A DNA stretch of 64,000 nt from Streptomyces sp. SLBN-31 (GTDB lineage: Bacteria; Actinomycetota; Actinomycetes; Streptomycetales; Streptomycetaceae), in assembly GCF_006715395.1 (NCBI RefSeq), contig NZ_VFNC01000002.1:3472001-3536000 (forward strand), in the 5' to 3' direction. Both the position numbers and the translations under genes were made by a program. A model generated the notes under the pieces. It was not told the DNA's origin and did not search any database. It worked only from the letters and a program-made list of their open reading frames with translations. Positions within the stretch are counted from its first letter, which is position 1; every line of letters starts with the position of its first letter. Positions 1 through 64,000 of the stretch are shown here, piece after piece.

Positions 1-593
1 TGCATCGACATCAGGCTGTCCACACCGCGCTCGCTGTGGGCGAAGCCCAGGACCGCCACGACGGCCGCCGCGATGACCTCCAGGACCAGGAAGACGCCGG
101 TGATCCAGGCGTTGGCGCGCAGGTCGAGCAGACCGGCGAGGGTGGCCAGCAGCATCACGCCGGCCCCCGCGATCGACGGGTCTAGGTGGACGACCGGGGC
201 GAGGTAGTCCGCGGTGCCCATGGCGATCACCGGCGGGACGATCATGACCACCAGCAGCGACAGGACGAAGACCAGCCAGCCCGCGAGTCGGCCGGCCATC
301 GTCGAGACCATCGCGTACTCGCCGCCCGCGCTGGGGATGAGGGTGCCCAGCTCGGAGTAGCAGAACGCCACGGCGATACAGAGGAGGGAGCCGATGGCGA
401 TCGTCAGGGCGGTGGCGGTGCCGAGGGTCCCGAACAGGTCGGGGACGACCACGAAGAGGGTGGAGGCGGGGGTGACGCAGGAGAGGGTGAGGAGGGTTCC
501 GCCGACGATCCCGATGGAGCGTTTGAGCGCCTTGGGGTTGCTGTCCGTTGCCTCTGGGACGGCGGTGTCGACAGGGCGGAGCGTATCGGTCAT
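1..593 (-). CDS. APC-family amino acid permease, N-terminal part (cut by window edge)
   Basis: The first 197 codons of a leftward gene whose 3' end lies outside the window. The protein starts MTDTLRPVDT and then shows five or more hydrophobic segments. The first is near residues 27-48, and a GGEYAMVSTMAGRLAG stretch of the kind found after TM2 of amino acid-polyamine-organocation transporters lies near residues 88-103. It is probably an inner-membrane amino acid or amine uptake protein; the substrate cannot be read from this part. The ATG at 593 is preceded only by a weak GGAA. The gene has about 200 bp of its own upstream DNA with a perfect palindrome at 687-701, so it is probably transcribed separately from the iol operon, which terminates just upstream. 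Family assignment is good; completeness is unknown. Confidence 0.8.
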   Translation of the reverse strand, partial: MTDTLRPVDTAVPEATDSNPKALKRSIGIVGGTLLTLSCVTPASTLFVVVPDLFGTLGTATALTIAIGSLLCIAVAFCYSELGTLIPSAGGEYAMVSTMAGRLAGWLVFVLSLLVVMIVPPVIAMGTADYLAPVVHLDPSIAGAGVMLLATLAGLLDLRANAWITGVFLVLEVIAAAVVAVLGFAHSERGVDSLMSM

Positions 594-686
594 GAAGCGG
601 TTCCGATCGGCTGGTGCGGATTCCTCCGGCGGCTGGGGTTGCTGCATGGAACCCCGACGAAAACCAGCCCGTCAATACCCGTTTAC

Positions 687-701
687 CTACGGAATCCGTA
701 G
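687..701. promoter_or_regulatory. Perfect 15-bp palindrome upstream of the permease
   Basis: CTACGGA-A-TCCGTAG is an exact inverted repeat in the only non-coding DNA upstream of the permease start at 593. It has the size of a dimeric repressor or GntR-type operator. No regulator gene is adjacent, and no convincing -10/-35 pair was found, so the role is inferred from position and symmetry only. Confidence 0.4.
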
Positions 702-787
702 ATCGGAAGGCCTTTCGATCCCGTATACGTCACTCCACTCCCCTATTTCTTCGATTTTCACCCGTACGGGAACCGCAGCGCGCTCGC

Positions 788-824
788 ACAAAAAAATGGG
801 GCCGTCCGCAGTGCGGACGGCCCC
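788..824 (-). terminator. Rho-independent terminator of the iol operon
   Basis: A perfect 12-bp stem (798-809 with 813-824, 3-nt loop) reads GGGGCCGTCCGC on each arm. Reading leftward it is followed by ATTTTTTTG, a classical U-tract. It lies 12 bp past the mmsA stop codon at 836. Confidence 0.93.
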
Positions 825-835
825 GGGTGCCTCGG

Positions 836-2338
836 TCAGTGGTTGCGCGGGAAGCCGAGGTCGACGCCGGCGGGGGCGTCGGCCGGGTCGGGCCAGCGGG
901 TGGTGACGACCTTGCCGCGGGTGTAGAAGTGCGTGCCGTCGTTGCCGTAGATGTGGTGGTCGCCGAAGAGGGAGTCCTTCCAGCCACCGAAGGAGTGGTA
1001 GCCGACGGGGACCGGGATCGGGACGTTCACGCCGACCATGCCGGCCTCGATCTCCAGCTGGAAGCGGCGGGCGGCGCCGCCGTCCCGGGTGAAGATCGCG
1101 GTGCCGTTGCCGAACGGCGAATTGTTGATGAGGGCCACGCCCTCGTCGTAGGTGTCCACGCGCAGGACGCACAGCACCGGGCCGAAGATCTCGTCCTGGT
1201 ACGCCTTCGCCGAGGTGGGCACCTTGTCCAGCAGGGAGATGCCGATCCAGTGGCCGTCCTCGAAGCCGTCCACGGTGTGGCCGGTGCCGTCCAGGACGAC
1301 CTCGCAGCCCTCGGCGGCGGCACCGGCGACGTAGGAGGCCACCTTGTCGCGGTGGACCTTGGTGATCAGCGGGCCCATCTCGGAGGCCGGGTCGTTGCCC
1401 GGGCCGATCTTGATCTTCTCGGCGCGCTCGCGGATCTTCCCGACGAGCTCGTCGCCGACGGAGCCGACCGCGACGACCGCGGAGATGGCCATGCAGCGCT
1501 CGCCCGCGGAGCCGTAGGCGGCGGAGACGGCGGCGTCGGCGGCGGCGTCGAGGTCGGCGTCCGGCAGGACCAGCATGTGGTTCTTGGCGCCGCCCAGGGC
1601 CTGGACGCGCTTGCCGTTGGCGGAGGCGGTGGTGTGGATGTAGCGGGCGATGGGGGTCGAGCCGACGAAGGAGACGGCCTTGACGTCCGGGTGCTCCAGG
1701 AGGCGGTCGACGGCCACCTTGTCGCCGTGGACGACGTTGAAGACGCCGTCGGGCAGGCCGGCCTCGGCCAGCAGCTCGGCGATCTTGACGGAGGCCGACG
1801 GGTCCTTCTCGCTCGGCTTGAGCACGAAGGTGTTGCCGCAGGCGATGGCGATGGGGAACATCCACATCGGCACCATCGCGGGGAAGTTGAACGGCGTGAT
1901 GCCGGCGACCACGCCCAGCGGCTGGCGGATCGAGGAGACGTCCACGCGGCTGGCGACCTGCGTCGACAGTTCGCCCTTGAGCTGGACGTTGATACCGCAC
2001 GCGAGGTCGACGATCTCCAGGCCGCGGGCGACCTCGCCGAGCGCGTCGGAGTGGACCTTGCCGTGCTCGGCGGTGATCAGCTCGGCGATCGCGTCCCGGT
2101 TGGCGTCCAGGAGCGCCCGGAAACGGAAGAGGATCTCGGTGCGCCTGGCCAGCGAGGACTGGCCCCAGGACAGGTAGGCGTCCTTGGCGGCGGCGACCGC
2201 CGCGTCCACCTCGTCGACCGACGCGAACGCGACCTTCGTCGTTACGGCGCCGGTCGCCGGGTCGGTGACCGGACCGTAGTTCCCCGACGTGCCCTCGGCG
2301 GACTTGCCGCCGATCCAGTGGTTGACGATCTTCGTCAT
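836..2338 (-). CDS. mmsA: CoA-acylating methylmalonate-semialdehyde dehydrogenase (IolA/MmsA)
   Basis: Oxidises malonate semialdehyde or methylmalonate semialdehyde with NAD+ and CoA, the last step of myo-inositol breakdown (to acetyl-CoA) and of valine breakdown (to propionyl-CoA). The 500-residue protein begins MTKIVNHWIGGK and has the full aldehyde dehydrogenase layout: an NAD-binding segment with FNFPAMVPMWMFP and LKPSEKDP, a GGAKNHMLVLPDADLD stretch and a GSAGERCMA motif with the catalytic cysteine near residue 281. The ATG at 2338 follows AAGGAG with 9-nt spacing. A GTG at 2356 overlapping the iolD stop would add six residues, but then the ribosome site would be inside the gene, so the shorter form is preferred. 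Last gene of the iol operon, ending at a strong terminator. Confidence 0.95.
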   Translation of the reverse strand: MTKIVNHWIGGKSAEGTSGNYGPVTDPATGAVTTKVAFASVDEVDAAVAAAKDAYLSWGQSSLARRTEILFRFRALLDANRDAIAELITAEHGKVHSDALGEVARGLEIVDLACGINVQLKGELSTQVASRVDVSSIRQPLGVVAGITPFNFPAMVPMWMFPIAIACGNTFVLKPSEKDPSASVKIAELLAEAGLPDGVFNVVHGDKVAVDRLLEHPDVKAVSFVGSTPIARYIHTTASANGKRVQALGGAKNHMLVLPDADLDAAADAAVSAAYGSAGERCMAISAVVAVGSVGDELVGKIRERAEKIKIGPGNDPASEMGPLITKVHRDKVASYVAGAAAEGCEVVLDGTGHTVDGFEDGHWIGISLLDKVPTSAKAYQDEIFGPVLCVLRVDTYDEGVALINNSPFGNGTAIFTRDGGAARRFQLEIEAGMVGVNVPIPVPVGYHSFGGWKDSLFGDHHIYGNDGTHFYTRGKVVTTRWPDPADAPAGVDLGFPRNH

Positions 2339-2352
2339 GCCCAGATACTCCT

Positions 2353-4245
2353 TCACAGATGGCGGCGTCGGGTGGAGACGTGCCGTTCGTACAGCTCACG
2401 TGCCTTGACCGCCGACGGCCGGGTCGCGGTCTCGGCCACAGGAACATCCCACCAGGCCTGCGCCGGGGGCGCGCCCGACACTGTGTCTGCCGTTTCGGTC
2501 TCGACGTAGACACATGTGGGAGTGTCGGCGGCCCGGGCCTCGGCGAGCGCGTCCCGCAGGTCGCTCACGGTCTTGGCGCGCAGCACGCGCATGCCCAGGC
2601 TGGCCGCGTTGGCGGCGAGGTCGACGGGCAGCGGGGCGCCCGTGCAGGTGCCGTCGTCGGACCGGAAGCGGTAGGCCGTGCCGAAGCGCTCGCCGCCGAC
2701 CGACTCGGACAGACCGCCGATGGAGGCGTAGCCGTGGTTCTGGATCAGCAGGACCTTGATCGCCACGCCTTCCTGCACGGCCGTCACGATCTCCGTCGGC
2801 ATCATCAGGTAGGTGCCGTCGCCGACCAGGGCCCAGACGGGACGCTCGGGCGCCGCCATTTTCACGCCGATCGCGGCCGGGATCTCGTAGCCCATGCAGG
2901 AGTAGCCGTACTCCAGGTGGTACTGGTCGCTCGAGCGGGCCCGCCACAGTTTGTGCAGGTCGCCGGGGAGGGAGCCGGCCGCGTTGATGACGATGTCCGA
3001 TTCGTCGACGATCGCGTCCAGCGCGCCCAGCACCTGCGGCTGGGTCGGCCGTACGTCCGGCTCGTCGGCCTCGTAGCAGGCGTCGACGCGCTGCTCCCAG
3101 CGCTCCTTGTCCTCGGTGTACTCGGCGACGTAGGAGGCGGCGACCCGGTGGCCGTGCATCTCAAGCGCGGCGGTCAGCTCCTGCAGGCCCGAACGGGCGT
3201 CCGCGATCAGCGGCAGGCCGGCGAGCTTGTGGCCGTCGAAGGGCGCGATGTTGAGGTTGAGGAAGCGGACGCCCTCGCCGGTGAAGAGGGTGCCGGAGGC
3301 CGTGGTGAAGTCGGTGTAGCGGGTGCCGACGCCGATCACCAGGTCGGCGGTGCGGGCGAGTTCGTCCGCGGTGGCGGTGCCGGTGTGGCCGATCCCGCCG
3401 ACGTCCTGGGGGTGGTCGTGGCGCAGGGAGCCCTTGCCTGCCTGGGTGGAGGCGACCGGTATGCCGGTGGTCTCGGCGAACTCGGCGAGTGCCGCCTCGG
3501 CGCGGCTGTGGTGGACGCCGCCGCCGGCGATCACCAGCGGCCTGCGCGCGTTCCTGATCGCGGTCACGGCCTCGGCGAGCTCGGTGGGATCGGCGCCCGG
3601 GCGCCGTACGACCCAGGTGCGCTCGGCGAAGAACTCCTCGGGCCAGTCGTAGGCCTCGGCCTGGACGTCCTGCGGGAGGGCAAGGGTCACGGCGCCGGTC
3701 TCGACCGGGTCGGTCAGGACGCGCATGGCGTTCAGGGCCGACGGGATCAGCGCCTCGGGGCGGGTGATCCGGTCGAAGTACTTCGACACCGGGCGCAGGC
3801 AGTCGTTGACCGACACATCGCCCGCGTACGGGACTTCGAGCTGTTGCAGCACCGGGTCGGCGGGGCGGCCGGCGAAGACGTCGCCGGGCAGGAGCAGGAC
3901 CGGGAGGTGGTTGATCGTGGCCAGGGCGGCGCCGGTGACCAGGTTGGTGGCGCCCGGGCCGATGGAGGTCGTCACCGCGTGGGTGGACAGCCGGCCCGAC
4001 TGGCGGGCGTAGCCGACGGCCGCGTGCACCATGGCCTGTTCGTTGCGGCCCTGGTGGTACGGCATGTGGTCCGCGTACTCGACGAGCGCCTGGCCGATGC
4101 CGGCCACGTTTCCGTGGCCGAAGATGCCCCAGGTCGCGCCGATCAGCCGCTGTCGTACGCCGTCGCGCCGGGTGTACTGCGCGGACAGGAAGCGCACCAG
4201 CGCCTGGGCGACCGTCAGCCTCGTCGTCGAGGTGGTCGGAGTCAT
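2353..4245 (-). CDS. iolD: 3D-(3,5/4)-trihydroxycyclohexane-1,2-dione hydrolase (IolD)
   Basis: Thiamine-diphosphate-dependent enzyme that opens the ring of diketo-inositol to give 5-deoxy-glucuronate. The 630-residue protein has the three-domain TPP-enzyme fold. An N-terminal Pyr-type domain shows YHQGRNEQAMVHAAVGYAR, where the glutamate activates the cofactor. A central domain contains VIAGGGVHHS. The C-terminal PP-type domain has GDGTYLMMPTEIVTA followed by a QNHGYASIGG cofactor loop near residues 495-530. The ATG at 4245 overlaps the iolB stop by 4 bp (ATGA), implying translational coupling. Length matches the family. It sits in the order iolC-barrel-iolB-iolD-mmsA, so the pathway role is secure; the product goes back to IolB. 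Confidence 0.95.
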   Translation of the reverse strand: MTPTTSTTRLTVAQALVRFLSAQYTRRDGVRQRLIGATWGIFGHGNVAGIGQALVEYADHMPYHQGRNEQAMVHAAVGYARQSGRLSTHAVTTSIGPGATNLVTGAALATINHLPVLLLPGDVFAGRPADPVLQQLEVPYAGDVSVNDCLRPVSKYFDRITRPEALIPSALNAMRVLTDPVETGAVTLALPQDVQAEAYDWPEEFFAERTWVVRRPGADPTELAEAVTAIRNARRPLVIAGGGVHHSRAEAALAEFAETTGIPVASTQAGKGSLRHDHPQDVGGIGHTGTATADELARTADLVIGVGTRYTDFTTASGTLFTGEGVRFLNLNIAPFDGHKLAGLPLIADARSGLQELTAALEMHGHRVAASYVAEYTEDKERWEQRVDACYEADEPDVRPTQPQVLGALDAIVDESDIVINAAGSLPGDLHKLWRARSSDQYHLEYGYSCMGYEIPAAIGVKMAAPERPVWALVGDGTYLMMPTEIVTAVQEGVAIKVLLIQNHGYASIGGLSESVGGERFGTAYRFRSDDGTCTGAPLPVDLAANAASLGMRVLRAKTVSDLRDALAEARAADTPTCVYVETETADTVSGAPPAQAWWDVPVAETATRPSAVKARELYERHVSTRRRHL

Positions 4246-5057
4246 CGGTAACCCTCCGTGTGGTCCGGGTGGAAGCAGATCCGCCACTCCCGTGTCCCGC
4301 CCGGCCCCGCCATGACGTTGAGGTAGTACATGTCGTGGCCGGGCTGGGCGATGGACGGGCCGTGCCATCCGTCGGGGACGAGGACGGCGTCGCCGGAGCG
4401 GACCTCGGCGAGGACGTCGGATCCGCCCTCACGGGAGGGAGATACGCGCTGATAGCCGAATCCGTTCGGGCCGTCGATCTCGAAGTAGTAGATCTCCTCC
4501 AACTCCGCTTCGACGCCCGGCCGGTGCTCGTCGTGCTTGTGCGGCGGGTACGAGGACCAGTTGCCGCCGGGGGTGATCACCTCGACGGCGATGAGCTTGT
4601 CGCAGTCGAAGGCGTCGGCGGAGGCGAAGTTACGGACGTGCCGCAACCGGTTGCCGCTGCCGCGCTGTTCGACGGGGACCTCCGGCGCGGGGCCGTAGCG
4701 GGCGGGGAGTCGTCGCTCGCACTTCGCTCCTGCCAGGGCGAAGCGGCCTCCCGCGCCGGAGGCGATCTGGGCCCGGGCGTCACGGGGAACGTACGCGAAG
4801 TCGGTGACCGACGCGAAAACGCTTCCCCTGCCCAGGAGTTGGAACTGTTCGTCAGCCGTTCGCACGGTACATCCGCCTTCCAGCGGAAGCACGATCCACT
4901 CGCTGTCGCCGGTGGCGAACGTGTGTGTCTGCCCCGGCGCCAGTTCGACGACGCGCAGACTGCTGTACTCCCAGCCTGCCCGCTCGGGGCCGATGTCGAG
5001 CACGTGATCGGCGTCGGCGGTGGCGCCCCGCGGAACGTACAGCTCCTTGCTGCTCAT
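4242..5057 (-). CDS. iolB: 5-deoxy-glucuronate isomerase (IolB)
   Basis: Isomerises 5-deoxy-D-glucuronate to 2-deoxy-5-keto-D-gluconate, the substrate of the IolC kinase. The 271-residue protein (MSSKELYVPRGA) is a cupin-type protein. Conserved segments are WSSYPPHKHDEHRPG near residue 168, where histidines bind the metal, EEIYYFEIDGPNGFGYQRV, and VLVPDGWHGPSIAQPGHDMYYLNVMAGP near the C-terminus. The start lies 7 bp after the stop of the upstream barrel gene, and the end overlaps iolD by 4 bp, so it is inside a tightly coupled operon. Length is normal for the family. Confidence 0.95.
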   Translation of the reverse strand: MSSKELYVPRGATADADHVLDIGPERAGWEYSSLRVVELAPGQTHTFATGDSEWIVLPLEGGCTVRTADEQFQLLGRGSVFASVTDFAYVPRDARAQIASGAGGRFALAGAKCERRLPARYGPAPEVPVEQRGSGNRLRHVRNFASADAFDCDKLIAVEVITPGGNWSSYPPHKHDEHRPGVEAELEEIYYFEIDGPNGFGYQRVSPSREGGSDVLAEVRSGDAVLVPDGWHGPSIAQPGHDMYYLNVMAGPGGTREWRICFHPDHTEGYR

Positions 5058-5064
5058 GCGGCCC

Positions 5065-6021
5065 TCACAGCAGTCCTACGGCGGTGTCCACGGCGGCGGC
5101 CACATCGCCGTCCGCCGGGTACAGCAGTGAGCGGCCGACCACCAGGCCGCGCACGGTGGGCAGTTGCAGGGCGCCGCGCCACTTCTCGTACGCGCCGTCC
5201 TGGTCGTCGCCGACCTCGCCGCCCAGCAGCACGGCCGGGAGGGTGGAGGTCTGCATGACCTCGGCCATGTCGTCGGGGTTCTCGGTGACCGGCAGTTTCA
5301 GCCAGGTGTAGGCCGAGGTGCCGCCGAGCCCGGAGGCGATGGCGATGGACCTGGTGACCGCCTCGGCGGACAGGTCGTTCCTGAGCCGGCCCTCGTCCGT
5401 GCGGCGGCTGATGAACGGCTCGACGAACACGGGCAGCCGGCGCGCCGCCATGTCGTCGACGGCGCGGGCGGTGGACTCCAGGGTGGTCAGGGAGCCCGGG
5501 TCGGAGTAGTCGATGCGCAGCAGCAGCTTGCCGGCGTCGAAGCCGAGCCGCTCGATGTCCTCGGCGCGGTGGCCGGTGAAGCGGTCGTCGAGTTCGAAAC
5601 TGGCGCCCTGCAGTCCGCCGCGGTTCATGGAGCCCATGACGACCTTGCCGTCCAGGGCGCCGAGGAGCAGCAGGTCGTCGAGGATGTCGGCGGTCGCGAG
5701 GACGCCGTCGACGCCGGGGCGGGACAGCGCAAGGCAGAGGCGTTCGAGCAGGTCGGCGCGGTTGGCCATGGCGAAGGCGCGGTCGCCGACGCCGAGCGCG
5801 CCGCGGGCCGGGTGGTCGGCTGCGACGATCATCAGCCGGCCGGAGTCGTTCAGCAGCGGGCGGCGGGTGCGGCGGGCGGCGGCCTCGGCGATCGCCTCGG
5901 GGCGCTGGGCGCGCAGCCGGACCAGTTCGCCGACGTCGACGCTGCGCACGGCCGCCGCCGCGCCGGTCGCGCCCACGTCCGTCGCCTCGCCCTCGGTCCC
6001 GCGGACCCGGCCGGCCCTCAC
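5065..6021 (-). CDS. Cgl0158-family (beta/alpha)8-barrel aldolase-like protein
   Basis: A 318-residue aldolase-type barrel of the actinobacterial Cgl0158 family, often labelled deoxyribose-phosphate aldolase. Visible segments include LMIVAADHPARGALG, VMGSMNRGGLQGASFELDDRFTGH, GKLLLRIDYSD (a lysine at the position expected for a class I aldolase), LPVFVEPF and LLGGEVGDDQDGAYEKW. The gene lies directly between iolC and iolB. The pathway needs an aldolase to split 2-deoxy-5-keto-gluconate-6-phosphate into malonate semialdehyde and DHAP, and no iolJ-type gene is present, so the likely inferred role is that aldolase. The GTG at 6021 overlaps the iolC stop (GTGA). A longer frame exists upstream but runs inside iolC and was rejected. 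Confidence 0.8.
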   Translation of the reverse strand: MRAGRVRGTEGEATDVGATGAAAAVRSVDVGELVRLRAQRPEAIAEAAARRTRRPLLNDSGRLMIVAADHPARGALGVGDRAFAMANRADLLERLCLALSRPGVDGVLATADILDDLLLLGALDGKVVMGSMNRGGLQGASFELDDRFTGHRAEDIERLGFDAGKLLLRIDYSDPGSLTTLESTARAVDDMAARRLPVFVEPFISRRTDEGRLRNDLSAEAVTRSIAIASGLGGTSAYTWLKLPVTENPDDMAEVMQTSTLPAVLLGGEVGDDQDGAYEKWRGALQLPTVRGLVVGRSLLYPADGDVAAAVDTAVGLL

Positions 6022-6968
6022 AGCACCGCTCCGGCGGTGAGGGCGGCCTCGATCTCGTCCGCCGTCGGCATGGCCGACGAGCACTCCAGCCGGGAGGCGA
6101 CGATCGCCCCGGCCGCGTTGGCGCGCCGCATGATGGTCTCCAGGTCCCGGCCCGCCAGCAGGCCGTCGCAGAGGGAGCCGCCGAACGCGTCGCCGGCGCC
6201 GAGGCCGTTGAGGACGTTCACCGGGAGCGGGGGCACCTCGGCCGAGTCGCCCTTGCTGTCGACGGCGAGGACGCCCTTGGGGCCCTGCTTGACGACCGCG
6301 AGTTCCACGCCCGCGTCCAGCAGCGCCTCGGCGGCCGCCCGGGGTTCGCGGACACCGGTGGCGACCTCCACCTCGTCGAGGTTGCCGACCGCGACGGTGG
6401 TGTGGCGCAGGGCCTCCTTGTAGAAGGGGCGGGCCGAGGCCGGGTCCGCCCAGAACATGGGGCGCCAGTCGAGGTCGAAGACGGTGGTGCCGGCCTTGGC
6501 GCGGTGGGCGAGCGCCGCCAGCGTCGCCGTACGGCTGGGTTCCTCGCTCAGGCCGGTGCCGGTGACCCAGAAGACGCGGGCCTCGCGGATGGCGTCGAGG
6601 TCCAGGTCGTGGGCGTCGATCTCCAGGTCGGGGGCCTTGGGCCGCCGGTAGAAGTACAGCGGGAAGTCGTCGGGCGGGAAGACCTCGCAGAAGGTGACCG
6701 GCGTGGGCAGGCCCGGCACGGGGGTGACCCAGCGGTCGTCGACGCCGAAGTCCCGCAGCGCTTGATGGAGGTAGGTGCCGAAGGGGTCGTCGCCGGTGCG
6801 GGTGATCACCGCGGTCCTGCGGCCGAGGCGGGCGGCGGCCACCGCGACGTTCGTCGCCGAGCCGCCGAGGAACTTGCCGAAGCTCGTCACCTGCGGCAGC
6901 GGGACGCCGGTCTGCAGTGGATACAGGTCCACTCCGATCCGCCCCATGGTGATCAGGTCGTACGCCAT
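6018..6968 (-). CDS. iolC: 5-dehydro-2-deoxygluconokinase (IolC)
   Basis: PfkB-family sugar kinase that phosphorylates 2-deoxy-5-keto-gluconate. The 316-residue protein opens MAYDLITMGRIGVDLYPLQ and shows the substrate-side signature FLGGSATNVAVAAARLG near residues 35-50. The C-terminal PfkB motif NVLNGLGAGDAFGGSL contains the catalytic aspartate. ATG 6968 is chosen because AAGGG lies 6 nt upstream; an ATG two codons earlier is too close to that site. First gene of the leftward operon. A promoter with TTGACA and TACAAA lies 31-60 bp upstream, beside a divergent gene. Confidence 0.94.
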   Translation of the reverse strand: MAYDLITMGRIGVDLYPLQTGVPLPQVTSFGKFLGGSATNVAVAAARLGRRTAVITRTGDDPFGTYLHQALRDFGVDDRWVTPVPGLPTPVTFCEVFPPDDFPLYFYRRPKAPDLEIDAHDLDLDAIREARVFWVTGTGLSEEPSRTATLAALAHRAKAGTTVFDLDWRPMFWADPASARPFYKEALRHTTVAVGNLDEVEVATGVREPRAAAEALLDAGVELAVVKQGPKGVLAVDSKGDSAEVPPLPVNVLNGLGAGDAFGGSLCDGLLAGRDLETIMRRANAAGAIVASRLECSSAMPTADEIEAALTAGAVL

Positions 6969-6998
6969 CGGCATCCCTTCGTCACGGCTCTCCCCGCG

Positions 6999-7028
6999 TT
7001 TGTAGCCCTGTCCGAGCGACCCTGTCAA
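6999..7028 (-). promoter_or_regulatory. Probable sigma-70-type promoter of the iol operon
   Basis: Reading leftward, TTGACA (7028-7023) is followed after 18 nt by TACAAA (7004-6999), about 30 bp before the iolC ATG. The -35 is consensus and the -10 matches at four of six positions. Confidence 0.55.
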
Positions 7029-7063
7029 TGTTTTGTCCAGACATTCGGACGAGACCTTGACAG
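7022..7063. promoter_or_regulatory. Inverted repeat CTGTCAA/TTGACAG between divergent iol genes
   Basis: Two exact 7-bp arms (7022-7028 and 7057-7063) face each other across 28 bp in the 125-bp gap between iolC and the divergent isomerase. The left arm contains the iolC -35 box. Between the arms lies GTCC-N8-GGAC (7035-7050). This could be a repressor site covering both promoters, or simply two divergent -35 elements; no regulator gene is adjacent. Confidence 0.45.
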
Positions 7064-7093
7064 CGCTTACTCGGGCCGCTGAAGCTGACGGGC

Positions 7094-8011
7094 ATGACGC
7101 CGTTGTCCTCCCAGTCCTCACTGTCCCGCATCCGGATCGGGTCGGCTCCCGACTCGTGGGGTGTGTGGTTCCCCGACGACCCCCGCCAGGTGCCCTGGCA
7201 GCGGTTCCTCGACGAGGTCGCCCAGTCCGGCTACGAGTGGATCGAGCTGGGCCCGTACGGGTACCTGCCGACCGACCCCGCGGTGCTCACCGAGGAGGTG
7301 GACCGGCGGGGGCTGAAGGTCTCCGCGGGCACCGTCTTCACCGGGCTGCACCACGGCGAGGCCGTCTGGGACAAGACCTGGGCGCACGTGGCCGACAACG
7401 CGGTCCTCGCGCAGGCCATGGGCGCGAGGCACCTGGTCGTGATCCCGTCCTTCTGGCGGGACGACAAGACCGGCGAGGTGCTGGAGTCCTCCGAGCTGAC
7501 CCCCGAGCAGTGGGGCAACCTGACCTCACTGACCGAGCGGCTGGGGCAGCGGGTGCGGGAGGAGTACGGCCTGCAGATCGTCGTGCACCCCCACGCGGAC
7601 ACGCACATCGACAGCGAGGAGAACGTCGTCCGGTTCCTGGACGGCACCGACTCGTCCCTGGTCTCGCTGTGCCTGGACACCGGGCACTACGCCTACTGCG
7701 GCGGCGACAGCGTCAAGCTGATCGAGACCTACGGCGAGCGGATCGGGTACCTGCACCTGAAGCAGGTGGACCCGGAGATCCTGGCGGACGTGCGGGCCAA
7801 GGGGACGCCGTTCGGTCCGGCCGTGGCGCAGGGCGTGATGTGCGAGCCGCCGGCCGGAGTGCCCGAGCTGGGGCCCGTGCTGGAGGCGGCCCAGCGGCTG
7901 GACGTGGACCTGTTCGCGATCGTCGAGCAGGACATGTACCCCTGCGAGCCGGACAAGCCGCTGCCCATCGCCCAGCGGACCCGGGCGTTCCTGAGGTCCT
8001 GCGGGGCCTGA
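7094..8011 (+). CDS. Sugar phosphate isomerase/epimerase, IolE/IolH-type TIM barrel
   Basis: A 305-residue xylose-isomerase-like TIM barrel. Its N-terminus carries IGSAPDSWGVWFPDD, as in inositol-locus IolE/IolH-type proteins. Further conserved metal-site segments are GYEWIELGPYGYLP, VVHPHADTHIDSEENV, LCLDTGHYAYCGGD and YLHLKQVD, with His, Asp and Glu residues at barrel strand ends. It is transcribed away from iolC and probably acts on an inosose (dehydration of 2-keto-myo-inositol) or a related intermediate. No myo-inositol dehydrogenase (iolG) is next to it, so upstream steps must be encoded elsewhere. The ATG at 7094 has only a GACGGG-like site just before it, so the start is moderately sure. 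Confidence 0.82.
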   Translation: MTPLSSQSSLSRIRIGSAPDSWGVWFPDDPRQVPWQRFLDEVAQSGYEWIELGPYGYLPTDPAVLTEEVDRRGLKVSAGTVFTGLHHGEAVWDKTWAHVADNAVLAQAMGARHLVVIPSFWRDDKTGEVLESSELTPEQWGNLTSLTERLGQRVREEYGLQIVVHPHADTHIDSEENVVRFLDGTDSSLVSLCLDTGHYAYCGGDSVKLIETYGERIGYLHLKQVDPEILADVRAKGTPFGPAVAQGVMCEPPAGVPELGPVLEAAQRLDVDLFAIVEQDMYPCEPDKPLPIAQRTRAFLRSCGA

Positions 8012-8286
8012 GCCCTGTCGCACCGGGGGCCGCCCTCCGGTCGATGTCAACGCACCGCGCCGAAGCGCCCGCATACGCCCGTGCACCACTCCTGTCACGA
8101 ACGCCTCTGTCGTGTCACACATGTCGCGGGTACGCGGGTCTTGGGTCACACCCGGCGCACAGACCCTGACCGGCTTTCCTGCCACGTCGTTCACCGGGCG
8201 CAGGCTTTGTGATCGCCAGCGCAGCGCCCGGCTCCCCGACGGCCCTCCCCGGCCGCCCCCGCGGTGCGCGCAGGGAGGTGCGACTC
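8012..8286. other. Non-coding gap
   Basis: This 275-bp stretch lies between the isomerase and the small HTH gene. It holds several TGTCAC/GTGACA-like words (for example around 8095-8120 and 8147-8155), which may be regulatory, but no convincing promoter, RNA or terminator could be assigned. Confidence 0.3.
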
Positions 8287-8487
8287 GTGTCAGACCGACG
8301 GTTGTGGTCCTACAAGGAGATCGCCGCGCACATCCGGGTGCAGCCGGACACCGTGCGCTCCTACCGCAAGCACGGGCTGCTGCCGCCGCCCGACCACGTC
8401 GAGGGCGGCAAACCCTTCTGGTACGCCGACACGGTGCGGGCGTGGGTGGCCTCCCGGCCCGGCAACCGGGGCCGCAGGGACGAGTGA
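8287..8487 (+). CDS. Small helix-turn-helix protein
   Basis: A 66-residue protein starting at GTG 8287, with GGGAGGTG six bases upstream. The fragment LWSYKEIAAHIRVQPDTVRSY is a typical DNA-recognition helix-turn-helix, followed by a KHGLLPPPD wing and ending WVASRPG. The layout resembles MerR/AlpA or excisionase-type single-domain DNA-binding proteins. No integrase or phage gene is nearby, so a prophage origin is not supported. The target is unknown. The gene ends 22 bp before the convergent alcohol dehydrogenase stop. Confidence 0.75.
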   Translation: MSDRRLWSYKEIAAHIRVQPDTVRSYRKHGLLPPPDHVEGGKPFWYADTVRAWVASRPGNRGRRDE

Positions 8488-8509
8488 GCCGCGGGCGGGC
8501 CCGGTGGTC

Positions 8510-9562
8510 CTACGCGCGCCCGCTCCACGGCTCGATGACCGTCACCCCCGCTCCCGGCGCCGTGCCCAGCGCGGCCAGTGCGGCAGGGGCCGCGTCCAGG
8601 CCGATGGTGGCGGTGACGAGGAGGTCGGGGCGCAGGACGCCCGCGCGGACCAGTTCCAGCATCGGCGGGTAGGTGTGCGCCGCCATGCCGTGGCTGCCGA
8701 GGAGCTCCAGTTCCAGGGCGACGGCGCGGGCCATGGGAACGGGGGTGGTGCCGTCCGGTGACGGCAGCAGACCCACCTGGACGTGCCGGCCGCGCCGGCG
8801 CAGGCCGTTCACGGAGGCCGCGCAGGTGACGGGCGAGCCCAGGGCGTCGAGGGACAAGTGGGCGCCCCCGCCGGTGAGTTCCAGGACGGCGGCGGCCGTG
8901 TCCGGTGTACCCGACGCGTCCACGACCTGTGCCGCGCCGAGCCTCCGCGCCAGTTCCAGGGCAGCGGGCGACACGTCGACGGCGACCACGCGCGCCCCGG
9001 ACGCCGCCGCGATCATCACCGCCGACAGGCCCACTCCCCCGCACCCGTGCACTGCGACCCACTCCCCCGCGGCCACCCGGCCCTGCTGCACCACCGCCCG
9101 GAACGCCGTGGCGAACCGGCAGCCCAGGGAGGCGGCCGTGGCGTACGACAGGTCGGCGGGGACGGCGACCAGGTTCACGTCGGCGTGGTCCAGGGCCACG
9201 TACTGCGCGAAGGAGCCCCAGTGGGTGAAGCCGGGCTGGGTCTGCCGCTCGCAGACCTGGTGGTCGCCCGCCGCGCAGGACGGGCAGCTCCCGCACGCGC
9301 ACACGAAGGGCACGGTGACCCGGTCGCCGGGGCGCCAGGCCGTCACCCGGTCGCCGGCCGCCTCGACGACACCGGCGAGTTCATGGCCCGGCACGTGCGG
9401 CAGCGTGATGTCCGGGTCGTGGCCCTGCCAGCCGTGCCAGTCACTGCGGCACAGGCCGGTGGCCTCGACCCGGACGACGACCCCGTGGGGGGCCGGACGG
9501 GGGTCGGGCAGTTCGCGCACCTCGGCCGGCTCGCCGTACCGCTCGAACACCACAGCCCGCAT
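8510..9562 (-). CDS. Zinc-dependent alcohol dehydrogenase (MDR family)
   Basis: A 350-residue medium-chain dehydrogenase/reductase. The catalytic zinc site appears as [16 protein letters not shown] near residues 36-51 and [12 protein letters not shown]. The structural-zinc lobe has [17 protein letters not shown] near residues 91-107. The nucleotide-binding motif is [22 protein letters not shown], followed by VVAVDVSP, where the aspartate suggests NAD(H). It oxidises an unknown alcohol or polyol. The ATG at 9562 is chosen because everything before it lacks family similarity. The gene is monocistronic between convergent and divergent small genes. Confidence 0.88.
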
Positions 9563-9724
9563 GCCTGCTCCCGTCGTCGTCCGCGTGTGCGCGTACAGGA
9601 TGCCCGGCGGGGGCACCCGCGTGGCGAGGGACGTGATCAGAACGGGCGCCCCGAACTGCGCGGCGGGCGGTATCTCAATAAAGTTCCCGTAAATCCGCCC
9701 TGTACGAGTATGAGGGGATCCGCC

Positions 9725-9892
9725 GTGACCCACTCCTCGCCGCCCAGCGCCCCGCGGGCCCGCATCCCCTCCCCACGGGAGCCCCGGCGGCCGGATCCGC
9801 GCATCCGCTCGCGACTGCGGGCCCTGTTCCTGTGGGGCGGGCTGACCGTGTCGGCCCTGGCCCTGCTGCTGGCGTACGCGGCGCGGCCGTGA
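9725..9892 (+). CDS. Small single-pass membrane protein
   Basis: A 55-residue protein beginning at GTG 9725, with GAGGGG seven bases upstream. An ATG five codons earlier lacks room for that site. The first 28 residues are rich in Pro, Arg and Ser, and the last 25 form one hydrophobic helix ([19 protein letters not shown]), so the protein should sit with a basic N-terminus inside the cell. No family recognised. It lies just before the copper operon with a separate CsoR-controlled promoter between them. Confidence 0.6.
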
Positions 9893-9929
9893 ACGTGACG
9901 CGGTCCACGTCCTCCGGCGGCGCCGACCC

Positions 9930-9957
9930 TTGGAGTCATACCCCCTAGGGGTATAGT
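9930..9957 (+). promoter_or_regulatory. copZA promoter with CsoR copper operator
   Basis: A perfect 17-bp palindrome ATACCCC-CTA-GGGGTAT (9938-9954) matches the known actinobacterial CsoR box. It overlaps a -10 TATAGT (9952-9957), with TTGGAG (9930-9935) 16 nt upstream. By analogy, apo-CsoR bound here blocks transcription and Cu(I) releases it. csoR itself is not in the window. Confidence 0.85.
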
Positions 9958-10020
9958 GTGGAGAGTGCGGGGCCCACCGTGGGTTCCGGCAACCCCATAC
10001 GCCTCCTTGAGGAGAACGAC

Positions 10021-10260
10021 ATGACCGCGCAGAGCGACACCCAGGGCACCGTCACCGCCGTCTACAAGGTGAGCGGGATGAGCTGCGGGCACTGCGAGGG
10101 GTCCGTCTCGAGCGAGATCTCCGAGATCGCCGGTGTCACCTCGGTGAAGGCCGTCGCCTCGACCGGCGAGGTCACGGTGGTCTCCGAGGCCCCCCTCGAC
10201 GAGGCCGCGGTGCGCGCCGCGGTGGACGAGGCCGGCTTCGAGCTCGTCGGCCGGGCCTGA
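10021..10260 (+). CDS. copZ: Copper chaperone, heavy-metal-associated domain (CopZ)
   Basis: A 79-residue ferredoxin-like metallochaperone. The Cu(I)-binding loop is [11 protein letters not shown], with cysteines near residues 21 and 24, and the C-terminal ALDEAGFEL-type helix is present as [11 protein letters not shown]. It carries Cu(I) to the CopA ATPase encoded 93 bp downstream. The ATG at 10021 follows GAGGAG with 5-6 nt spacing. It lies 64 bp after the CsoR box, so it should be copper-induced together with copA. Confidence 0.93.
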
Positions 10261-10353
10261 ACGCCGGCACTCTCCGTTCCTGTTCTCCGACCGGCCGTAC
10301 CGACCAGCTGATACTGGCTCCGTACGGACCGGTCCGATGTCTGGAGTCCGGAC

Positions 10354-12615
10354 ATGACCAGCACGACAAGCACGACCGACAGCGCAGAGACACCGATAGC
10401 CGACGCCTCCGAGGTCGAGCTGCAGATCGGCGGGATGACCTGCGCCTCCTGCGCCGCCCGTGTCGAGAAGAAGCTCAACCGCATGGACGGCGTCACCGCC
10501 ACGGTGAACTTCGCGACGGAGAAGGCGAAGGTCACCTACCCCGCGGGCATCCAGGTCGCCGATCTGATCGCGACCGTGGTGAAGACGGGGTACACGGCCG
10601 AGGAGCCGCCCCCGCCGCAACCCCCCGCCGAGACGGCGCCCGCCACCGGGAAGGACGCGGAGGACCCCGAACTCACCGCCTACCGCGAGCGGTTCACCGT
10701 CTCCGCGCTGCTGGCACTCCCGGTCGTGCTGCTGTCGATGATCCCTGCGCTGCAGTTCGACAACTGGCAGTGGCTGTCGCTCACCCTTGCCTCACCCGTG
10801 GTCGTCTGGGGTGCGCTGCCCTTCCACCGGGCGGCCTGGACGAACGCCCGGCACGGCGCGGCCACCATGGACACGCTGGTCTCGGTGGGCACGCTGGCCG
10901 CGTTCGGCTGGTCGTTGTGGGCGCTGTTCTTCGGTGACGCGGGCATGACCGGCATGCACGACGAGTTCCGGCTGACCGTGTCGCGCATGGACGGCGCCTC
11001 CACGATCTACCTCGAAGTGGCCTCGGGAGTCGTGGCGTTCATCCTGCTGGGCCGCTATCTGGAGGCCCGCGCCAAGCGCCGCTCGGGAGCCGCGCTCCGG
11101 GCGCTGATGGAGCTGGGCGCCAAGGACGTCTCCGTCCTGCGGGGCGGGCGCGAGGTGCGCATCCCGGTGTCCGAACTGGCGGTCGGCGACCGATTCGTCG
11201 TACGCCCCGGGGAGAAGGTCGCCACCGACGGCACCGTCGTCGAGGGCGCGTCCGCTGTGGACGCGTCGATGCTGACCGGCGAGTCGGTGCCGGTGGACGT
11301 GGGCGTGGGCTCCGCCGTCACGGGCGCGACCGTGAACGCCGGCGGACGGCTGGTCGTCGAGGCCACGCGCGTGGGCGGCGACACCCAGCTTGCGCGGATG
11401 GCGAAGCTGGTGGAGGACGCGCAGAACGGCAAGGCCGAGGTCCAGCGGCTCGCCGACCGCATCTCGGCGGTCTTCGTGCCGGTCGTCATCCTGATCGCGC
11501 TCGGCACCTTCGGGGTCTGGCTCGGCGTCACCGGCGACACGGTCGCCGCGTTCACCGCGGCCGTCGCGGTCCTGATCATCGCCTGCCCGTGCGCCCTGGG
11601 CCTGGCCACGCCGACCGCGCTGATGGTCGGCACCGGCCGGGGCGCGCAGCTGGGCATCCTCATCAAGGGTCCCGAGGTGCTGGAGTCCACGCGCCGCGTC
11701 GACACCGTCGTCCTGGACAAGACCGGCACGGTCACCACCGGCCGGATGACCCTCCAGGAGGTGTACGTCGCCGACGGCACCGACGAGAAGGAGGTGCTGC
11801 GGCTGGCGGGTGCCGTCGAGCACGCCTCCGAGCACCCGGTGGCCCGGGCGGTCGCCGTGGGTGCCGAGGAGCGGGCCGGACGGCTGCCCGAGGTCGAGGG
11901 CTTCGAGAACGTACCCGGGCGGGGTGTGCGCGGGCGCGTGGAGGGCCGCGAGGTGGCGGTGGGACGGCTCTTCGACGAGCTGCCGCCGGAGCTGGCCCGT
12001 GCCAAGGACGAAGCCGAGCGGGGCGGCCGTACGGCCGTCGCGGTCGGCTGGGACGGTGCGGCACGCGGTGTCGTCGCCGTCGCGGACGCCGTGAAGGAGA
12101 CCAGTGCGGAGGCGGTACGGCGGCTGCGGGCGCTCGGGCTGACGCCGGTGCTGCTGACCGGGGACAACCGGGCCGTGGCCGAGGCGGTGGCGCGGGAGGT
12201 CGGGATCGAGCAGGTGATCGCGGAGGTCCTGCCCGAGGACAAGGTGGACGCCGTACGACGGCTGCAGGACGAGGGTCGGGTCGTCGCCATGGTCGGCGAC
12301 GGCGTGAACGACGCGGCGGCGCTGGCCACCGCCGACCTGGGGCTCGCCATGGGGACGGGGACCGACGCGGCGATCGAGGCCGGCGACCTGACGCTGGTGC
12401 GTGGCGACCTGCGGGTGGCCGCGGACGCGATCCGGCTGTCCCGGAAGACCCTGTCGACCATCAAGGGCAACCTCGTGTGGGCCTTCGGCTACAACGTGGC
12501 CGCGCTGCCGCTGGCCGCCGCGGGACTGCTGAACCCGATGATCGCCGGAGCCGCGATGGCGTTCTCGTCGGTCTTCGTGGTCACCAACAGTCTCAGGCTG
12601 CGGACATTCCGATGA
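10354..12615 (+). CDS. copA: Cu(I)-exporting P1B-type ATPase (CopA)
   Basis: A 753-residue copper pump. One N-terminal metal-binding domain carries [15 protein letters not shown] (residues 28-42). The membrane domain holds the CPC ion site ([10 protein letters not shown], about residue 410). The actuator loop has TGES (about 308). The P-domain has DKTGTVT with the phosphorylated aspartate (about 454), and the hinge has [12 protein letters not shown] (about 647). SEHPVARAV, the P1B nucleotide-site histidine motif, is also present. It pumps Cu(I) out of the cytoplasm. The short gap from copZ (10261-10353) contains an imperfect inverted repeat but no clear terminator, so one operon is likely. 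Confidence 0.95.
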
Positions 12616-12731
12616 ACTCCTGAGAAGTTACTGGTGGTTACTCCGAAGTCGTGACCAGAGGACCTCTGGAGTCCGGCGCCGGGCTCACATAAGCTCTTCA
12701 CAAGGCTCGCGCATCATCCTTACGCTTGAGT

Positions 12732-12749
12732 CCCGATCGCTGCATCGGG
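12732..12749 (+). terminator. Small hairpin downstream of copA, possible terminator
   Basis: CCCGAT (12732-12737) pairs with ATCGGG (12744-12749) around a 6-nt loop, followed by GCTCTTGCG. The stem is short and lies 117 bp past the copA stop, so terminator function is tentative. Confidence 0.35.
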
Positions 12750-13114
12750 GCTCTTGCGTATCAAACGGACAAATGCAAGAGACGCAGATCACAGTGATGC
12801 GAACGTAACCATCGAAGGGGTTCGAAGGTCTAAGTTGGCGATGTCAGTAAGCGTCTTGGGGGGCGCGAACTGGCATCTGGGGATGTCTTGGGGGACTTCC
12901 TCAGAGATGCGTTGCCGGGGCACGCACTTCGGGAAGCTTTGAGCGGCCCTCCCGAGCGTGCGTTGTCCCGGCAGATCGCACACAGGAGTAGTACGGCGAG
13001 TTTTGCTCGTTCTGCTCAACGGCAGTACCAGCGGTACCGGAAGAACAGCGATTCAGGCGCTGTCCTCTCAGGCGCCCGGCCGGATCCCGTGGGGGGAATC
13101 CGCACCGGGACATG

Positions 13115-13167
13115 GGAAGGCGCCCTGGACGTCGGCCCGTGGGGGGACCGACGCCAGGGCGCCTTCC
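13115..13167. terminator. Strong hairpin, probable terminator of citA
   Basis: A 14-bp outer stem (13115-13128 with 13154-13167, GGAAGGCGCCCTGG on the left arm) continues after a single bulged A (13129) into a 6-bp inner stem (13130-13135 with 13148-13153) around a 12-nt loop. There is no U-tract, as is common for Streptomyces terminators. It lies about 145 bp beyond the citA stop and could stop transcription from either side. Confidence 0.65.
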
Positions 13168-13208
13168 GCTTTCGTTCAGCTCTTGAGGGGGCTCAGTGCA
13201 ACGCCCTC

Positions 13209-13255
13209 AAGGGGCGCGGGGAACTGCGCGACCAGCCACCACGGGCCCGCAGCCG
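13209..13255. repeat. Dispersed Streptomyces intergenic repeat (GGGGCGCGGGGAACTGCGCG type)
   Basis: The segment AGGGGCGCGGGGAACTGCGC continuing to CCCGCAGCC is a form I recognise from many Streptomyces intergenic regions, usually just downstream of genes. Here it lies 55 bp beyond the citA stop. The exact boundaries and function are not known to me. Confidence 0.6.
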
Positions 13256-13310
13256 CCCACCCCCTCCGGGGTACCGACCTACTAGACGATCGGCACCCCC
13301 GCCGGAGGCG

Positions 13311-14600
13311 TCAGCGCTGCTCGACGGGGACGAAGTCCCGCTCCACCACGCCCGTGTAGATCTGGCGCGGGCGCCCGATGCGCGAACCCGGCTCCTTGAT
13401 CATCTCGTGCCACTGGGCGATCCAGCCCGGAAGGCGGCCGAGGGCGAACAGGACCGTGAACATCTCGGTCGGGAAGCCCATGGCCCGGTAGATCAGACCG
13501 GTGTAGAAGTCGACGTTCGGGTAGAGGCTGCGCGAGACGAAGTAGTCGTCGGAAAGCGCGTGCTCCTCCAGCTTCAGCGCGATGTCCAGCAGCTCGTCGG
13601 ACTTGCCGAGAGCGGAGAGGACGTCGTGCGCGGCGGCCTTGATGATCTTGGCGCGCGGGTCGAAGTTCTTGTAGACCCGGTGGCCGAAGCCCATCAGACG
13701 GACGCCGTCCTCCTTGTTCTTCACCTTGCGGATGAAGGAGTCGACGTCGCCGCCGGAGGACTGGATGCCCTCGAGCATCTCCAGCACCGACTGGTTGGCG
13801 CCGCCGTGCAGGGGGCCCCACAGGGCGTTGATGCCGGCCGAGATCGACGCGAACATGTTCGCCTGGGACGAGCCCACCAGGCGGACCGTGGACGTCGAAC
13901 AGTTCTGCTCGTGGTCCGCGTGCAGGATCAGCAGCTTGTCGAGGGCCGCCACGACGACCGGGTCGAGGTCGTACTCCTGCGCCGGCACCGAGAAGGTCAT
14001 CCGCAGGAAGTTCTCGACGTAGCCGAGGTCGTTGCGCGGGTAGACGAACGGGTGGCCGATCGACTTCTTGTAGGCGTACGCCGCGATCGTCGGGAGCTTG
14101 GCGAGCAGGCGGATCGTCGAGAGGTTGCGCTGCTTCTCGTCGAAGGGGTTGTGGCTGTCCTGGTAGAAGGTGGACAGCGCGGAGACGACCGAGGACAGCA
14201 TGGCCATCGGGTGGGCGTCGCGCGGGAAGCCCTTGTAGAAGTTCTTGACGTCCTCGTGCAGCAGGGTGTGCTGCGTGATGTCGTTCTTGAACACCGAGAG
14301 CTCGTCGACGGTCGGCAGCTCGCCGTTGATCAGCAGGTAGGCGACCTCCAGGAACGTCGAGCGCTCGGCCAGCTGCTCGATCGGGTAGCCGCGGTACCGG
14401 AGGATGCCCGCCTCGCCGTCGAGGTAGGTGATGGCGGATTTATATGCGGCCGTGTTGCCGTAGCCGCTGTCCAGGGTGACCAGCCCGGTCTGGGCGCGGA
14501 GCTTCCCGATGTCGAAGCCCTTGTCGCCGACGGTGCTGTCGATCACCGGGTAGGTGTACTCGCCGTCGCCGTACCGCAGTACTACAGAGTTGTCGCTCAC
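13311..14600 (-). CDS. citA: Citrate synthase (CitA)
   Basis: Condenses oxaloacetate with acetyl-CoA, the first TCA-cycle step. The 429-residue protein begins VSDNSVVLRYGDGEYTYPVI. It shows the type II synthase signatures GYGNTAAYKSAITYLDGEAGILRYRGYPI in its first third, LHADHEQNCSTSTVR and GALWGPLHGGANQ-like INALWGPLHGGAN with active-site histidines, and FGHRVYKNFDPRA. The aspartate of the catalytic triad lies in the C-terminal QWHEMIKEPGSRIGRPRQIY region. GTG 14600 is preferred because GAGGGA lies just upstream; another GTG four codons earlier overlaps that ribosome site. It has its own 230-bp upstream region with a 9-bp-arm palindrome, and a strong hairpin downstream. Confidence 0.95.
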   Translation of the reverse strand: MSDNSVVLRYGDGEYTYPVIDSTVGDKGFDIGKLRAQTGLVTLDSGYGNTAAYKSAITYLDGEAGILRYRGYPIEQLAERSTFLEVAYLLINGELPTVDELSVFKNDITQHTLLHEDVKNFYKGFPRDAHPMAMLSSVVSALSTFYQDSHNPFDEKQRNLSTIRLLAKLPTIAAYAYKKSIGHPFVYPRNDLGYVENFLRMTFSVPAQEYDLDPVVVAALDKLLILHADHEQNCSTSTVRLVGSSQANMFASISAGINALWGPLHGGANQSVLEMLEGIQSSGGDVDSFIRKVKNKEDGVRLMGFGHRVYKNFDPRAKIIKAAAHDVLSALGKSDELLDIALKLEEHALSDDYFVSRSLYPNVDFYTGLIYRAMGFPTEMFTVLFALGRLPGWIAQWHEMIKEPGSRIGRPRQIYTGVVERDFVPVEQR

Positions 14601-14707
14601 GTCTTCCCTCACCGACGTAGTGCCTCATCTTCGAGGTTGCCCTGACTGTCTCTACCATCCCCCAATTGGCTCAGGAGACTGCACTCGGGGTCGACCATCG
14701 GGCCTAC

Positions 14708-14728
14708 TGGCGGCACTGAGTGCCGCCA
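14708..14728. promoter_or_regulatory. Perfect palindrome upstream of citA
   Basis: TGGCGGCAC-TGA-GTGCCGCCA has two exact 9-bp arms, about 110 bp before the citA start and 105 bp after the recD2 stop. It could be an operator for citA or a recD2 terminator; there is no U-tract, and the spacer is only 3 nt, as in many protein-binding sites. Confidence 0.45.
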
Positions 14729-14832
14729 ACTTGCACATCCTGCCCCCTCGGTTCCCCATCCGGAAGGGCTCTGTGACCTTCGCGACTCATTTGATCGATC
14801 ATTTTTTGTGATGCCTGCCTCAGCGCCCGTTC

Positions 14833-17064
14833 TCACGGCTCCACGGGGCGGGGTGAGAGCCGGAAGTCGAGCGCGGTGCAGCGGCGTCCCGCCGAGACCG
14901 TGCGCACCGCCTGGCCGATCGCCTTGCGCGAGCCGACGAGGACGACCAGCCGCTTTGCCCTGGTCACGGCGGTGTACAGCAGGTTCCGCTGCAGCATCAT
15001 CCAGGCACCGGTGGTGACCGGGATCACCACCGCGGGATATTCACTCCCCTGCGAGCGGTGAATGGTCACCGCGTACGCGTGTGCCAGCTCATCCAGTTCG
15101 TCGAACTCGTACGGCACCTCCTCGTCCTCGTCCGTCAGCACCGTCAGACGCTGGTCGACCGGGTCGAGCGCGGTGACGACGCCCACGGTGCCGTTGAAGA
15201 CACCGTTCTTTCCCTTCTCGTAATTGTTGCGAATCTGGGTGACCTTGTCGCCGACCCGGAAGACCCTGCCGCCGAATCTCTTCTCCGGCAGGTCGGGACG
15301 GCCCGGGGTGATGGCCTGCTGGAGCAGACCGTTGAGGTTGCCGGCGCCCGCGGGGCCCCTGTGCATGGGCGCGAGCACCTGGACGTCCCGGCGCGGGTCG
15401 AGTCCGAACCTGGCCGGAATCCGCCGGGCCGCCACGTCCACGGTGAGCCGCCCCGCCTCCTCCGTGTCGTCCTCCACGAACAGGAAGAAGTCCTTCATGC
15501 CGTCGGTGACGGGATGCTGCCCGGCGTTGATCCGGTGCGCGTTCGTGACGACCCCCGACTGCTGGGCCTGCCGGAACACGCGGGTGAGGCGTACGGCGGG
15601 GATGGGACCGCCGTCGGCGAGCAGGTCACGGAGCACCTCGCCCGCGCCCACGGAGGGGAGCTGGTCCACGTCCCCGACGAAGAGCAGATGAGCACCCGGC
15701 GGTACGGCCTTCACCAGCTTGTTGGCGAGCAGCAGGTCCAGCATCGACGCCTCGTCGACGACGACCAGGTCGGCCTCCAGCGGGCGGTCCCGGTCGTACG
15801 CCGCGTCGCCACCCGGCTTCAGCTCCAGCAGGCGGTGCACGGTGGAGGCCTCGGCGCCGGTGAGCTCGGCGAGGCGCTTGGCGGCACGGCCGGTGGGGGC
15901 CGCGAGCAGGACCCTGGCCCTCTTGGCGCGGGCCAGTTCGACGATCGAGCGGACCGTGAAGGACTTTCCGCAGCCGGGGCCACCCGTCAGCACGGCGACC
16001 TTCTTCGTCAGCGCCAGCTTGACGGCGGCCTCCTGCTCGGGGGCGAGGTCGGCGCCGGTCCGGGCCTTGAGCCAGCCGAGCGCCTTGTCCCAGTCGACGT
16101 CCCCGAACCCCGGCATCCGGTCCTCCTCGCTGCGCAGCAGCCGCAACAGCTGGCCGGCGAGGGAGAGTTCGGCCCGGTGGAAGGGGACGAGATAGACGGC
16201 GGTGACCGGTTCGCCGTCCTCGCCGGGGACCTTCTCCCGTACGACACCGGGGTCCTCGCCCTCCTCGGGCGGCTGGGCCAGCTCCGCGAGGCACTCGATC
16301 ACGAGGCCGGTGTCGACCTGGAGCAGCTTCACCGCGTCGGCGATCAACCGCTCCTCCGGGAGGTAGCAGTTGCCCTGGTCGGTGGCCTGCGACAGCGCGT
16401 ACTGAAGGCCCGCCTTCACCCGCTCCGGGCTGTCGTGCGGGATGCCGACGGACTGGGCGATCTTGTCGGCGGTGAGGAAGCCGATGCCCCAGACGTCGGC
16501 AGCCAGCCGGTACGGCTGGTTCTTGACGACGGAGATGGAGGCGTCGCCGTACTTCTTGTAGATCCTGACGGCGATGGACGTCGACACCTCGACCGTCTGG
16601 AGAAACAGCATCACCTCCTTGATCGCCTTCTGCTCCTCCCAGGCGTCGGCGATCTTCTTCGTCCGCTTCGGACCGAGGCCGGGCACCTCGATCAGCCGCT
16701 TCGGCTCCTCCTCGATGATCTGCAGGGTGTCCAGGCCGAAGTGCTGCGTGATGCGGTCGGCGAAGACGGGACCGATGCCCTTGACGAGCCCCGAGCCGAG
16801 GTAACGCCGGATGCCCTGGACGGTGGCGGGCAGGACGGTCGTGTAGTTCTCGACGGTGAACTGCTTGCCGTACTGGGGGTGCGACCCCCAGCGCCCCTCC
16901 ATCCGCAGGGACTCCCCCACCTGGGCGCCGAGCAGCCCGCCCACGACCGTGAGGAGATCGCCGGCGCCCCTGCCGGTGTCGACGCGGGCGACGGTGTAGC
17001 CGTTCTCCTCGTTGGCGTAGGTGATGCGTTCCAGGACGCCTTCGATCACCGCCTGATTGGACAT
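14833..17064 (-). CDS. recD2: RecD2-type SF1B DNA helicase
   Basis: A 743-residue ATP-dependent 5'-3' helicase of the RecD2 group, which acts outside RecBCD. The N-terminus has the OB-like segment MSNQAVIEGVLERITYANEE, then helix-hairpin-helix-like PGLGPKRTKKIADAWE. The helicase core has Walker A GGPGCGKSFTVRS (about residue 360), Walker B VVDEASMLD, FVGDVDQLPSVGAG, and C-terminal motif VI AYAVTIHRSQGSEYPAV followed by TRAKRLVVLVGS. The ATG at 17064 is chosen because upstream residues are low-complexity His/Pro/Arg. No strong ribosome site is seen. The nearest leftward gene, DUF397, ends 29 bp upstream, so read-through from that pair is possible. Confidence 0.9.
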   Translation of the reverse strand: MSNQAVIEGVLERITYANEENGYTVARVDTGRGAGDLLTVVGGLLGAQVGESLRMEGRWGSHPQYGKQFTVENYTTVLPATVQGIRRYLGSGLVKGIGPVFADRITQHFGLDTLQIIEEEPKRLIEVPGLGPKRTKKIADAWEEQKAIKEVMLFLQTVEVSTSIAVRIYKKYGDASISVVKNQPYRLAADVWGIGFLTADKIAQSVGIPHDSPERVKAGLQYALSQATDQGNCYLPEERLIADAVKLLQVDTGLVIECLAELAQPPEEGEDPGVVREKVPGEDGEPVTAVYLVPFHRAELSLAGQLLRLLRSEEDRMPGFGDVDWDKALGWLKARTGADLAPEQEAAVKLALTKKVAVLTGGPGCGKSFTVRSIVELARAKRARVLLAAPTGRAAKRLAELTGAEASTVHRLLELKPGGDAAYDRDRPLEADLVVVDEASMLDLLLANKLVKAVPPGAHLLFVGDVDQLPSVGAGEVLRDLLADGGPIPAVRLTRVFRQAQQSGVVTNAHRINAGQHPVTDGMKDFFLFVEDDTEEAGRLTVDVAARRIPARFGLDPRRDVQVLAPMHRGPAGAGNLNGLLQQAITPGRPDLPEKRFGGRVFRVGDKVTQIRNNYEKGKNGVFNGTVGVVTALDPVDQRLTVLTDEDEEVPYEFDELDELAHAYAVTIHRSQGSEYPAVVIPVTTGAWMMLQRNLLYTAVTRAKRLVVLVGSRKAIGQAVRTVSAGRRCTALDFRLSPRPVEP

Positions 17065-17093
17065 GATCCGACGGTACTGGTGAGCACTGACAG

Positions 17094-17279
17094 TCAGCGA
17101 AGGGATGTGGATTTCAGGGCTTCGAGGAAGGTGGTGAAGGCGGGGGTGGGGAAGGTGAGGGTGGCCCGGGCGGGGGTTTTGCTGTCGCGGACGGCGGTGT
17201 GGGTGGGGGTGGTGGCTATCTCCACGCACTCGTTGCCGTCGCCGGGGCCCGAGTAGGAGGACTTGCGCCAGTTGTCCAT
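17094..17279 (-). CDS. DUF397 domain protein
   Basis: A 61-residue protein, MDNWRKSSYSGPGDGNECVE, with the hallmarks of DUF397: the W-KSSYSG opening, NECVE, VRDSK and a C-terminal FTTFLEALK. In Streptomyces these small proteins are encoded next to Scr1-type HTH regulators and are thought to act with them; direct function is not established. GAGGA lies five bases before ATG 17279. A GTG overlapping the HTH stop would add four residues but covers that site. Confidence 0.85.
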   Translation of the reverse strand: MDNWRKSSYSGPGDGNECVEIATTPTHTAVRDSKTPARATLTFPTPAFTTFLEALKSTSLR

Positions 17280-17287
17280 GGGGGTCC

Positions 17288-18124
17288 TCACAGTTCCTTC
17301 ATCAGCCTGTGGATGAACTCACGCGACTGTCCGGGGTCGAGTGACGCGTCCTCCACCTTACGAAAGCCCGTTCGGTACGTGTTGAGCTGGGCCTCTGAAT
17401 CGAAGAACGCCGAGCCGTGCAGCGCGTCGCGCACCACCGTGTCCAGCTTGGGCACCGGGCCGCCCACGTACGTCATCGTGCTCGCGGCGCTGGCGAAGCC
17501 GTCCTGATCGAACGGGATGACGCGCACAGTGATGTGGTCCGCTTCGGAGAGCTCGATGAGCCGGGCCAGCTGAGCCCTTGAGGTGGCACGGTCGCTCACT
17601 CTGATCCGGAGTGCCGCCTCGTGGATCACCGCCTCGTACGGAACAGTGAACTGCTGGCGGGCCTTCCGATGCCGAATGCGCAACTCCACCTCTTCGGCGG
17701 TGAGTTCCGGGAGTCGGCACGAAAAGACGGCACGCGCGTAGTCCTCGGTCTGCAACAGACCCGGCACGTACAGGATCGCCACGTGGCGCTGGAATCGGGC
17801 GTGGTATTCCAGCTCGGAGAGGTCCAGGAACGGCGTGGGCAGCAGGCCGCGGTACTCCTCCCACCAGCCGCGTGTGCGATCGGTGGCCATCGCGACCAAG
17901 GCGTCGATGAACTCCTCGTCCGTACAGGCGTAGTGAGACGCGAGACGTCGGAGCCGCTGCTCGCTCACCCCCGCGAGCGCGGACTCGATATGAGTGATCT
18001 GAGCCGGGCTCACACCGAGAAGTGATGCTGCCTCGCGGGAGTTGAGCCCCGCGGCCTCACGGAGCCTGCGCAGCTCAGTGGCCAGACGCATCTGACGTGC
18101 CGTCGGTTCGCGCCGCTTCACCAT
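17288..18124 (-). CDS. Scr1-family helix-turn-helix regulator (XRE HTH + DUF5753)
   Basis: A 278-residue protein with an N-terminal XRE-type HTH (residues 10-70: LRRLREAAGLNSREAASLLGVS, then QITHIESALAGVS). The C-terminal DUF5753 domain contains YVPGLLQTEDYARAVF, RHRKARQQF, the FDQDGFASAASTMTYV stretch and a RTGFRKVEDASLDPGQSREFI tail. It belongs to the very large actinomycete family paired with DUF397 proteins and anti-sigma-like ATPases. A DUF397 gene follows after 8 bp and an ATP-binding gene is divergent, so the three probably form one module. The divergent gap (18125-18300) contains an AT-rich TATATTTAGATC patch, a likely promoter site. Confidence 0.85.
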   Translation of the reverse strand: MVKRREPTARQMRLATELRRLREAAGLNSREAASLLGVSPAQITHIESALAGVSEQRLRRLASHYACTDEEFIDALVAMATDRTRGWWEEYRGLLPTPFLDLSELEYHARFQRHVAILYVPGLLQTEDYARAVFSCRLPELTAEEVELRIRHRKARQQFTVPYEAVIHEAALRIRVSDRATSRAQLARLIELSEADHITVRVIPFDQDGFASAASTMTYVGGPVPKLDTVVRDALHGSAFFDSEAQLNTYRTGFRKVEDASLDPGQSREFIHRLMKEL

Positions 18125-18300
18125 CGAACGGTCCTCCCTTTCGGCGTCAGATTACGCGATCGGCTTGCCGCGTCCCTATATTTAGATCTACCGTCAGTGA
18201 CGCGACGAACACTCTGCGGAAGTGCACCGCTCCGTCCTGCCTGCCCTGACGGCCGCGGCGAAGCCACCGCAACCCCCCACCACCGAAACGGAGTTGCCGC

Positions 18301-18717
18301 ATGCCCGAAAACACCCCAGAAGCCTGGGAGTACTGCCTCTCCATCCCCAACGACCCACGCGCCGTCACCGTCAGCCGCCGCACCCTCCGCCTGATCCTCA
18401 CCGCGCACGGCCTGATCGCCCTCGTCGACGTGGCCGAACTGCTCGCGACCGAGCTGATCACCAACGCCGTACGGCACACGAAGGGTCCCGCCGCCCTACG
18501 GGTCCGCTGGGCGCCGCCCGGCACGCTGCGGATCGGCGCGTGGGACGCGGACCCCGAACCTCCCGAGCCACCGGTGCCGTTGGCGCGGCTCGGCGAGGCG
18601 GAGGAGGGCCGGGGGTTGCTGCTGGTGCGGGCCTGCGCCCAGGTCTGGGGCTGGCACCCCCTGTCCCGGCACGGCAACCGGGGCAAGTACGTGTGGTGCG
18701 AACTCGCGGCGGCGTAG
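18301..18717 (+). CDS. ATP-binding protein, RsbW/HATPase_c_2 anti-sigma-type kinase
   Basis: A 138-residue GHKL-fold ATPase. The N-box is ELLATELITNAVRHTKGP (about residues 45-62). The ATP-lid region has AWDADPEPPEP and then EEGRGLLLVRACAQVWGW, where G-x-G motifs bind ATP. These stand-alone domains in Streptomyces resemble anti-sigma factor kinases such as RsbW or SpoIIAB, but most have no proven partner. It is transcribed divergently from the Scr1-type regulator. The ATG at 18301 follows CGGAGTTGCCGC, a plausible weak ribosome site. The gene could be regulated by its HTH neighbour. Confidence 0.8.
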   Translation: MPENTPEAWEYCLSIPNDPRAVTVSRRTLRLILTAHGLIALVDVAELLATELITNAVRHTKGPAALRVRWAPPGTLRIGAWDADPEPPEPPVPLARLGEAEEGRGLLLVRACAQVWGWHPLSRHGNRGKYVWCELAAA

Positions 18718-18749
18718 CTCGTTGATCAGCGCGATGGAAAGGAGAGCTG

Positions 18750-19646
18750 ATGGTCGGCTCGTCGCATGAGGCGCTGCACCGGATCTTCCAGAAGGATCCG
18801 ACGCTGCTGACGAAGGCGTTACAGAAGGTGCTGCACGTGCCCTTCCCAACGCCTCGGGAGATCGCCGCGCTGAACGTGGACCTCACCGAGATCGAACCGG
18901 TCGAGCGCCGCGTGGACACCCTGCTGCGGGCGGAGACGGACGAGGGCACATATCTGCTGGTGGTGGAGTCGCAGGGCAAGGTGGACGAGCGCAAGCGAGG
19001 CAGCTGGCCCTACTACCTCTCGTACTTGTACGAGAAATACCGCTGCGAGCCGGTGCTCATCGTCATCACCCAGAGCAGCAAGACGGCCGAGTGGGCGTCC
19101 AGGCCAATCCGGTTCGGCTTCCGTGACTGGCACTCGCTGACGGTACGACCCCTCGTGCTCGGCCCGGACAACGTGCCGATGATCGCGGACGAGCGGCAGG
19201 CCGAGAAGGACGTACCCCTTGCGGTGCTCTCGGCCATGACGCACGGCCGCGGCCCCCAGGCACCGGCCATACTGGAATCCCTGGCCGCCGCCCTGCGGAC
19301 CATCGACCCGGACAGCGCCGCTGTCTTCGTGCAGTTCGTCGACTCCTGCCTGGCCGACCCCCAGGCAAAGCAGATGTGGAGGGACCTGATGACGGCGATC
19401 CAGTACTTCTGGCGACACCCGCTGGCGGAACAAGTGCGCGAGGAGGGGCGGGAGCAAGGCCGGGAGGAAGGCCGTATCGAGGAGCGCCGAGAGACAATCC
19501 TGCGCACTCTGGATTGGCGCGGCATCCCCGTGCCCGACTCCGTCCGTGAGCGCGTGGAAGAGTGCACGGACCTCGCCCGGCTGGAGACCTGGGCCCAACG
19601 CGCCCTGCGCGTCACGGAGCCGACGGAGCTGTTCAGCGACGAGTAA
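18750..19646 (+). CDS. Rpn/DUF4351-like PD-(D/E)XK nuclease-family protein
   Basis: A 298-residue protein of a family common in actinomycetes. The segment ERRVDTLLRAETDEGTYLLVVESQG has the D...E-x-Q arrangement of PD-(D/E)XK nucleases such as the Rpn proteins (about residues 52-76), followed by YYLSYLYEKYRCEPVLIVI. The middle is helical. A charged EEGREQGREEGRIEERRE stretch (about residues 226-243) precedes a C-terminal helical DUF4351-like tail. Nuclease activity is inferred only. ATG 18750 follows AAGGAGAG. A partial tandem copy of the tail lies immediately downstream. It is in the same direction and 32 bp after the ATPase gene. Confidence 0.65.
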   Translation: MVGSSHEALHRIFQKDPTLLTKALQKVLHVPFPTPREIAALNVDLTEIEPVERRVDTLLRAETDEGTYLLVVESQGKVDERKRGSWPYYLSYLYEKYRCEPVLIVITQSSKTAEWASRPIRFGFRDWHSLTVRPLVLGPDNVPMIADERQAEKDVPLAVLSAMTHGRGPQAPAILESLAAALRTIDPDSAAVFVQFVDSCLADPQAKQMWRDLMTAIQYFWRHPLAEQVREEGREQGREEGRIEERRETILRTLDWRGIPVPDSVRERVEECTDLARLETWAQRALRVTEPTELFSDE

Positions 19647-19740
19647 GCATCGCCGTTCCGCTGCCGGCGGCCATCTTCCCGCCGGCAGCGGGCTCGGCGC
19701 GCAAGCGGTTCGGACAGTTCCAAGGCACCGGAGGAACCCC

Positions 19741-19983
19741 TTGACGAGCATCCAGTACTTCTGGCGACACCCCCTCGCGGAACAGGTGCGCGCGGAGGGC
19801 CGGGAGCAGGGCCGACTCCAGGGCCGTCGGGAGATCATCCCGAAGATCCTCGAATGGCGAGGCGTCCCACCCGACTCCGTTCATGAGCGCGTCACGGCCT
19901 GTACCGACCTTGATCAGCTCGCTGCCTGGGCCCGGTGCGCCCTGAACGCCACGGACGCCGGAGAACTGTTCGCCGACGAGTAA
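19741..19983 (+). pseudogene. Truncated tandem copy of the preceding protein's C-terminal part
   Basis: An 80-residue frame starting at TTG 19741, with GGAGG six bases upstream. It repeats the last 85 residues of the 18750-19646 protein: both contain IQYFWRHPLAEQVR, a REQGR-rich helix, EWRG/DWRG, CTDL and end in ELFADE or ELFSDE. The nuclease-like N-terminal domain is missing. The good ribosome site suggests it may still be translated, as a small separate tail domain; otherwise it is a duplication remnant. Confidence 0.65.
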
Positions 19984-20044
19984 GAGGCCGGCCTTCTCCG
20001 CGCCCGCCTCCATCACGATCCGGTCTCAAGGGCTTGCCAAGCCC

Positions 20045-20098
20045 TCGTGTAATCGATTCCAATCCATCCTGCACGAAGTCGTGTAATCGATTCCACGA
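20045..20098. promoter_or_regulatory. Paired LacI-type operators of the ribose locus
   Basis: The block TCGTGTAATCGATTCCA occurs twice, at 20045-20061 and 20079-20095. The second copy extends into a 20-bp palindrome (20079-20098) with arms TCGTG...CACGA around AATCGATT and a single mismatched pair. They lie 25-78 bp before the lacI-type gene and fit autoregulation plus control of the downstream rbs genes. Confidence 0.75.
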
Positions 20099-20122
20099 AT
20101 TCCACGAGGAGGTGGAGCGGCG

Positions 20123-21142
20123 ATGGCGAGCATCAAGGACGTCGCTGCCGAGGCGGGGGTCTCCGTCGCCACGGTGTCGCGTGTCCTGAACGACCATCCG
20201 TCGGTCAGCGCCGACGCACGCACGCGCGTGCTGGCCGCCGTCGAGGCGCTGGGCTACCGCCCGAACGCCGTCGCCCGTTCGCTGCGCACCGACCAGACCC
20301 ACACCCTCGGCCTGGTCATCAGCGACGTGATGAACCCCTACTTCACCGAGCTGGCCCGCTCCGTCGAGGAGGAGGCCCGCGCGCTCGGCTACAGCGTCAT
20401 CATCGGCAACGCCGACGAGCGGCCCGATCTGCAGGATCATCACGTACGGACGCTGCTCGACCGGCGGATCGACGGTCTGCTCGTCTCCCCCACCGACGGC
20501 GGCTCCCCGCTCATGCTGGACGCCGCGCGCAGGGGCACGCCCATGGTGTTCGTCGACCGGTGGATCCCGGGCGTCGACGTGCCGGTGGTGCGGGCCGACG
20601 GCCGGGCGGCGGTACGGGACCTCGTCGCGCACCTGCACCGGCTGGGCCACCGGCGGCTCGCGATCATCGCGGGGCCGGCGGCCACCACGACCGGACGTGA
20701 GCGCATCGAGGTCTTCCGGGAGGCGCTCGCCGAGTACGGGCTGGAGCTCCCCGACGTCTACATCGGGCAGGGCGACTTCCAGGCCGAGAGCGGGCGGCGG
20801 GTCACCGAGGGGTTCCTCGACCTGCCCGTGCCGCCCGAGGTCGTCTTCGCCGCCGACAACCTGATGGCGCTGGGCGCCCTGGACGCCGTACGCGCGCGTG
20901 GGCTGCGCGTTCCGCAGGACATCGCGCTGGCCGCGTTCGACGACATCCCGTGGTTCGTGCACACAGATCCGCCGATCACCGCGATCGCCCAGCCCACGGG
21001 CGAGCTGGGCCGGGCCGCCGTACGGGCCCTGATCGACCGCATCGAGGGACGGCCTCCCCAGTCCGTCACCCTCCCCGCCCGGCTCGTCGTACGCCGCTCG
21101 TGCGGCGAGAACCCCACCGAAGTGCAAAGGAGCACGTCGTGA
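20123..21142 (+). CDS. LacI-family repressor of the ribose operon (RbsR-like)
   Basis: A 339-residue LacI/GalR regulator. The DNA-binding head is MASIKDVAAEAGVSVATVSRVLNDHPSVSADARTRV split over residues 1-36, with the hinge helix PNAVARSLRT. The sugar-binding core has TLGLVISDVMNPYFTELA, a GRERIEVFREAL segment and FDDIPWF. The stop overlaps the rbsA start by 4 bp (GTGA), so it is co-translated with the transporter it probably controls. Two matching operators lie directly upstream. Ribose or a ribose-derived ligand is inferred from the neighbours. ATG 20123 follows GAGGAGGTGGAG. Confidence 0.88.
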   Translation: MASIKDVAAEAGVSVATVSRVLNDHPSVSADARTRVLAAVEALGYRPNAVARSLRTDQTHTLGLVISDVMNPYFTELARSVEEEARALGYSVIIGNADERPDLQDHHVRTLLDRRIDGLLVSPTDGGSPLMLDAARRGTPMVFVDRWIPGVDVPVVRADGRAAVRDLVAHLHRLGHRRLAIIAGPAATTTGRERIEVFREALAEYGLELPDVYIGQGDFQAESGRRVTEGFLDLPVPPEVVFAADNLMALGALDAVRARGLRVPQDIALAAFDDIPWFVHTDPPITAIAQPTGELGRAAVRALIDRIEGRPPQSVTLPARLVVRRSCGENPTEVQRSTS

Positions 21143-22668
21143 GCAACCGGGACGAGTTGCTGCGCATCGAGGGCATACGGAAAACCTTCCCCGGCGTGGT
21201 CGCGCTCGACGGCGTCGACTTCGATCTGCGCCGGGGCGAGGTGCACGTACTCCTCGGTGAGAACGGCGCAGGCAAGAGCACGCTCATCAAGATGCTGTCC
21301 GGCGCCTACCACCCCGACGAGGGCCGGGTCCTGGTGGACGGCGAGGAGGTGCGCATCCGCGGGGCGCAGGACGCCGAACGGCTGGGCATCGCCACCATCT
21401 ACCAGGAGTTCAACCTCGTACCGGACCTGACCGTCGCCGAGAACATCTTCCTGGGGCGCCAGCCGCGCCGGCTCGGGATGATCGACCGGAAACGGATGGA
21501 GGCCGACGCCGAGGTGCTGCTGAAGCGCGTCGGCGTCAGCGTCTCGCCCCGCGCGCGGGTGCGTGAACTCGGTATCGCGCGGCTGCAGATGGTCGAGATC
21601 GCCAAGGCGCTCAGCCTGAACGCGCGCGTGCTCGTCATGGACGAGCCGACCGCCGTGCTGACCTCGGAGGAGGTCGAGAAGCTCTTCGCGATCGTGCGGC
21701 AACTGCGCGAGGACGGCGTGGGGATCGTCTTCATCACGCATCACCTGGAGGAGATCGGCGCCCTGGGCGACCGGGTGACCGTCATCCGCGACGGGAAGTC
21801 CGTCGGGCAGGTGCCCGCCACCACGGCCGAGGACGAGCTCGTACGGCTGATGGTGGGGCGGTCGATCGAGCAGCAGTACCCGCGTCAACAGCCCGAGAGG
21901 GGCGCCGCGTTGCTCACCGTCGAAGGGCTCACCCGGGACGGCGTCTTCCACGACGTCGGCTTCGAGGTGCATGCCGGTGAGGTGGTCGGCATCGCGGGGC
22001 TCGTCGGAGCCGGACGCACCGAGGTCGTGCGGGCCGTGTTCGGCGCCGACCCGTACGACAGGGGCGCCGTGAAGGTCGCCGGGACCGCGGTGCGGCGCGG
22101 TGACGTCAACGCCGCCATGGCCGCCGGGATCGGGCTGGTGCCCGAGGACCGCAAGGGCCAGGGGCTGGTGCTGGACGCGTCCGTCGAGGAGAACCTCGGG
22201 CTCGTCACCCTGCGGACCGCCACGCGCGCGGGGCTCGTCGACCTCAAGGGGCAGCACGAGGCCGCCGAACGGATCGCCGGGCAGCTCGGCGTGCGGATGG
22301 CCGGACTCGGGCAGCACGTGCGCACCCTGTCGGGTGGCAACCAGCAGAAGGTCGTCATCGGCAAGTGGCTGCTCGCCGACACCAAGGTGCTGATCCTCGA
22401 CGAGCCCACCCGTGGCATCGACGTCGGCGCCAAGGTCGAGATCTACCAGCTGATCAACGAACTGACCGCGGCCGGGGCCGCCGTACTGATGATCTCCAGT
22501 GATCTGCCCGAGGTGCTCGGCATGAGCGACCGGGTGCTGGTAATGGCCCAGGGCCGGATCGCGGGCGAACTCGGGGCCGGCGAGGCCACCCAGGACGCCG
22601 TGATGGCCCTCGCGGTCAGCAACCCCAGGAACCAGAAGACCGGAACGGAGGCCAGCCGTGGCCACTGA
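21139..22668 (+). CDS. rbsA: Ribose ABC transporter ATP-binding protein (RbsA)
   Basis: A 509-residue double ATPase of the carbohydrate-uptake CUT2 class. The first half has Walker A GENGAGKSTLIKML near residues 36-49 and Walker B VLVMDEPTAVL, with a poor signature (RELGIARLQMVEIAKAL). The second half has GIAGLVGAGRTEV, a non-canonical Walker A, signature LSGGNQQKVVIGKWL and LILDEPTRGIDVGA. This asymmetry is normal for RbsA. It powers ribose import with the RbsC-RbsB fusion protein. The GTG at 21139 overlaps the repressor stop, and the stop overlaps the next gene by 11 bp. Confidence 0.93.
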   Translation: MSNRDELLRIEGIRKTFPGVVALDGVDFDLRRGEVHVLLGENGAGKSTLIKMLSGAYHPDEGRVLVDGEEVRIRGAQDAERLGIATIYQEFNLVPDLTVAENIFLGRQPRRLGMIDRKRMEADAEVLLKRVGVSVSPRARVRELGIARLQMVEIAKALSLNARVLVMDEPTAVLTSEEVEKLFAIVRQLREDGVGIVFITHHLEEIGALGDRVTVIRDGKSVGQVPATTAEDELVRLMVGRSIEQQYPRQQPERGAALLTVEGLTRDGVFHDVGFEVHAGEVVGIAGLVGAGRTEVVRAVFGADPYDRGAVKVAGTAVRRGDVNAAMAAGIGLVPEDRKGQGLVLDASVEENLGLVTLRTATRAGLVDLKGQHEAAERIAGQLGVRMAGLGQHVRTLSGGNQQKVVIGKWLLADTKVLILDEPTRGIDVGAKVEIYQLINELTAAGAAVLMISSDLPEVLGMSDRVLVMAQGRIAGELGAGEATQDAVMALAVSNPRNQKTGTEASRGH

Positions 22669-24607
22669 CACGCTCAAGAGCACTACGGGCGCCGGTGGCG
22701 CCACCGGCGGCCTGCGCCGCCTGCTCCTCGACAACGGCGCGCTCACCGCGCTGATCGTCCTCCTCATCGCCCTGTCGGCGCTGTCCGGGGACTTCCTGAC
22801 CACCGACAACCTGCTCAACGTCGGCGTCCAGGCGGCCGTGACCGCCGTCCTCGCCTTCGGCGTCACCTTCGTGATCGTCTCGGCGGGCATCGACCTGTCG
22901 GTGGGCTCGGTGGCCGCGCTGTCCGCCACCGTCCTCGCCTGGAGCGCCACTTCGCACGGCGTGCCGGTCGTGCTCGCGGTCGTGCTGTCCGTGGCGACCG
23001 GCGTCGTGGCCGGACTGGTCAACGGCTTCCTGATCGCGTACGGGAAACTGCCGCCGTTCATCGCGACGCTCGCCATGCTGTCGGTGGCCCGCGGTCTGTC
23101 GCTGGTGATCTCCGAGGGCTCCCCGATCCCCTTCCCCGACTCCGTCTCCCACCTCGGTGACACGCTCGGCGGCTGGCTGCCGGTGCCCGTGCTGGTCATG
23201 GTGGTCATGGGGCTGCTGGCGGCGTTCGTGCTCGGGCGGACGTACATCGGCCGTTCGATGTACGCGATCGGCGGCAACGAGGAGGCCGCACGGCTGTCCG
23301 GGCTGCGGGTGAAGAAGCAGAAGCTGGCGATCTACGCCTTCTCCGGGCTGTTCGCGGCCGTCGCCGGCATCGTGCTCGCCGCCCGGCTGTCCTCGGCGCA
23401 GCCGCAGGCCGCCGACGGCTACGAGCTGGACGCGATCGCCGCGGTCGTCATCGGCGGGGCCTCGCTCGCGGGCGGTACCGGCAAGGCGTCCGGCACGCTG
23501 ATCGGCGCGCTGATCCTGGCGGTGCTCCGCAACGGGCTGAACCTGCTCAACGTCTCCGCGTTCTGGCAGCAGGTCGTCATCGGCGTCGTCATCGCGCTGG
23601 CGGTGCTCCTCGACACGCTGCGGCGCAAGGCGGGTGCCACGCCGGTGGCCGCGGGTACCGGGGGCAACAAGTCCAAGCAGGCGGGGACCTACGCCCTCGC
23701 GGCCGTCGTCACCGTCGCGCTGGTCGGCGCGACCTCCTTCCTGCACAACGGCGGCTCGTCCTCGGCCACCCCGAAGGTGGGCCTGTCGCTGTCCACCCTC
23801 AACAACCCCTTCTTCGTGCAGATCCGCTCCGGAGCCCAGGCCGAGGCGAAGAGGCTGGGCGTGGACCTGACCGTCACCGACGCACAGAACGACGCCTCAC
23901 AGCAGGCCAACCAGCTGCAGAACTTCACCAGTTCGAGCCTCGGCGCGATCATCGTCAACCCGGTGGACTCGGACGCGGCGAGCAACTCCGTGAAGGCCGC
24001 CGACAAGGCGAAGATCCCGGTCATCGCCGTCGACCGCGGTGTCAACAAGGCGACCGTGGACGCCCTGGTGGCCTCCGACAACGTCAAGGGCGGTGAACTG
24101 GCCGCGCGGACGATCGGCGAGAAGCTGGGCGGCAAGGGCAAGATCGTGATCCTGCAGGGCCAGGCGGGCACGTCGGCGGCGCGCGAGCGCGCGGCGGGCT
24201 TCGCGGCCGGTCTGAAGGCCTACCCGGGCATTCAGGTGGTCGCCCAGCAGCCGGCCGACTTCGACCGCACCAAGGGACTCGACGTGATGTCGAACCTGCT
24301 CCAGGCGCACCCGGACGTCCAGGGCGTCATCGCCGCCAACGACGAGATGGCCCTCGGCGCGATCAAGGCGCTGGGCTCCAAGGCCGGCAAGTCGGTCCAG
24401 GTCGTCGGATTCGACGGCACCCCGGACGGTCTGAAGGCCGTCGAAGGGGGGACGCTGTACGCGTCCGTGGCGCAGCAGCCCTCGCAACTGGGCAGGATCG
24501 CCGTGGACAACGCGCTCAGGGCCCTGCAGGGCAAGAAGGTCGAGGAGATGGTGAAGGTGCCGGTGAAGGTCGTCACGAAGCAGAACGTGGCCGGCTTCAC
24601 CGGCTGA
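22658..24607 (+). CDS. Ribose ABC transporter permease-substrate-binding fusion (RbsC-RbsB)
   Basis: A 649-residue fusion. Residues 1 to about 325 are an RbsC-type permease with about eight to ten membrane helices and the family segments DLSVGSVAALSA, NGFLIAYGKLPPFIATLAM and SGLRVKKQKLAIYAFSG. A further helix (residues 345-362) leads to an RbsB-type ribose-binding domain (about 370-649) with VGLSLSTLNNPFFVQIRSGA, VNPVDSDAASNSV, IPVIAVDRGV and VVGFDGTPDGLKAV. The binding protein is thus tethered to the outer face of the membrane, with no lipoprotein signal. GTG 22658 has GGAGG six bases before it. I see no stop or frameshift between the halves. Confidence 0.9.
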   Translation: MATDTLKSTTGAGGATGGLRRLLLDNGALTALIVLLIALSALSGDFLTTDNLLNVGVQAAVTAVLAFGVTFVIVSAGIDLSVGSVAALSATVLAWSATSHGVPVVLAVVLSVATGVVAGLVNGFLIAYGKLPPFIATLAMLSVARGLSLVISEGSPIPFPDSVSHLGDTLGGWLPVPVLVMVVMGLLAAFVLGRTYIGRSMYAIGGNEEAARLSGLRVKKQKLAIYAFSGLFAAVAGIVLAARLSSAQPQAADGYELDAIAAVVIGGASLAGGTGKASGTLIGALILAVLRNGLNLLNVSAFWQQVVIGVVIALAVLLDTLRRKAGATPVAAGTGGNKSKQAGTYALAAVVTVALVGATSFLHNGGSSSATPKVGLSLSTLNNPFFVQIRSGAQAEAKRLGVDLTVTDAQNDASQQANQLQNFTSSSLGAIIVNPVDSDAASNSVKAADKAKIPVIAVDRGVNKATVDALVASDNVKGGELAARTIGEKLGGKGKIVILQGQAGTSAARERAAGFAAGLKAYPGIQVVAQQPADFDRTKGLDVMSNLLQAHPDVQGVIAANDEMALGAIKALGSKAGKSVQVVGFDGTPDGLKAVEGGTLYASVAQQPSQLGRIAVDNALRALQGKKVEEMVKVPVKVVTKQNVAGFTG

Positions 24608-24701
24608 CGACGGCAACGGCCGGGACGGTCGGGAACGACGGGGAACGGGCGGGCGGCCAGGGGGACCGCCCGCCCCAGGACACTCATCCGGGAGTCTTTT
24701 C

Positions 24702-25691
24702 ATGTACGACTACGACCTGCTGGTCGTGGGTTCGGCCAACGCCGACCTGGTCATCGGTGTCGAGCGACGGCCGGAGGCGGGCGAGACCGTGCTCGGCTCC
24801 GACCTGGCCGTCCACCCGGGCGGCAAGGGCGCCAACCAGGCCGTCGCCGCCGCTCGCCTCGGGGCCCGTACGGCCCTGCTGGCGCGGGTCGGCGACGACG
24901 CGAACGGCAGGCTGCTGCTGGACTCGCAGCGGGCGGCCGGCGTCGACACGGTGGGCGTGCTGGTGGGCGGGGCGCCGACGGGGGTCGCGCTCATCACCGT
25001 CGACCCGTCGGGGGACAACAGCATCGTGGTGTCGCCGGGCGCGAACGGCCGGCTGACCCCGGCCGACGTCCGGGCGGCGGCCAGCCTGTTCCAGTGCTCG
25101 CGGGTGGTGTCGGCGCAGCTGGAGATCCCGCTGGAGACGGTCGTGGAGGTGGTACGCAGTCTGGCGGAGGGCAGCCGGTTCGTGCTGAACCCGTCGCCGC
25201 CCCGGCCGCTGCCGACCGAGGTGCTGGCGGCCTGCGATCCGCTGATCGTCAACGAGCACGAGGCGAAGGTCGTCCTGGGCGAGGCGTGCGTGTCCGAGCG
25301 GCCGGAGGACTGGGCGCGGCTGCTGCTGGCGAAGGGACCGCGGTCGGTGGTGATCACCCTGGGCGCGCAAGGTGCGTTGGTGGCCTCCGCGGAAGGGGTG
25401 GAGCGGGTGCCGTCGACGAAGGTGGACGCGGTCGACACCACGGGCGCGGGCGACGCGTTCACGGCGGCGCTGGCCTGGCGGCTGGGCACGGGCTCCGGCC
25501 TGGCCCAGGCCGCCGCCTACGCGGCCCGCGTCGGGGCGGCCGCCGTCACCAAAGAGGGCGCCCAGGAGTCCTTCCCGACGGCGGAGGAGGTCGAGTCCCT
25601 GTGCTGTACCGGCCCGGGGGGCGACCCCCGGACCCCCGGCAGAGAGCCGGACGACGCGTCCGACACCGGCCGACGAGGTGAGTCCCTGTGA
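24702..25691 (+). CDS. rbsK: Ribokinase (RbsK)
   Basis: A 329-residue PfkB-family kinase that makes ribose 5-phosphate. It shows LLVVGSANADLV, the substrate motif HPGGKGANQAVAAARLGA (about residues 38-55), VNEHEAKVVLG, and the C-terminal catalytic motif VDAVDTTGAGDAFTAALAW (about residues 245-263). The C-terminal tail after residue 300 is rich in Gly, Pro and Asp and is longer than usual. The ATG at 24702 lies after GGGAG. The stop overlaps rbsD by 4 bp. The 94-bp gap from the transporter gene has no clear terminator. Confidence 0.94.
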   Translation: MYDYDLLVVGSANADLVIGVERRPEAGETVLGSDLAVHPGGKGANQAVAAARLGARTALLARVGDDANGRLLLDSQRAAGVDTVGVLVGGAPTGVALITVDPSGDNSIVVSPGANGRLTPADVRAAASLFQCSRVVSAQLEIPLETVVEVVRSLAEGSRFVLNPSPPRPLPTEVLAACDPLIVNEHEAKVVLGEACVSERPEDWARLLLAKGPRSVVITLGAQGALVASAEGVERVPSTKVDAVDTTGAGDAFTAALAWRLGTGSGLAQAAAYAARVGAAAVTKEGAQESFPTAEEVESLCCTGPGGDPRTPGREPDDASDTGRRGESL

Positions 25692-26077
25692 AGAAGGCGG
25701 GGATCCTCAACCGGCACCTCTCCGGCGCGCTGGCCGAGCTCGGGCACGGGGACGGGGTGCTGGTGTGCGACGCGGGCATGCCGATCCCGGACGGCCCGCG
25801 CGTGGTCGACCTGGCCTTCCGTGCCGGGGTGCCGTCCTTCGCGACGGTGCTCGACGGCCTGCTGGCCGAACTCGTGGTGGAGGGGGCCACGGCTGCCGCG
25901 GAGGTGCAGGACGCCAATCCCGGGGCCGCCGCCCTGCTGACGGGCGAGTTCCCCCAGCTGGAGCTGGTCTCGCACGAGCGCCTGAAGGAGCTGTCGGCCG
26001 GGGCACGGCTGGTGGTCCGCACCGGGGAGGCGCGGCCGTACGCGAACGTGCTGCTGAGGTGCGGGGTGTTCTTCTAG
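25688..26077 (+). CDS. rbsD: D-ribose pyranase (RbsD)
   Basis: A 129-residue mutarotase that converts beta-pyranose ribose to the beta-furanose form used by ribokinase. It carries the family opening KKAGILNRHLSGALAELGHGD with the catalytic histidine in NRHLS, VCDAGMPIPDGP and the C-terminal TGEARPYANVLLRCGVFF. The GTG at 25688 overlaps the rbsK stop (GTGA). It is the last gene of the ribose operon and is followed by a U-tract terminator. Confidence 0.94.
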   Translation: MKKAGILNRHLSGALAELGHGDGVLVCDAGMPIPDGPRVVDLAFRAGVPSFATVLDGLLAELVVEGATAAAEVQDANPGAAALLTGEFPQLELVSHERLKELSAGARLVVRTGEARPYANVLLRCGVFF

Positions 26078-26100
26078 CCGCCCGCACGCCGGACGAAATT

Positions 26101-26140
26101 CGAGGGGGCCCGATCCGTCGACCGGGCCCCCTCGGCTTTT
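26101..26140 (+). terminator. Rho-independent terminator of the ribose operon
   Basis: A 12-bp stem (CGAGGGGGCCCG, 26101-26112, with 26123-26134) and a 10-nt loop are followed by GGCTTTT. It starts 24 bp past the rbsD stop. Confidence 0.9.
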
Positions 26141-26252
26141 CCCCTCCTGCATCAGAACCCCCGCGATCCCCCCAGATCCCCCTCCAAGAGTCCTGACACC
26201 AAGTACGACCGGGCAGGTGGGGAAAGGGTTGTGCGGCATTTCCATGATTTTT

Positions 26253-27326
26253 TCAGATGGCCGGTCGGGTGAGGTAGCCGAGGAGCTTGTCGAGGAGGCC
26301 CTCCCCCGTCACAGGGTCGATCGTGTAGCGGGTGACCGATGTGCTGCCGGGGAACTTGGGCAGGTCGTCCGCGCTGTGTTCGGGGAAGACGACCCGCAGG
26401 ATGCGGCGGTGCCAGGTCTTGGGGTTGTCGTGGGCGTAGTCCCAGATGTAGGCCCCCTCCCAGGTCGCGCCGAGTCCCTTGCCCTCGGCCTCCTTCTGCT
26501 CGACGCGCCGCTTGTAGGGGGTGGAGGCCACCATGACGATGAAGTCGGCCGCCTCGCACTCCTCGCTGCACCAGCGGGCCCAGTTCTGGGGCTCGTCCTC
26601 CGCGTCGAAGTCCGCCCTGACCTCGACGTGGTCGCGCAGCAGCTTGATCAGGGAGCGCACCCGTTCGCGGTGCTCGGGGTCGTCCTCGTCGTGCGCGTAC
26701 GAAATGAACACCCGCGGTCGTCTCGGGTCCGCCGCCGGCTTCCGCTGAGGCGGCACCTTGGCCACCGGACCGGCCTCACGGCGCGGGAATGGCAGTACCA
26801 GATCGCGCAGTTCGTCGGCGGACACCACGGGCGGGCTGCTTTCGTATCCGGCACAGACGGCGGCGGCGATGCCGTCGACGGCCTGACGGTACGCCGCGCC
26901 GAAGCCCTCGGCGAAGATGATGCCGTACAGACCCGTGCAGGCGTAGCTGTCCGTGGCCTCGCCGCTCAGGATGGGGGCGAAGGGCACTCCGGGGGGTGCT
27001 ACGGCGGTTCGCCAGCGCACCAGGACACGGGCCGGTGAGTCAGAGGGGCGGAGCCGGGGGGCCACGAGGTGCAGACGGCGTTCGAAGACCGCCCAGTCGG
27101 CGCCGCAGTCCGGGTCCTTGTAGTAGGCCTCCGAGCACAGCGCGACCAGGACACGGGCCTCGGCGACCAGTGGACGGTTGGCCTTGCCCTCTCCACCACG
27201 GCACATGGCCGCATGGATCGCGTGCCCCCTGCGCCGCCCCACGGCCGCGGCCAGATCCTGGTGGAATTGCGCCGCATAGGCAAAGTGCTCGACGGCGGCG
27301 AAACTCGTGACGAAGTCGTGTGACAT
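26253..27326 (-). CDS. Two-domain TIR-like (FxsC-type) plus SEFIR/TIR protein
   Basis: A 357-residue protein with two domains of the TIR superfamily. The first (residues 1-200) has the FxsC-type layout: FVTSFAAVEHF, the LVALCSEAYYKDPDCGADWAVF patch, VLVRW, TGLYGIIFAEGFGAAYRQAVD and a VVSADELRDL end. The second (about 228-357) is SEFIR-like: RPRVFISYAHDEDDPEHRERV, LLRDHVEVRADFDA, then ADFIVMVASTPYKRRV. These fit signalling or protein-interaction roles rather than metabolism. It starts at ATG 27326 with AAGGGG five bases before, and faces the radical SAM gene across a 123-bp gap, so it likely belongs to that locus. Catalytic NADase residues could not be confirmed by eye. Confidence 0.7.
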   Translation of the reverse strand: MSHDFVTSFAAVEHFAYAAQFHQDLAAAVGRRRGHAIHAAMCRGGEGKANRPLVAEARVLVALCSEAYYKDPDCGADWAVFERRLHLVAPRLRPSDSPARVLVRWRTAVAPPGVPFAPILSGEATDSYACTGLYGIIFAEGFGAAYRQAVDGIAAAVCAGYESSPPVVSADELRDLVLPFPRREAGPVAKVPPQRKPAADPRRPRVFISYAHDEDDPEHRERVRSLIKLLRDHVEVRADFDAEDEPQNWARWCSEECEAADFIVMVASTPYKRRVEQKEAEGKGLGATWEGAYIWDYAHDNPKTWHRRILRVVFPEHSADDLPKFPGSTSVTRYTIDPVTGEGLLDKLLGYLTRPAI

Positions 27327-27449
27327 GCGCACCCCTTCACTCCCTCTGCCCCGCGCATCCCTGGTCACGCCCAAAAAGGTGCTGACGTTGGCCAGTTGGC
27401 TCCTCATCGGGCACCGGTCGTTCCTCGTACGCTGAGCGGGGGGACACAC

Positions 27450-28775
27450 ATGGCCGCGCCGCCTGCGCCTCGGCGTGATCCGAACCGCCCCCCGGTGACG
27501 AACGGGGGCCGGATGCAGGGAACTTCGCCGAGCCTTGACACTACGTCAATGGTGGCCGTCCCGAACAGACGTGAGGGACCCACGTGGGACGACAGCACCC
27601 CACCCGCGAATCATTGGCCAGAACCTCGGATATCCGTCACCGAAGACGGCCGGACAACCCTGCGGGCATTCGACCAATTCATCGTCAAGCTGAGCAGCCG
27701 GTGCAATCTTTCCTGCGACTACTGCTACGTATATGAATTGCGTGACTCGGGATGGCGCCACCGCCCCCGGATCATGCCCGCGCCGGTGCGCGAACGGCTC
27801 GTATCACGCATCACGGAACACGTACGACGACACCGCCTGGACCGTGTCAGGGTGCTCCTGCACGGTGGGGAGCCGCTGCTCGCCGGAGCCCGAGTGATCG
27901 CAGATCTCACCACAGCGCTCCGCCGGGCAGTGCTCGCGGCCGGCGCCGGGGTGGACTTCGCGCTCCAGACCAACGGCGTCCTGCTCACCGAGGCCCTCCT
28001 GGACCTGCTGCTGGATCTGGACGTCCAGGTCGGGGTCAGCCTGGACGGCTACGCGGAGGCGCACGACCGGCACCGCCGCGGACCGGCGTCGCGGTCGCGG
28101 CCGGGCCCGGGCACCTACGCCCGGGTGACCGCCGCGCTCCGTCTGCTGGGCACCGCGCCCTACCGGCCCCTGTTCGGCGGTCTGCTGTGCACCATCGACC
28201 CGGCGAGCGATCCGGTGCGCGTCTTCGACGCCCTCGCCGCCCACCGGCCGCCGGCCGCCGACTTCCTTCTGCCACACGCGACTTGGGACCATCCGCCGAT
28301 CAGCACCGACGGCGGAACCCCGTACGCGGCGTGGCTGTGCGCCGTCCACGACCGGTGGCGGGAGAGCGGGCGTCCGATGCGGATACGGCTCTTCGAGTCG
28401 GTCGACTCCCTGTCCCGGCACGGCGGAAGCAGCAGCGAGGTACTGGGCACCGTTCCGGCGGCGGCCGTGGCGATCGAGACGGACGGGGCGGTGGCGTGGA
28501 CGGAGTCACTGAACGCCGTGGCAGAGGGAGCGGCCGGCACGGGCGGCTCGGTATTCAGCCACTCGTTCGACGCCCTGCTGGGTCTTGCCTGCGCGCCGCA
28601 GTACGGCACGGGCTCCCTGTGCCGTACCTGTCAGGAGTGCCCCTTGGTGCGCGTCTGCGGCGGTGGGCTGCGCGCCCACCGCTTCGGACGCGGCCGGGGT
28701 TTCGCCAACCCCTCCGTCTACTGCAAGGACATCTCCGCTCTCATCCGGCACATCGGGCCCCGGCTGGATCGGTGA
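27450..28775 (+). CDS. fxsB: FxsB-family radical SAM/SPASM peptide maturase
   Basis: A 441-residue radical SAM enzyme. CNLSCDYCY (about residues 87-95) is the C-x3-C-x2-C cluster motif that binds [4Fe-4S] and SAM. HGGEPLL and QTNGVLLTEALLDLL are the usual barrel elements. The C-terminal SPASM region has CRTCQECPLVRVCGGGLRAH and the PSVYCKDI end typical of FxsB, which in related systems makes a cyclophane link in a small peptide. An N-terminal extension of about 75 residues without domain similarity precedes the barrel. ATG 27450 has GGGGGGA close upstream, but ATGs at 27512 or 27549 are also possible. The next gene in the locus starts 257 bp further on. Confidence 0.82.
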   Translation: MAAPPAPRRDPNRPPVTNGGRMQGTSPSLDTTSMVAVPNRREGPTWDDSTPPANHWPEPRISVTEDGRTTLRAFDQFIVKLSSRCNLSCDYCYVYELRDSGWRHRPRIMPAPVRERLVSRITEHVRRHRLDRVRVLLHGGEPLLAGARVIADLTTALRRAVLAAGAGVDFALQTNGVLLTEALLDLLLDLDVQVGVSLDGYAEAHDRHRRGPASRSRPGPGTYARVTAALRLLGTAPYRPLFGGLLCTIDPASDPVRVFDALAAHRPPAADFLLPHATWDHPPISTDGGTPYAAWLCAVHDRWRESGRPMRIRLFESVDSLSRHGGSSSEVLGTVPAAAVAIETDGAVAWTESLNAVAEGAAGTGGSVFSHSFDALLGLACAPQYGTGSLCRTCQECPLVRVCGGGLRAHRFGRGRGFANPSVYCKDISALIRHIGPRLDR

Positions 28776-29032
28776 CCGCATTTTCCGGGACACCCGGCCG
28801 AAAAACGGAGGCTACCAGCGCAAATGTACGATGCTACACGCCCTTTTGAGCGAGGGAATAGTCGATGTCGGGTTTTCGGGGGCGTCGGGAGGGCAAAACC
28901 CCATAGCATAGGGACCAATTGGCGTGGGGGCACGTACAACTGAAACCCACCTGCGTGCTTCACGTCCATGTGAGTCCATGAGCAAGGACCAAGCCGTGGT
29001 TGCAGCAGGAGGCAGGCCCTTGGGGGGATGCG
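28772..29032 (+). other. Gap after fxsB with overlapping micro-ORFs (possible precursor candidates)
   Basis: The 257-bp gap after the radical SAM gene holds three short frames. A 25-residue frame starts at a GTG that overlaps the fxsB stop (28772-28849). A 39-residue frame starts at ATG 28824 (ends 28943) with GGAGG 12 nt upstream. A 26-residue frame starts at ATG 28831 (ends 28911). They contain aromatic-rich bits (TAFSGTPG, VFGGVG, GFSGASGG), but none ends in the FxSxx pattern expected of an FxsA precursor. A GGGTTTT/AAAACCC hairpin lies at 28870-28901. A coding role is only a possibility. Confidence 0.25.
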
Positions 29033-30349
29033 ATGGGGCCGTTGTTCTTTACCAGCTACGCCAGCTCGACCGGTGACAGAGGACCGGTCCAACGGTTCCA
29101 CATCGATGTCCAGAACGAGATCTACAGCGTGCTGGGCCGCACGCCGTCCGCCGAGGGTCGGCTGAAGCGCCCGGAGCCCGCCGCGGATCCGGACGACGTC
29201 GTTCTGAACTGCCGCGCCCTGCTGGTCCTGTACTCGGCGGAGTACGTCGACGACCTTCAGTGCGCCAGGGAGTGGTCCGTATTCACAGAGCGCATGGACC
29301 GCCGTATGCGACGCACCGGTGAGCGACCCGACTCACTGGTCGGTGTCGTGTGGCGCACCGACGCACTGGTGCTGCCCCGTCCCGTCACCGCCATACGGCA
29401 CATCGTCGACGAGGAGTACCAGGGGCCCGGGGTGCTCGGCCTCCAGCGGGACCGGCACAGCCGGAGCCGCTACCAGGGAATCGTGCGCCGCGTCGCTGCG
29501 GAGCTGATGCGGGCCGCCGAGTCACCGCCGCCGGTCATGTCCGAGGCGGAGAGCCGCGGCGTGATCCCGCGGTTCGGCCCGAGCCGGGCGGTGGCCCGCG
29601 CCAGGCCGGCCGCAACCGAGCCGGAGTCCTCGCGGGCGCACGCGGCGGAACCGACCGCCGACCTTGCGGGCCGTCACGTGTTCCTGCTCCTGGTGGCCGG
29701 CACCCGCAACCGGATGCGGCACCTGCGCGAACAGGTCGGCCATTACGGGCGGTCGGCCGAGGAGTGGCGGCCCTTTCGCCCGTACAGCGAGGAGACCGTG
29801 CCCTCCACCGTCGGCCGGGCGGCACGGGCCTGCGGGATCGACCGGCTCGGCGTCGTCACGCCCCGGCCGGACGGCTGCTTACCCGACGAGCTGGACGAGT
29901 CGGCGACGGTCCTCGTCGTCATCGATCCCTGGCTGACGGGCGATCCCGCGTTCCCCGCACTGTGGGAGCGGATCGCGCGGTCACCGGCACGCGTCGCCGC
30001 CGTCGTCGTCGTACTCACCCGCACGGACGAGGAGAGCACCGCCAACGCGGCCCGGCTGCGCGAGGCGGTCTCCCGGACACCGGCGCGGGTGCTCGGCGCG
30101 GCGCACCAGGAGGCGGGCAGCCGGGACGCGCTGGCGCACATCGTGGCGGCCGTACTGGCCGACGCCGCCACACGCCCCGAGGCCGGCAACGGCCGTGCAC
30201 GCGGCAGAACGGAGGACCTGTCCATCGAGAGTCCGGCCGAAAGACGCGTCCGCAGGCACCGGGAGCGCGCCGGCTGGCTCAGGCACGGGGCGAACCCGTG
30301 GCCTTCGATTCTGAGCAGAACGCCCGGCGAGTCGCTGGGCCCGGGCTGA
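29033..30349 (+). CDS. fxsC: TIR-like protein FxsC
   Basis: A 438-residue protein with an FxsC-type N-terminal domain (residues 1-165): MGPLFFTSYASSTGDRG, LLVLYSAEYVDDLQCAREWSVF, VVWRTDALVLP and GVLGLQRDRHSRSRYQGIVR. The second domain (about 210-370) starts GRHVFLLLVAGTRNRMRHLRE and has TIR- or flavodoxin-like alternation with VLVVIDPWLTGDPAF. The last 60 residues are Arg-rich. Family members are encoded with FxsB and TPR/NB-ARC partners; molecular function is unproven. ATG 29033 follows GGGGGGATGCG. It lies 16 bp before the large FxsT-like gene, in the same operon. Confidence 0.75.
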   Translation: MGPLFFTSYASSTGDRGPVQRFHIDVQNEIYSVLGRTPSAEGRLKRPEPAADPDDVVLNCRALLVLYSAEYVDDLQCAREWSVFTERMDRRMRRTGERPDSLVGVVWRTDALVLPRPVTAIRHIVDEEYQGPGVLGLQRDRHSRSRYQGIVRRVAAELMRAAESPPPVMSEAESRGVIPRFGPSRAVARARPAATEPESSRAHAAEPTADLAGRHVFLLLVAGTRNRMRHLREQVGHYGRSAEEWRPFRPYSEETVPSTVGRAARACGIDRLGVVTPRPDGCLPDELDESATVLVVIDPWLTGDPAFPALWERIARSPARVAAVVVVLTRTDEESTANAARLREAVSRTPARVLGAAHQEAGSRDALAHIVAAVLADAATRPEAGNGRARGRTEDLSIESPAERRVRRHRERAGWLRHGANPWPSILSRTPGESLGPG

Positions 30350-30365
30350 GCGTATGGGGCGGGGG

Positions 30366-33300
30366 ATGAGTACCACAGGTTCAGCAGGTACAGAAGGTTC
30401 AACAGGTGCGGCGGGACCGGGGGGTTCGGCGATCGCGGCAGGTCCGGCGAAGATCATCTCCTTCTACTCCTTCAAAGGCGGAGCCGGCCGCACCATGGCG
30501 CTGGCCAACGCCGCCTGGATCATGGCCAGCCAGGGGAAGTCGGTGCTGGTCATCGACTGGGACCTGGAGGCGCCCGACCTCCACGTCTACTACGGCACCT
30601 TCCTTCCGATCCAGGACCTCACCTCGGCCGACGGAGTGCTGGACATGTTCTCCGCCTTCGCCAAAGCAGCTGCCGCCATGGACGAGGCGGAGGACCCGAG
30701 CGCCCTGCACCCCGACCACACCGACGTCGAGCGCTATCAGATCCGCCTCGAACACGACTTCCCGAACGGCGGCCGGCTCCACTACATGGGCCCCGGACGC
30801 ATGGGCGGCGACTACGCCGACCGCCTGGCCAGGATCGACTGGAACGGCTTCCGCACCAGCGACGACGGCAGCGAGTTCCTGGAGGCGCTGCGCGCGCGAC
30901 TGCTCGACAGCGACTACGACTACGTCCTCATCGACAGCCGTACCGGCTTCTCCGGCGGTGCTGAGATCTGTACGCTCGCCCTGCCCGACACCGTCGTCAT
31001 CGCGCTCACCATGAGCCGGCAGGCCATCCAGGGCGCCCGCAAGATCGCCGAACGGATCTGCCGGTCCCTCAGACCCATCGGTCTGCACGTCGTGCCCACG
31101 CGGGTCGACAGGGGCGAGCAGGACCGGATGCACCGGCGCCGCGACGAAGCACGCCGGTCCCTCGACCCGTACCTCGGAATCACCGACGCGGATGCCCTGG
31201 CCACCTACTGGGGCCAGGTGAAGGTGCCGTACGTGCCCTACTACACGTACGGCGAGGAACTGGCGGTGATGCGGGACGACCCCCGCGACACCGACAGCCT
31301 CCTCGCGGCGTACGTCAGCCTCGTCGACCGGGTCACCGACGGTGCCGTACGGGAGTTCCAGCCGGTGCCCAGCGCCAAGTCCCGCGCGTACCGGCAGCAA
31401 CTCGCCCACCGGGAGCGGCTGGAGGCCGAGCAGGAGGCCGAGCCCTGCACGGTCACCATCCTGCACGCGCCCAACGACCGGCTGTGGGCCGACTGGATCG
31501 GCGAACTGCTGGCCCCGACCCGGATCCAGATCGTCCAGCCTGGCGACAAGCCCGCCGACTCCTTACCCGACAGCACCTACGTGCTCGCCCTGCTCTCCCC
31601 GCATCTCGCGGGCACGCCGGCCGGTGAGACCGTCGCGCGACTCACCACGGGCGCGCCCGTCGGCGCCGGCCCGGGCGACCAGCAGGTCATCGGTGTGCGC
31701 GTGAGCACCGCGCGGCTGGCCCCGCACTTCGAGTTCGACTGGCACGACACGATCACCCTGGACGGCCAGAACGAGGAAGTGGCCCGCCAGGAGTTGCTGG
31801 GCCACTTCGGACTGTCCGCGGGGGCCGGGGAACCGGCGGCCGCCTGGGCCGGTCCCCGGTTCCCCGGACGGCAGCCCGAGGTGTGGGACCTGCCCATGCG
31901 CAACGCCGAGTTCATCGGGCGGGTGGAGCAACTCAACGCGCTGCGCGAGGGGTTCGACTCCTTCGGCGGGAACTCCTCGCCGCCCCAGGTGCTGTGCGGC
32001 CTGGACGGTGTCGGCAAACAGCAGATCGCCCTGGAGTACGCCCACCGGTTCGCCTCGCAGTACGACATGGTGTGGTGGGTGCCCGCCGCGGAGAACGTCC
32101 AGGACTCCCTCACCAGGCTGGCCCGCGCGGTCGGCGCCTCCGGCGGTGGCCCGCACACCGGCGAGGACCGCCAGGCGCTGCTGGAGCGGCTGCGGCAGGA
32201 GCGGCGCCGGTGGCTGCTGGTCTTCGACGGTGTGAAGGACCAGGAGGCGGTCAAGGACCTCATACCGACCGGCGGCTCGGGCCACGTCCTGATCACCTCG
32301 GGCAGCATGGAGTGGGCTCCCGAGTTCACGAGGCATCCCGTCGACCCCTTCACTCCCGAGGAGAGTGTGGCCCTGCTCAGCCGCAGGCTTCCCGGGGCGT
32401 CCGACGAGGAACTGCTGCGGCTGGCCGAGCGGCTCGGGCACCTGCCGATCTGGGAGAAGGCCGCGGCCAACGTGCTGCGGGCCTGCCCCCAGGACATCGA
32501 CCTCTTCATCGAGGAGCTCGACAGCCGCGGCACGGCCTCCCAGGAGGAGGTCTCGACGGAGTACCGAGACTTCACCGAGGTCTGCAAGCTGGCCTACGAG
32601 GATCTGCGCTCGCAGTCCCCGGCCGCGGCCCGGCTGCTGGACCTGTGCGCCTTCCTGTCGCCGGACGGGGTCGGCATGAACGTCGTCAAGTCGGACCGGA
32701 TGCTGGAGCTGCTGAAGCAGTCCGACCCCGAACTGAACGACGCCGACTTCATCATGCACCGCCACCTCAAGCTCCTGGGCGACCAGGCGCTCGCCGTCCA
32801 GGACCCCCGGCTGCGTACGCTCAAGGTGCCCCGCGTGGTGCAGGACCTGGTCCGCGGCTGGATGACCGAGGAGGAGCGCGACGGCACCCGCGCCGAGGTG
32901 CTGGGCGTCCTCGCCGCCATGGTTCCGAACGACCTGGAACGGCACGAGCCGGAGCACGCGAGGACCTTCGTCGAGCTCGACCGGCACGTCATGGTCTCCG
33001 GGGCCGTGGACAGCACCAAGCTGGCCGTGCACCGCTGGCTGGTGAGCCAGGTGTACCACCGCTGGATGTCGGGTGACTGGAAGCGCGCCCGTGAGCTGGG
33101 CGAACTCGTCTTGGAGCGCTGGCGGCAGGCGCTGGGACCGGAGCACCTCATGGTGCTGCGCATGGAGTCCCAGCTCGGCGCGGCCTGCCGGCTCCTCGGC
33201 GATTACCGCACGGCGCTCGAACTCACCACCCACGCGGCGGGCACCCTGCGCGCGAATCGCAGCAACGAGGCCGACATCCTGCTGGCCCGGCGCGGCTACG

Positions 33301-34346
33301 CGGCCGACCTGCGGGCCGTGGGCAGGTTCCGGGAGGCGCGCGACGAGGACCAGGGGACCTTCTTGGGGCTGAAGAGGGCTATCGGCGAGGACGCCAACGG
33401 AACGCTGGCCGCCTCGCACAACCTCGCCCTGTCGAAGTTCTACGTCGAGTCGGTCCCGGCCGCGATCCGCCAGGAGCAGCAGGCGCACGAGTGGCGCGAG
33501 CAGATCGCGACCAAGAAGGACCCCAAGCCGTGGGTGTCGTACGCGCATCTCGGCACGTACCACCGGGAGGCGGGCGACCTGGCCACCTCGGAGCGGTACC
33601 TGGACGAGGCCCGCACCAGGCTGAACAGCCTGCTGGGCACCGGTTCCCACCAGACGCTGGGCGCCGTCGCCAGCCTGGGCATGACCATGGTGCGCCGGGG
33701 CGAGGTGGAGCACGGCCTGACGCTGGTCAAGGACGCGTACGTCGCCTACCGCGACACCTGGGGCGAGCAGCACCCCCGCACGATGTCCTGCGGGCTGTCC
33801 CTCGCCATCGGCCTGCACGCCCAGGGCAGGACCCCGGACGCCGTGGCCTACACCCGGGACATGCTGGGCCACTACGTCGAAGTGTTCGGCGACGACCACC
33901 CCTTCACCGGCATCTGCCGCAGCAACCTCGCGCTGTACCTGCTGGACTTCGGGCAGGCGGAGGAGGCGAAGGAGCACGCCGGCGCGGCGCTGGTCCAACT
34001 GCGGGACGCGTTCGACCGCAGGCACCGCTACACGTTGGTCGCCCGAATAAACCACAACAACTGCATGGCGGCGCTGGACGAGCTGAGCACCGGGGAGCTG
34101 GCCCTCGAGGATCAGGACATCTACGACGGCTGCAAGGAGCAGTCCGCGTGGGGCGAGAGCCACCCGGTCACACTGACCGCGATGGCGAACCTGCTCGCCT
34201 CCCGTCCCCCGGCCGACGGAGAACTCGCGGCAAGCCTCGAACGCAAGGTCGCCGAATACTTCCCGAAGGACCACCGGCTCGCCACGGCACTGCTGGCCGA
34301 GCCGTATCTGAGGATCGGCGCCGATCTGGAGGTGCAGGGTGTCTGA
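30366..34346 (+). CDS. fxsT: FxsT-like protein: MinD/ParA-like P-loop, TIR-like, NB-ARC and TPR domains
   Basis: A 1326-residue multidomain protein. The N-terminal domain (about 25-310) is MinD/ParA-like: FYSFKGGAGRTMALANAAWIM, VLVIDWDLEAPDLHVYYGTF and YVLIDSRTGFSGGAEI. A TIR-like domain follows (about 355-480: CTVTILHAPNDRLWADWIGEL). An NB-ARC-type ATPase (about 515-810) has the P-loop CGLDGVGKQQIALEYAHRF and LLVFDGVKDQEAVKDL. From about 890 to 1315 there are TPR-type repeats, for example LGAACRLLGDYRTALELTTHA and NLALYLLDFGQAEEAKEHA. The plan matches STAND-type proteins of FxSxx-COOH loci. Both P-loops are atypical (GRT and GKQ). Start 30366 is preferred over 30354. The end overlaps the next gene by 8 bp. 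Confidence 0.8.
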   Translation: MSTTGSAGTEGSTGAAGPGGSAIAAGPAKIISFYSFKGGAGRTMALANAAWIMASQGKSVLVIDWDLEAPDLHVYYGTFLPIQDLTSADGVLDMFSAFAKAAAAMDEAEDPSALHPDHTDVERYQIRLEHDFPNGGRLHYMGPGRMGGDYADRLARIDWNGFRTSDDGSEFLEALRARLLDSDYDYVLIDSRTGFSGGAEICTLALPDTVVIALTMSRQAIQGARKIAERICRSLRPIGLHVVPTRVDRGEQDRMHRRRDEARRSLDPYLGITDADALATYWGQVKVPYVPYYTYGEELAVMRDDPRDTDSLLAAYVSLVDRVTDGAVREFQPVPSAKSRAYRQQLAHRERLEAEQEAEPCTVTILHAPNDRLWADWIGELLAPTRIQIVQPGDKPADSLPDSTYVLALLSPHLAGTPAGETVARLTTGAPVGAGPGDQQVIGVRVSTARLAPHFEFDWHDTITLDGQNEEVARQELLGHFGLSAGAGEPAAAWAGPRFPGRQPEVWDLPMRNAEFIGRVEQLNALREGFDSFGGNSSPPQVLCGLDGVGKQQIALEYAHRFASQYDMVWWVPAAENVQDSLTRLARAVGASGGGPHTGEDRQALLERLRQERRRWLLVFDGVKDQEAVKDLIPTGGSGHVLITSGSMEWAPEFTRHPVDPFTPEESVALLSRRLPGASDEELLRLAERLGHLPIWEKAAANVLRACPQDIDLFIEELDSRGTASQEEVSTEYRDFTEVCKLAYEDLRSQSPAAARLLDLCAFLSPDGVGMNVVKSDRMLELLKQSDPELNDADFIMHRHLKLLGDQALAVQDPRLRTLKVPRVVQDLVRGWMTEEERDGTRAEVLGVLAAMVPNDLERHEPEHARTFVELDRHVMVSGAVDSTKLAVHRWLVSQVYHRWMSGDWKRARELGELVLERWRQALGPEHLMVLRMESQLGAACRLLGDYRTALELTTHAAGTLRANRSNEADILLARRGYAADLRAVGRFREARDEDQGTFLGLKRAIGEDANGTLAASHNLALSKFYVESVPAAIRQEQQAHEWREQIATKKDPKPWVSYAHLGTYHREAGDLATSERYLDEARTRLNSLLGTGSHQTLGAVASLGMTMVRRGEVEHGLTLVKDAYVAYRDTWGEQHPRTMSCGLSLAIGLHAQGRTPDAVAYTRDMLGHYVEVFGDDHPFTGICRSNLALYLLDFGQAEEAKEHAGAALVQLRDAFDRRHRYTLVARINHNNCMAALDELSTGELALEDQDIYDGCKEQSAWGESHPVTLTAMANLLASRPPADGELAASLERKVAEYFPKDHRLATALLAEPYLRIGADLEVQGV

Positions 34347-35337
34347 CCCCTACACGGCGCCGGCGTACGCCCCGGCACACGGACTGGACGGAGTGAACAA
34401 GAAGATGAGCGAGCTCGATTTACGGCTCCGTCAGTTGCTTCAGTCATGTCAGCTGACGCATCTCGCGTTCTACGACCGGGACCGGGCGAAAATGTTCGCC
34501 GCCGAAACTCCGCGGCCGCCCGAGGACTTCCCGGCGGAGCCGGGATCAGAGCGTCTCGAACACGACGGGCGGCAACTCTTCTACATTCTCGAGGAATTGG
34601 CGCCTGATTTCGCGGAATTACGCACCGGCGCACTCATACGCACGGTGGTGCGCGTTCCCAGCGGAGCGCTTCTCTACCATTCCGTCGCGGCCGACTTCCA
34701 TCTCTGCTGCGCCACGCGCCAGGACCGGATAACCGAGCTGATCGCCCGTATGAACGAGGGGATGGACGGCCTCCGGCCGGCCGTCCGTTACAGCATGCTG
34801 CACCGCCGCGCGTATGCGAGCAGGTACGCCGCCGCGGGCGCTTCGGCGAAACCGCCCGCAGGCGAGGACGACACCGAGGCGGACGACGTCGCCGAAGGCA
34901 ACCCGTACATGGTGGACACCGGCGCCGACAGGGCAGCCGGCATCGGCGACCTGCTGCGCGCGGCCCTGGGCATCCATGGCCTGCACTACGTCGCGTACTA
35001 CGCCGCCGGTGTCCCCGCCTGCACGGCCGACATCTTCCGCCACCCAGCGCTGCGCAGCCACTTCGGCTCCGCCACGCCGCAGCAGCGACGGGACAGGTAC
35101 GGCCTGCTGGGACAGCTACTCCCCGGCGTCACGGACCGTATGAACACCTCCCTGCACGCACTGCTCGAAGGGGAGATCCAGCAGATCGTGCTGAACGTGG
35201 AGCAGGGAGCCGTGTACTTCCAGCAGCTCTACGACCGCCACTACCTGCTGGGCGTCTCCCTGAACCAGGCGCGACTGGCCGAGGCGGACCAGCACATAGA
35301 GCGGCTGGGCAGAGAACTGGCTGACGAGGCGGGGTAA
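34339..35337 (+). CDS. Unrecognised conserved-type protein of the fxs locus
   Basis: A 332-residue protein starting at GTG 34339, with GGAGG six bases upstream and inside the end of the fxsT-like gene, so the two are translationally coupled. No domain could be named. Visible features are a CQLTHLAFYDRDRAKMF segment, a stretch of about 110 residues that looks alpha/beta (FYILEELAPDF, ALIRTVVRVPSGALLYHSVAADFHLCCATR), an acidic linker (EDDTEADDVAEGN, about residues 175-188) and a long C-terminal helical region ending IERLGRELADEAG. It lacks a signal peptide and membrane segments. From its place it probably works with the FxsT- and FxsC-like proteins. Confidence 0.6.
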   Translation: MSDPYTAPAYAPAHGLDGVNKKMSELDLRLRQLLQSCQLTHLAFYDRDRAKMFAAETPRPPEDFPAEPGSERLEHDGRQLFYILEELAPDFAELRTGALIRTVVRVPSGALLYHSVAADFHLCCATRQDRITELIARMNEGMDGLRPAVRYSMLHRRAYASRYAAAGASAKPPAGEDDTEADDVAEGNPYMVDTGADRAAGIGDLLRAALGIHGLHYVAYYAAGVPACTADIFRHPALRSHFGSATPQQRRDRYGLLGQLLPGVTDRMNTSLHALLEGEIQQIVLNVEQGAVYFQQLYDRHYLLGVSLNQARLAEADQHIERLGRELADEAG

Positions 35338-35371
35338 CTGCCTCCGAGCGGCTGGAACGGAGATCCGTGCG

Positions 35372-35405
35372 GACGGCCGCTCGGTCCTCCCACCGAACGG
35401 CCGTC
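35372..35405. terminator. Bidirectional hairpin between convergent genes
   Basis: GACGGCCGCTCGGT (35372-35385) pairs with ACCGAACGGCCGTC (35392-35405) with one mismatch and a 6-nt loop. It lies between the end of the fxs operon and the convergent sugar-isomerase operon and could end both transcripts. Confidence 0.75.
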
Positions 35406-35454
35406 GGCACACCGGCTCAGCGGAACCGGTGGCGCGCGCGTGTGCCTCCCGCAC

Positions 35455-36294
35455 TCACCGGATCACGTGCTCCACGAAGCGGTGCGCCGTCTCGTTCAGG
35501 ACCTCGCGGCCGTCCCGTGCCCACAGGACGTCGTTGAACAGCTCGACCTCGATGGCGCCGGTGTAGCCCGCCGCCTCGACGTAGCCCTTCCACTCCCGCA
35601 TGTCGATCGCGCCGTCGCCGATCTGGCCGCGGCCGTTGAGGACGCCCTCCGGGAGGGGGGTGGTCCAGTCGGCGAGCTGGAAGGTGTGGATGCGGTTGCC
35701 CGCCCCGGCGCGGGCGATCTGCGCGGGCGCGTTGTCGTCCCACCAGATGTGGTACGTGTCGACGGTGACGCCGACCTGGTGCGCGGGGAAGCGTTCCGCG
35801 AGGTCGAGGGCCTGGGTGAGGGTCGAGACCACGCAGCGGTCGGAGGCGAACATCGGGTGCAGCGGCTCGATGGCCAGGCGGACACCGTGCCGCTCGGCGT
35901 ACGGGCCGAGTTCCGCGAGCGCGTCGGCGATCCGCTCGCGGGCGCCGTGCAGGTCCTTGGAGCCGGCCGGGAGGCCGCCCGAGACCAGCACGAGGGTGTC
36001 GGTGCCCAGGGTCGCCGCCTCGTCGACGGCGCGGCGGTTGTCGGCCAGGGCGGCGGCGCGCTCGGCCGGGTCGATCGCCGTGAGGAAGCCGCCCCGGCAC
36101 AGGGTGGTGACCGTCAGGCCCGCGTCGCGGACCAGCTTGGCGGTCGCGTCGAGGCCGTACGACTGCACGGGCTCGCGCCACAGGCCGACGTTGCCGATCC
36201 CCAGCTCCCGGCAGGCGTCGACCAGTTCGGGCAACGACAGCTGCTTGACCGTCATCTGGTTGATGGAGAAACGCGTCAGGTCGGGGTCGTTCAC
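35455..36294 (-). CDS. Sugar phosphate isomerase/epimerase (TIM barrel)
   Basis: A 279-residue xylose-isomerase-like barrel (VNDPDLTRFSINQMTVKQLS). Metal-site pieces are VRLAIEPLHPMFASDR, VGVTVDTYHIWWDD, IHTFQLADW and a C-terminal GAIEVELFND, giving the usual Glu/Asp/His/Glu set. The GTG at 36294 overlaps the stop of the upstream lyase gene (GTGA). It is the third and last gene of a tightly coupled sugar-catabolic operon with an oxidoreductase and a DHDPS-like protein. Epimerisation or isomerisation of a keto-sugar is likely; substrate unknown. Confidence 0.85.
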   Translation of the reverse strand: MNDPDLTRFSINQMTVKQLSLPELVDACRELGIGNVGLWREPVQSYGLDATAKLVRDAGLTVTTLCRGGFLTAIDPAERAAALADNRRAVDEAATLGTDTLVLVSGGLPAGSKDLHGARERIADALAELGPYAERHGVRLAIEPLHPMFASDRCVVSTLTQALDLAERFPAHQVGVTVDTYHIWWDDNAPAQIARAGAGNRIHTFQLADWTTPLPEGVLNGRGQIGDGAIDMREWKGYVEAAGYTGAIEVELFNDVLWARDGREVLNETAHRFVEHVIR

Positions 36295-37442
36295 TGGGGC
36301 ACTCCGTACAGGGCGAGCAGGTTCCTCATCCGCTCCTCCGCCAGCTTCGGGTCCGGGAACAGGCCCAGTCCGTCGGCGAGTTCGTAGGCGCGGGCGAAGT
36401 GCGGCAGGGAGCGGGCCGACTGCAGGCCGCCGACCATGGTGAAGTGCGACTGGTGACCGGCCAGCCAGGCCAGGAAGACCACGCCCGTCTTGTAGAAGCG
36501 GGTGGGCGCCTGGAAGAGATGGCGGGACAACTCGACCGTGGGGTCCAGGAGTTCACGGAAGCCGGCGACGTCCCCGGTGTCCAGGACGCGGACCGCCTGC
36601 GCCGCCAGGGGCCCCAGCGGGTCGAAGATGCCGAGCAGGGCGTGGCTGAAGCCCTTCTCGTCACCGGCGATCAGCTCGGGGTAGTTGAAGTCGTCGCCCG
36701 TGTAGCAGCGCACGCCCTGCGGCAGGCGGCGCCGGATGTCGATCTCCCGCTGGGCGTCCAGCAGGGAGACCTTGATGCCCTCGACCTTGTCGGGGTGGGC
36801 GGCGATGACCTCCAGGAAGGTGTCCGTGGCCGCGTCGAGGTCGGCGGAGCCCCAGTAGCCCTCCAGCGCCGGGTCGAACATCGGGCCGAGCCAGTGCAGG
36901 ACCACCGGCTCGGCGGCCTGGCGCAGCAGATGGCCGTAGACCTCCAGGTAGTCCTCGGGACCGGACGCGGCGGCCGCCAGCGCGCGGGAGGCCATCAGGA
37001 TCGCCTGGGCGCCGCAGGACTCCACGAGGGCGAGCTGCTCCTCGTAGGCCGCCCGGACCTCGGCGAGGGTTCCGGCGGTGATCTGGTCGGTGCCGACGCC
37101 GCAGGCGATCCGGCCGCCGACCGCCCTGGCCTCGGCGGCGCTGCGGCGGACCAGCTCGGCCGCGCCCGTCCAGTCCAGGCCCATGCCGCGCTGGGCGGTG
37201 TCCATGGCCTCGGCGACGCCGAGCCCGTGGGACCACAGGTGGCGGCGGAAGGCGAGGGTGGCGTCCCAGTCGACGGCCGCCGGCGAGTCGGGGGTCGTGT
37301 CGGCGAACGGGTCGGCGACGACGTGCGCCGCCGAGAAGACCGTACGGCAGGTGAAGGGGGCGCCGGGGCTGACGGCGAACGGTTCGGGGCGGGGCTCGTA
37401 CGTCCTCAACCCGCCCGTGGAGTCCGGGAGTCGGATGGTCAC
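36291..37442 (-). CDS. Dihydrodipicolinate synthase-family (Schiff-base lyase-like) protein
   Basis: A 383-residue protein with a DHDPS/N-acetylneuraminate-lyase-like barrel core (AVDWDATLAFRRHLWSHGLGVAEAMDTAQRGMGLDW, split here over residues 60-95). It also has IACGVGTDQI, QAILMASRALAAAA, VVLHWLGPMFDPALEGYW and VEGIKVSLLDAQ, where the lysine fits the Schiff-base position. It is longer than typical DHDPS (about 290 residues). It probably cleaves or dehydrates a keto-sugar acid. GTG 37442 overlaps the oxidoreductase stop by 4 bp, and its own stop overlaps the isomerase start, so the three are coupled. Confidence 0.8.
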   Translation of the reverse strand: MTIRLPDSTGGLRTYEPRPEPFAVSPGAPFTCRTVFSAAHVVADPFADTTPDSPAAVDWDATLAFRRHLWSHGLGVAEAMDTAQRGMGLDWTGAAELVRRSAAEARAVGGRIACGVGTDQITAGTLAEVRAAYEEQLALVESCGAQAILMASRALAAAASGPEDYLEVYGHLLRQAAEPVVLHWLGPMFDPALEGYWGSADLDAATDTFLEVIAAHPDKVEGIKVSLLDAQREIDIRRRLPQGVRCYTGDDFNYPELIAGDEKGFSHALLGIFDPLGPLAAQAVRVLDTGDVAGFRELLDPTVELSRHLFQAPTRFYKTGVVFLAWLAGHQSHFTMVGGLQSARSLPHFARAYELADGLGLFPDPKLAEERMRNLLALYGVPQ

Positions 37443-38596
37443 AGCTGGATCTCCGGTACGTCGATGCGGACGCCCTCGGCCGAGGACTTCAGGCCCAGCT
37501 CGGCGAGCTGGACGCCGCGGGCGCCGGCCAGGAGGTCCCAGTGGTAAGGGGCGTCGGCGTAGACGTGCCGCAGGAACAGCTCCCACTGGGCCTTGAAGCC
37601 GTTGTCGAAGTCGTCGTTGTCGGGGATCTCCTGCCACTGGTCGCGGAAGGAGTAGGTGGCCGGGAGATCGGGGTTCCAGACCGGCATGGGCGTCATGGAG
37701 CGGTGCTGGACGCAGCAGTTGCGCAGGCCCGCGACGGCGGAGCCCTCGGTGCCGTCGACCTGGAACTCGACGAGTTCGTCGCGGTTGACGCGCACCGCCC
37801 AGGAGGAGTTGATCTGGGCGATCGCGCCGCCGTCGAGCTCGAAGATGCCGTAGGCGGCGTCGTCGGCGGTGGCGTCGTAGGGCTTGCCGTTCTCGTCCCA
37901 GCGCTGCGGGATGTGGGTGGTGGCGATGGCCTGCACGGACTTCACCCGGCCGAACAGCTCGTGCAGGACGTACTCCCAGTGCGGGAACATGTCGACAACG
38001 ATGCCGCCGCCGTCCTCGGCACGGTAGTTCCACGACGGGCGCTGGGCACTCTGCCAGTCGCCCTCGAAGACCCAGTAGCCGAACTCGCCGCGCACGGACA
38101 GGATCCGGCCGAAGAAGCCGCCGTCGATGAGGCGTTTGAGCTTGAGCAGGCCGGGGAGGAAGAGCTTGTCCTGGACGACGCCGTGCTTGATGCCGGCCTG
38201 GTTCGCGAGGCGGGCGAGCTCCAGCGCGCCGTCCAGGCCGGTGGCCGTCGGCTTCTCGGTGTAGATGTGCTTGCCCGCCGCGATGGCCTTCTTGATCGCG
38301 TCCTCGCGGGCCGAGGTCACCTGGGCGTCGAAGTAGATGTCGACGCCCGGGTCGGCGAGGACCGCGGCGACGTCCGTCGAGATGTTCTCCGGGGCCAGGC
38401 CGTGCTGCTCGGCGAGCGCCCTGAGGGCATGCTCGCGGCGGCCGACCAGGATCGGTTCCGGCCACAGCACGGTGCCGTCGCCGAGGTCGAGGCCGCCCTG
38501 TTCGCGGATGGCCAGGATCGAGCGGACCAGGTGCTGGCGGTAGCCCATGCGTCCGGTCACGCCGTTCATGGCGATACGCACCGTCTTGCGTGTCAC
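37439..38596 (-). CDS. Gfo/Idh/MocA-family oxidoreductase
   Basis: A 385-residue NAD(P)-dependent sugar dehydrogenase. The N-terminal Rossmann part opens VTRKTVRIAMNGVTGRMGYRQH and holds VDIYFDAQVTSAREDAI and GKHIYTEKPTATGL, where EKP is the catalytic lysine motif of the family. The C-terminal domain has GFFGRILSVRGEFGYWVFEGDW and GGGIVVDMFPHWEYVLHELFG. It probably oxidises a sugar or sugar acid as the first step of this operon. The start was set at GTG 38596, five bases after AAGGGA. A LacI-type operator lies 59-82 bp upstream, beside a divergent LacI repressor gene. Confidence 0.88.
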   Translation of the reverse strand: MTRKTVRIAMNGVTGRMGYRQHLVRSILAIREQGGLDLGDGTVLWPEPILVGRREHALRALAEQHGLAPENISTDVAAVLADPGVDIYFDAQVTSAREDAIKKAIAAGKHIYTEKPTATGLDGALELARLANQAGIKHGVVQDKLFLPGLLKLKRLIDGGFFGRILSVRGEFGYWVFEGDWQSAQRPSWNYRAEDGGGIVVDMFPHWEYVLHELFGRVKSVQAIATTHIPQRWDENGKPYDATADDAAYGIFELDGGAIAQINSSWAVRVNRDELVEFQVDGTEGSAVAGLRNCCVQHRSMTPMPVWNPDLPATYSFRDQWQEIPDNDDFDNGFKAQWELFLRHVYADAPYHWDLLAGARGVQLAELGLKSSAEGVRIDVPEIQL

Positions 38597-38654
38597 GTCA
38601 TTCCCTTCGTACGCGGGGACCGCGCCGCGTACGCCCCGTCTTTCACTGATGAGC

Positions 38655-38678
38655 GTCACAGCAAGCGCTTTCTATGAC
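38655..38678. promoter_or_regulatory. LacI-type operator upstream of the oxidoreductase operon
   Basis: A 24-bp imperfect palindrome (10 of 12 pairs match) has outer arms GTCA/TGAC and centre AAGCGCTT (38663-38670), the classic LacI/GalR core. It sits between the oxidoreductase and the divergent LacI gene. Confidence 0.7.
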
Positions 38679-38872
38679 ATAAGAAGCTAGCCTCTGACCA
38701 GCGGTCTGGACAAGACCGTAACGAGGTCGAGTTGTTCGAGGGGGCGAACAACCCGGGGGTGTGCCCGTAAGGTCTGGTCGAAAACCATGGCCGGGGTCCC
38801 CGCGAAACCGCGGCCGTGTCCTGTGCGTGTACAACGAGGTACGACGATGATGCGCGACCGGAGGACGACGAG

Positions 38873-39922
38873 ATGACGGTGACCCTGGCGGACGTGGCGG
38901 CCCGCGCGCAGGTCTCGCCCGCGACGGTGTCGCGCGTGCTGAACGGGAACTATCCCGTGGCCGCCTCCACCCGTGAGCGGGTGCTGAAGGCCGTGGACGA
39001 GCTGGACTACGTACTGAACGGGCCGGCGAGTTCGCTGGCCGCCGCCACGTCGGACCTGGTGGGAATCCTCGTCAACGACATCGCGGACCCCTTCTTCGGG
39101 ATCATGGCGAGCGCCATCCAGTCGGAGATCGGCGGGCCCGGCGGACGGGCCGGCGGTGAGCGGCTGGCGGTGGTCTGCAACACGGGCGGTACGCCGGAGC
39201 GCGAGCTGACGTATCTGACACTGCTGCAGCGGCAGCGGGCGGCGGCCGTGGTGCTGACCGGCGGGGCCGTGGAGGACGAGCCGCACGCGACGGCCGTGGC
39301 GGCGAAGCTGCGCAAGCTGACGGAGGCCGGGACGCGGGTGGTGCTGTGCGGGCGGCCGCCGGCACCGGAGACCGGGGCGATCGCGCTGACCTTCGACAAC
39401 CGCGGGGGCGGGCAGCGGCTGACCGAGCACCTCATCGGGCTCGGGCACCGCAGGATGGGGTACATCGCGGGCCCGGAGGAGCGGACGACGACCCGGCACC
39501 GGCTGGAGGGCCACCGGGCGGCACTGGCCGCGGCGGGCATCGAGGAGGACCCGCGCTGGACCGTGTGGGGGCGCTACGACCGGCAGTCGGGGTACGAGGC
39601 CACGCTGGAACTGCTGCGCCGGGACCCGTCGCTGACGGCCGTGGTCGCCGCGAACGACTCCGTCGCGCTGGGGGCGTGCGCCGCGCTGCGGGAGTCCGGG
39701 CTGCGGATTCCCGAGGACGTGTCGGTCGCCGGGTTCGACGATCTGCCGTTCAGCGTGGACGCGGTGCCGGCGCTGACGACGGTGCGGTTGCCGTTGGCCG
39801 AGGCGGGGGCTCGGGCGGGGCGGATCGCCATGGGGCGCGAGGAGCCGCCGCCCGGGGGGATCGCGACGGTTCGGGGGGAGTTGATGGTGCGGGGGTCCTC
39901 CGGGGGGCCGCGGGTGTCTTGA
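38873..39922 (+). CDS. LacI-family transcriptional regulator
   Basis: A 349-residue repressor. The HTH head is MTVTLADVAARAQVSPATVS, followed by RVLNGNYPVAAST and the hinge-type segment VLNGPASSLAAATSDLVG. The periplasmic-binding-like core has VGILVNDIADPFFGIMA, GHRRMGYIAGPEERTTTRHRLEGH and VSVAGFDDLPFSV. It is divergent from the three-gene sugar operon and a LacI-type operator lies between them, so it most likely represses that operon until a sugar is present. The start at ATG 38873 follows GGAGG with 8-nt spacing; a longer frame adds an unlikely acidic leader. Confidence 0.88.
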   Translation: MTVTLADVAARAQVSPATVSRVLNGNYPVAASTRERVLKAVDELDYVLNGPASSLAAATSDLVGILVNDIADPFFGIMASAIQSEIGGPGGRAGGERLAVVCNTGGTPERELTYLTLLQRQRAAAVVLTGGAVEDEPHATAVAAKLRKLTEAGTRVVLCGRPPAPETGAIALTFDNRGGGQRLTEHLIGLGHRRMGYIAGPEERTTTRHRLEGHRAALAAAGIEEDPRWTVWGRYDRQSGYEATLELLRRDPSLTAVVAANDSVALGACAALRESGLRIPEDVSVAGFDDLPFSVDAVPALTTVRLPLAEAGARAGRIAMGREEPPPGGIATVRGELMVRGSSGGPRVS

Positions 39923-39967
39923 GGCGCCGGTCGTTGTGAGGAGCCGCTTGTTCGTGCGGGCGTCTGC

Positions 39968-40034
39968 TGGGGGCTGCCGCCCCCAGACCCCCGCTTCGGC
40001 CTGAACGGCCTCGTACTCAAACGCCGGACGGTCT
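39968..40034. repeat. Dispersed Streptomyces intergenic repeat (GGGGGCTGCCGCCCCC type)
   Basis: The block starts with the hairpin TGGGGGC-TGCC-GCCCCCA (39968-39985) and runs through CCCCGCTTCGGCCTGAACGG to CAAACGCCGGACGG. I know this form from the ends of many Streptomyces genes. It lies 45 bp past the LacI stop and can act as its terminator. Confidence 0.7.
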
Positions 40035-40081
40035 GAAAAGGGCTGGTCGCCCCGGCGTCGGTGACCTAGGCTCGATATCTC

Positions 40082-40092
40082 TGACTCAGTCA
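40082..40092. promoter_or_regulatory. TGACTCAGTCA palindrome before the MarR-GNAT gene
   Basis: A perfect 11-bp palindrome 22 bp upstream of ATG 40115, just after a GATATC-like AT-rich patch that may be the -10. A MarR-type autoregulatory site is the likely role, since the gene itself carries a MarR domain. Confidence 0.5.
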
Positions 40093-40114
40093 ACCATCCG
40101 GAAGGTCGACGATC

Positions 40115-41050
40115 ATGACCGTCCAGGACATCCGGGCCTTCAACCGCTTCTACACGAACGTGATCGGCGCGCTCGACTACAGCCGGCAGCTGTACGCGCC
40201 GTACACCCTGACCGAGTCCCGTGTGCTGTACGAGCTCGCGCACTCGGCGCGGACCGACGCGGCCGATCTGCGGGGCGAACTGTCGTTGGACGCCGGGTAT
40301 CTCAGCCGGATCCTGAACAGGTTCGAGGAGGCCGGGCTGATCGAGCGGACCGCCTCCACGTCCGACCCCCGGCGGCGGCGCGTCACCCTCACCGCAAAGG
40401 GCAGGGAGACCGCCGCACTGCTGGCCCAGCGGGCCGACGAGTCGGTCGGCGCGCTGCTGGCCACCGTCCCGCCCGACGACCGGCCCCGGCTGTCCGAGGC
40501 GATGCTGACCGTGCGGACGCTGCTGTCCGACGGGCGTCCTCCCCATCGCCGGGAGGACGTGCTGCTGCGCGAGCCCGGTCCCGGCGACCTCGGCTGGATC
40601 GTGCAGCGCAACGCCGCGCTGTACGCGGCGGAGTACGGCTGGAACGCGGACTACGAGGGGCTGGTCGCCCGCATCGTCGCCGACTTCGCCGAGGACCACG
40701 ACCCGCATCTGGAGCGGGTGTGGATCGCCGAGCTGGACGGGCGGCCGGTGGGGTGCGTGATGTGCGTGCGCGACGAGGCCCCGGCCACGGCGCGGCTCAG
40801 GTTGCTGCTGGTCGAGCCGGAGGCCCGCGGGCTCGGCATCGGCGCCCGGCTGGTGCGGGCCGTGATCGACTTCGCGCGCGGCGTCGGCTACCACGAGCTG
40901 GTGCTGTGGACCAACGACGTCCTCGCCGCCGCCCGCAGCATCTACCAGCGCCACGGCTTCGTCCTGGCCGCCGAGAAACCGCACCGGTCCTTCGGGAAGG
41001 ACCTCAACGGTCAGGACTGGCGGCTGGACCTGCACGGCACACGGGAGTGA
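40115..41050 (+). CDS. MarR-type HTH fused to GNAT acetyltransferase
   Basis: A 311-residue two-domain protein. Residues 1-145 are a MarR winged helix: LTESRVLYELAHSARTDAADL, LDAGYLSRILNRFEEAGLIER, and the wing DPRRRRVTLTAKGRE. Residues 150-311 are a GNAT acetyltransferase with VWIAELDGRPVGCVM, the acetyl-CoA loop VEPEARGLGIGARLV and LWTNDVLAAARSIYQRHGFV. Such fusions exist in several bacteria and may couple ligand acetylation or sensing to gene control. The ATG at 40115 follows GGAAGG. A TGACTCAGTCA palindrome in the promoter suggests autoregulation. Confidence 0.88.
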   Translation: MTVQDIRAFNRFYTNVIGALDYSRQLYAPYTLTESRVLYELAHSARTDAADLRGELSLDAGYLSRILNRFEEAGLIERTASTSDPRRRRVTLTAKGRETAALLAQRADESVGALLATVPPDDRPRLSEAMLTVRTLLSDGRPPHRREDVLLREPGPGDLGWIVQRNAALYAAEYGWNADYEGLVARIVADFAEDHDPHLERVWIAELDGRPVGCVMCVRDEAPATARLRLLLVEPEARGLGIGARLVRAVIDFARGVGYHELVLWTNDVLAAARSIYQRHGFVLAAEKPHRSFGKDLNGQDWRLDLHGTRE

Positions 41051-41093
41051 CACGGCAGGGTTGCTTCGGGGATTCCCGGTGACAATAGGGACC

Positions 41094-41894
41094 ATGCGAC
41101 TGGCCTTCTCCACCCTCGGCGTCCCCGGCCTGCCCATCCCGGACGTGGTCCGGCTCGCGGCCACCCACGGCTACCACGGCGTGGAACTGCGCGCCCATCC
41201 GGAGGAACCCGTCCATCCCGGCATCGGCGCGGGCGAACGGGCCGACGTGGCGGGCGAGTTCAAGGCGGGCGGCATCGAGATCCTGGGCCTCGCGGGATAC
41301 GCGCGGGTGGCCGCACCCGGCGACGACGGCCCCGTGATCGACGAGATCCGCGAACTCCTCGACCTCGCCCACGACCTCGGCGCCCCGTACGTGCGGGTCT
41401 TCCCCGGCGCGGACCGCGAACAGACCCGCGAGCGGGCCGACGCCATCGCCGCCCGCCGGCTGGGCACCGCCGCGGAGTACGCCGGCGACCTCGGCGTACG
41501 CATCCTGCTGGAGACCCACGACTCGCACCGCACCGCCGCCGACGCGATCCGGATCCTCGGCCTCGTCGGCCACCGGCACGTCGGCGCCCTCTGGGACGTC
41601 ATGCACACCTGGCTGGGCGGCGAGCAGCCCGCCGAGACCTACGCGGCCCTCTCTCCCTACCTCGGCTACGTCCAGGTCAAGGACATCGCCTCCGCCGACG
41701 ACACGACCCCGTTGCCGCTCGGCGCCGGCGTGCTGCCGCTGTCCGACGCCGTGGAGGTGCTCTCCCGCCACGAGTGGGACGGGTGGCTGTGCTGGGAGTA
41801 CGAGAAGCGCTGGTACGAGGAGGCGGCGCCCCTGGAGGGCCTGCTGGAGGCGGGGAGCGCGCATCTGGGGCGGCTGCTCAACGATTCGGCGTGA
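41094..41894 (+). CDS. Sugar phosphate isomerase/epimerase (xylose isomerase-like barrel)
   Basis: A 266-residue TIM barrel. It opens MRLAFSTLGVPGLPIPDVV and carries HGYHGVELRAHPEEP, APYVRVFPGA, VRILLETHDSHRTA, VGALWDVMHTWLGGE and YVQVKDIA, with Glu, Asp and His at metal-site positions. The substrate is unknown. The ATG at 41094 has only a weak AGGGA-like site upstream. The last 17 bp overlap the end of the convergent hydrolase gene, so both transcripts share the region. Confidence 0.83.
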   Translation: MRLAFSTLGVPGLPIPDVVRLAATHGYHGVELRAHPEEPVHPGIGAGERADVAGEFKAGGIEILGLAGYARVAAPGDDGPVIDEIRELLDLAHDLGAPYVRVFPGADREQTRERADAIAARRLGTAAEYAGDLGVRILLETHDSHRTAADAIRILGLVGHRHVGALWDVMHTWLGGEQPAETYAALSPYLGYVQVKDIASADDTTPLPLGAGVLPLSDAVEVLSRHEWDGWLCWEYEKRWYEEAAPLEGLLEAGSAHLGRLLNDSA

Positions 41895-42459
41895 TGCGGG
41901 TGGCCGGGTCCAGGCACCAGTTGAGGACCGCGGGCCAGTCGCCGTAGCCGGCGTCCAGGTCGAGGTGGGCGGCGCCGGGGAGGACGTCGGTGGGGATGCC
42001 CAGGGGGTCTCCGTAGAGTGCGCGGGCGCCCTCCGGGCAGTAGGGGTCGTCGTCGCCGGCCACCAGCCGGGTGGGGGCGGGGAGGGTGAAGTCGAGGGCG
42101 GGCGGCGCGAACGCGGCGATCTCCGGGTGGCGCAGGAGGACGGAGGCGGCGGGCGGGGCGACCAGGAGTACGCGGTCCACGGCGCCGTCCGGCACCAGCC
42201 CGCGCGCGACGGCGTGCAGCCACAGCACCGCGGAGGCGCTGTGCGCGACGACGACACGCTCGGCGTCCGCGCGCAGACCGGCCAGGTGGCCGGTGAGCTC
42301 CGACAGCCAGGTCTCGAGGTCCGGGTCGTCGGGGTCGGGGAGCTGGGGGTAGGTCACCGGGTGACCGAGTGCGGTGAGGCGGTCGGCGAGGCGGTGCTGC
42401 CAGTGGGCCTCGGGGCGGCGGTTCTGCCAGCCGTGCAGGATCAGGACGTGAGTGGTCAT
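41878..42459 (-). CDS. RBBP9/YdeN-family alpha/beta hydrolase
   Basis: A 193-residue serine hydrolase-fold protein. MTTHVLILHGWQNRRPEAHW gives the strand and oxyanion loop. The nucleophile elbow is VVAHSASA rather than the usual GHSLG, as in the RBBP9 group. LVAGDDDPYCPEGARAL holds the acidic residue, and GAAHLDLDAGYGDWPAVLNW the catalytic histidine. ATG 42459 has AAGGTG five bases upstream. The gene starts just past a set of 14-bp tandem repeats. Physiological substrate unknown. Confidence 0.82.
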   Translation of the reverse strand: MTTHVLILHGWQNRRPEAHWQHRLADRLTALGHPVTYPQLPDPDDPDLETWLSELTGHLAGLRADAERVVVAHSASAVLWLHAVARGLVPDGAVDRVLLVAPPAASVLLRHPEIAAFAPPALDFTLPAPTRLVAGDDDPYCPEGARALYGDPLGIPTDVLPGAAHLDLDAGYGDWPAVLNWCLDPATRITPNR

Positions 42460-42471
42460 GGGTTCACCTTC

Positions 42472-42527
42472 GTGATCGGGCACGGGTGATCAGGTCCGAG
42501 TGATCAGGTCCGCGTGATCTGGATCGT
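42472..42527. repeat. Four-copy 14-bp tandem repeat
   Basis: Units GTGATCGGGCACGG, GTGATCAGGTCCGA, GTGATCAGGTCCGC and GTGATCTGGATCGT follow each other exactly (42472, 42486, 42500, 42514). They fill the gap between the hydrolase start and the acetyltransferase stop. Copy number could vary between strains; a regulatory role is possible because it lies just upstream of the hydrolase start. Confidence 0.75.
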
Positions 42528-42532
42528 CGTGC

Positions 42533-43162
42533 CTATGCCCGGGCCAGGAACCCCGCCACCCGCTGCTCCAGCCGTTGTCGGCACAGCGGCCACTCCCGCT
42601 CCGTGATGGAGAAGATCGCCGAGTCCCGCAGCCGGTCCTCCTCCCCCGGCGCCCAGGACCGCGACCAGTTGCGCAGCACGCCCTCGAAGCGGGCGCCCAC
42701 GCTCTCGATCGCCGCCCTGGAACGGCTGTTGCGGGCGTCCGTCTTCAGGTCGACCCGCGACACGCCCCATACCTCGAAGGCATGGCGGAACAGCAGCAGC
42801 TTGGCCTCCGCGTTCACGCCGGTGCCCTGCGCCGAGCGGGCCAGCCAGGTGAAACCGACCTCGACCGCGTCGAGCCGGTCGTCCGTGTGCCAGCACCGCG
42901 GCTCCCAGTACGCCGTCGCGCCCACCGCCCGCCCGGTCGCGTGCGACACCTGGGCGTACGGCGCGAGCCGCCCGGTCGACGCCCGCTCCAGCTGCGCTTC
43001 GATGTAGCCGGCCACCTCGTCGGCCCTCGGCACCCAGGTGAAGGCGTACGTGTCCCGGTCCTCCTCGGCCGCCGCGGCGAGGTCGGCAGCATGCCGGGCC
43101 GTCAGCGGCTCCAGACGCACCGACTCGCCCTCGAGCAAAGGGCCTTGCAGCTTGTATCCCAC
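42533..43162 (-). CDS. GNAT-family N-acetyltransferase (RimJ-like)
   Basis: A 209-residue acetyltransferase of the RimJ/RimL-like type. It contains [20 protein letters not shown] at the start, [42 protein letters not shown] (acetyl-CoA-binding V-x-x-x-x-Q-G-x-G/A region, split in two strands) and [22 protein letters not shown]. Likely role is acetylation of a small molecule or protein N-terminus. GTG 43162 is chosen because AAGGAGGG lies nine bases upstream; the longer frame runs into aroA. It lies 44 bp after the aroA stop and may be in its operon. Confidence 0.83.
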
Positions 43163-43206
43163 CGGGTCGAACCCTCCTTCGTCGCGGCACAGGTCGGTGA
43201 CCGCGG

Positions 43207-44460
43207 TCAGCCGCCCAGCCCGCTCCGCAACTCCGCCGCGAACTCGGCGAACGCCTCGTGAAAGCCGGGGAAAGTCTTGCGCACGCAGTCGGGGTCGTCG
43301 AACGAGATTCCCGGCACGCGCAGCCCGGTGACCGCGAAGGACATGACGATGCGGTGGTCGCCGTACGAGGTGATCTCCGCGGGCGTGGGCCGCGTGCCCG
43401 GGCGGATCTCGATCCAGTCCGGGCCGGTGGCCACGTCCACGCCCAGCCGCCGCAGGTTGTGCGCGCAGGCCTCCAGCCGGTCGCACTCCTTGACCCGGGT
43501 GTTCGCCACGTCCTCGATGCGCACCGGGCCGGAGGCGAAGGGCGCGATCGCCGCGAGTGTCGGCATGGTGTCGGAGATGTCCCGCATGGCGACCGTCAGG
43601 CCGCGCAGCCCGCCCGTGCCGCGGACGGTCGTGGCGTCCGCGCCCACCGTCACGTCCGCGCCCATCCGCCGCAGGACGTCGACGAAGCCCAGGTCGCCCT
43701 GGAGGGCGCCCCGGCCCAGGCCCGGTACCGTCACCTCCCCGCCCGGTGTCACCGCGGCCGCCGCGAAGAAGTAGCTCGCGGTGGAGGCGTCGGGCTCGAT
43801 CGGGTAGGTGGTGGCGCGGTAGCCGCCCGGGGGGACGACGAAGACGTCGCCGTCGCGTGTCACCTCCGCCCCGAACGCCCGCATCATCGCGATGGTGATG
43901 TCCACGTACGGGGCGGAGACCAGGTCCGTGACCCGGATGCGCAGGCCGTCGCGGGTCAGTGGGCCGAGCAGCAGCAGCGCCGTCAGGTACTGGGAGGACT
44001 GGCCGGCGTCCAGGGTGACCTCACCGCCCGCGACACCGGCCGCCCGGACCGTGAGGGGGTGGTGGCCCTCCGCCCCTTCGTGCCGCAGGTCCACCCCGAG
44101 GTCACGCAGCGCGCGGGTGAGCGGCAGCAGGGGGCGGCGGCGCATCTGGGGCGAGGCGTCGAAGCGGTACGTGCCGTGCCCGGTCGCCGCCAGCGCGGGC
44201 AGGAAGCGGGCCGTCGTGGCGCCGTCCCGGCAGTACACGTCCGCCTCCCCCGCGGCCGGGCCCTGCGGGCGGCCGTCGACCTGCCAGGCGTCCGGGGTCC
44301 TCCCGACCCGGTAGCCGAGCCGCGCCAGGCCTTCGGCGAAGCCCTCGGTGTCGTCCGAGCGCAGCGGTCGTACGAGGGTGGTGACACCGTCGGCCGCGGC
44401 GGCCAGGAAGAGGGCGCGGGCGGTGATGGACTTGGAGCCGGGGATGTCGACAGCGGGCAT
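43207..44460 (-). CDS. aroA: 3-phosphoshikimate 1-carboxyvinyltransferase (EPSP synthase), second-copy type
   Basis: A 417-residue EPSP synthase, which transfers enolpyruvyl from PEP to shikimate 3-phosphate. Motifs are [19 protein letters not shown] (near the very N-terminus), [15 protein letters not shown] with the substrate-binding R/T residues, [41 protein letters not shown] and the C-terminal [12 protein letters not shown]. The usual 10-15 residues before PGSKS are nearly absent. It lies 3 bp after an EamA exporter gene rather than in an aro cluster, so it may be the accessory copy known in Streptomyces, possibly serving specialised metabolism. No alternative upstream start is visible, because the region lies inside the EamA gene. 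Confidence 0.9.
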
Positions 44461-44463
44461 GGT

Positions 44464-45378
44464 TCATGATCGGCCGAGCACGGGTTCGGGCGCCGGTCCG
44501 TCCACGGGATGGACCGCTTCCCGTCGCCGCCCGGTCACCGAAGCGAGCCCCACGCCGCCCACCAGGAGTGCCGCCGCGCACCAGCGCAGGCCGCTCACCG
44601 ACTCGCCGAGGAACAGCGCCGCCGACGACATGCCGAAGACCGGCACCAGGAGGGAGAAGGGCGCGACCGTCGACGCCGGGTGGCGGCGCAGCAGCCAGCC
44701 CCACGCCCCGAAGCCGAAGACCGTCGTGACCCAGGCGACGTAGACGACCGTGCCGGCGCCCTGCCAGTCGAGGGCGCGCAGGGCGTCGTAGTCCCGTGAC
44801 GGGCCCTCCAGGACGAGGGACAGGGCGAGGAGGGGGAGGACCGGGACCGTGCTGACCCAGACCATGAAGTTCAGCGCGTCGGGCGGGGCCGCCTTGCGGG
44901 TGAGGACGTTCGAGACGCCCCAGCAGGCCGCCGCCGCGATGACGAGGGCGAACGCGCCGAGCGGGCCCGAGGTGCCCTCGTCCACCGCGGCGACGGCGAT
45001 GCCCGCCAGGGCGACGGCCATGCCCACCACCCGTGTGCGCGACGGGCGTTCGCCGAGGGCGACGAAGGCGACGGCGCCGGTGAACACCGCCTGGATCTGC
45101 AGCACGAGGGACGACAGGCCCGCCGGCATCCCCACGTCCATGCCGACGAACAGCAGGCCGAACTTCGCCACTCCCAGGACCAGCCCCACCGCCAGTACCC
45201 ACTTCCAGGCCACCTTCGGGCGGCCCACGAAGAAGACCGCCGGGAGGGCGGCCGCGAAGAAGCGCAGGGCCGAGAAGAGCAGCGGCGGGAAGTGGGCGAG
45301 GCCGATCTCGATGACGGTGAAGTTGACGCCCCAGACGGCGGCCACGAGGACGGCGAGGGCGAGGTGCGCGGGTCTCAT
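44464..45378 (-). CDS. EamA-family (drug/metabolite transporter) exporter
   Basis: A 304-residue membrane protein with two EamA repeats and about ten helices. Repeat 1 includes ALAVLVAAVWGVNFTVIEIG and LGERPSRTRVVGMAVALAGIAVAA; repeat 2 includes ALVIAAAACWGVSNVLTRKA and FLGESVSGLRWCAAALLVGG. The protein probably exports a small metabolite. The ATG at 45378 is the only start near the first helix; no strong ribosome site. It is divergent from a LysR regulator with a probable shared control region, and aroA follows after 3 bp, suggesting one operon. Confidence 0.88.
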   Translation of the reverse strand: MRPAHLALAVLVAAVWGVNFTVIEIGLAHFPPLLFSALRFFAAALPAVFFVGRPKVAWKWVLAVGLVLGVAKFGLLFVGMDVGMPAGLSSLVLQIQAVFTGAVAFVALGERPSRTRVVGMAVALAGIAVAAVDEGTSGPLGAFALVIAAAACWGVSNVLTRKAAPPDALNFMVWVSTVPVLPLLALSLVLEGPSRDYDALRALDWQGAGTVVYVAWVTTVFGFGAWGWLLRRHPASTVAPFSLLVPVFGMSSAALFLGESVSGLRWCAAALLVGGVGLASVTGRRREAVHPVDGPAPEPVLGRS

Positions 45379-45413
45379 GCGTCGAGCATCACTTCCCCCG
45401 ACCGTGAAGCACC

Positions 45414-45449
45414 AGCGATGATTACTGCATGGTCGGATGAAGCATCGCT
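45414..45449. promoter_or_regulatory. Inverted repeat between EamA and LysR genes
   Basis: AGCGATG (45414-45420) and CATCGCT (45443-45449) form exact 7-bp arms around 22 bp. A further TGAAGCA word occurs beside each arm. In a divergent LysR pair this is the expected place for the regulator site. Confidence 0.55.
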
Positions 45450-45469
45450 GATGAATGAGGGGTTTCGCC

Positions 45470-46387
45470 GTGCTCGATCTCCAGCGGCTGCGCGCCCTGC
45501 ACGCCGTGTCCGTCCACGGCACCGTCGGCGCGGCGGCGTCCGCGCTCGGGTACACGCCCTCCGCGGTGTCCCAGCAGATCGCCAAGCTGGAGCGGGAGAC
45601 CCGGACCGTGCTGCTCGAACGCGAGGGGCGCGGGGTGCGGCTCACCGCCGAGGCGCACCGACTGGTCGACACGGCACAGGAGTTGCTGGCCATCGTCGAG
45701 CGGGCCGAGACCGAGCTGGAGGAGCGGCGCGGGATGCCGGCGGGGCGGCTGACGATCGCCGCGTTCGCGTCGGCCGCGCGCGGGCTGATGCCGGCCGTGC
45801 TGGCCGACCTCGCCGTCCGGCATCCGGCCCTGGACGCCCGGCTGTCCGAGATCGACCCGCACCTGTCCGTGGACCTGGTCGCCAAGGGCGCGGTGGACCT
45901 GGCCGTGGCGCACGACTGGGACATCGCGCCGATGCCCGTGCCGCCCGGCGTCGAGCACGCGGCGATCGGCGACGACCGCAGCACGCTGCTGGTGCCCGAG
46001 GGGCATCCCTTCGCCGGGCGGGAGTCGGTGCGGCGCGAGGAGCTGGGCGGGCAGCGGTGGGTGTGCCAGCCGCCGGGCCGGGTCTGCCACGACTGGCTGC
46101 TGCGGACGATGCGCGCGGCCGGGCACGAGCCGGAGATCGTGCACCAGGCCGACGAGAACCCCACGCTGGTCGCCCTGGTCGCCGGCGGCCTCGGCATCTG
46201 CCTGGTACCACGCCTGGGCCGCGGCCCCCTGCCGCCCGGGGTCGTCGAGGTCCACCTGGACCCGACCCCCGTTAGGCACCTGTATGCCCTGTGGCGCAAG
46301 GGAGCCGCCCGTCGTCCGGCGATCGCAGAGACGGTACGCACTCTGCAGGAGATGTGGCCGGAAGTGGCGGCACAACCGTCCCGCTGA
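45470..46387 (+). CDS. LysR-family transcriptional regulator
   Basis: A 305-residue LTTR. The winged HTH is RLRALHAVSVHGTVGAAASAL, GYTPSAVSQQIAKLERETRT and LLEREGRGVRLTAEAH. The effector-binding domain has LTIAAFASAARGLMPAVLADL, VDLAVAHDWD and VALVAGGLGICLVPRLG. GTG 45470 follows GAGGGG with 7-nt spacing; an ATG five codons earlier overlaps that site. It is divergent from the EamA-aroA pair and probably controls it. A strong hairpin terminator lies 170 bp downstream. Confidence 0.9.
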   Translation: MLDLQRLRALHAVSVHGTVGAAASALGYTPSAVSQQIAKLERETRTVLLEREGRGVRLTAEAHRLVDTAQELLAIVERAETELEERRGMPAGRLTIAAFASAARGLMPAVLADLAVRHPALDARLSEIDPHLSVDLVAKGAVDLAVAHDWDIAPMPVPPGVEHAAIGDDRSTLLVPEGHPFAGRESVRREELGGQRWVCQPPGRVCHDWLLRTMRAAGHEPEIVHQADENPTLVALVAGGLGICLVPRLGRGPLPPGVVEVHLDPTPVRHLYALWRKGAARRPAIAETVRTLQEMWPEVAAQPSR

Positions 46388-46556
46388 CCCCTCCCTCACC
46401 AACTTCCGGCAGTCGCGCGGAAGGCGGGAACCCACCCCGAACACGGTTCGTCCAACCCGCAGGCTGCCGGATGAGTCTCCGCCGTGCGGTGTCGGCCCTC
46501 GCTGCTGGCTGCGATCGCTGACCTACCCTCTCCGCCGTACTGCGGCCGGCAGCGCA

Positions 46557-46605
46557 GCCGCCATCGGCGCGCCCCCTCCAACAGCGCCGATGGCGGCCCC
46601 TTCTT
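46557..46605 (+). terminator. Strong hairpin terminator after the LysR gene
   Basis: A perfect 14-bp stem (GCCGCCATCGGCGC, 46557-46570, with 46584-46597) and a 13-nt loop are followed by CCCTTCTTG. It lies 170 bp past the lysR stop and insulates the GH3 promoter. Confidence 0.8.
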
Positions 46606-46625
46606 GATCTAGCGTGCGCATTGTC

Positions 46626-46654
46626 TTGACTGGCAGAAACTTTCTGGATATCTC
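46626..46654 (+). promoter_or_regulatory. GH3 promoter with GAAACTTTC operator
   Basis: TTGACT (46626-46631) and TATCTC (46649-46654) are spaced 17 nt. Between them lies the perfect palindrome CAGAAA-C-TTTCTG (46634-46646), whose GAAACTTTC core matches the CGAAACTTTCG element reported upstream of Streptomyces xylanase genes. GGAAGTTTCC occurs again at 46663-46672. Repression by a sugar-responsive regulator is the likely role. Confidence 0.65.
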
Positions 46655-46702
46655 ATCTCCACGGAAGTTTCCTTCAGCGGATCTTCTCCGGAAGGAGCGC
46701 AC

Positions 46703-48487
46703 GTGCCCTCCAGACGTACCGTTCTCGCCGCGACGATGGGTGCCACCGCGGCCCTCGCAGTCGGCGGCACCGCCCGGGCCGACGACGACCGGCTGCGCGC
46801 CCTCGTCGCCCGTATGACGCTTGAGGAGAAGGTCGGCCAGCTCTTCGTCATGCGGGTCTACGGCAACTCCGCCACCGACCCCGCCCAGGCCGACATCGAC
46901 GCGAACCTCAAGGAGATCGGCGTCCGCACCGCGGCCGAGCTGGTCGCCAAGTACCGCGTCGGCGGCATCATCTACTTCACCTGGGCGCACAACACCGAGA
47001 ACCCGCGCCAGATCGCCACGCTGTCCAACGGCATCCAGCGCGCGTCCCTCGGCCTGCCCCGCGGCCTGCCCGTGCTGATCGCCACCGACCAGGAGCACGG
47101 CATCGTCTGCCGCGTCGGCAGGCCGGCCACCCTGTTCCCCGGCGCCATGGCCATGGGCGCCGGTGGCTCCCGCGGGGACGCCCGCACCCTCGGCCGTATC
47201 TCCGGCGGCGAGCTGCGGGCCATCGGCATCAATCAGGACTACTCCCCCGACGCCGACGTGAACGTCAACCCGGCCAACCCGGTCATCGGCGTACGGTCCT
47301 TCGGCGCCGACCCGGACGCGGTGGCCGCGCTGGTCGCCGCCGAGGTCCAGGGGTACCAGCGCTCGCGGGTCGCCGCGACCGCCAAGCACTTCCCCGGGCA
47401 CGGCGACACGGCGGTCGACAGCCACTACGGCTTCCCGGTCATCACCCACACCCGGGAGGTGTGGGAGAAGCTGGACGCCGTCCCGTTCCGGGCGGCGATC
47501 AGGGCGGGCATCGACTGCATCATGACCGCGCACATCCAGTTCCCGGCCCTCGACGACTCCGGTGACCCGGCGACCCTTTCCCACCCGATCCTCACCGGCA
47601 TCCTGCGCGGCGAACTCGGCTACGACGGGGTCGTGGTGACCGACTCCCTGGGCATGGAGGGCGTCCGCACGAAGTACGGCGACGACCGCGTCCCGGTCCT
47701 CGCCCTCAAGGCCGGCGTCGACCAGCTCCTCAACCCCCCTGACCTCGCCGTCGCCTGGAACGCGGTCCTGAAGGCCGTACAGGACGGGGAGCTGACGGAG
47801 GCGCGGCTGGACGAGTCGGTCCTGCGCATCCTGCGGCTGAAGTCGAGGCTGCGGCTGTTCGACGACCCGTACGCGCGGCAGGCCGACGTGGACCGCAGGG
47901 TGGGCACGAAAGCCCACCTGGAAGCGGCCGACCGCATCGCCGACCGGACGACGACCCTGCTGGTCAACGAGGGCGGTCTGCTGCCGCTGTCCCCACGCAC
48001 TCAGAAGAAGGTTCTCGTCGTCGGCGCCGACCCGGCTTCTCCCTCCGGCACCACCGGCCCCCCGACCGGCGTCCTCGCGGCGGCCCTCACCGAACTGGGC
48101 TTCACGGCGACGGCCTTGTCGACGGGCACGACCCCGTCAGCCACCACGGTCGCCAAGGCGGTCACGGCGGCGGGGAACGCGGACGCGGTGGTCGTCGCGA
48201 CCTACAACCTCACCGCGACGAGCGCCCAGAAGACCCTCGTCGAGCAGCTGGTGGCGACCGGGAGGCCGGTGGTCGCCGTCGCGATCCGCAACCCCTACGA
48301 CGTGGCCCAACTACTGACCGTGAAGGCCCACTTGGCGTCCTACTCGTGGACCGACGTCGAACTGCGCGCGGCGGCCCGGGTGATCGCCGGGAAGGTCGCG
48401 CCGCGCGGACGGCTGCCGGTGCCGGTGCAGCGGGCGGACGACCCGGCGCAGGTGCTGTACCCCATCGGATACGGACTGTCGTACTAG
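46703..48487 (+). CDS. Secreted glycoside hydrolase family 3 enzyme, beta-N-acetylhexosaminidase type
   Basis: A 594-residue enzyme with an export signal that includes a twin-arginine MPSRRTVLAATMGATAAL and cleavage near ARA-DDD. The GH3 barrel shows VGQLFVMRVYGN, VLIATDQEHGIVCR, the NagZ-type loop ATAKHFPGHGDTAVDSH (about residues 226-242), and VVVTDSLGMEGV with the nucleophile aspartate near 312. A C-terminal alpha/beta sandwich follows (VLVVGADPAS). It probably removes GlcNAc or related sugars from cell-wall or chitin fragments outside the cell. GTG 46703 has AAGGAG five bases before. Xylan-type activity cannot be excluded, because the promoter element resembles a xylanase site. Confidence 0.85.
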   Translation: MPSRRTVLAATMGATAALAVGGTARADDDRLRALVARMTLEEKVGQLFVMRVYGNSATDPAQADIDANLKEIGVRTAAELVAKYRVGGIIYFTWAHNTENPRQIATLSNGIQRASLGLPRGLPVLIATDQEHGIVCRVGRPATLFPGAMAMGAGGSRGDARTLGRISGGELRAIGINQDYSPDADVNVNPANPVIGVRSFGADPDAVAALVAAEVQGYQRSRVAATAKHFPGHGDTAVDSHYGFPVITHTREVWEKLDAVPFRAAIRAGIDCIMTAHIQFPALDDSGDPATLSHPILTGILRGELGYDGVVVTDSLGMEGVRTKYGDDRVPVLALKAGVDQLLNPPDLAVAWNAVLKAVQDGELTEARLDESVLRILRLKSRLRLFDDPYARQADVDRRVGTKAHLEAADRIADRTTTLLVNEGGLLPLSPRTQKKVLVVGADPASPSGTTGPPTGVLAAALTELGFTATALSTGTTPSATTVAKAVTAAGNADAVVVATYNLTATSAQKTLVEQLVATGRPVVAVAIRNPYDVAQLLTVKAHLASYSWTDVELRAAARVIAGKVAPRGRLPVPVQRADDPAQVLYPIGYGLSY

Positions 48488-48616
48488 AAGGGACGTAGGG
48501 CACCGTACGTCGCACAACCGGCGTACGCCCCCCAAGGGGCCCAAAGCATCCCGCGCGTCTGGCGTGCGCCCGCTGTGGCGGGTCACGCTGGGCGGGGGGT
48601 ATGTGGGGGGAATGCG

Positions 48617-49264
48617 ATGCGTGCGAGATGGTCGGTGGGGGCGCTCGGCGTGCTCCTGTTCCTGGTCGCCGGGGTGTCGAGCGGGTGCGGGATGCTGCCG
48701 CGGTCCGGTCCGGCCGGGGACGGGGTGAGCGGGACGCCGACGGGGAGCGCGGCGGTCGCCTCGGCGCGGCCGTCGGGGTACGGCGCGGTGTTCCTCGCCG
48801 TCGACGAGTGCAGTTCCTTCGGCACGAGCACCTTCACCGAGGTGCCGTGCACCAGCGAGCGGGCGGCGGCCCGGGTGGTGGCCCGCTTCGACGGCGCGGT
48901 CGCCCAGGGGCCGCTGTGCCCGGCGACCACCGACTTCGTGCTGCACATCAGCGAGCGGAGCCCGTCGTCCGACGAGGACGGCGACGGCTCGGTGCCGCAG
49001 GGCTACGCATGCATGCGCAACCTGGAGCCGCCGCATCCCGGCGATCCGGGCGGCGGGGGCGGCCCGCGCACCATCGTCGGCGACTGCGTCTACGGCTCCG
49101 GCGACGGACAGGTCCGCGAGACGGCGTGCGACGGCAGCGGAAAGAGGAAGCCGCAGTACGAGGTGGTGAAGGCGGCGGCCGTGCGGGCCGAGTGCCCGCG
49201 GGACACGGCCCTGTACGTACGGCTGAGGGGGACGGACCCGGTGGGCTGCGCCCGGCGGCTGTGA
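48617..49264 (+). CDS. Probable lipoprotein of unknown function
   Basis: A 215-residue exported protein. The signal MRARWSVGALGVLLFLVAGV is followed by SSGC, a lipobox-like site with cysteine near residue 24. The mature part begins with a Gly/Ser/Pro-rich linker and contains repeated cysteines (DECSSF, VPCTS, PLCPATT, YACMRN, GDCVYG, ETACDG, AECPRD, VGCARR), suggesting a disulfide-rich domain. No family recognised. ATG 48617 lies after GGGGGGAATGCG. It is convergent with the peptidase gene, with a short 24-bp gap. Confidence 0.65.
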   Translation: MRARWSVGALGVLLFLVAGVSSGCGMLPRSGPAGDGVSGTPTGSAAVASARPSGYGAVFLAVDECSSFGTSTFTEVPCTSERAAARVVARFDGAVAQGPLCPATTDFVLHISERSPSSDEDGDGSVPQGYACMRNLEPPHPGDPGGGGGPRTIVGDCVYGSGDGQVRETACDGSGKRKPQYEVVKAAAVRAECPRDTALYVRLRGTDPVGCARRL

Positions 49265-49288
49265 CGACCGCCGGGCGCAGCACGCGGG

Positions 49289-50716
49289 TTACGGCCGCAG
49301 CGCCGGCTCGCGGTCGACGTCCCGCACGTCCAGCGCGGCGTCGAAGCGGGCCAGCGGCTTCGCCTGCGCCGTGGACACGGCCGGGACACCGGCCCACTGA
49401 AGGATGCGGGCGGTCGCGAAGGTCTTCTCGTCGGCGACCAGACCGGCCACGTTCGCGCCGTGGTTCATGCCGGGCGCGGTGAGGACGTAGGAGTCCTTCG
49501 CCCCCTTGTCGACGCGGAACCGCTCCGAGCCCCACGGATCGTTCTGGCCGTACACGTAGAGCGTGTGACGGGCGTCGTGGCGCACCCAGTTGTCGACGTC
49601 CCGCATGGCCCACGGCTGGAACCGGGTCGGGATCTCGCGCGGGACGAAGTTCCGGGGCGGCTGGTAGCCGTAGCGGACGTACCGCTTCTCGATCGACGGG
49701 AAGTGGATGGTCGGCGCGCCGAGTTGGGTGGCCGCCTGGTAGTAGTACGGCGTGTACGGCTCCAGGCCCTGGTCGGCGTAGGCGGAGAAGCCGGAGATCG
49801 TGTCGATGGAGTTCCAGATCTGGTCGTCGCTCGCGCGCTGGGCGTCCGGCGGGATCAGGCTGTCGTCACCGCAGTTGGCGAGCAGGTTGTACTGCCAGAA
49901 ACCCCACACGTAGTCGAGGACGACCGCCTCGTACGCCTTGTCGAGGCTGCCGACGGTGGTGAAGGTGTAGCCGTTGTCGGCCGCGTACGCCGCGTACTTC
50001 TTCTCCAGCGGCTCCCGGCGCACCAGGGCCTCGCGCTGCACCGCGTTGAGCCGGTCGCGGCACTGCTTGGTGCCGACCTTGGTGAAGAAGCGGTCGTAGG
50101 CGGAGTCCTCGCTGTTGACGACGTCGTTCGGGGCGACGTAGGCGACGGTGCCGTTCATGTCGCGGGGGTAGAAGCGCTCGTAGTACGTGGCGGTCATGCC
50201 GCCCTTCGAGCCGCCGGTGGCGATCCAGTTGGCGGAGTAGATCGGCTTCAGCGCCTGGAAGATGCGGTGCTGGTCGCTGGCCGCCTGCCAGATGTCCAGC
50301 TTGGACCAGTCGGCCGGCGCGGGACGGGACGGGGTGAAGAAGCGGTACTCCATGGAGACCTGGTTGCCGTCCACGATCTGGGTGGGCTCGCGGCGGCTGG
50401 CGTTCGTGGAGACGTTGTAGCCGCTGGTGTAGAAGACCGTCGGGCGGCTGACGTCCTTGTGCAGCACGGTGATCCGCTGCTGGAAGGTGCCCTTGGACGG
50501 GTGCCGGTGGTCGACCGGCTGGGTGTAGTTCAGGACGAAGAAGCGGTAGCCGGGATACGGCTTCTCCTCGATCATGCTCATCCCCGGTATGGAGAGCAGC
50601 CGATCCTTGATGTCGGTGCCGGTGGCCTCCGACTGGGCGGCGGTGGCCGCTCCGGTCGTGCTCAGCGTGCCTATCAGCACCGCGAGCGCGAGCAGCCATC
50701 TGAGCGCCTTGCGCAT
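49289..50716 (-). CDS. Secreted tripeptidyl aminopeptidase, S37 (PS-10) family
   Basis: A 475-residue exported serine peptidase. The signal peptide is MRKALRWLLALAVLIGTLST, ending near ATAAQ. The conserved core has YRFFVLNYTQPVDHRHPSKG, VFYTSGYNVS, and the nucleophile region ATGGSKGGMTATYYERFYP (about residue 168). VAYVAPNDVVNSEDSAYDRF, VYGQNDPWGSERF (acidic residue) and APGMNHGANVAGL (catalytic histidine near 430) complete the triad. These Streptomyces enzymes release tripeptides from protein N-termini. Start at ATG 50716 follows GGGAGGGTGC. Nearby small exported-protein gene at 50816 is in the same direction. Confidence 0.88.
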   Translation of the reverse strand: MRKALRWLLALAVLIGTLSTTGAATAAQSEATGTDIKDRLLSIPGMSMIEEKPYPGYRFFVLNYTQPVDHRHPSKGTFQQRITVLHKDVSRPTVFYTSGYNVSTNASRREPTQIVDGNQVSMEYRFFTPSRPAPADWSKLDIWQAASDQHRIFQALKPIYSANWIATGGSKGGMTATYYERFYPRDMNGTVAYVAPNDVVNSEDSAYDRFFTKVGTKQCRDRLNAVQREALVRREPLEKKYAAYAADNGYTFTTVGSLDKAYEAVVLDYVWGFWQYNLLANCGDDSLIPPDAQRASDDQIWNSIDTISGFSAYADQGLEPYTPYYYQAATQLGAPTIHFPSIEKRYVRYGYQPPRNFVPREIPTRFQPWAMRDVDNWVRHDARHTLYVYGQNDPWGSERFRVDKGAKDSYVLTAPGMNHGANVAGLVADEKTFATARILQWAGVPAVSTAQAKPLARFDAALDVRDVDREPALRP

Positions 50717-50815
50717 GCACCCTCCCCTGTGAGTACAGATGTCCGCCGGAAGCTAACCGAGCAACGGACGCGTGCGAAAGGGGAGTTCAAGAAATACCCG
50801 TGAGAATCCTGTGAT

Positions 50816-51205
50816 TCAGCAAAGGATCCAGCCGGAGCTGACCGTGCCCCGGCCCACGGAGCCGGTGATCCACACGCAGCGGTGTCCGGCGTGCACGGTC
50901 ACCGGGCCCGCGTGGTGGCTGTAGCGGCCCCTGTCCACGACGGGGCGGTTGCCACGCGCCTGGACGCCGACGGACATGGAGCGCCTGGCGGTCGACGGCT
51001 TGGCGGGGAAGGTGACGGCGCAGACGTAGCCGTCGTGCTTGTAGACGTGCACGACCCCGGTGGAGAACGACAGGTCCTTCACCTTGCGCCCCCCGCAGTA
51101 CGAAGCGGCCTGCGCGTCCCCGGGCGCCGCGAGCGCGAGCAGTGCGGACGCGCTCAGCACGGCCATGCCGAGCGCGATCCGCCGACGTATCGCACCAGTG
51201 TCCAC
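50816..51205 (-). CDS. Small exported protein, unknown
   Basis: A 129-residue protein with a signal peptide (RRRIALGMAVLSASALLALAAPG, cut near AQA-ASYCGG). The mature part has a VHVYKHDGYVCAVTFPAKP segment, SMSVGVQARGN and VTVHAGHRCVWITGSVG, with three cysteines besides the C-terminal one, so a small beta-rich disulfide-bonded fold is likely. No family named. GTG 51205 follows GGGGAGGG. It is preceded by the ABC exporter in the same direction (78 bp gap) and followed by the S37 peptidase gene (99 bp), so it may share either transcript. Confidence 0.65.
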   Translation of the reverse strand: MDTGAIRRRIALGMAVLSASALLALAAPGDAQAASYCGGRKVKDLSFSTGVVHVYKHDGYVCAVTFPAKPSTARRSMSVGVQARGNRPVVDRGRYSHHAGPVTVHAGHRCVWITGSVGRGTVSSGWILC

Positions 51206-51283
51206 CGTCGTCCCTCCCCTACCGCCGCCAACGAACGTACTGATGTACGGACGCATGACGTATGTCGGATGGTTGCACGACGG

Positions 51284-54200
51284 TCAGTGGGAGGCGGCGA
51301 CGGGCTCCTCGGGGTCCGGCTGGCCGATGAACGTCCGCCACAGCTCGGCGTACCGGCCGTCGCGGGCGAGGAGTTCCTCGTGCGTGCCGTCCTCGACGAC
51401 CCGCCCGTGGTCCATCACCACCACCCGGTCCGCCCGGGCCGCGGTGGTCAGCCGGTGGGCGACCACGAGCGTCGTACGGCGGCCGGCCAGCCGGTCCGTC
51501 GCCAGGTTGACCTGCGCCTCCGTGGCGAGGTCGAGGGCGGCGGTCGCCTCGTCGAGGAGCAGGATGTCGGGGTCGACGAGTTCGGCGCGGGCCAGGGCGA
51601 TCAGCTGCCGCTGGCCGGCGGAGAGGTTGCGGCCGCGCTCGGCGACCCGGTGCAGGTAGCCGCCCTCCAGCGTGGCGATCATGTCGTGCGCGCCGACCGC
51701 GCGGGCCGCCGCCTCCACCTCGGCGTCGGTGGCGTCGGGGCGGCCGTAGGCGATGGCGTCGCGGACGGTGCCCTGGAAGAGGTACGCCTCCTGCGGGACC
51801 ACGCCCAAGCGGTGGCGGTAGGCGGTGAGGTCCAGCGCCCGCAGGTCGGTGCCGTCGACCGTGACCCGGCCGCCCGTGGGGTCGTAGAACCGGGCCACCA
51901 GCTTCACCAGCGTCGACTTCCCGGCGCCCGTCTCGCCGACGAACGCCACCGTCTGCCCGGCGGGAATCTTCAACTCGATGCCGGCGAGGGCCTCTTCGTC
52001 GTCACCGTAGGCGAAGTGCACGTCCTCGAAGGCGACTTCGCCGCGCAGGGACGGGACGTCGAGGGGTTCCTCGGCGGCCCGGGTGGAGGTCGGCTCCCGG
52101 AGCAGTTCCTGGATGCGGCCGAGGGAGACGGTGGCCTGCTGGTAGCCGTCGAAGACCTGGGAGAGCTGCTGGACCGGCGCGAAGAACAGGTCGATGTAGA
52201 GGAGGTAGGCGACCAGGGCGCCCGTGGTGAGCGTGGTGTCCTCCACCCGCCCCGCGCCCGTGTACAGCACGGCGGCCGCCGCGACGGACGACAGCAGCTG
52301 CACGAACGGGAAGTAGACGGAGATCAGCCACTGTCCCCGGATACGGGCCTGGCGGTAGCTGTCGCTGCGCTCCGCGAACCGCGCCCCGCCGTCCCGCTCG
52401 CGCCGGAAGGCCTGCACGATCCGCAGCCCGGAGACCGACTCCTGAAGATCGGCGTTGACCAACGCGACCCGCTCACGGGCGAGTTCGTACGCCTTCACGC
52501 TCGCCCGCCGGAAGAAGTACGTGCCGACGATCAGCGGCGGCAGCGTGGCGAACACGACGAGCGCCAGCTGCACGTCGATCACCAGCAGGGCGACCATGAT
52601 GCCGAAGAAGGTGACGACGGAGACGAAAGCGGTGACCAGGCCGGTCTGCAGGAACGTGGAGAGGGCGTCGACGTCGGTCGTCATCCTCGTCATGATCCGG
52701 CCGGTCAGCTCCCGCTCGTAGTAGTCGAGGCCGAGCCGCTGGAGCTGGGCGAAGATCTTCAGCCGCAGCGCGTACAGGACCCGCTCGCCGGTGCGCCCGG
52801 TCATCCGGGTCTCGCCGATCTGCGCCGCCCACTGGGCGAGCACGGCGGCCAGACCGAGCAGCGAGGCCGCCCAGACCGCGCCGAGGGCCAGCGCGTTGAC
52901 CCCCTTGTCGATGCCGTGCCGGATCAGGACCGGCAGCAGCAGGCCCATGCCGGCGTCGACGGCGACCAGCGCGAGGCTGATCAGCAGCGGCGGCCCGAAG
53001 CCCCGCAGCAGCCGCCTGAGCCCGTAGGACACCTCGGGCCGCACTGCGCTTGCCTCGTCGATGTCCGGGATGTCGGTCGCCGGGGGCAGCGCCTCGACCT
53101 GCGCGAGGAGTTCGGGGGTGGCCGGCATGCCCTCCGTCGCCGTGTCGCGCGGCGTGCGCTCGCCGGCCCACAGCCGCGGAGTGATGCCCCGCTCGGCGTC
53201 GAACTCGGCGTCCAACTCCTCCCGGACGGAGGTGTCCTCGCGCGGGCAGGCGGGCTGGGTGTGGCCGGGCGAGACCCCGCCGAGTTCGTCGGGGTCGGTG
53301 AGCAGGCGGCGGTACAGGGCCGAGCGTTCCTGGAGCTCTTCGTGGGTGCCGATGTCGGCGAGCCGGCCGTCCTCCAGGACGGCGATGCGGTCGGCGAGGT
53401 TCAGGGTGGAGCGGCGGTGGGCGATGAGCAGGGTCGTACGGCCCCGCATGACCTGCTTGAGGGCCTCGTGGATCTCGTGCTCGACCCGGGCGTCCACGGC
53501 CGAGGTGGCGTCGTCGAGGACCAGCAGGCGGGGGTCGGCGAGGATCGCGCGGGCGAGGGCGACGCGCTGGCGCTGGCCGCCGGAGAGGGTCAGGCCGTGC
53601 TCGCCGACCGTGGTGTCGTAGCCGTCCGGGAGCTCCGCGATGAAACGGTCCGCCTGGGCGGCGCGGGCGGCCGTCAGGATCTCCTCCTCGGTCGCGTCGG
53701 GGCGGCCGTAGGCGATGTTGTTGCGGACGGTGTCGGAGAAGAGGAAGGAGTCCTCGGGGACCAGGCCGATCGCGGCCCGGAGCGAGTCGAGGGTGAGCTC
53801 GCGGACGTCGTGGCCGCCGACGAGGACGGCGCCGTGGGTGACGTCGTAGAAGCGCGGCAGCAGCAGGGAGACGGTGGACTTGCCGGAGCCGGAGGAGCCG
53901 ACGACCGCGAGGGTCTCTCCGGGGCGGATCTCGAAGGACAGGCCCCGCAGGACGGGGCGCTCGTCGTCGTAGCCGAAGGACACGTCGTCGAACTCGACGG
54001 TCGCGGGCGCGTCGGCGGGCAGCGCCTTCGTGCCGTCGGTCATCGACGGCTCGGTGTCGATCAGCTCCAGGACGCGCTCGGTGCCCGCGCGGGCCTGCTG
54101 CCCCACCGTGAGCACCACGGCCAGCATGCGGACGGGGCCGACGAGCTGGGCGAGGTAGGTGGAGAAGGCGACGAAGGTGCCGAGGGTGATGTGCCCGCCG

Positions 54201-55003
54201 ACCGCCAGCCAGCCGCCGATCGCGAGCATGGCGACCTGGCCTAGGGCGGGGACGGCCTGCAGGGCCGGGGTGTAGGTGGAGTTCAGCCGGATGGTGCGCA
54301 GCCGCCCGGCGAAGAGCCGTCGGCCGACCTCGCGCAGCTTCGCGGTCTCCTGCTCCTCCTGCCCGAAGCCCTTGACCACGCGTACGCCGCTGACGGCGCC
54401 GTCGACCACGCCCGCGACGGCGGCGGCCTGGGCCTGGGCGTACCAGGTGGCGGGGTGCAGACGGGAGCGGCTGCGCCGGGCGATCCACCACAGGGCGGGG
54501 GCGACGGCGAGGGCGACCAGGGTGAGCGGCAGCGACAGCCAGGCCATGATGACCAGGGAGATCAGGAAGAGCAGGATGTTCCCGATGGTCATCGGGAGCA
54601 TGAAGAGCAGGCCCTGGATCAGCTGAAGGTCGCTGGTGGCCCGCCCGACGACCTGGCCGGTGGACAGCTCGTCCTGCCGGCGGCCGTCGAGCCGGGTGAT
54701 CGTCCCGAACATCTCGGTCCGCAGGTCGTGCTGGACGTCGAGGGCGAGGCGGCCGCCGTAGTAGCGGCGGACGTAGGTGGCGGCGTAGACGAGGGCGGCG
54801 GCGCCGAGCAGGGCGCCGACCCAGGGGCTCATGGAGCGGCTGTGGTCGCCGATCACGTCGTCGATGATCACCTTGGTGATCAGCGGGACCACGGCCATCA
54901 CGGCCATGCCGGCGAGCGAGGAGCCGAGCGCCAGGACGACGTCCTTCGGATACCGCCACGCGTACGCGGCCAGTCGCCGTGCCCATCCCCGTTGCTCGCT
55001 CAC
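51284..55003 (-). CDS. Fused ABC exporter (two TMD-NBD halves), multidrug type
   Basis: A 1239-residue protein with two complete type IV exporter halves. Half 1 has a six-helix TMD, Walker A GSSGSGKSTVSLLLP (about residue 371), signature LSGGQRQRV (about 473) and Walker B LLVLDDATSAVD. A hydrophilic linker of about 60 residues follows. Half 2 has a TMD, Walker A GETGAGKSTLVKL (about 1028), signature LSAGQRQLI (about 1126) and ILLLDEATAALD. Such fused transporters in actinobacteria (for example mycobacterial Rv0194) export drugs or lipids. The first catalytic glutamate is replaced by aspartate, as in heterodimeric exporters. GTG 55003 follows GGAGGG with 7-nt spacing. Confidence 0.92.
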   Translation of the reverse strand: MSEQRGWARRLAAYAWRYPKDVVLALGSSLAGMAVMAVVPLITKVIIDDVIGDHSRSMSPWVGALLGAAALVYAATYVRRYYGGRLALDVQHDLRTEMFGTITRLDGRRQDELSTGQVVGRATSDLQLIQGLLFMLPMTIGNILLFLISLVIMAWLSLPLTLVALAVAPALWWIARRSRSRLHPATWYAQAQAAAVAGVVDGAVSGVRVVKGFGQEEQETAKLREVGRRLFAGRLRTIRLNSTYTPALQAVPALGQVAMLAIGGWLAVGGHITLGTFVAFSTYLAQLVGPVRMLAVVLTVGQQARAGTERVLELIDTEPSMTDGTKALPADAPATVEFDDVSFGYDDERPVLRGLSFEIRPGETLAVVGSSGSGKSTVSLLLPRFYDVTHGAVLVGGHDVRELTLDSLRAAIGLVPEDSFLFSDTVRNNIAYGRPDATEEEILTAARAAQADRFIAELPDGYDTTVGEHGLTLSGGQRQRVALARAILADPRLLVLDDATSAVDARVEHEIHEALKQVMRGRTTLLIAHRRSTLNLADRIAVLEDGRLADIGTHEELQERSALYRRLLTDPDELGGVSPGHTQPACPREDTSVREELDAEFDAERGITPRLWAGERTPRDTATEGMPATPELLAQVEALPPATDIPDIDEASAVRPEVSYGLRRLLRGFGPPLLISLALVAVDAGMGLLLPVLIRHGIDKGVNALALGAVWAASLLGLAAVLAQWAAQIGETRMTGRTGERVLYALRLKIFAQLQRLGLDYYERELTGRIMTRMTTDVDALSTFLQTGLVTAFVSVVTFFGIMVALLVIDVQLALVVFATLPPLIVGTYFFRRASVKAYELARERVALVNADLQESVSGLRIVQAFRRERDGGARFAERSDSYRQARIRGQWLISVYFPFVQLLSSVAAAAVLYTGAGRVEDTTLTTGALVAYLLYIDLFFAPVQQLSQVFDGYQQATVSLGRIQELLREPTSTRAAEEPLDVPSLRGEVAFEDVHFAYGDDEEALAGIELKIPAGQTVAFVGETGAGKSTLVKLVARFYDPTGGRVTVDGTDLRALDLTAYRHRLGVVPQEAYLFQGTVRDAIAYGRPDATDAEVEAAARAVGAHDMIATLEGGYLHRVAERGRNLSAGQRQLIALARAELVDPDILLLDEATAALDLATEAQVNLATDRLAGRRTTLVVAHRLTTAARADRVVVMDHGRVVEDGTHEELLARDGRYAELWRTFIGQPDPEEPVAASH

Positions 55004-55122
55004 GCGGGTGCCCTCCGTCGAATGTCCTGGTCTGCCGGAAGGCACCAACACACGAGGAAGCGGATTTCATCCCTCCGCAACAAAACGGGGCGCGGCGCTC
55101 GGCTCCGTACCCGCGGGTCGGC

Positions 55123-56148
55123 TCAGATCCGTACCCGCAGGTGGTAGAACCGCGTCGTCTGTACCGCGTTCTGGTTGTCGTCGCTGACCAGCAGCACCTT
55201 CAGGCGGCCCTTCGAGTACCCCGTGACGGCCATGCCCTCGATGTTGTCGAGGACCGGGTTCGGCTGGGGCTGCCTGGCGGTGGCGCCGAGGGAGGGGCAG
55301 GCGGCGATGTCGGCGAGGAGGGTCTTCCGGATCGGCCGGAAACCCGGCTGACCGGTCAGGTTCTCGACGCCGGAGGTGTCCGTGGCGTGGCGCGGGTCGG
55401 CCAGGTAGAGGCGGACGGTGTTGCCGACGCCGGAGGTGAAGCCGCGTTCCAGGACGAGGAGGCGGCCGTCGAGGGTGGCCTGGACCTCGGGGACGCCGAG
55501 GCCGGGGTCGACGGGATAGGCGTACTGGGCCGCCGGGCGGAAGTGGCCGCCCTTGGCGCGGGTCCAGGTCTGGAAGCGGACGAGGATCGCCGAGTCGCCG
55601 GAGAGCGCGTTCTCCATCGAGGCCAGGAGGGTGCGGCCGCCGGGCAGGAGGGTCAGGCCCTCGAAGGTCTGGTTGGCCGTGGCCCGGCCGGCGGGGGCGA
55701 TGAGGAGCGGGGACGGGACCGGGAGCCGGTCGAGGATCCTGCCGTCGGCGCTGTAGCGGCGGATCGACGGCTCGGTCTCGGAGCTGATCAGGCGGGTGCC
55801 GTCCCGGTCGATGGCGAGGCCCTCACTGTCGAGCGCGGCGCCGCTCTCGTCCGCGAGCGGGACGACCCGCTTCGGGGCGAGGGTCCGGGCGTCCAGGTCG
55901 AACAGGGAGGAGCGGTCCTCCAGGGCGGCGATCGAGCCGTCCTCGTCCACCGCGAGCGCGGAGAAGTTGCCGACGAAGGTGCCGTCGTACGTCGTCTTGT
56001 CGAGCGCGTCGGAGAAGCGGTCGAGGGAGACGGTCGGCGAACAGGCATGAGAGGCCTGCGGGGTGGCCGTGGCGGGCCCGGCGGCGGAGAGACAGGTGGC
56101 CGCCGCCAGGGCCGCGGTGGTGGTCGCGAGTACGGTTCTCAGGCGCAT
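55123..56148 (-). CDS. Secreted esterase-like-activity-of-phytase domain protein
   Basis: A 341-residue exported protein with a signal peptide (MRLRTVLATTTAALAAATCL, cleavage near ATA-TPQ). The body matches the phytase-like esterase (PF13449) pattern: GTFVGNFSALAVDEDGSIAAL, DSEGLAIDRDGTRLISSETEPSI, NQTFEGLTLLPGGRTLLASMEN, RLLVLERGFTSGVGNTVRLY and DNIEGMAVTG, consistent with a beta-propeller fold. Catalytic activity in this family is not well established. The ATG at 56148 is preceded by GGTGG. It precedes no obvious partner gene; the serine hydrolase gene lies 48 bp upstream in the same direction. Confidence 0.8.
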   Translation of the reverse strand: MRLRTVLATTTAALAAATCLSAAGPATATPQASHACSPTVSLDRFSDALDKTTYDGTFVGNFSALAVDEDGSIAALEDRSSLFDLDARTLAPKRVVPLADESGAALDSEGLAIDRDGTRLISSETEPSIRRYSADGRILDRLPVPSPLLIAPAGRATANQTFEGLTLLPGGRTLLASMENALSGDSAILVRFQTWTRAKGGHFRPAAQYAYPVDPGLGVPEVQATLDGRLLVLERGFTSGVGNTVRLYLADPRHATDTSGVENLTGQPGFRPIRKTLLADIAACPSLGATARQPQPNPVLDNIEGMAVTGYSKGRLKVLLVSDDNQNAVQTTRFYHLRVRI

Positions 56149-56196
56149 GGGCGCCACCGTAGGGCGGGACGGTGACGAGCGGGAGACCGACGGGCG

Positions 56197-57048
56197 TCAA
56201 CTGGCCGCGAGGTCCTTGTGGATGACCTTCGCCACGCCCTGGATGGTGTTGATGCCGTAGCTCATGGTGCTGTTGCCCCAGGTGAGCACCGTGATCATGT
56301 AGTCGTGGCCGCCGCCGTTGAACGTGCCGAGGCTGTGCACCCGCCAGCCGTGCGTGGAGCGCTGCAGCCAGCCGTTCTTCACATGCCAGGTGACCCCGGA
56401 CGGGGTGCCGTACGGCGTTCCCCAGCGCTGCGAGGAGATGACCTGGCCCATCAGCTTCAGGATGTAGGCACGGGAGTTGTCGCTCAGCACCGAGTTCTTG
56501 CCGGTGATCAGCTTCAGCAGCTTCTGCTCGTCGGTGACGTTGACCTGCGTCAGCCCCCAGTATCCGTCGGCGCCGGGGACGGTCTTCGTCATCCCGGCGG
56601 CGGTGAGGAAGCCCTTGATCTTCGTCAGGCCGAGTTGCTTCCACAGCTTGCTGGCCGCCGTGTTGTCCGACTGGGTGATCATGACCTTGGCGAGCGAGAC
56701 CTCGGTGTCGGTGAGGTAGCGGTTGTGCTTCTTCGCGTCCCACAGCAGCGTGGCGAGGATGGTGACCTTGACGATGCTGGCGGAGTCGTAGGAACTGGTG
56801 GCGCGCAGCGAGCAGGTCGTGTTGGTGGTGCGGTCGTAGAGGCCGACGGCGATGGTGCCCGAGCGGCCGGCGACGGCGGCGGTGATGTCCTTCTGCAACT
56901 TGGTGGCCAGGGCGGCCTTGGAGGACGTGCAGCTGACGGCGGTGGCGGCCGCCGCGGGCGTGGCGGCCACGACGGGTATGAGGACGCCGAGTCCGACGGC
57001 GCCGGTGACGAGCGCTCTGGCACGTCTGGTGGAAGTCCCGAGATTCAT
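56197..57048 (-). CDS. Exported serine hydrolase, class A beta-lactamase/DD-peptidase fold
   Basis: A 283-residue exported enzyme. The signal peptide covers RALVTGAVGLGVLIPVVAAT and is cut near AAA-TAV. Active-site elements are SASIVK (S-x-x-K, about residue 87), QSDNTAA (SDN, about 126) and HVKNGW (K-x-G, about 228). The overall pattern resembles class A beta-lactamase-like proteins of Streptomyces, which are often annotated as serine hydrolases. Penicillin binding or D,D-carboxypeptidase action is possible; true lactam hydrolysis cannot be judged, because the usual E166-type loop is not obvious. The gene is divergent from GT39. Confidence 0.8.
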   Translation of the reverse strand: MNLGTSTRRARALVTGAVGLGVLIPVVAATPAAAATAVSCTSSKAALATKLQKDITAAVAGRSGTIAVGLYDRTTNTTCSLRATSSYDSASIVKVTILATLLWDAKKHNRYLTDTEVSLAKVMITQSDNTAASKLWKQLGLTKIKGFLTAAGMTKTVPGADGYWGLTQVNVTDEQKLLKLITGKNSVLSDNSRAYILKLMGQVISSQRWGTPYGTPSGVTWHVKNGWLQRSTHGWRVHSLGTFNGGGHDYMITVLTWGNSTMSYGINTIQGVAKVIHKDLAAS

Positions 57049-57204
57049 GCCCCTGTTGACACACAGGTTCGGGTGAAAGGTTGTACGCGTCACCGGCCGC
57101 GTTGGGCAAAGCCTGTCCAATGTGCTACCGCGGCTTGGCCGATTCACAGCCGGGAGCAAGGTCCGGCACAGCCCGCACCCACGCCCCCTCTGCACGATGC
57201 ACTC

Positions 57205-59418
57205 GTGACATCTGCCACCGATCCGCATCCCCCCACCGAGCCCGCGTCCGCCGACTGGCCGCCGCCCGCCCCACCGACGGCACCCCCGGAGCAGGCACCG
57301 CGCTGGTCGCTGCCCGCCCTGCTCGCGATCCTCGTCCTGGCGGCCGTCCTGTACGCCTGGAACCTGTCCGGGTCCGGCATGAACACCTTCTACAGCGGTG
57401 CCATCTGGGCCGGCACGCAGAGCTGGAAGGCCTGGTTCTTCGGCTCGCTGGACCCCGGCAACTTCCTGACCGTCGACAAACCGCCGTTCGCGCTCATGGT
57501 CATGGGCCTGTCGTGCCGCGTCCTGGGCTTCGGCACCTGGCAGATGATGGTGCCTCAGATCGGGGCCGCCCTCGCCACGATCTGGATCCTGCACTCCTCC
57601 GTGAAGCGGGTGTCGGGCCATGTCGCGGCGACCGTCGCCGCGCTGGTGCTGGCACTGACCCCGATCACCGTCGCCATCAACCGCGACAACAACCCCGACA
57701 CGCTCCTGGTGTTCCTCATGGTGGCGGGCGCGGCCCTCGCGCTGCGCGCCACCCGTGACGAGCGGCTGCTGCCGCTGCTCGGCGCGGCGGCCTGCTTCGG
57801 ACTGGCCTTCAACACCAAGCTGCTCGCGGGCTGGATCGCCCTGCCGGCCGTCTTCGCCCTCTACGTCTACGCCTCGAAGGCCCCCTGGGCCAGGCGGATC
57901 GTCAACCTCGCACTGGCCGCCGTCGTGCTGGCCGTCTCCAGCTTCTGGTGGGCGATCGCCGTCTCCCTGGTCCCGGCCGACGACCGGCCGTACATCGGCG
58001 GCTCGACGGACGGTTCCGCCTGGGACCTGATCATGGGCTACGACGGCCTCGGCCGCGTCTTCGGCGGCGAGGGCAACGGCGGAGGCGGCGGTGGCGGAGG
58101 CGGCTTCTCCGGCTCCGCGGGCCTCGGCCGCATGTTCAACGACATCCTCGGCGGCCAGATCTCCTGGCTGCTGCCCTTCTCCGCGATCGCCCTCGTCGGC
58201 GGCCTGGTGCTGTGCGGGCGGGCCCCGCGCACCGACCTGAAGCGGATGGCGCTGGTGCTGTGGGGCGGCTGGACCGTCCTGCACTACGTCATCTTCGCGA
58301 CCGCCCAGGGCACCATGCACCCGTACTACACGACCGCACTCGCCCCGGGCATCGCGGCACTGTGCGGCGGCGGTGGCGTGATGCTGCTGGACGCCTTCCG
58401 ACGCGACCGGCGCTGGGCGTGGGTCCTGCCGGTCGCCTTCGGCGTCACCGGCCTCTGGGCGATCGTCCTGCTGCGCCGCGCCTCCGGCTGGAACGGCTGG
58501 CTGTGGCCGGTGGTCGGCGCCCTGACGGCGGCGGGCATCGTGGGCATGCTGGTCCTGCGGTCCGGCAACCGGGGCCGGCTGCTGACGGTGTCCGTGGCGG
58601 CGGCCGCGGTCGCCGCCCTCGCGGGTCCGACGGCGTACGCGGCGTCCGAGCCGTTCGGCTCCACCGGCGGCGGCATGGGCGGCACCAACCCGACGGCCGG
58701 CCCCTCCACGGGCAGCGGCTTCGGCGGACCCGGCGGCGGCACCCGGGGCGGCTTCCCGGGCGGTGGCGAGATGCCGGGCGACATGGGGCAGAACCGACAG
58801 AACGGCCAGGCGGGCGGTTTCCCCGGGGGCGGCGAGCTGCCGGGCGGCGGTGAGCCGGGCGGCGGGCAGGCGATGCCCGGCGGCGGCAACGGGGAGCTGC
58901 CCCAGCAGGGCAACGGGACCGCTTCGGGCCAGACTCCGGGCGGTACGGCACCGGGCGCGACCGGTGAGGCCGGGCAGCGCGGCGGCATGGGCGGCGGGCC
59001 GGGCGGCATGGGCGGCGCGGACAGCGAGCTCATCGCGTACCTGAAGAAGCACCGGGACGGCGCCAAGTGGCTGCTGGCGGTGTCCAACTCCCAGTCCTCC
59101 GCGCAGATCGAGCTCAGCGCCAGGGAACCGGTCATCTCCATGTGGGGCTTCACCGGCTCCGACAACGCGATGACGGTCGCCAAGCTCAAGGAGCTCGTGA
59201 AGAAGGGCGAGCTGCACTACGTCCAGATCGGCGGCGGCATGGGCGGCCCGGGCGGTGGCAACAGCGTCAGCACCGCGGTGTCGAACTGGGTGAAGAAGCA
59301 CGGCACGGTGGTCAAGGAGAGCGCCTACAGCAAGAGTTCGACGTCGTCCTCCACAGCGGGCACGTCGGGCACGGACTCCTCGTCCCTGTACCGGCTGGAC
59401 CCGTCCGACGCCGGCTGA
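57205..59418 (+). CDS. GT39-type (ArnT/PMT-like) membrane glycosyltransferase, YkcB-like
   Basis: A 737-residue membrane protein. After a Pro-rich tail comes a GT-C fold: LLAILVLAAVLYAWNLSGSGMN, YSGAIWAGTQSWKAWFFG, NFLTVDKPPFALMVMGL with the conserved DKPP loop, and about 12 helices. A poly-glycine segment (GEGNGGGGGGGGGFSGS, about residue 290) interrupts an extracytoplasmic loop. The C-terminal part is an extracellular region with Gly/Pro-rich repeats (FPGGGE-type, about 495-600) and a small alpha/beta domain (LIAYLKKHRDGAKWLLAVSN, VKKGELHYVQIGGG). It likely transfers a sugar from a polyprenyl phosphate. The GTG at 57205 has no strong ribosome site, so the start is less sure. Confidence 0.85.
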   Translation: MTSATDPHPPTEPASADWPPPAPPTAPPEQAPRWSLPALLAILVLAAVLYAWNLSGSGMNTFYSGAIWAGTQSWKAWFFGSLDPGNFLTVDKPPFALMVMGLSCRVLGFGTWQMMVPQIGAALATIWILHSSVKRVSGHVAATVAALVLALTPITVAINRDNNPDTLLVFLMVAGAALALRATRDERLLPLLGAAACFGLAFNTKLLAGWIALPAVFALYVYASKAPWARRIVNLALAAVVLAVSSFWWAIAVSLVPADDRPYIGGSTDGSAWDLIMGYDGLGRVFGGEGNGGGGGGGGGFSGSAGLGRMFNDILGGQISWLLPFSAIALVGGLVLCGRAPRTDLKRMALVLWGGWTVLHYVIFATAQGTMHPYYTTALAPGIAALCGGGGVMLLDAFRRDRRWAWVLPVAFGVTGLWAIVLLRRASGWNGWLWPVVGALTAAGIVGMLVLRSGNRGRLLTVSVAAAAVAALAGPTAYAASEPFGSTGGGMGGTNPTAGPSTGSGFGGPGGGTRGGFPGGGEMPGDMGQNRQNGQAGGFPGGGELPGGGEPGGGQAMPGGGNGELPQQGNGTASGQTPGGTAPGATGEAGQRGGMGGGPGGMGGADSELIAYLKKHRDGAKWLLAVSNSQSSAQIELSAREPVISMWGFTGSDNAMTVAKLKELVKKGELHYVQIGGGMGGPGGGNSVSTAVSNWVKKHGTVVKESAYSKSSTSSSTAGTSGTDSSSLYRLDPSDAG

Positions 59419-59438
59419 CGCGCGGCGACCTTACGAGA

Positions 59439-59472
59439 ACGGCTCCCGACCACCCGGTCGGGAGCCGTTTTT
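59439..59472 (+). terminator. Rho-independent terminator of the GT39 gene
   Basis: A 13-bp perfect stem (ACGGCTCCCGACC, 59439-59451, with 59456-59468) and a 4-nt loop are followed by TTTTAA. It starts 21 bp after the stop. Confidence 0.95.
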
Positions 59473-59559
59473 AACGTCCAGTTCATCGACAAGCCCGCAT
59501 GTCCATGTCACCCTCCCTGTTGCCGCCTTCAATCAACCCGCGTAGATGGGACAACCTTT

Positions 59560-60366
59560 ATGCCGGCGACACGCGTACGGCGATGGAAGTCGGTGGCCCT
59601 GGCCACCGCAGCCGTGATGGCGGGCCTCACCGCCCCGGCCCTGACGGCCTCCCCGGCCGCCGCCACGACGACCGCGTACGACTCGACGTACTACAAGAAC
59701 GCGGTCGGCAAGACGGGCACGAGCCTGAAGTCGTCCCTGCACACCATCATCGGCTCCGGTGTCACCAAGCTGTCGTACTCGGCGCTGTGGGACGCGCTGA
59801 AGAAGACCGACCAGGACCCGGACAACAGCAACAACGTGATCCTGCTGTACTCGGGCATCTCCCGCAGCAAGTCGCTCAACGGCGGCGACAGCGGCGACTG
59901 GAACCGCGAGCACGTGTGGGCCATCTCCCACGGCGACCTCACCACCTCGACCGGTCCGGGCACCGACCTGCACCACATCCGCCCGGAGGACGTCGCGGTC
60001 AACGGCAAGCGCGGCAACCTCGACTTCGACGAGGGCGGCTCCACCTTCACCAACAGCGGCGGCAGCAAGGTCGACTCGGACTCCTTCGAGCCGCGCGACG
60101 CCGTCAAGGGCGACGTGGCCCGCATGATCCTCTACATGGCCGTCCGCTACGAGGGCGACGACGGCTTCGCGAACCTGGAGCCCGACGACAAGGTGGCCAA
60201 CGGCTCCAACCCCTACATCGGCAAGCTCTCGGTCCTCAAGCAGTGGAACGACGAGGACCCGCCCTCCTCCTTCGAGGAGAACCGCAACAACGTCATCTAC
60301 AACACGTACCAGCACAACCGGAACCCGTTCATCGACCATCCGGAGTGGGTGGACGCGATCTGGTAG
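59560..60366 (+). CDS. Secreted endonuclease I (EndA/NucM)-family nuclease
   Basis: A 268-residue exported nuclease. The signal is WKSVALATAAVMAGLTAPAL, cut near AAA-TTT. The catalytic core has ILLYSGISRS, WNREHVWAISHGD, TDLHHIRPEDVAVNGKRGNLDF and the EPRDAVKGDVARMILYMAVRY stretch, with the His-Asn-His residues of the bba-Me fold in WNREHVW/LHHIRP/NGKRGN. It probably digests extracellular DNA or RNA and may need Mg2+. The C-terminus NRNPFIDHPEWVDAIW is the typical family end. ATG 59560 has a weak site. A 11-bp-stem hairpin follows. Confidence 0.88.
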   Translation: MPATRVRRWKSVALATAAVMAGLTAPALTASPAAATTTAYDSTYYKNAVGKTGTSLKSSLHTIIGSGVTKLSYSALWDALKKTDQDPDNSNNVILLYSGISRSKSLNGGDSGDWNREHVWAISHGDLTTSTGPGTDLHHIRPEDVAVNGKRGNLDFDEGGSTFTNSGGSKVDSDSFEPRDAVKGDVARMILYMAVRYEGDDGFANLEPDDKVANGSNPYIGKLSVLKQWNDEDPPSSFEENRNNVIYNTYQHNRNPFIDHPEWVDAIW

Positions 60367-60378
60367 GTGCCGCCGCTG

Positions 60379-60410
60379 CTGCACTCCCCTTCTTCTCACG
60401 GGGAGTGCAG
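60379..60410 (+). terminator. Hairpin terminator of the nuclease gene
   Basis: CTGCACTCCCC (60379-60389) pairs with GGGGAGTGCAG (60400-60410) around a 10-nt loop, 13 bp after the stop. No U-tract. Confidence 0.75.
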
Positions 60411-60575
60411 CCCGACTCGTCATCTCGAACGGCATCCAGTCGACACCGCGTTCCCGCAGTCAAGCACGCAATTGTCGCAGGGGGTTCGGATGCCCCGGCA
60501 TGTTCCCGACGCTCAGCACCTGCACTCCCCCGGCCTGCTGCACCGGTTCCCTCTCCTCCTCCGGCTCGAAGCCTT

Positions 60576-60881
60576 TCACCCGTCCACTTCGCTCTCGTCG
60601 TCGTCCAGAAGCCACCCGCGCTCAACCATGCGCTGCCTGAGCCGCTCCACCTGTTGAGCAGAGGGTTTCCGGACGGACAGCGCCGCCGCCATCCCATTGC
60701 GCACCACGTGCCGCTCATGCCCGAAGGCGGCCTCGACCACGACGCCGAGATTCCGCTCCGACAGGACGTCCCAGAGGATGACGAGCAACGGGTCGTAGTC
60801 GGCGTCGCCTTCGCGCACCCCCTCGGGAAACACCGCACGCAACTGAGCGACGACGTCGGCGAGATACGGCTCGACGTGCAT
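60576..60881 (-). CDS. Small protein of unknown function
   Basis: A 101-residue protein starting at ATG 60881 with GGGAGG four bases upstream. The middle is mixed helix and strand (YLADVVAQLRAVFPEGVREG, LLVILWDVLSERNLGVVVEAAFGHERHVV), the end is an acidic helix (LDDDESEVDG). No family could be assigned. It lies 30 bp after the SUFU-like gene in the same direction, so both may belong to one immunity-type operon. Confidence 0.6.
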   Translation of the reverse strand: MHVEPYLADVVAQLRAVFPEGVREGDADYDPLLVILWDVLSERNLGVVVEAAFGHERHVVRNGMAAALSVRKPSAQQVERLRQRMVERGWLLDDDESEVDG

Positions 60882-60910
60882 CGGTCCTCCCACGGAAACC
60901 CTCACTCCTG

Positions 60911-61507
60911 TCACGCTCCGGGCCCTCGGACCAGGGGTGGGCGGTCGGGGTCGTACAAATCCGCGCCCGACGCGAGCAACACCCCCAGCCCGTCGGCATG
61001 GAGAGCTGTCCGCTCAGAGGGATAAGCGGGATGGGCGCCGACGATCTCGATGAGTTCGCCGGCATCCGCGCCCTGAACGGCCACATCGATCGGGTCCGCG
61101 AGGCCCAGCCCGGGTGCAGGCAGGGCCAGCACAAGGCTGTTGAGACGGGAGGGCGGTACGTACGGCCTCTTGTAGCCGATCACCATTCCCGGGTCGAACA
61201 GGCACACGCCCCGCAGCGCGGCCACGGTGATGGCCGGCACCTTCGCCCATCGCGGATCGGCCGACCGCATCGTGATGCAGAGCTCGCGGACCGGCGCCTG
61301 CCCCTTCGCCCGCCGGAACGGTGACAGCCCGTAGGTGAAGCCGGTCACGAACCCGCGCTCGGGCACGCCCGAGCACACCAGGGCGAAGACGCGCCCGTCA
61401 CCGGGCACACGCGGTGGAACCTCCTCGACGTCCGGCTCCGCGCCGAACCTCGTCCTCAACCGCTCCATGAAACGCCCGAGCCGCTCGTAGCCGTCCGTTG
61501 GCACCAC
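60911..61507 (-). CDS. Possible SUFU-like (suppressor of fused) immunity protein
   Basis: A 198-residue protein. It has PERGFVTGFTYGLSPFRRAKGQAPVRELCITMRSADPRW, split here at residues 50-88, then VCLFDPGMVIGYKRPYVPPSRL and LVLALPAPGLGLADPI, a layout like bacterial suppressor-of-fused domain proteins, which often act as toxin immunity proteins. Identification is tentative. GTG 61507 or 61504 can start it, with GAGGGGAGG about ten bases upstream. It is in line with the SUKH-3 gene and a small unknown gene. Confidence 0.45.
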   Translation of the reverse strand: MVPTDGYERLGRFMERLRTRFGAEPDVEEVPPRVPGDGRVFALVCSGVPERGFVTGFTYGLSPFRRAKGQAPVRELCITMRSADPRWAKVPAITVAALRGVCLFDPGMVIGYKRPYVPPSRLNSLVLALPAPGLGLADPIDVAVQGADAGELIEIVGAHPAYPSERTALHADGLGVLLASGADLYDPDRPPLVRGPGA

Positions 61508-61580
61508 CTGGCCCTAGCCTCCCCTCATGCGAACCGTGCACCAGCAGGACGAGCGTGGGACGGTTCAAGTCTCGATGGAC

Positions 61581-61625
61581 AAGGCTTTCGGCCCCCGGCC
61601 GACAGGGGCGGGGGCCGGAAGCCTT
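61581..61625. terminator. Long hairpin after the SUKH-3 gene
   Basis: AAGGCTTTCGGCCCCCG (61581-61597) pairs with 61609-61625 along 17 positions with one mismatch and an 11-nt loop. It lies 38 bp past the SUKH-3 stop. Confidence 0.7.
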
Positions 61626-61663
61626 CTCACATCACGGCCGACGGTCGTGTGTCATGGTCGCCG

Positions 61664-62140
61664 TCAGTCCAGCCGCTCAGGACGGACTCTGTCGACCAGA
61701 TGCACCAACGCTTCCTCCGGGCTCCCGCCATAGAGGGCGAGAAACGCATCGTAGGCGCCGTACGTCCGGCCCCCCTCGGCGACGAGGAGCACAAGAGGAC
61801 CGGAAGCCGCCGTGCCCACGGGCGTCAGCTTCTCTCCCGTTCGCTGCTCGTATCCCCTCAGCTTTTCGCCGTTGACGATGCGACTCGCCCGCTCGGCGTT
61901 CACTTCGCAGCTGTGCGTCCCCGGATCGAGCGGATGGCGCGGGTAATCGAAGCCTGTTCCGTTGAATTCCTCGACGAAACGCAGCGCCCTGGGCGAGCAG
62001 TGGATTCCCAGCTCATCCCATACATCCCTGACATGTCGAATGTCCGCCTCGGAGGCCACCCACCGGGCGTCCTCCGCCAGGATGTCCGCCAGCCTTTCCC
62101 GCAGCCCTGCCTCGCGGGGGCTGTCCGGCCGCTCCGTCAC
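61664..62140 (-). CDS. SUKH-3 family immunity-type protein
   Basis: A 158-residue protein beginning VTERPDSPREAGLRERLADI. SUKH-3 traits are the EADIRHVRDVWDELG helix, ALRFVEEFNGTGFDYPRH, and the C-terminal LLVAEGGRTYGAYDAFLALYG followed by SPEEALVHLVDRVRPE. SUKH domains protect cells from polymorphic toxins delivered by contact systems. GTG 62140 has GGAGGAGG eight bases before. No complete toxin gene is next to it, but a start-less gene fragment lies directly upstream. Confidence 0.75.
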   Translation of the reverse strand: MTERPDSPREAGLRERLADILAEDARWVASEADIRHVRDVWDELGIHCSPRALRFVEEFNGTGFDYPRHPLDPGTHSCEVNAERASRIVNGEKLRGYEQRTGEKLTPVGTAASGPLVLLVAEGGRTYGAYDAFLALYGGSPEEALVHLVDRVRPERLD

Positions 62141-62195
62141 TCGCGCCGCCTCCTCCCAGAATTCTTCCGCACCAATCGCACGACGGGAACGGTGC

Positions 62196-62348
62196 TCAGT
62201 CCGCCGCAGCCAGCGGTGTGCCGTCCACGATCGAGAACCCCTGGCACGGCGCAGGCGTTCCGCGAGAGGTATCTGATCCGGGGGCGATCTCGTCCAGCCC
62301 CTTGCCGCCCAGGCCGACGTAGGCATGGCCGTCCGGGCGGAGGCCGTT
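62196..62348 (-). pseudogene. Start-less C-terminal gene fragment upstream of SUKH-3
   Basis: In one frame the DNA reads a protein-like 50-residue end: NGLRPDGHAYVGLGGKGLDE, IAPGSDTSRGTPAP, CQGFSIVDGTPLAAAD, then TGA at 62196. An in-frame TGA lies immediately before the first Asn, and no start codon precedes it. The composition is gene-like rather than random. It could be the tail of a lost toxin or other gene; I do not recognise the family. Confidence 0.4.
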
Positions 62349-62356
62349 TCAAAGAG

Positions 62357-64000
62357 TTACTGATGCGTCGGCGCGAACATCCGCAGCAGTGCCGGGAGTA
62401 CGACGACCGCCGGGCCCGGGGAGGCGAGCGCCTTCGTCAGGTCCTGTTCCAGGGTCTCGGGGGTGGTGCGGACCCCCGGGACGCCGAAGGCCTCCGCGAG
62501 GGCGACGAAGTCCGGGCGGGTCAGTTCCGTCGCCGTGGTCTCGCCGAAGGCGTCCGTCATGTACTCGCGCAGGATGCCGTAGCCGCCGTCGTCGACGATG
62601 AGCCAGGTGACGTTCAGGTCGTGCTGCCTCGCCGTCGCCAGCTCGGCGACGGAGTACAGGGCGCCGCCGTCGCCGGAGACGGCCAGCACCGGCCGGGTCG
62701 GGTCCGCGACGACGGCTCCGAGCGCGGCCGGGAAGGCGTAGCCGAGGCCGCCGGCGCCCTGGGCGGAGTGCATGGTGTTGGGGCGCCTGGGGTCGAAGGC
62801 GGACCAGGCCCAGTAGGACAGGATCGTCATGTCCCACAAGGACGGGGCGTCGGCGGGCAGCGCCGCGCGGATCGACGACAACAGGCCCTGTTCCAGGGAG
62901 AGTTCCTGGGCGGCGAGGCGCTCGCCCACCCGGGACAGCAGCTCCCGCACCCGCTCCGGCGCGGTGGCGTCCTCGCGCGGCGGCACCGTCTCCAGCAGGG
63001 CCTGGAGCGCGAGGCGGGCGTCGGCGTGGATGCCCAGCGCCGGGTGGTTGGCCTCCAGTTTGCCGAGGTCCGCCTCGATCTGGATCACCCGGCCGCGGGG
63101 CCTGAACGTGTGGTAGTTCGAGGAGAGTTCACCCAGGCCCGAGCCCAAGACGAGCAGGACGTCCGCGTCTTCGAGGAAGTCCGTGGTGTGCCGGTCCTCT
63201 AGCCAGGACTGGAGGGACAGGGAGTGGTTCCAGGGGAACGCGCCCTTGCCTCCGAAGGTGGTCACCACCGGGGCCTGGAGGCGCTCCGCCAGCTGCCTCA
63301 GCTTGCCCGAGGCGTCCGCCCGCACCACTCCGCCGCCCGCGAGGATCACCGGACGCTCGGCGCGCGAGAGCAGGTCGGCGGCCACGGCGGTCAGTTCGGG
63401 CCGCGGGGGCAGCTCGTCGGGCGTCGCGTCCGCCGCCGTCACCACCGGCAGCGCCGTCGCGGCCGCGAGCACGTCCTGCGGGATCTCCACCCACACCGGC
63501 CCGTGCGGGGCCGTCAGCGCCGACTTCCAGGCCTCCGCGATCGCCGAGGGGATCTGGGACTGGGCGCGGACGGTGTGCACGGACTTGACCACGCCCCGGA
63601 ACGAGGCCGCCTGGTCCGGCAGTTCGTGCAGGTGGCCTCGGCGGCCACCGCCCAGCCCGGCCGTGGGGACCTGGCTGCAGATCGCCAGTACGGGCGCGGA
63701 GGCCGCGCGCGCCTCCTGCAGCGCCGCGAGCGAGGTCAGCGCGCCGGGGCCGGTCGACAGCAGCAGCGGGGCGGCCTCGCCGGTGATCCGGCCGTAGGCG
63801 TCCGCCGCGAACCCCGCGTTGTTCTCCACGCGCAGGCCCACGTAGCGCAGGTCGGAGCGGCGCAGGGCGTCGAAGATGCCGAGCGCGTGCTGGCCGGGCA
63901 GGCCGAAGACGGTCGTCGCGCCGAGCCCGGCGAGCGTCTCCACGACCAGGTCTCCGCCGGTGCGCCCGGGCGGAGGGTTCAGCGCGGCCTCCGTCTGGGC
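62357..64000 (-). CDS. TPP-dependent enzyme of the acetolactate-synthase-like family (5' end cut)
   Basis: At least 547 residues; the N-terminus lies beyond the window. Reading from the edge, AQTEAALNPPPGRTGGDLVV leads into TLAGLGATTVFGLPGQHALG, the Pyr-domain opening. The catalytic glutamate region is VENNAGFAADAYGRI, and LLLSTGPGALTS follows. The central domain has VILAGGGVV. The PP domain holds VSGDGGALYSVAELATARQHDLNVTWLIVDDGGYGI, split over two strands, where the GDG and DDGGYG positions bind Mg-TPP. It resembles acetolactate synthase/benzoylformate decarboxylase-like proteins. No ALS regulatory subunit is next to it, so function remains general. It is transcribed leftward into the immunity genes. 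Confidence 0.85.
   Translation of the reverse strand, partial: AQTEAALNPPPGRTGGDLVVETLAGLGATTVFGLPGQHALGIFDALRRSDLRYVGLRVENNAGFAADAYGRITGEAAPLLLSTGPGALTSLAALQEARAASAPVLAICSQVPTAGLGGGRRGHLHELPDQAASFRGVVKSVHTVRAQSQIPSAIAEAWKSALTAPHGPVWVEIPQDVLAAATALPVVTAADATPDELPPRPELTAVAADLLSRAERPVILAGGGVVRADASGKLRQLAERLQAPVVTTFGGKGAFPWNHSLSLQSWLEDRHTTDFLEDADVLLVLGSGLGELSSNYHTFRPRGRVIQIEADLGKLEANHPALGIHADARLALQALLETVPPREDATAPERVRELLSRVGERLAAQELSLEQGLLSSIRAALPADAPSLWDMTILSYWAWSAFDPRRPNTMHSAQGAGGLGYAFPAALGAVVADPTRPVLAVSGDGGALYSVAELATARQHDLNVTWLIVDDGGYGILREYMTDAFGETTATELTRPDFVALAEAFGVPGVRTTPETLEQDLTKALASPGPAVVVLPALLRMFAPTHQ

Follow-up and report, generated by a model that had tools for sequence, protein, structure and literature searches.

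The window analysed here is a stretch of 64,000 nucleotides from Streptomyces sp. SLBN-31, whose genome comprises 9.47 Mb in three contigs. It contains a block of four co-directional genes and one divergent gene (Table 1), bordered on the left by a ribose-type ABC operon with a PfkB kinase and RbsD (20950-26077) and on the right by an isomerase-like gene and an oxidoreductase (35455-38659). A sequence-only reading had assigned FxsB-like, FxsC-like and FxsT-like genes and a divergent second TIR plus SEFIR gene to this block, and profile searches bear these identities out, with matching coordinates. The FxsB protein, the only FxsB match in the genome, scores 411 bits against TIGR04269 (curated cut-off 370). 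FxsC scores 62.9 against its C-terminal domain family TIGR04276 (cut-off 55) and 78 against FxsC_Nterm (cut-off 130), and FxsT scores 739 bits against the equivalog NF040586 (cut-off 300) and 130 bits against the KGGVGR ATPase domain NF047398 (cut-off 90), with DUF7779 and TPR_12 above and TIR_2 and AAA_16 below the Pfam cut-offs. The divergent protein matches TIR_2 (39.6) and SEFIR (33.6), each above the Pfam cut-off, FxsC_Nterm (NF040588) at 67 bits, below the cut-off of 130, and, for the SEFIR part alone, the PADLOC bSEFIR profile (E 8.9e-16; positions 38-156 of the 412 in the profile). Further PADLOC matches, FxsB to prokaryotic viperins (E 8.7e-12) and FxsT to PDC-M28B, were attributed to shared domains.

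Table 1. Features of the block and of its FxsB protein, in window coordinates
Feature	Position	Strand	Remark
Divergent gene: FxsC-N-terminal-like (TIR-like) lobe, then SEFIR/TIR domain	26253..27449	-	398 aa counted from first GTG
fxsB-like radical SAM/SPASM gene	27513..28775	+	open frame begins at 27396; ATG 27450 is also a possible start
FxsB N-terminal segment GPTWDDSTPPANHWPEP, candidate cis core	27576..27626	+	PT[FW] conserved in clade
Candidate core positions of window FxsB	W 27585-27587; i+2 residue D 27591-27593	+	
N-terminal tryptic peptide of window FxsB, EGPTWDDSTPPANHWPEPR			
W317 and A325, two clade-diagnostic residues	28497..28523	+	
P350	28596..28598	+	Arg in 30/31 FxsA-bearing loci
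G380	28686..28688	+	Arg in 28/31 FxsA-bearing loci; G in 8/8 clade loci
Conserved intergenic region with GGGTTTT...AAAACCC inverted repeat	28776..29032	+	
fxsC-like gene: TIR-like N-terminal part and FxsC C-terminal domain	29033..30349	+	
fxsT-like gene: KGGVGR-type P-loop ATPase, weak TIR-like stretch, NB-ARC-like NTPase, DUF7779, TPRs	30354..34346	+	
Tandem roadblock/LC7 protein (predicted fold), 332 aa	34339..35337	+	8-base overlap with fxsT

For fxsB, the ATG at 27513 is a more likely start than the TTG at 27396 because indels upstream break the alignment with relatives. The true start of the divergent gene is likely more internal, at MSHDF, and the fxsC start MGPLFFTSYAS is conserved across the four closest genomes. 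The radical SAM cysteines C52, C56 and C59 (CxxxCxxC) and the SPASM-region cysteines C361, C364, C370 and C392 are invariant in all 73 FxsB sequences of alignment A2. In the five genes, the HExxH family TIGR04267 gave no match to E 1 (for FxsB, among the best 25 of 66 families), and the NCBIfam and Pfam profiles detected no recognised peptidase.

The 332-residue protein, which had been left unrecognised, indeed matches no NCBIfam family to E 1 and no Pfam family above cut-off, but its predicted fold assigns it. The AlphaFold2 model, built with 28 relatives (mean pLDDT 81), runs twice through a helix, two strands, one or more helices, three strands and a helix; its best Foldseek match is MglB (3t1s; probability 1.00, E 1.8e-3), and archaeal roadblock proteins also match at probability 1.00 and E of about 0.002, none falling below 0.001. 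On this model, the gene product is a double roadblock/LC7 protein, each half having the fold of MglB and other roadblock/LC7 proteins; it differs from MglB in its two copies per chain, its FxsT neighbour and the absence of a family above cut-off. Relatives occur at E <=1e-5 in 23 of the 394 genomes of the family sample. The nine strong matches (E <1e-25) are those of the eight clade genomes described below and of G038, in which the relative lies on a 7.8-kb contig and the FxsB search gave no match. Distant relatives are located 3' of FxsT in a second FxsB group (L077-L080, L083, L084, L086, L087), and FxsT and the roadblock protein are therefore regarded as a recurrent pair.

Recurrence of the block and the search for FxsA

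Of the 394 genomes of the family sample, 285 contain FxsB-type enzymes, and 40 FxsB loci of other genomes were used for comparison. Seven of these (L068-L074) belong to the clade of the window and make up eight clade loci with it, and the other 33 are a non-random set drawn mostly from the upper part of the FxsB match list, with some entries skipped. The FxsB proteins of the seven other clade loci are 57-83% identical to that of the window, and the FxsC motif C-x-x-E-W-S-V-F is present in all eight clade loci. The complete five-gene block, with order and orientation kept, recurs in five other genomes, i.e., three named Streptomyces genomes (L068-L070), G388 and G135, in surroundings that differ from those of the window; a divergent SEFIR gene is clear in five of the seven other clade loci, L072 and L074 being without a clear one. 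Seven flanking genes of the window were compared with 18-19 kb per locus from L068-L074, and a single match resulted, to a generic ABC-ATPase in L073 at 29% identity. Since the block recurs while the flanking genes do not, the cassette behaves as a movable module.

In 31 of the 33 non-clade loci, an FxsA-like ORF is present no more than approximately 700 bases from where the fxsB match begins, whereas the local FxsA profile and an F-x-S-x-x ending detect none beside fxsB in the eight clade loci (Fisher p 4.7e-7, which overstates the difference because the loci are related). Among the 31 calls, 27 reach E <0.01 against a profile to which 15 of the same loci contributed; those in L088, L094 and L102 reach only E 0.45-0.72 with the local profile, although they fit the enlarged set A3, and that in L075 was called by its ending, FNSAL. 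The two non-clade loci without an adjacent FxsA are L101 (G210) and L104 (G013): in G013 an FxsA adjoins the other FxsB copy, and G210, without a detected FxsA, gives an A3 match at E 0.007. Likewise, in G043 and G135 an FxsA is detected beside a different FxsB copy and not beside the clade copy. The sequence-only reading had seen no precursor near fxsB and had pointed to close relatives as the place where a clear FxsA would contradict it; the eight clade loci carry none.

Over the 9.47-Mb window genome, TIGR04268 produced no match above the cut-off of 28 (best 16.4 bits; 150 of 725 first-look candidates scored), and none above cut-off in the single-FxsB clade genomes (G000, that of the window, and G249, G325, G388 and G340), while at least one such match occurs in 23 of the 40 FxsB genomes. 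With A3, a more sensitive FxsA alignment, the best clade matches are in G000 (E 4.3e-4) and G249 (E 2.3e-4), the other clade genomes being weaker. The G249 match was discarded, as it sits inside a 626-aa open frame without a core end. In G000 the match corresponds to an ORF of 72 aa (G000:C1:2326372-2326587), located on a different contig from fxsB. It has an FxsA-like leader, lacks an F-x-S-x-x ending and sits between a trypsin-like gene and an aKG-HExxH gene that scores 156 bits against TIGR04267; none of the seven other clade genomes has a match to it at E <=0.01. With an aKG-HExxH neighbour of its own and no match in the other clade genomes, it is probably not the partner of FxsB.

When the 561 short ORFs (22-160 aa) that lie outside the five genes in the eight clade loci were compared all versus all, none proved convincingly conserved; among the matches listed, the short ORFs matched in at least four clade loci are Arg/Pro/Ser-rich and unrelated in position. 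With the local FxsA profile, the clade loci yielded a single match, located in the window and scoring E 4.5. Three short ORFs ending near F-x-S lie at unrelated places in L071 and L074, and that of L074 at -944 looks spurious. The intergenic region between fxsB and fxsC has a mean column identity of 88% over four genomes, with one-base indels, and is likely regulatory. A precursor in this gap was rejected, since the indels disrupt the frames despite the conservation of the DNA; the four-genome alignment contains no conserved ORF, and from ATG 28824 the relatives give different, mostly shorter frames.

A true precursor that escaped recognition through small size, divergence or distance, the 72-aa ORF being one candidate, is distinctly unlikely in light of these results. 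The FxsA-like leader of that ORF speaks for such a peptide, as does the restriction of scoring by the first-look filters to 134 to 150 candidates per genome. The features that separate this ORF from FxsB, the lack of a convincing conserved short ORF in the clade loci and the empty TIGR04268 result in the five single-FxsB clade genomes speak against it, as does a low-power search of 386 candidates for a free peptide resembling the N-terminal extension of FxsB, which found none to E 10. The sequence-only reading had proposed that the precursor may be distant, diverged or very short, and the five-genome searches weaken the first of these.

The N-terminal PT[FW] segment and altered residues of FxsB

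The clade enzymes carry an N-terminal motif, PT[FW], in 24 of the 25 clade FxsB proteins with a readable N-terminus (19 distinct listed proteins and those of L068-L071 and L073), the exception being P0088. Among the 121 listed FxsB proteins (P0038-P0158), PT[FWY] was flagged in 20, of which 19 are distinct because the window protein is listed as both P0038 and P0039, and in none outside the clade, in a list in which many starts are cut or uncertain. Apart from P0088, the remaining listed clade proteins without the motif are truncated or have a given start 3' of it. Public annotations often begin FxsB beyond the motif, e.g., in P0040-P0047, and such downstream starts would conceal the extension.

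The segment reads PTWDDSTPP in the window, PTFDSATAP in six basal proteins and PTFQSATAP in P0077, the protein of L074; these seven basal proteins therefore contain F-x-S-x-x, the FxsA motif. Other branches of the clade have PTFNDATPP, PTFDDCTPS and PTFEQNCPP. Elsewhere, FxsA peptides end in FNSAL, FNSAF, FDNSF, FSESQ or HKESQ, with YEDGP near the end in some, and further core forms are FDNS, HKES and YEDSP. Alignment A4, which comprises 18 segments and omits P0084 and five clade loci, has P, T and a W further along unchanged in 18/18, and the residue following PT is F or W. The residue at i+2 from this aromatic position varies among S, D, E, M and Q, and M or Q, found in L071, L073 and P0055, lie outside the residues recorded in the consulted part of PMC11002830.

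When the extensions were scored with an FxsA-core profile, the top 4-mer was the motif in 19 of 23 cases. Shuffled extensions match its score in 0-7% of trials for 13 of the 23, all F-bearing, and in 20-100% for the other 10, which comprise six W-bearing forms and the FEM, FEQ and FQE forms; for the W form of the window, 20% of shuffles score as well. Judged from sequence, the motif thus resembles the FxsA core well in the basal members of the clade and only weakly in the window. The WP motif was rejected as a core, as it is also N-terminal in many non-clade FxsBs and was hence read as structural, and fusion of a whole FxsA to FxsB was rejected because the extension has no leader.

Among four close genomes, the GPT...WPEP part shows 37.0 synonymous differences over 67.9 sites (pS 0.54) and 16.0 non-synonymous differences over 238.1 sites (pN 0.067), pooled over six non-independent genome pairs. 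The low pN relative to pS indicates that the segment is under purifying selection as protein. In the predicted structure, order extends over residues 11-30, with pLDDT block means of 92 and 94, and residue 12 is in a strand or bridge; the segment lies outside the range aligned with ChlB, which begins at model residue 28 or 29, past the motif.

A conserved segment that is modelled as ordered is also compatible with a pseudo-substrate or lid, which would fill the substrate site in cis unmodified and gate a different substrate, or, in a variant held at the same level, would make FxsB a sensor of SAM or redox state. The variable i+2 residue, odd for a product, the absence of a leader and the lack of an HExxH gene or recognised peptidase among the five genes fit this explanation. 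The F-x-S-x-x of the basal members is, however, what a substrate would show, and the invariance of the three radical SAM and four SPASM-region cysteines suggests retained catalysis; a lid is considered unlikely, although a genuine rival of the favoured explanation.

Residues that separate clade from non-clade enzymes were re-scored by the FxsA status of the loci (numbering of P0039). Residue 325 is Y in 31/31 FxsA-bearing loci and A in 8/8 clade loci, and residue 317 is Q in 29 of the 31 (L in two) and W in 8/8 clade loci. Residue 350 is P in seven clade loci and V in one, and residue 42 is D throughout the clade and mixed, including D, outside. L101 and L104, without an adjacent FxsA, have E at 325, G at 317, S at 380 and R at 350, while R350 is lost in L075 despite its FxsA. 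Residues 325, 317 and largely 380 thus track a free FxsA, and 350 marks the clade alone, because L101 and L104 keep R350. Some of residues 325, 317 and 380 may hold the free peptide.

Altered FxsA-linked residues are also what a new substrate would predict, and FxsB might work in trans on the roadblock protein, FxsC or the SEFIR protein, the extension aiding folding or partner binding. The co-travel of the five genes through different surroundings agrees with such a target, but inspection by eye of the FxsC, SEFIR and roadblock alignments revealed no short conserved aromatic-x-x in variable tails, and this explanation, likewise a genuine rival, is judged unlikely. Plain decay, in which FxsA was lost and FxsB is a hitch-hiking relic, accords with the failure of the precursor searches; given the 57-83% identity of the clade enzymes, their retained cysteines and the selection on the extension, it is very improbable.

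A rapid tree built from 55 FxsB cores, without bootstrap and leaving out L081, L082, L101 and L104, places all 22 motif-bearing rows and P0088 on one side of a branch (SH-aLRT 99). P0088, motif-less by its given start, is sister to the FDSAT-bearing P0085, and its longest contig is 1.5 kb.

A candidate core within the enzyme

The explanation that we favour, at a strength short of even confidence, is that the window belongs to an FxsB clade without a free FxsA, in which the core motif has moved into the enzyme and the enzyme cyclises its own N-terminus. It is favoured because FxsA is lost, the segment is conserved, selected and predicted to be ordered, and the enzyme residues are changed across the clade. 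More tentatively still, FxsB may be a self-cross-linking cyclophane synthase whose cross-linked N-terminus, rather than a released peptide, is the output of a cassette of TIR/SEFIR proteins, a STAND NTPase and a roadblock protein. The sequence-only reading is supported in part: the kinship to FxsB, the absent FxsA and its suggestion of a family variant stand, the variant being clade-wide and distinguished by the core-like motif in FxsB itself, which had been missed.

By this self-modification mechanism, the PT[FW]xx segment would fold onto the radical SAM domain of its own FxsB and would enter the active site, where it may be modified in cis: the aromatic residue i would be joined to the beta carbon of residue i+2 with the loss of two hydrogens. 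Characterised enzymes of this class form a bond between an aromatic residue i and the beta carbon at i+2, examples being Phe-Ser by MscB and Trp-Asp/Asn by OscB, according to the part of PMC11002830 consulted. By analogy with these characterised members, the predicted pair is Trp-Asp in the window (the second Asp of T-W-D-D) and Phe-Ser in the basal members. The matured N-terminus may then serve a putative conflict or signalling cassette, as a signal, or as a component, that FxsT, FxsC, the SEFIR protein and the double roadblock protein would read. Several points count against a core in cis: the segment has no FxsA leader, the motif-less P0088 falls within the clade, 20% of shuffles equal the W form of the window, M and Q occur at i+2, R350 and R380 are not clean markers of FxsA, public annotations often begin FxsB beyond the motif, and a single-turnover self-modifying enzyme would be an unusual product.

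The block shares with the actinobacterial FxSxx-COOH/FxsB systems (TIGR04268, TIGR04269, NF040586, FxsC) and the standalone peptide-processing systems of PMC7159879 an FxsB above cut-off, the FxsC C-terminal domain and the FxsT architecture of MinD-like and AP-ATPase-TPR parts. By contrast with these systems, it has no FxsA and no HExxH gene, and it differs from them in the PT[FW] segment of FxsB, the double roadblock protein and the divergent SEFIR-TIR protein. The substrate of the enzymes of PMC11002830 and of ChlB (PDB 9gm3/9gmc) is a separate peptide, as far as the consulted text of the former and, for ChlB, sequence comparison and titles indicate. Borosins offer a precedent for joining a core to the enzyme that modifies it: the methyltransferase domain of the precursor acts on its C-terminal core (PMC7878506, PMC8429565); the chemistry is different there, the core lies at the opposite end, and self-modification is reported, whereas for the window FxsB it is inferred. 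No description of a substrate-fused radical SAM cyclophane synthase was found in the literature, as judged from titles and the beginnings of abstracts, with subscription papers mostly outside the coverage. The same survey found no paper on FxsA with radical SAM and, on FxsB/FxSxx, a single relevant one, Kaur et al. (PMC7159879).

Systems bearing FxsT, radical SAM and TIR components are classed as conflict systems by Kaur et al. (2020; PMC7159879), and the portion of that article consulted suggests that the processed peptide is a toxin or signal; the role of FxsB peptides beside TIR proteins and STAND NTPases is, in that portion, only suggested so far. If the favoured explanation is true, the clade would represent a substrate-fused radical SAM cyclophane synthase, and the union of substrate and enzyme in one chain would suggest that modification in place matters.

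The fxsC gene and its upstream region

The TIR-like motif of FxsC reads C-x-x-E-W at all eight loci of the clade, the FxsB group to which the window belongs, and the divergent SEFIR protein has, in its N-terminal lobe, C-x-x-D-W as the corresponding motif, which is readable in the window, L069, L070, L071, and L073. The non-coding gap between fxsB and fxsC has a mean column identity of 88% in the four genomes compared and contains an inverted repeat, GGGTTTT...AAAACCC; this region is possibly a regulated promoter or attenuator for fxsC-fxsT.

Coordinates of the features discussed
Feature	Position	Content
fxsB/fxsC gap	window 28776-29032	non-coding
fxsC	window 29033-30349	window copy of C-x-x-E-W
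Divergent SEFIR gene	window 26253-27449	window copy of C-x-x-D-W
Second peptide-processing locus of the window's genome	L108 1-3236 (G000:C1:2324500-2328500)	aKG-HExxH protein (TIGR04267), 72-aa FxsA-like ORF, trypsin-like protein

Variants of FxsB within the clade

Some clade FxsB proteins bear a C-terminal tail with a common stretch, namely P0054 (RPNDVFPGR), P0056 (APNDVFWGT), P0073 (RPKSAFAGR), and P0080 (RPNDVFSGR). Another clade member, P0088, whose longest contig is 1.5 kb, is devoid of the N-terminal motif and may represent either an intermediate or a loss of this motif.

Other related loci

The ORFs examined in the 4 kb covering the second peptide-processing locus of the window's genome revealed no radical SAM gene, and a relative of its FxsA-like ORF is present in G225, a genome outside the clade. 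A separate FxsB group comprises L077-L080, L083, L084, L086, and L087, in which fxsA, fxsT, and the gene for a distantly related roadblock-like protein are oriented divergently to fxsB. Furthermore, the FxsB-like enzymes of two other loci, L101 and L104, possess E325 and G317 (numbering after P0039), and FxsA was not detected beside either FxsB-like gene; these loci are a second place for seeking unusual substrates.
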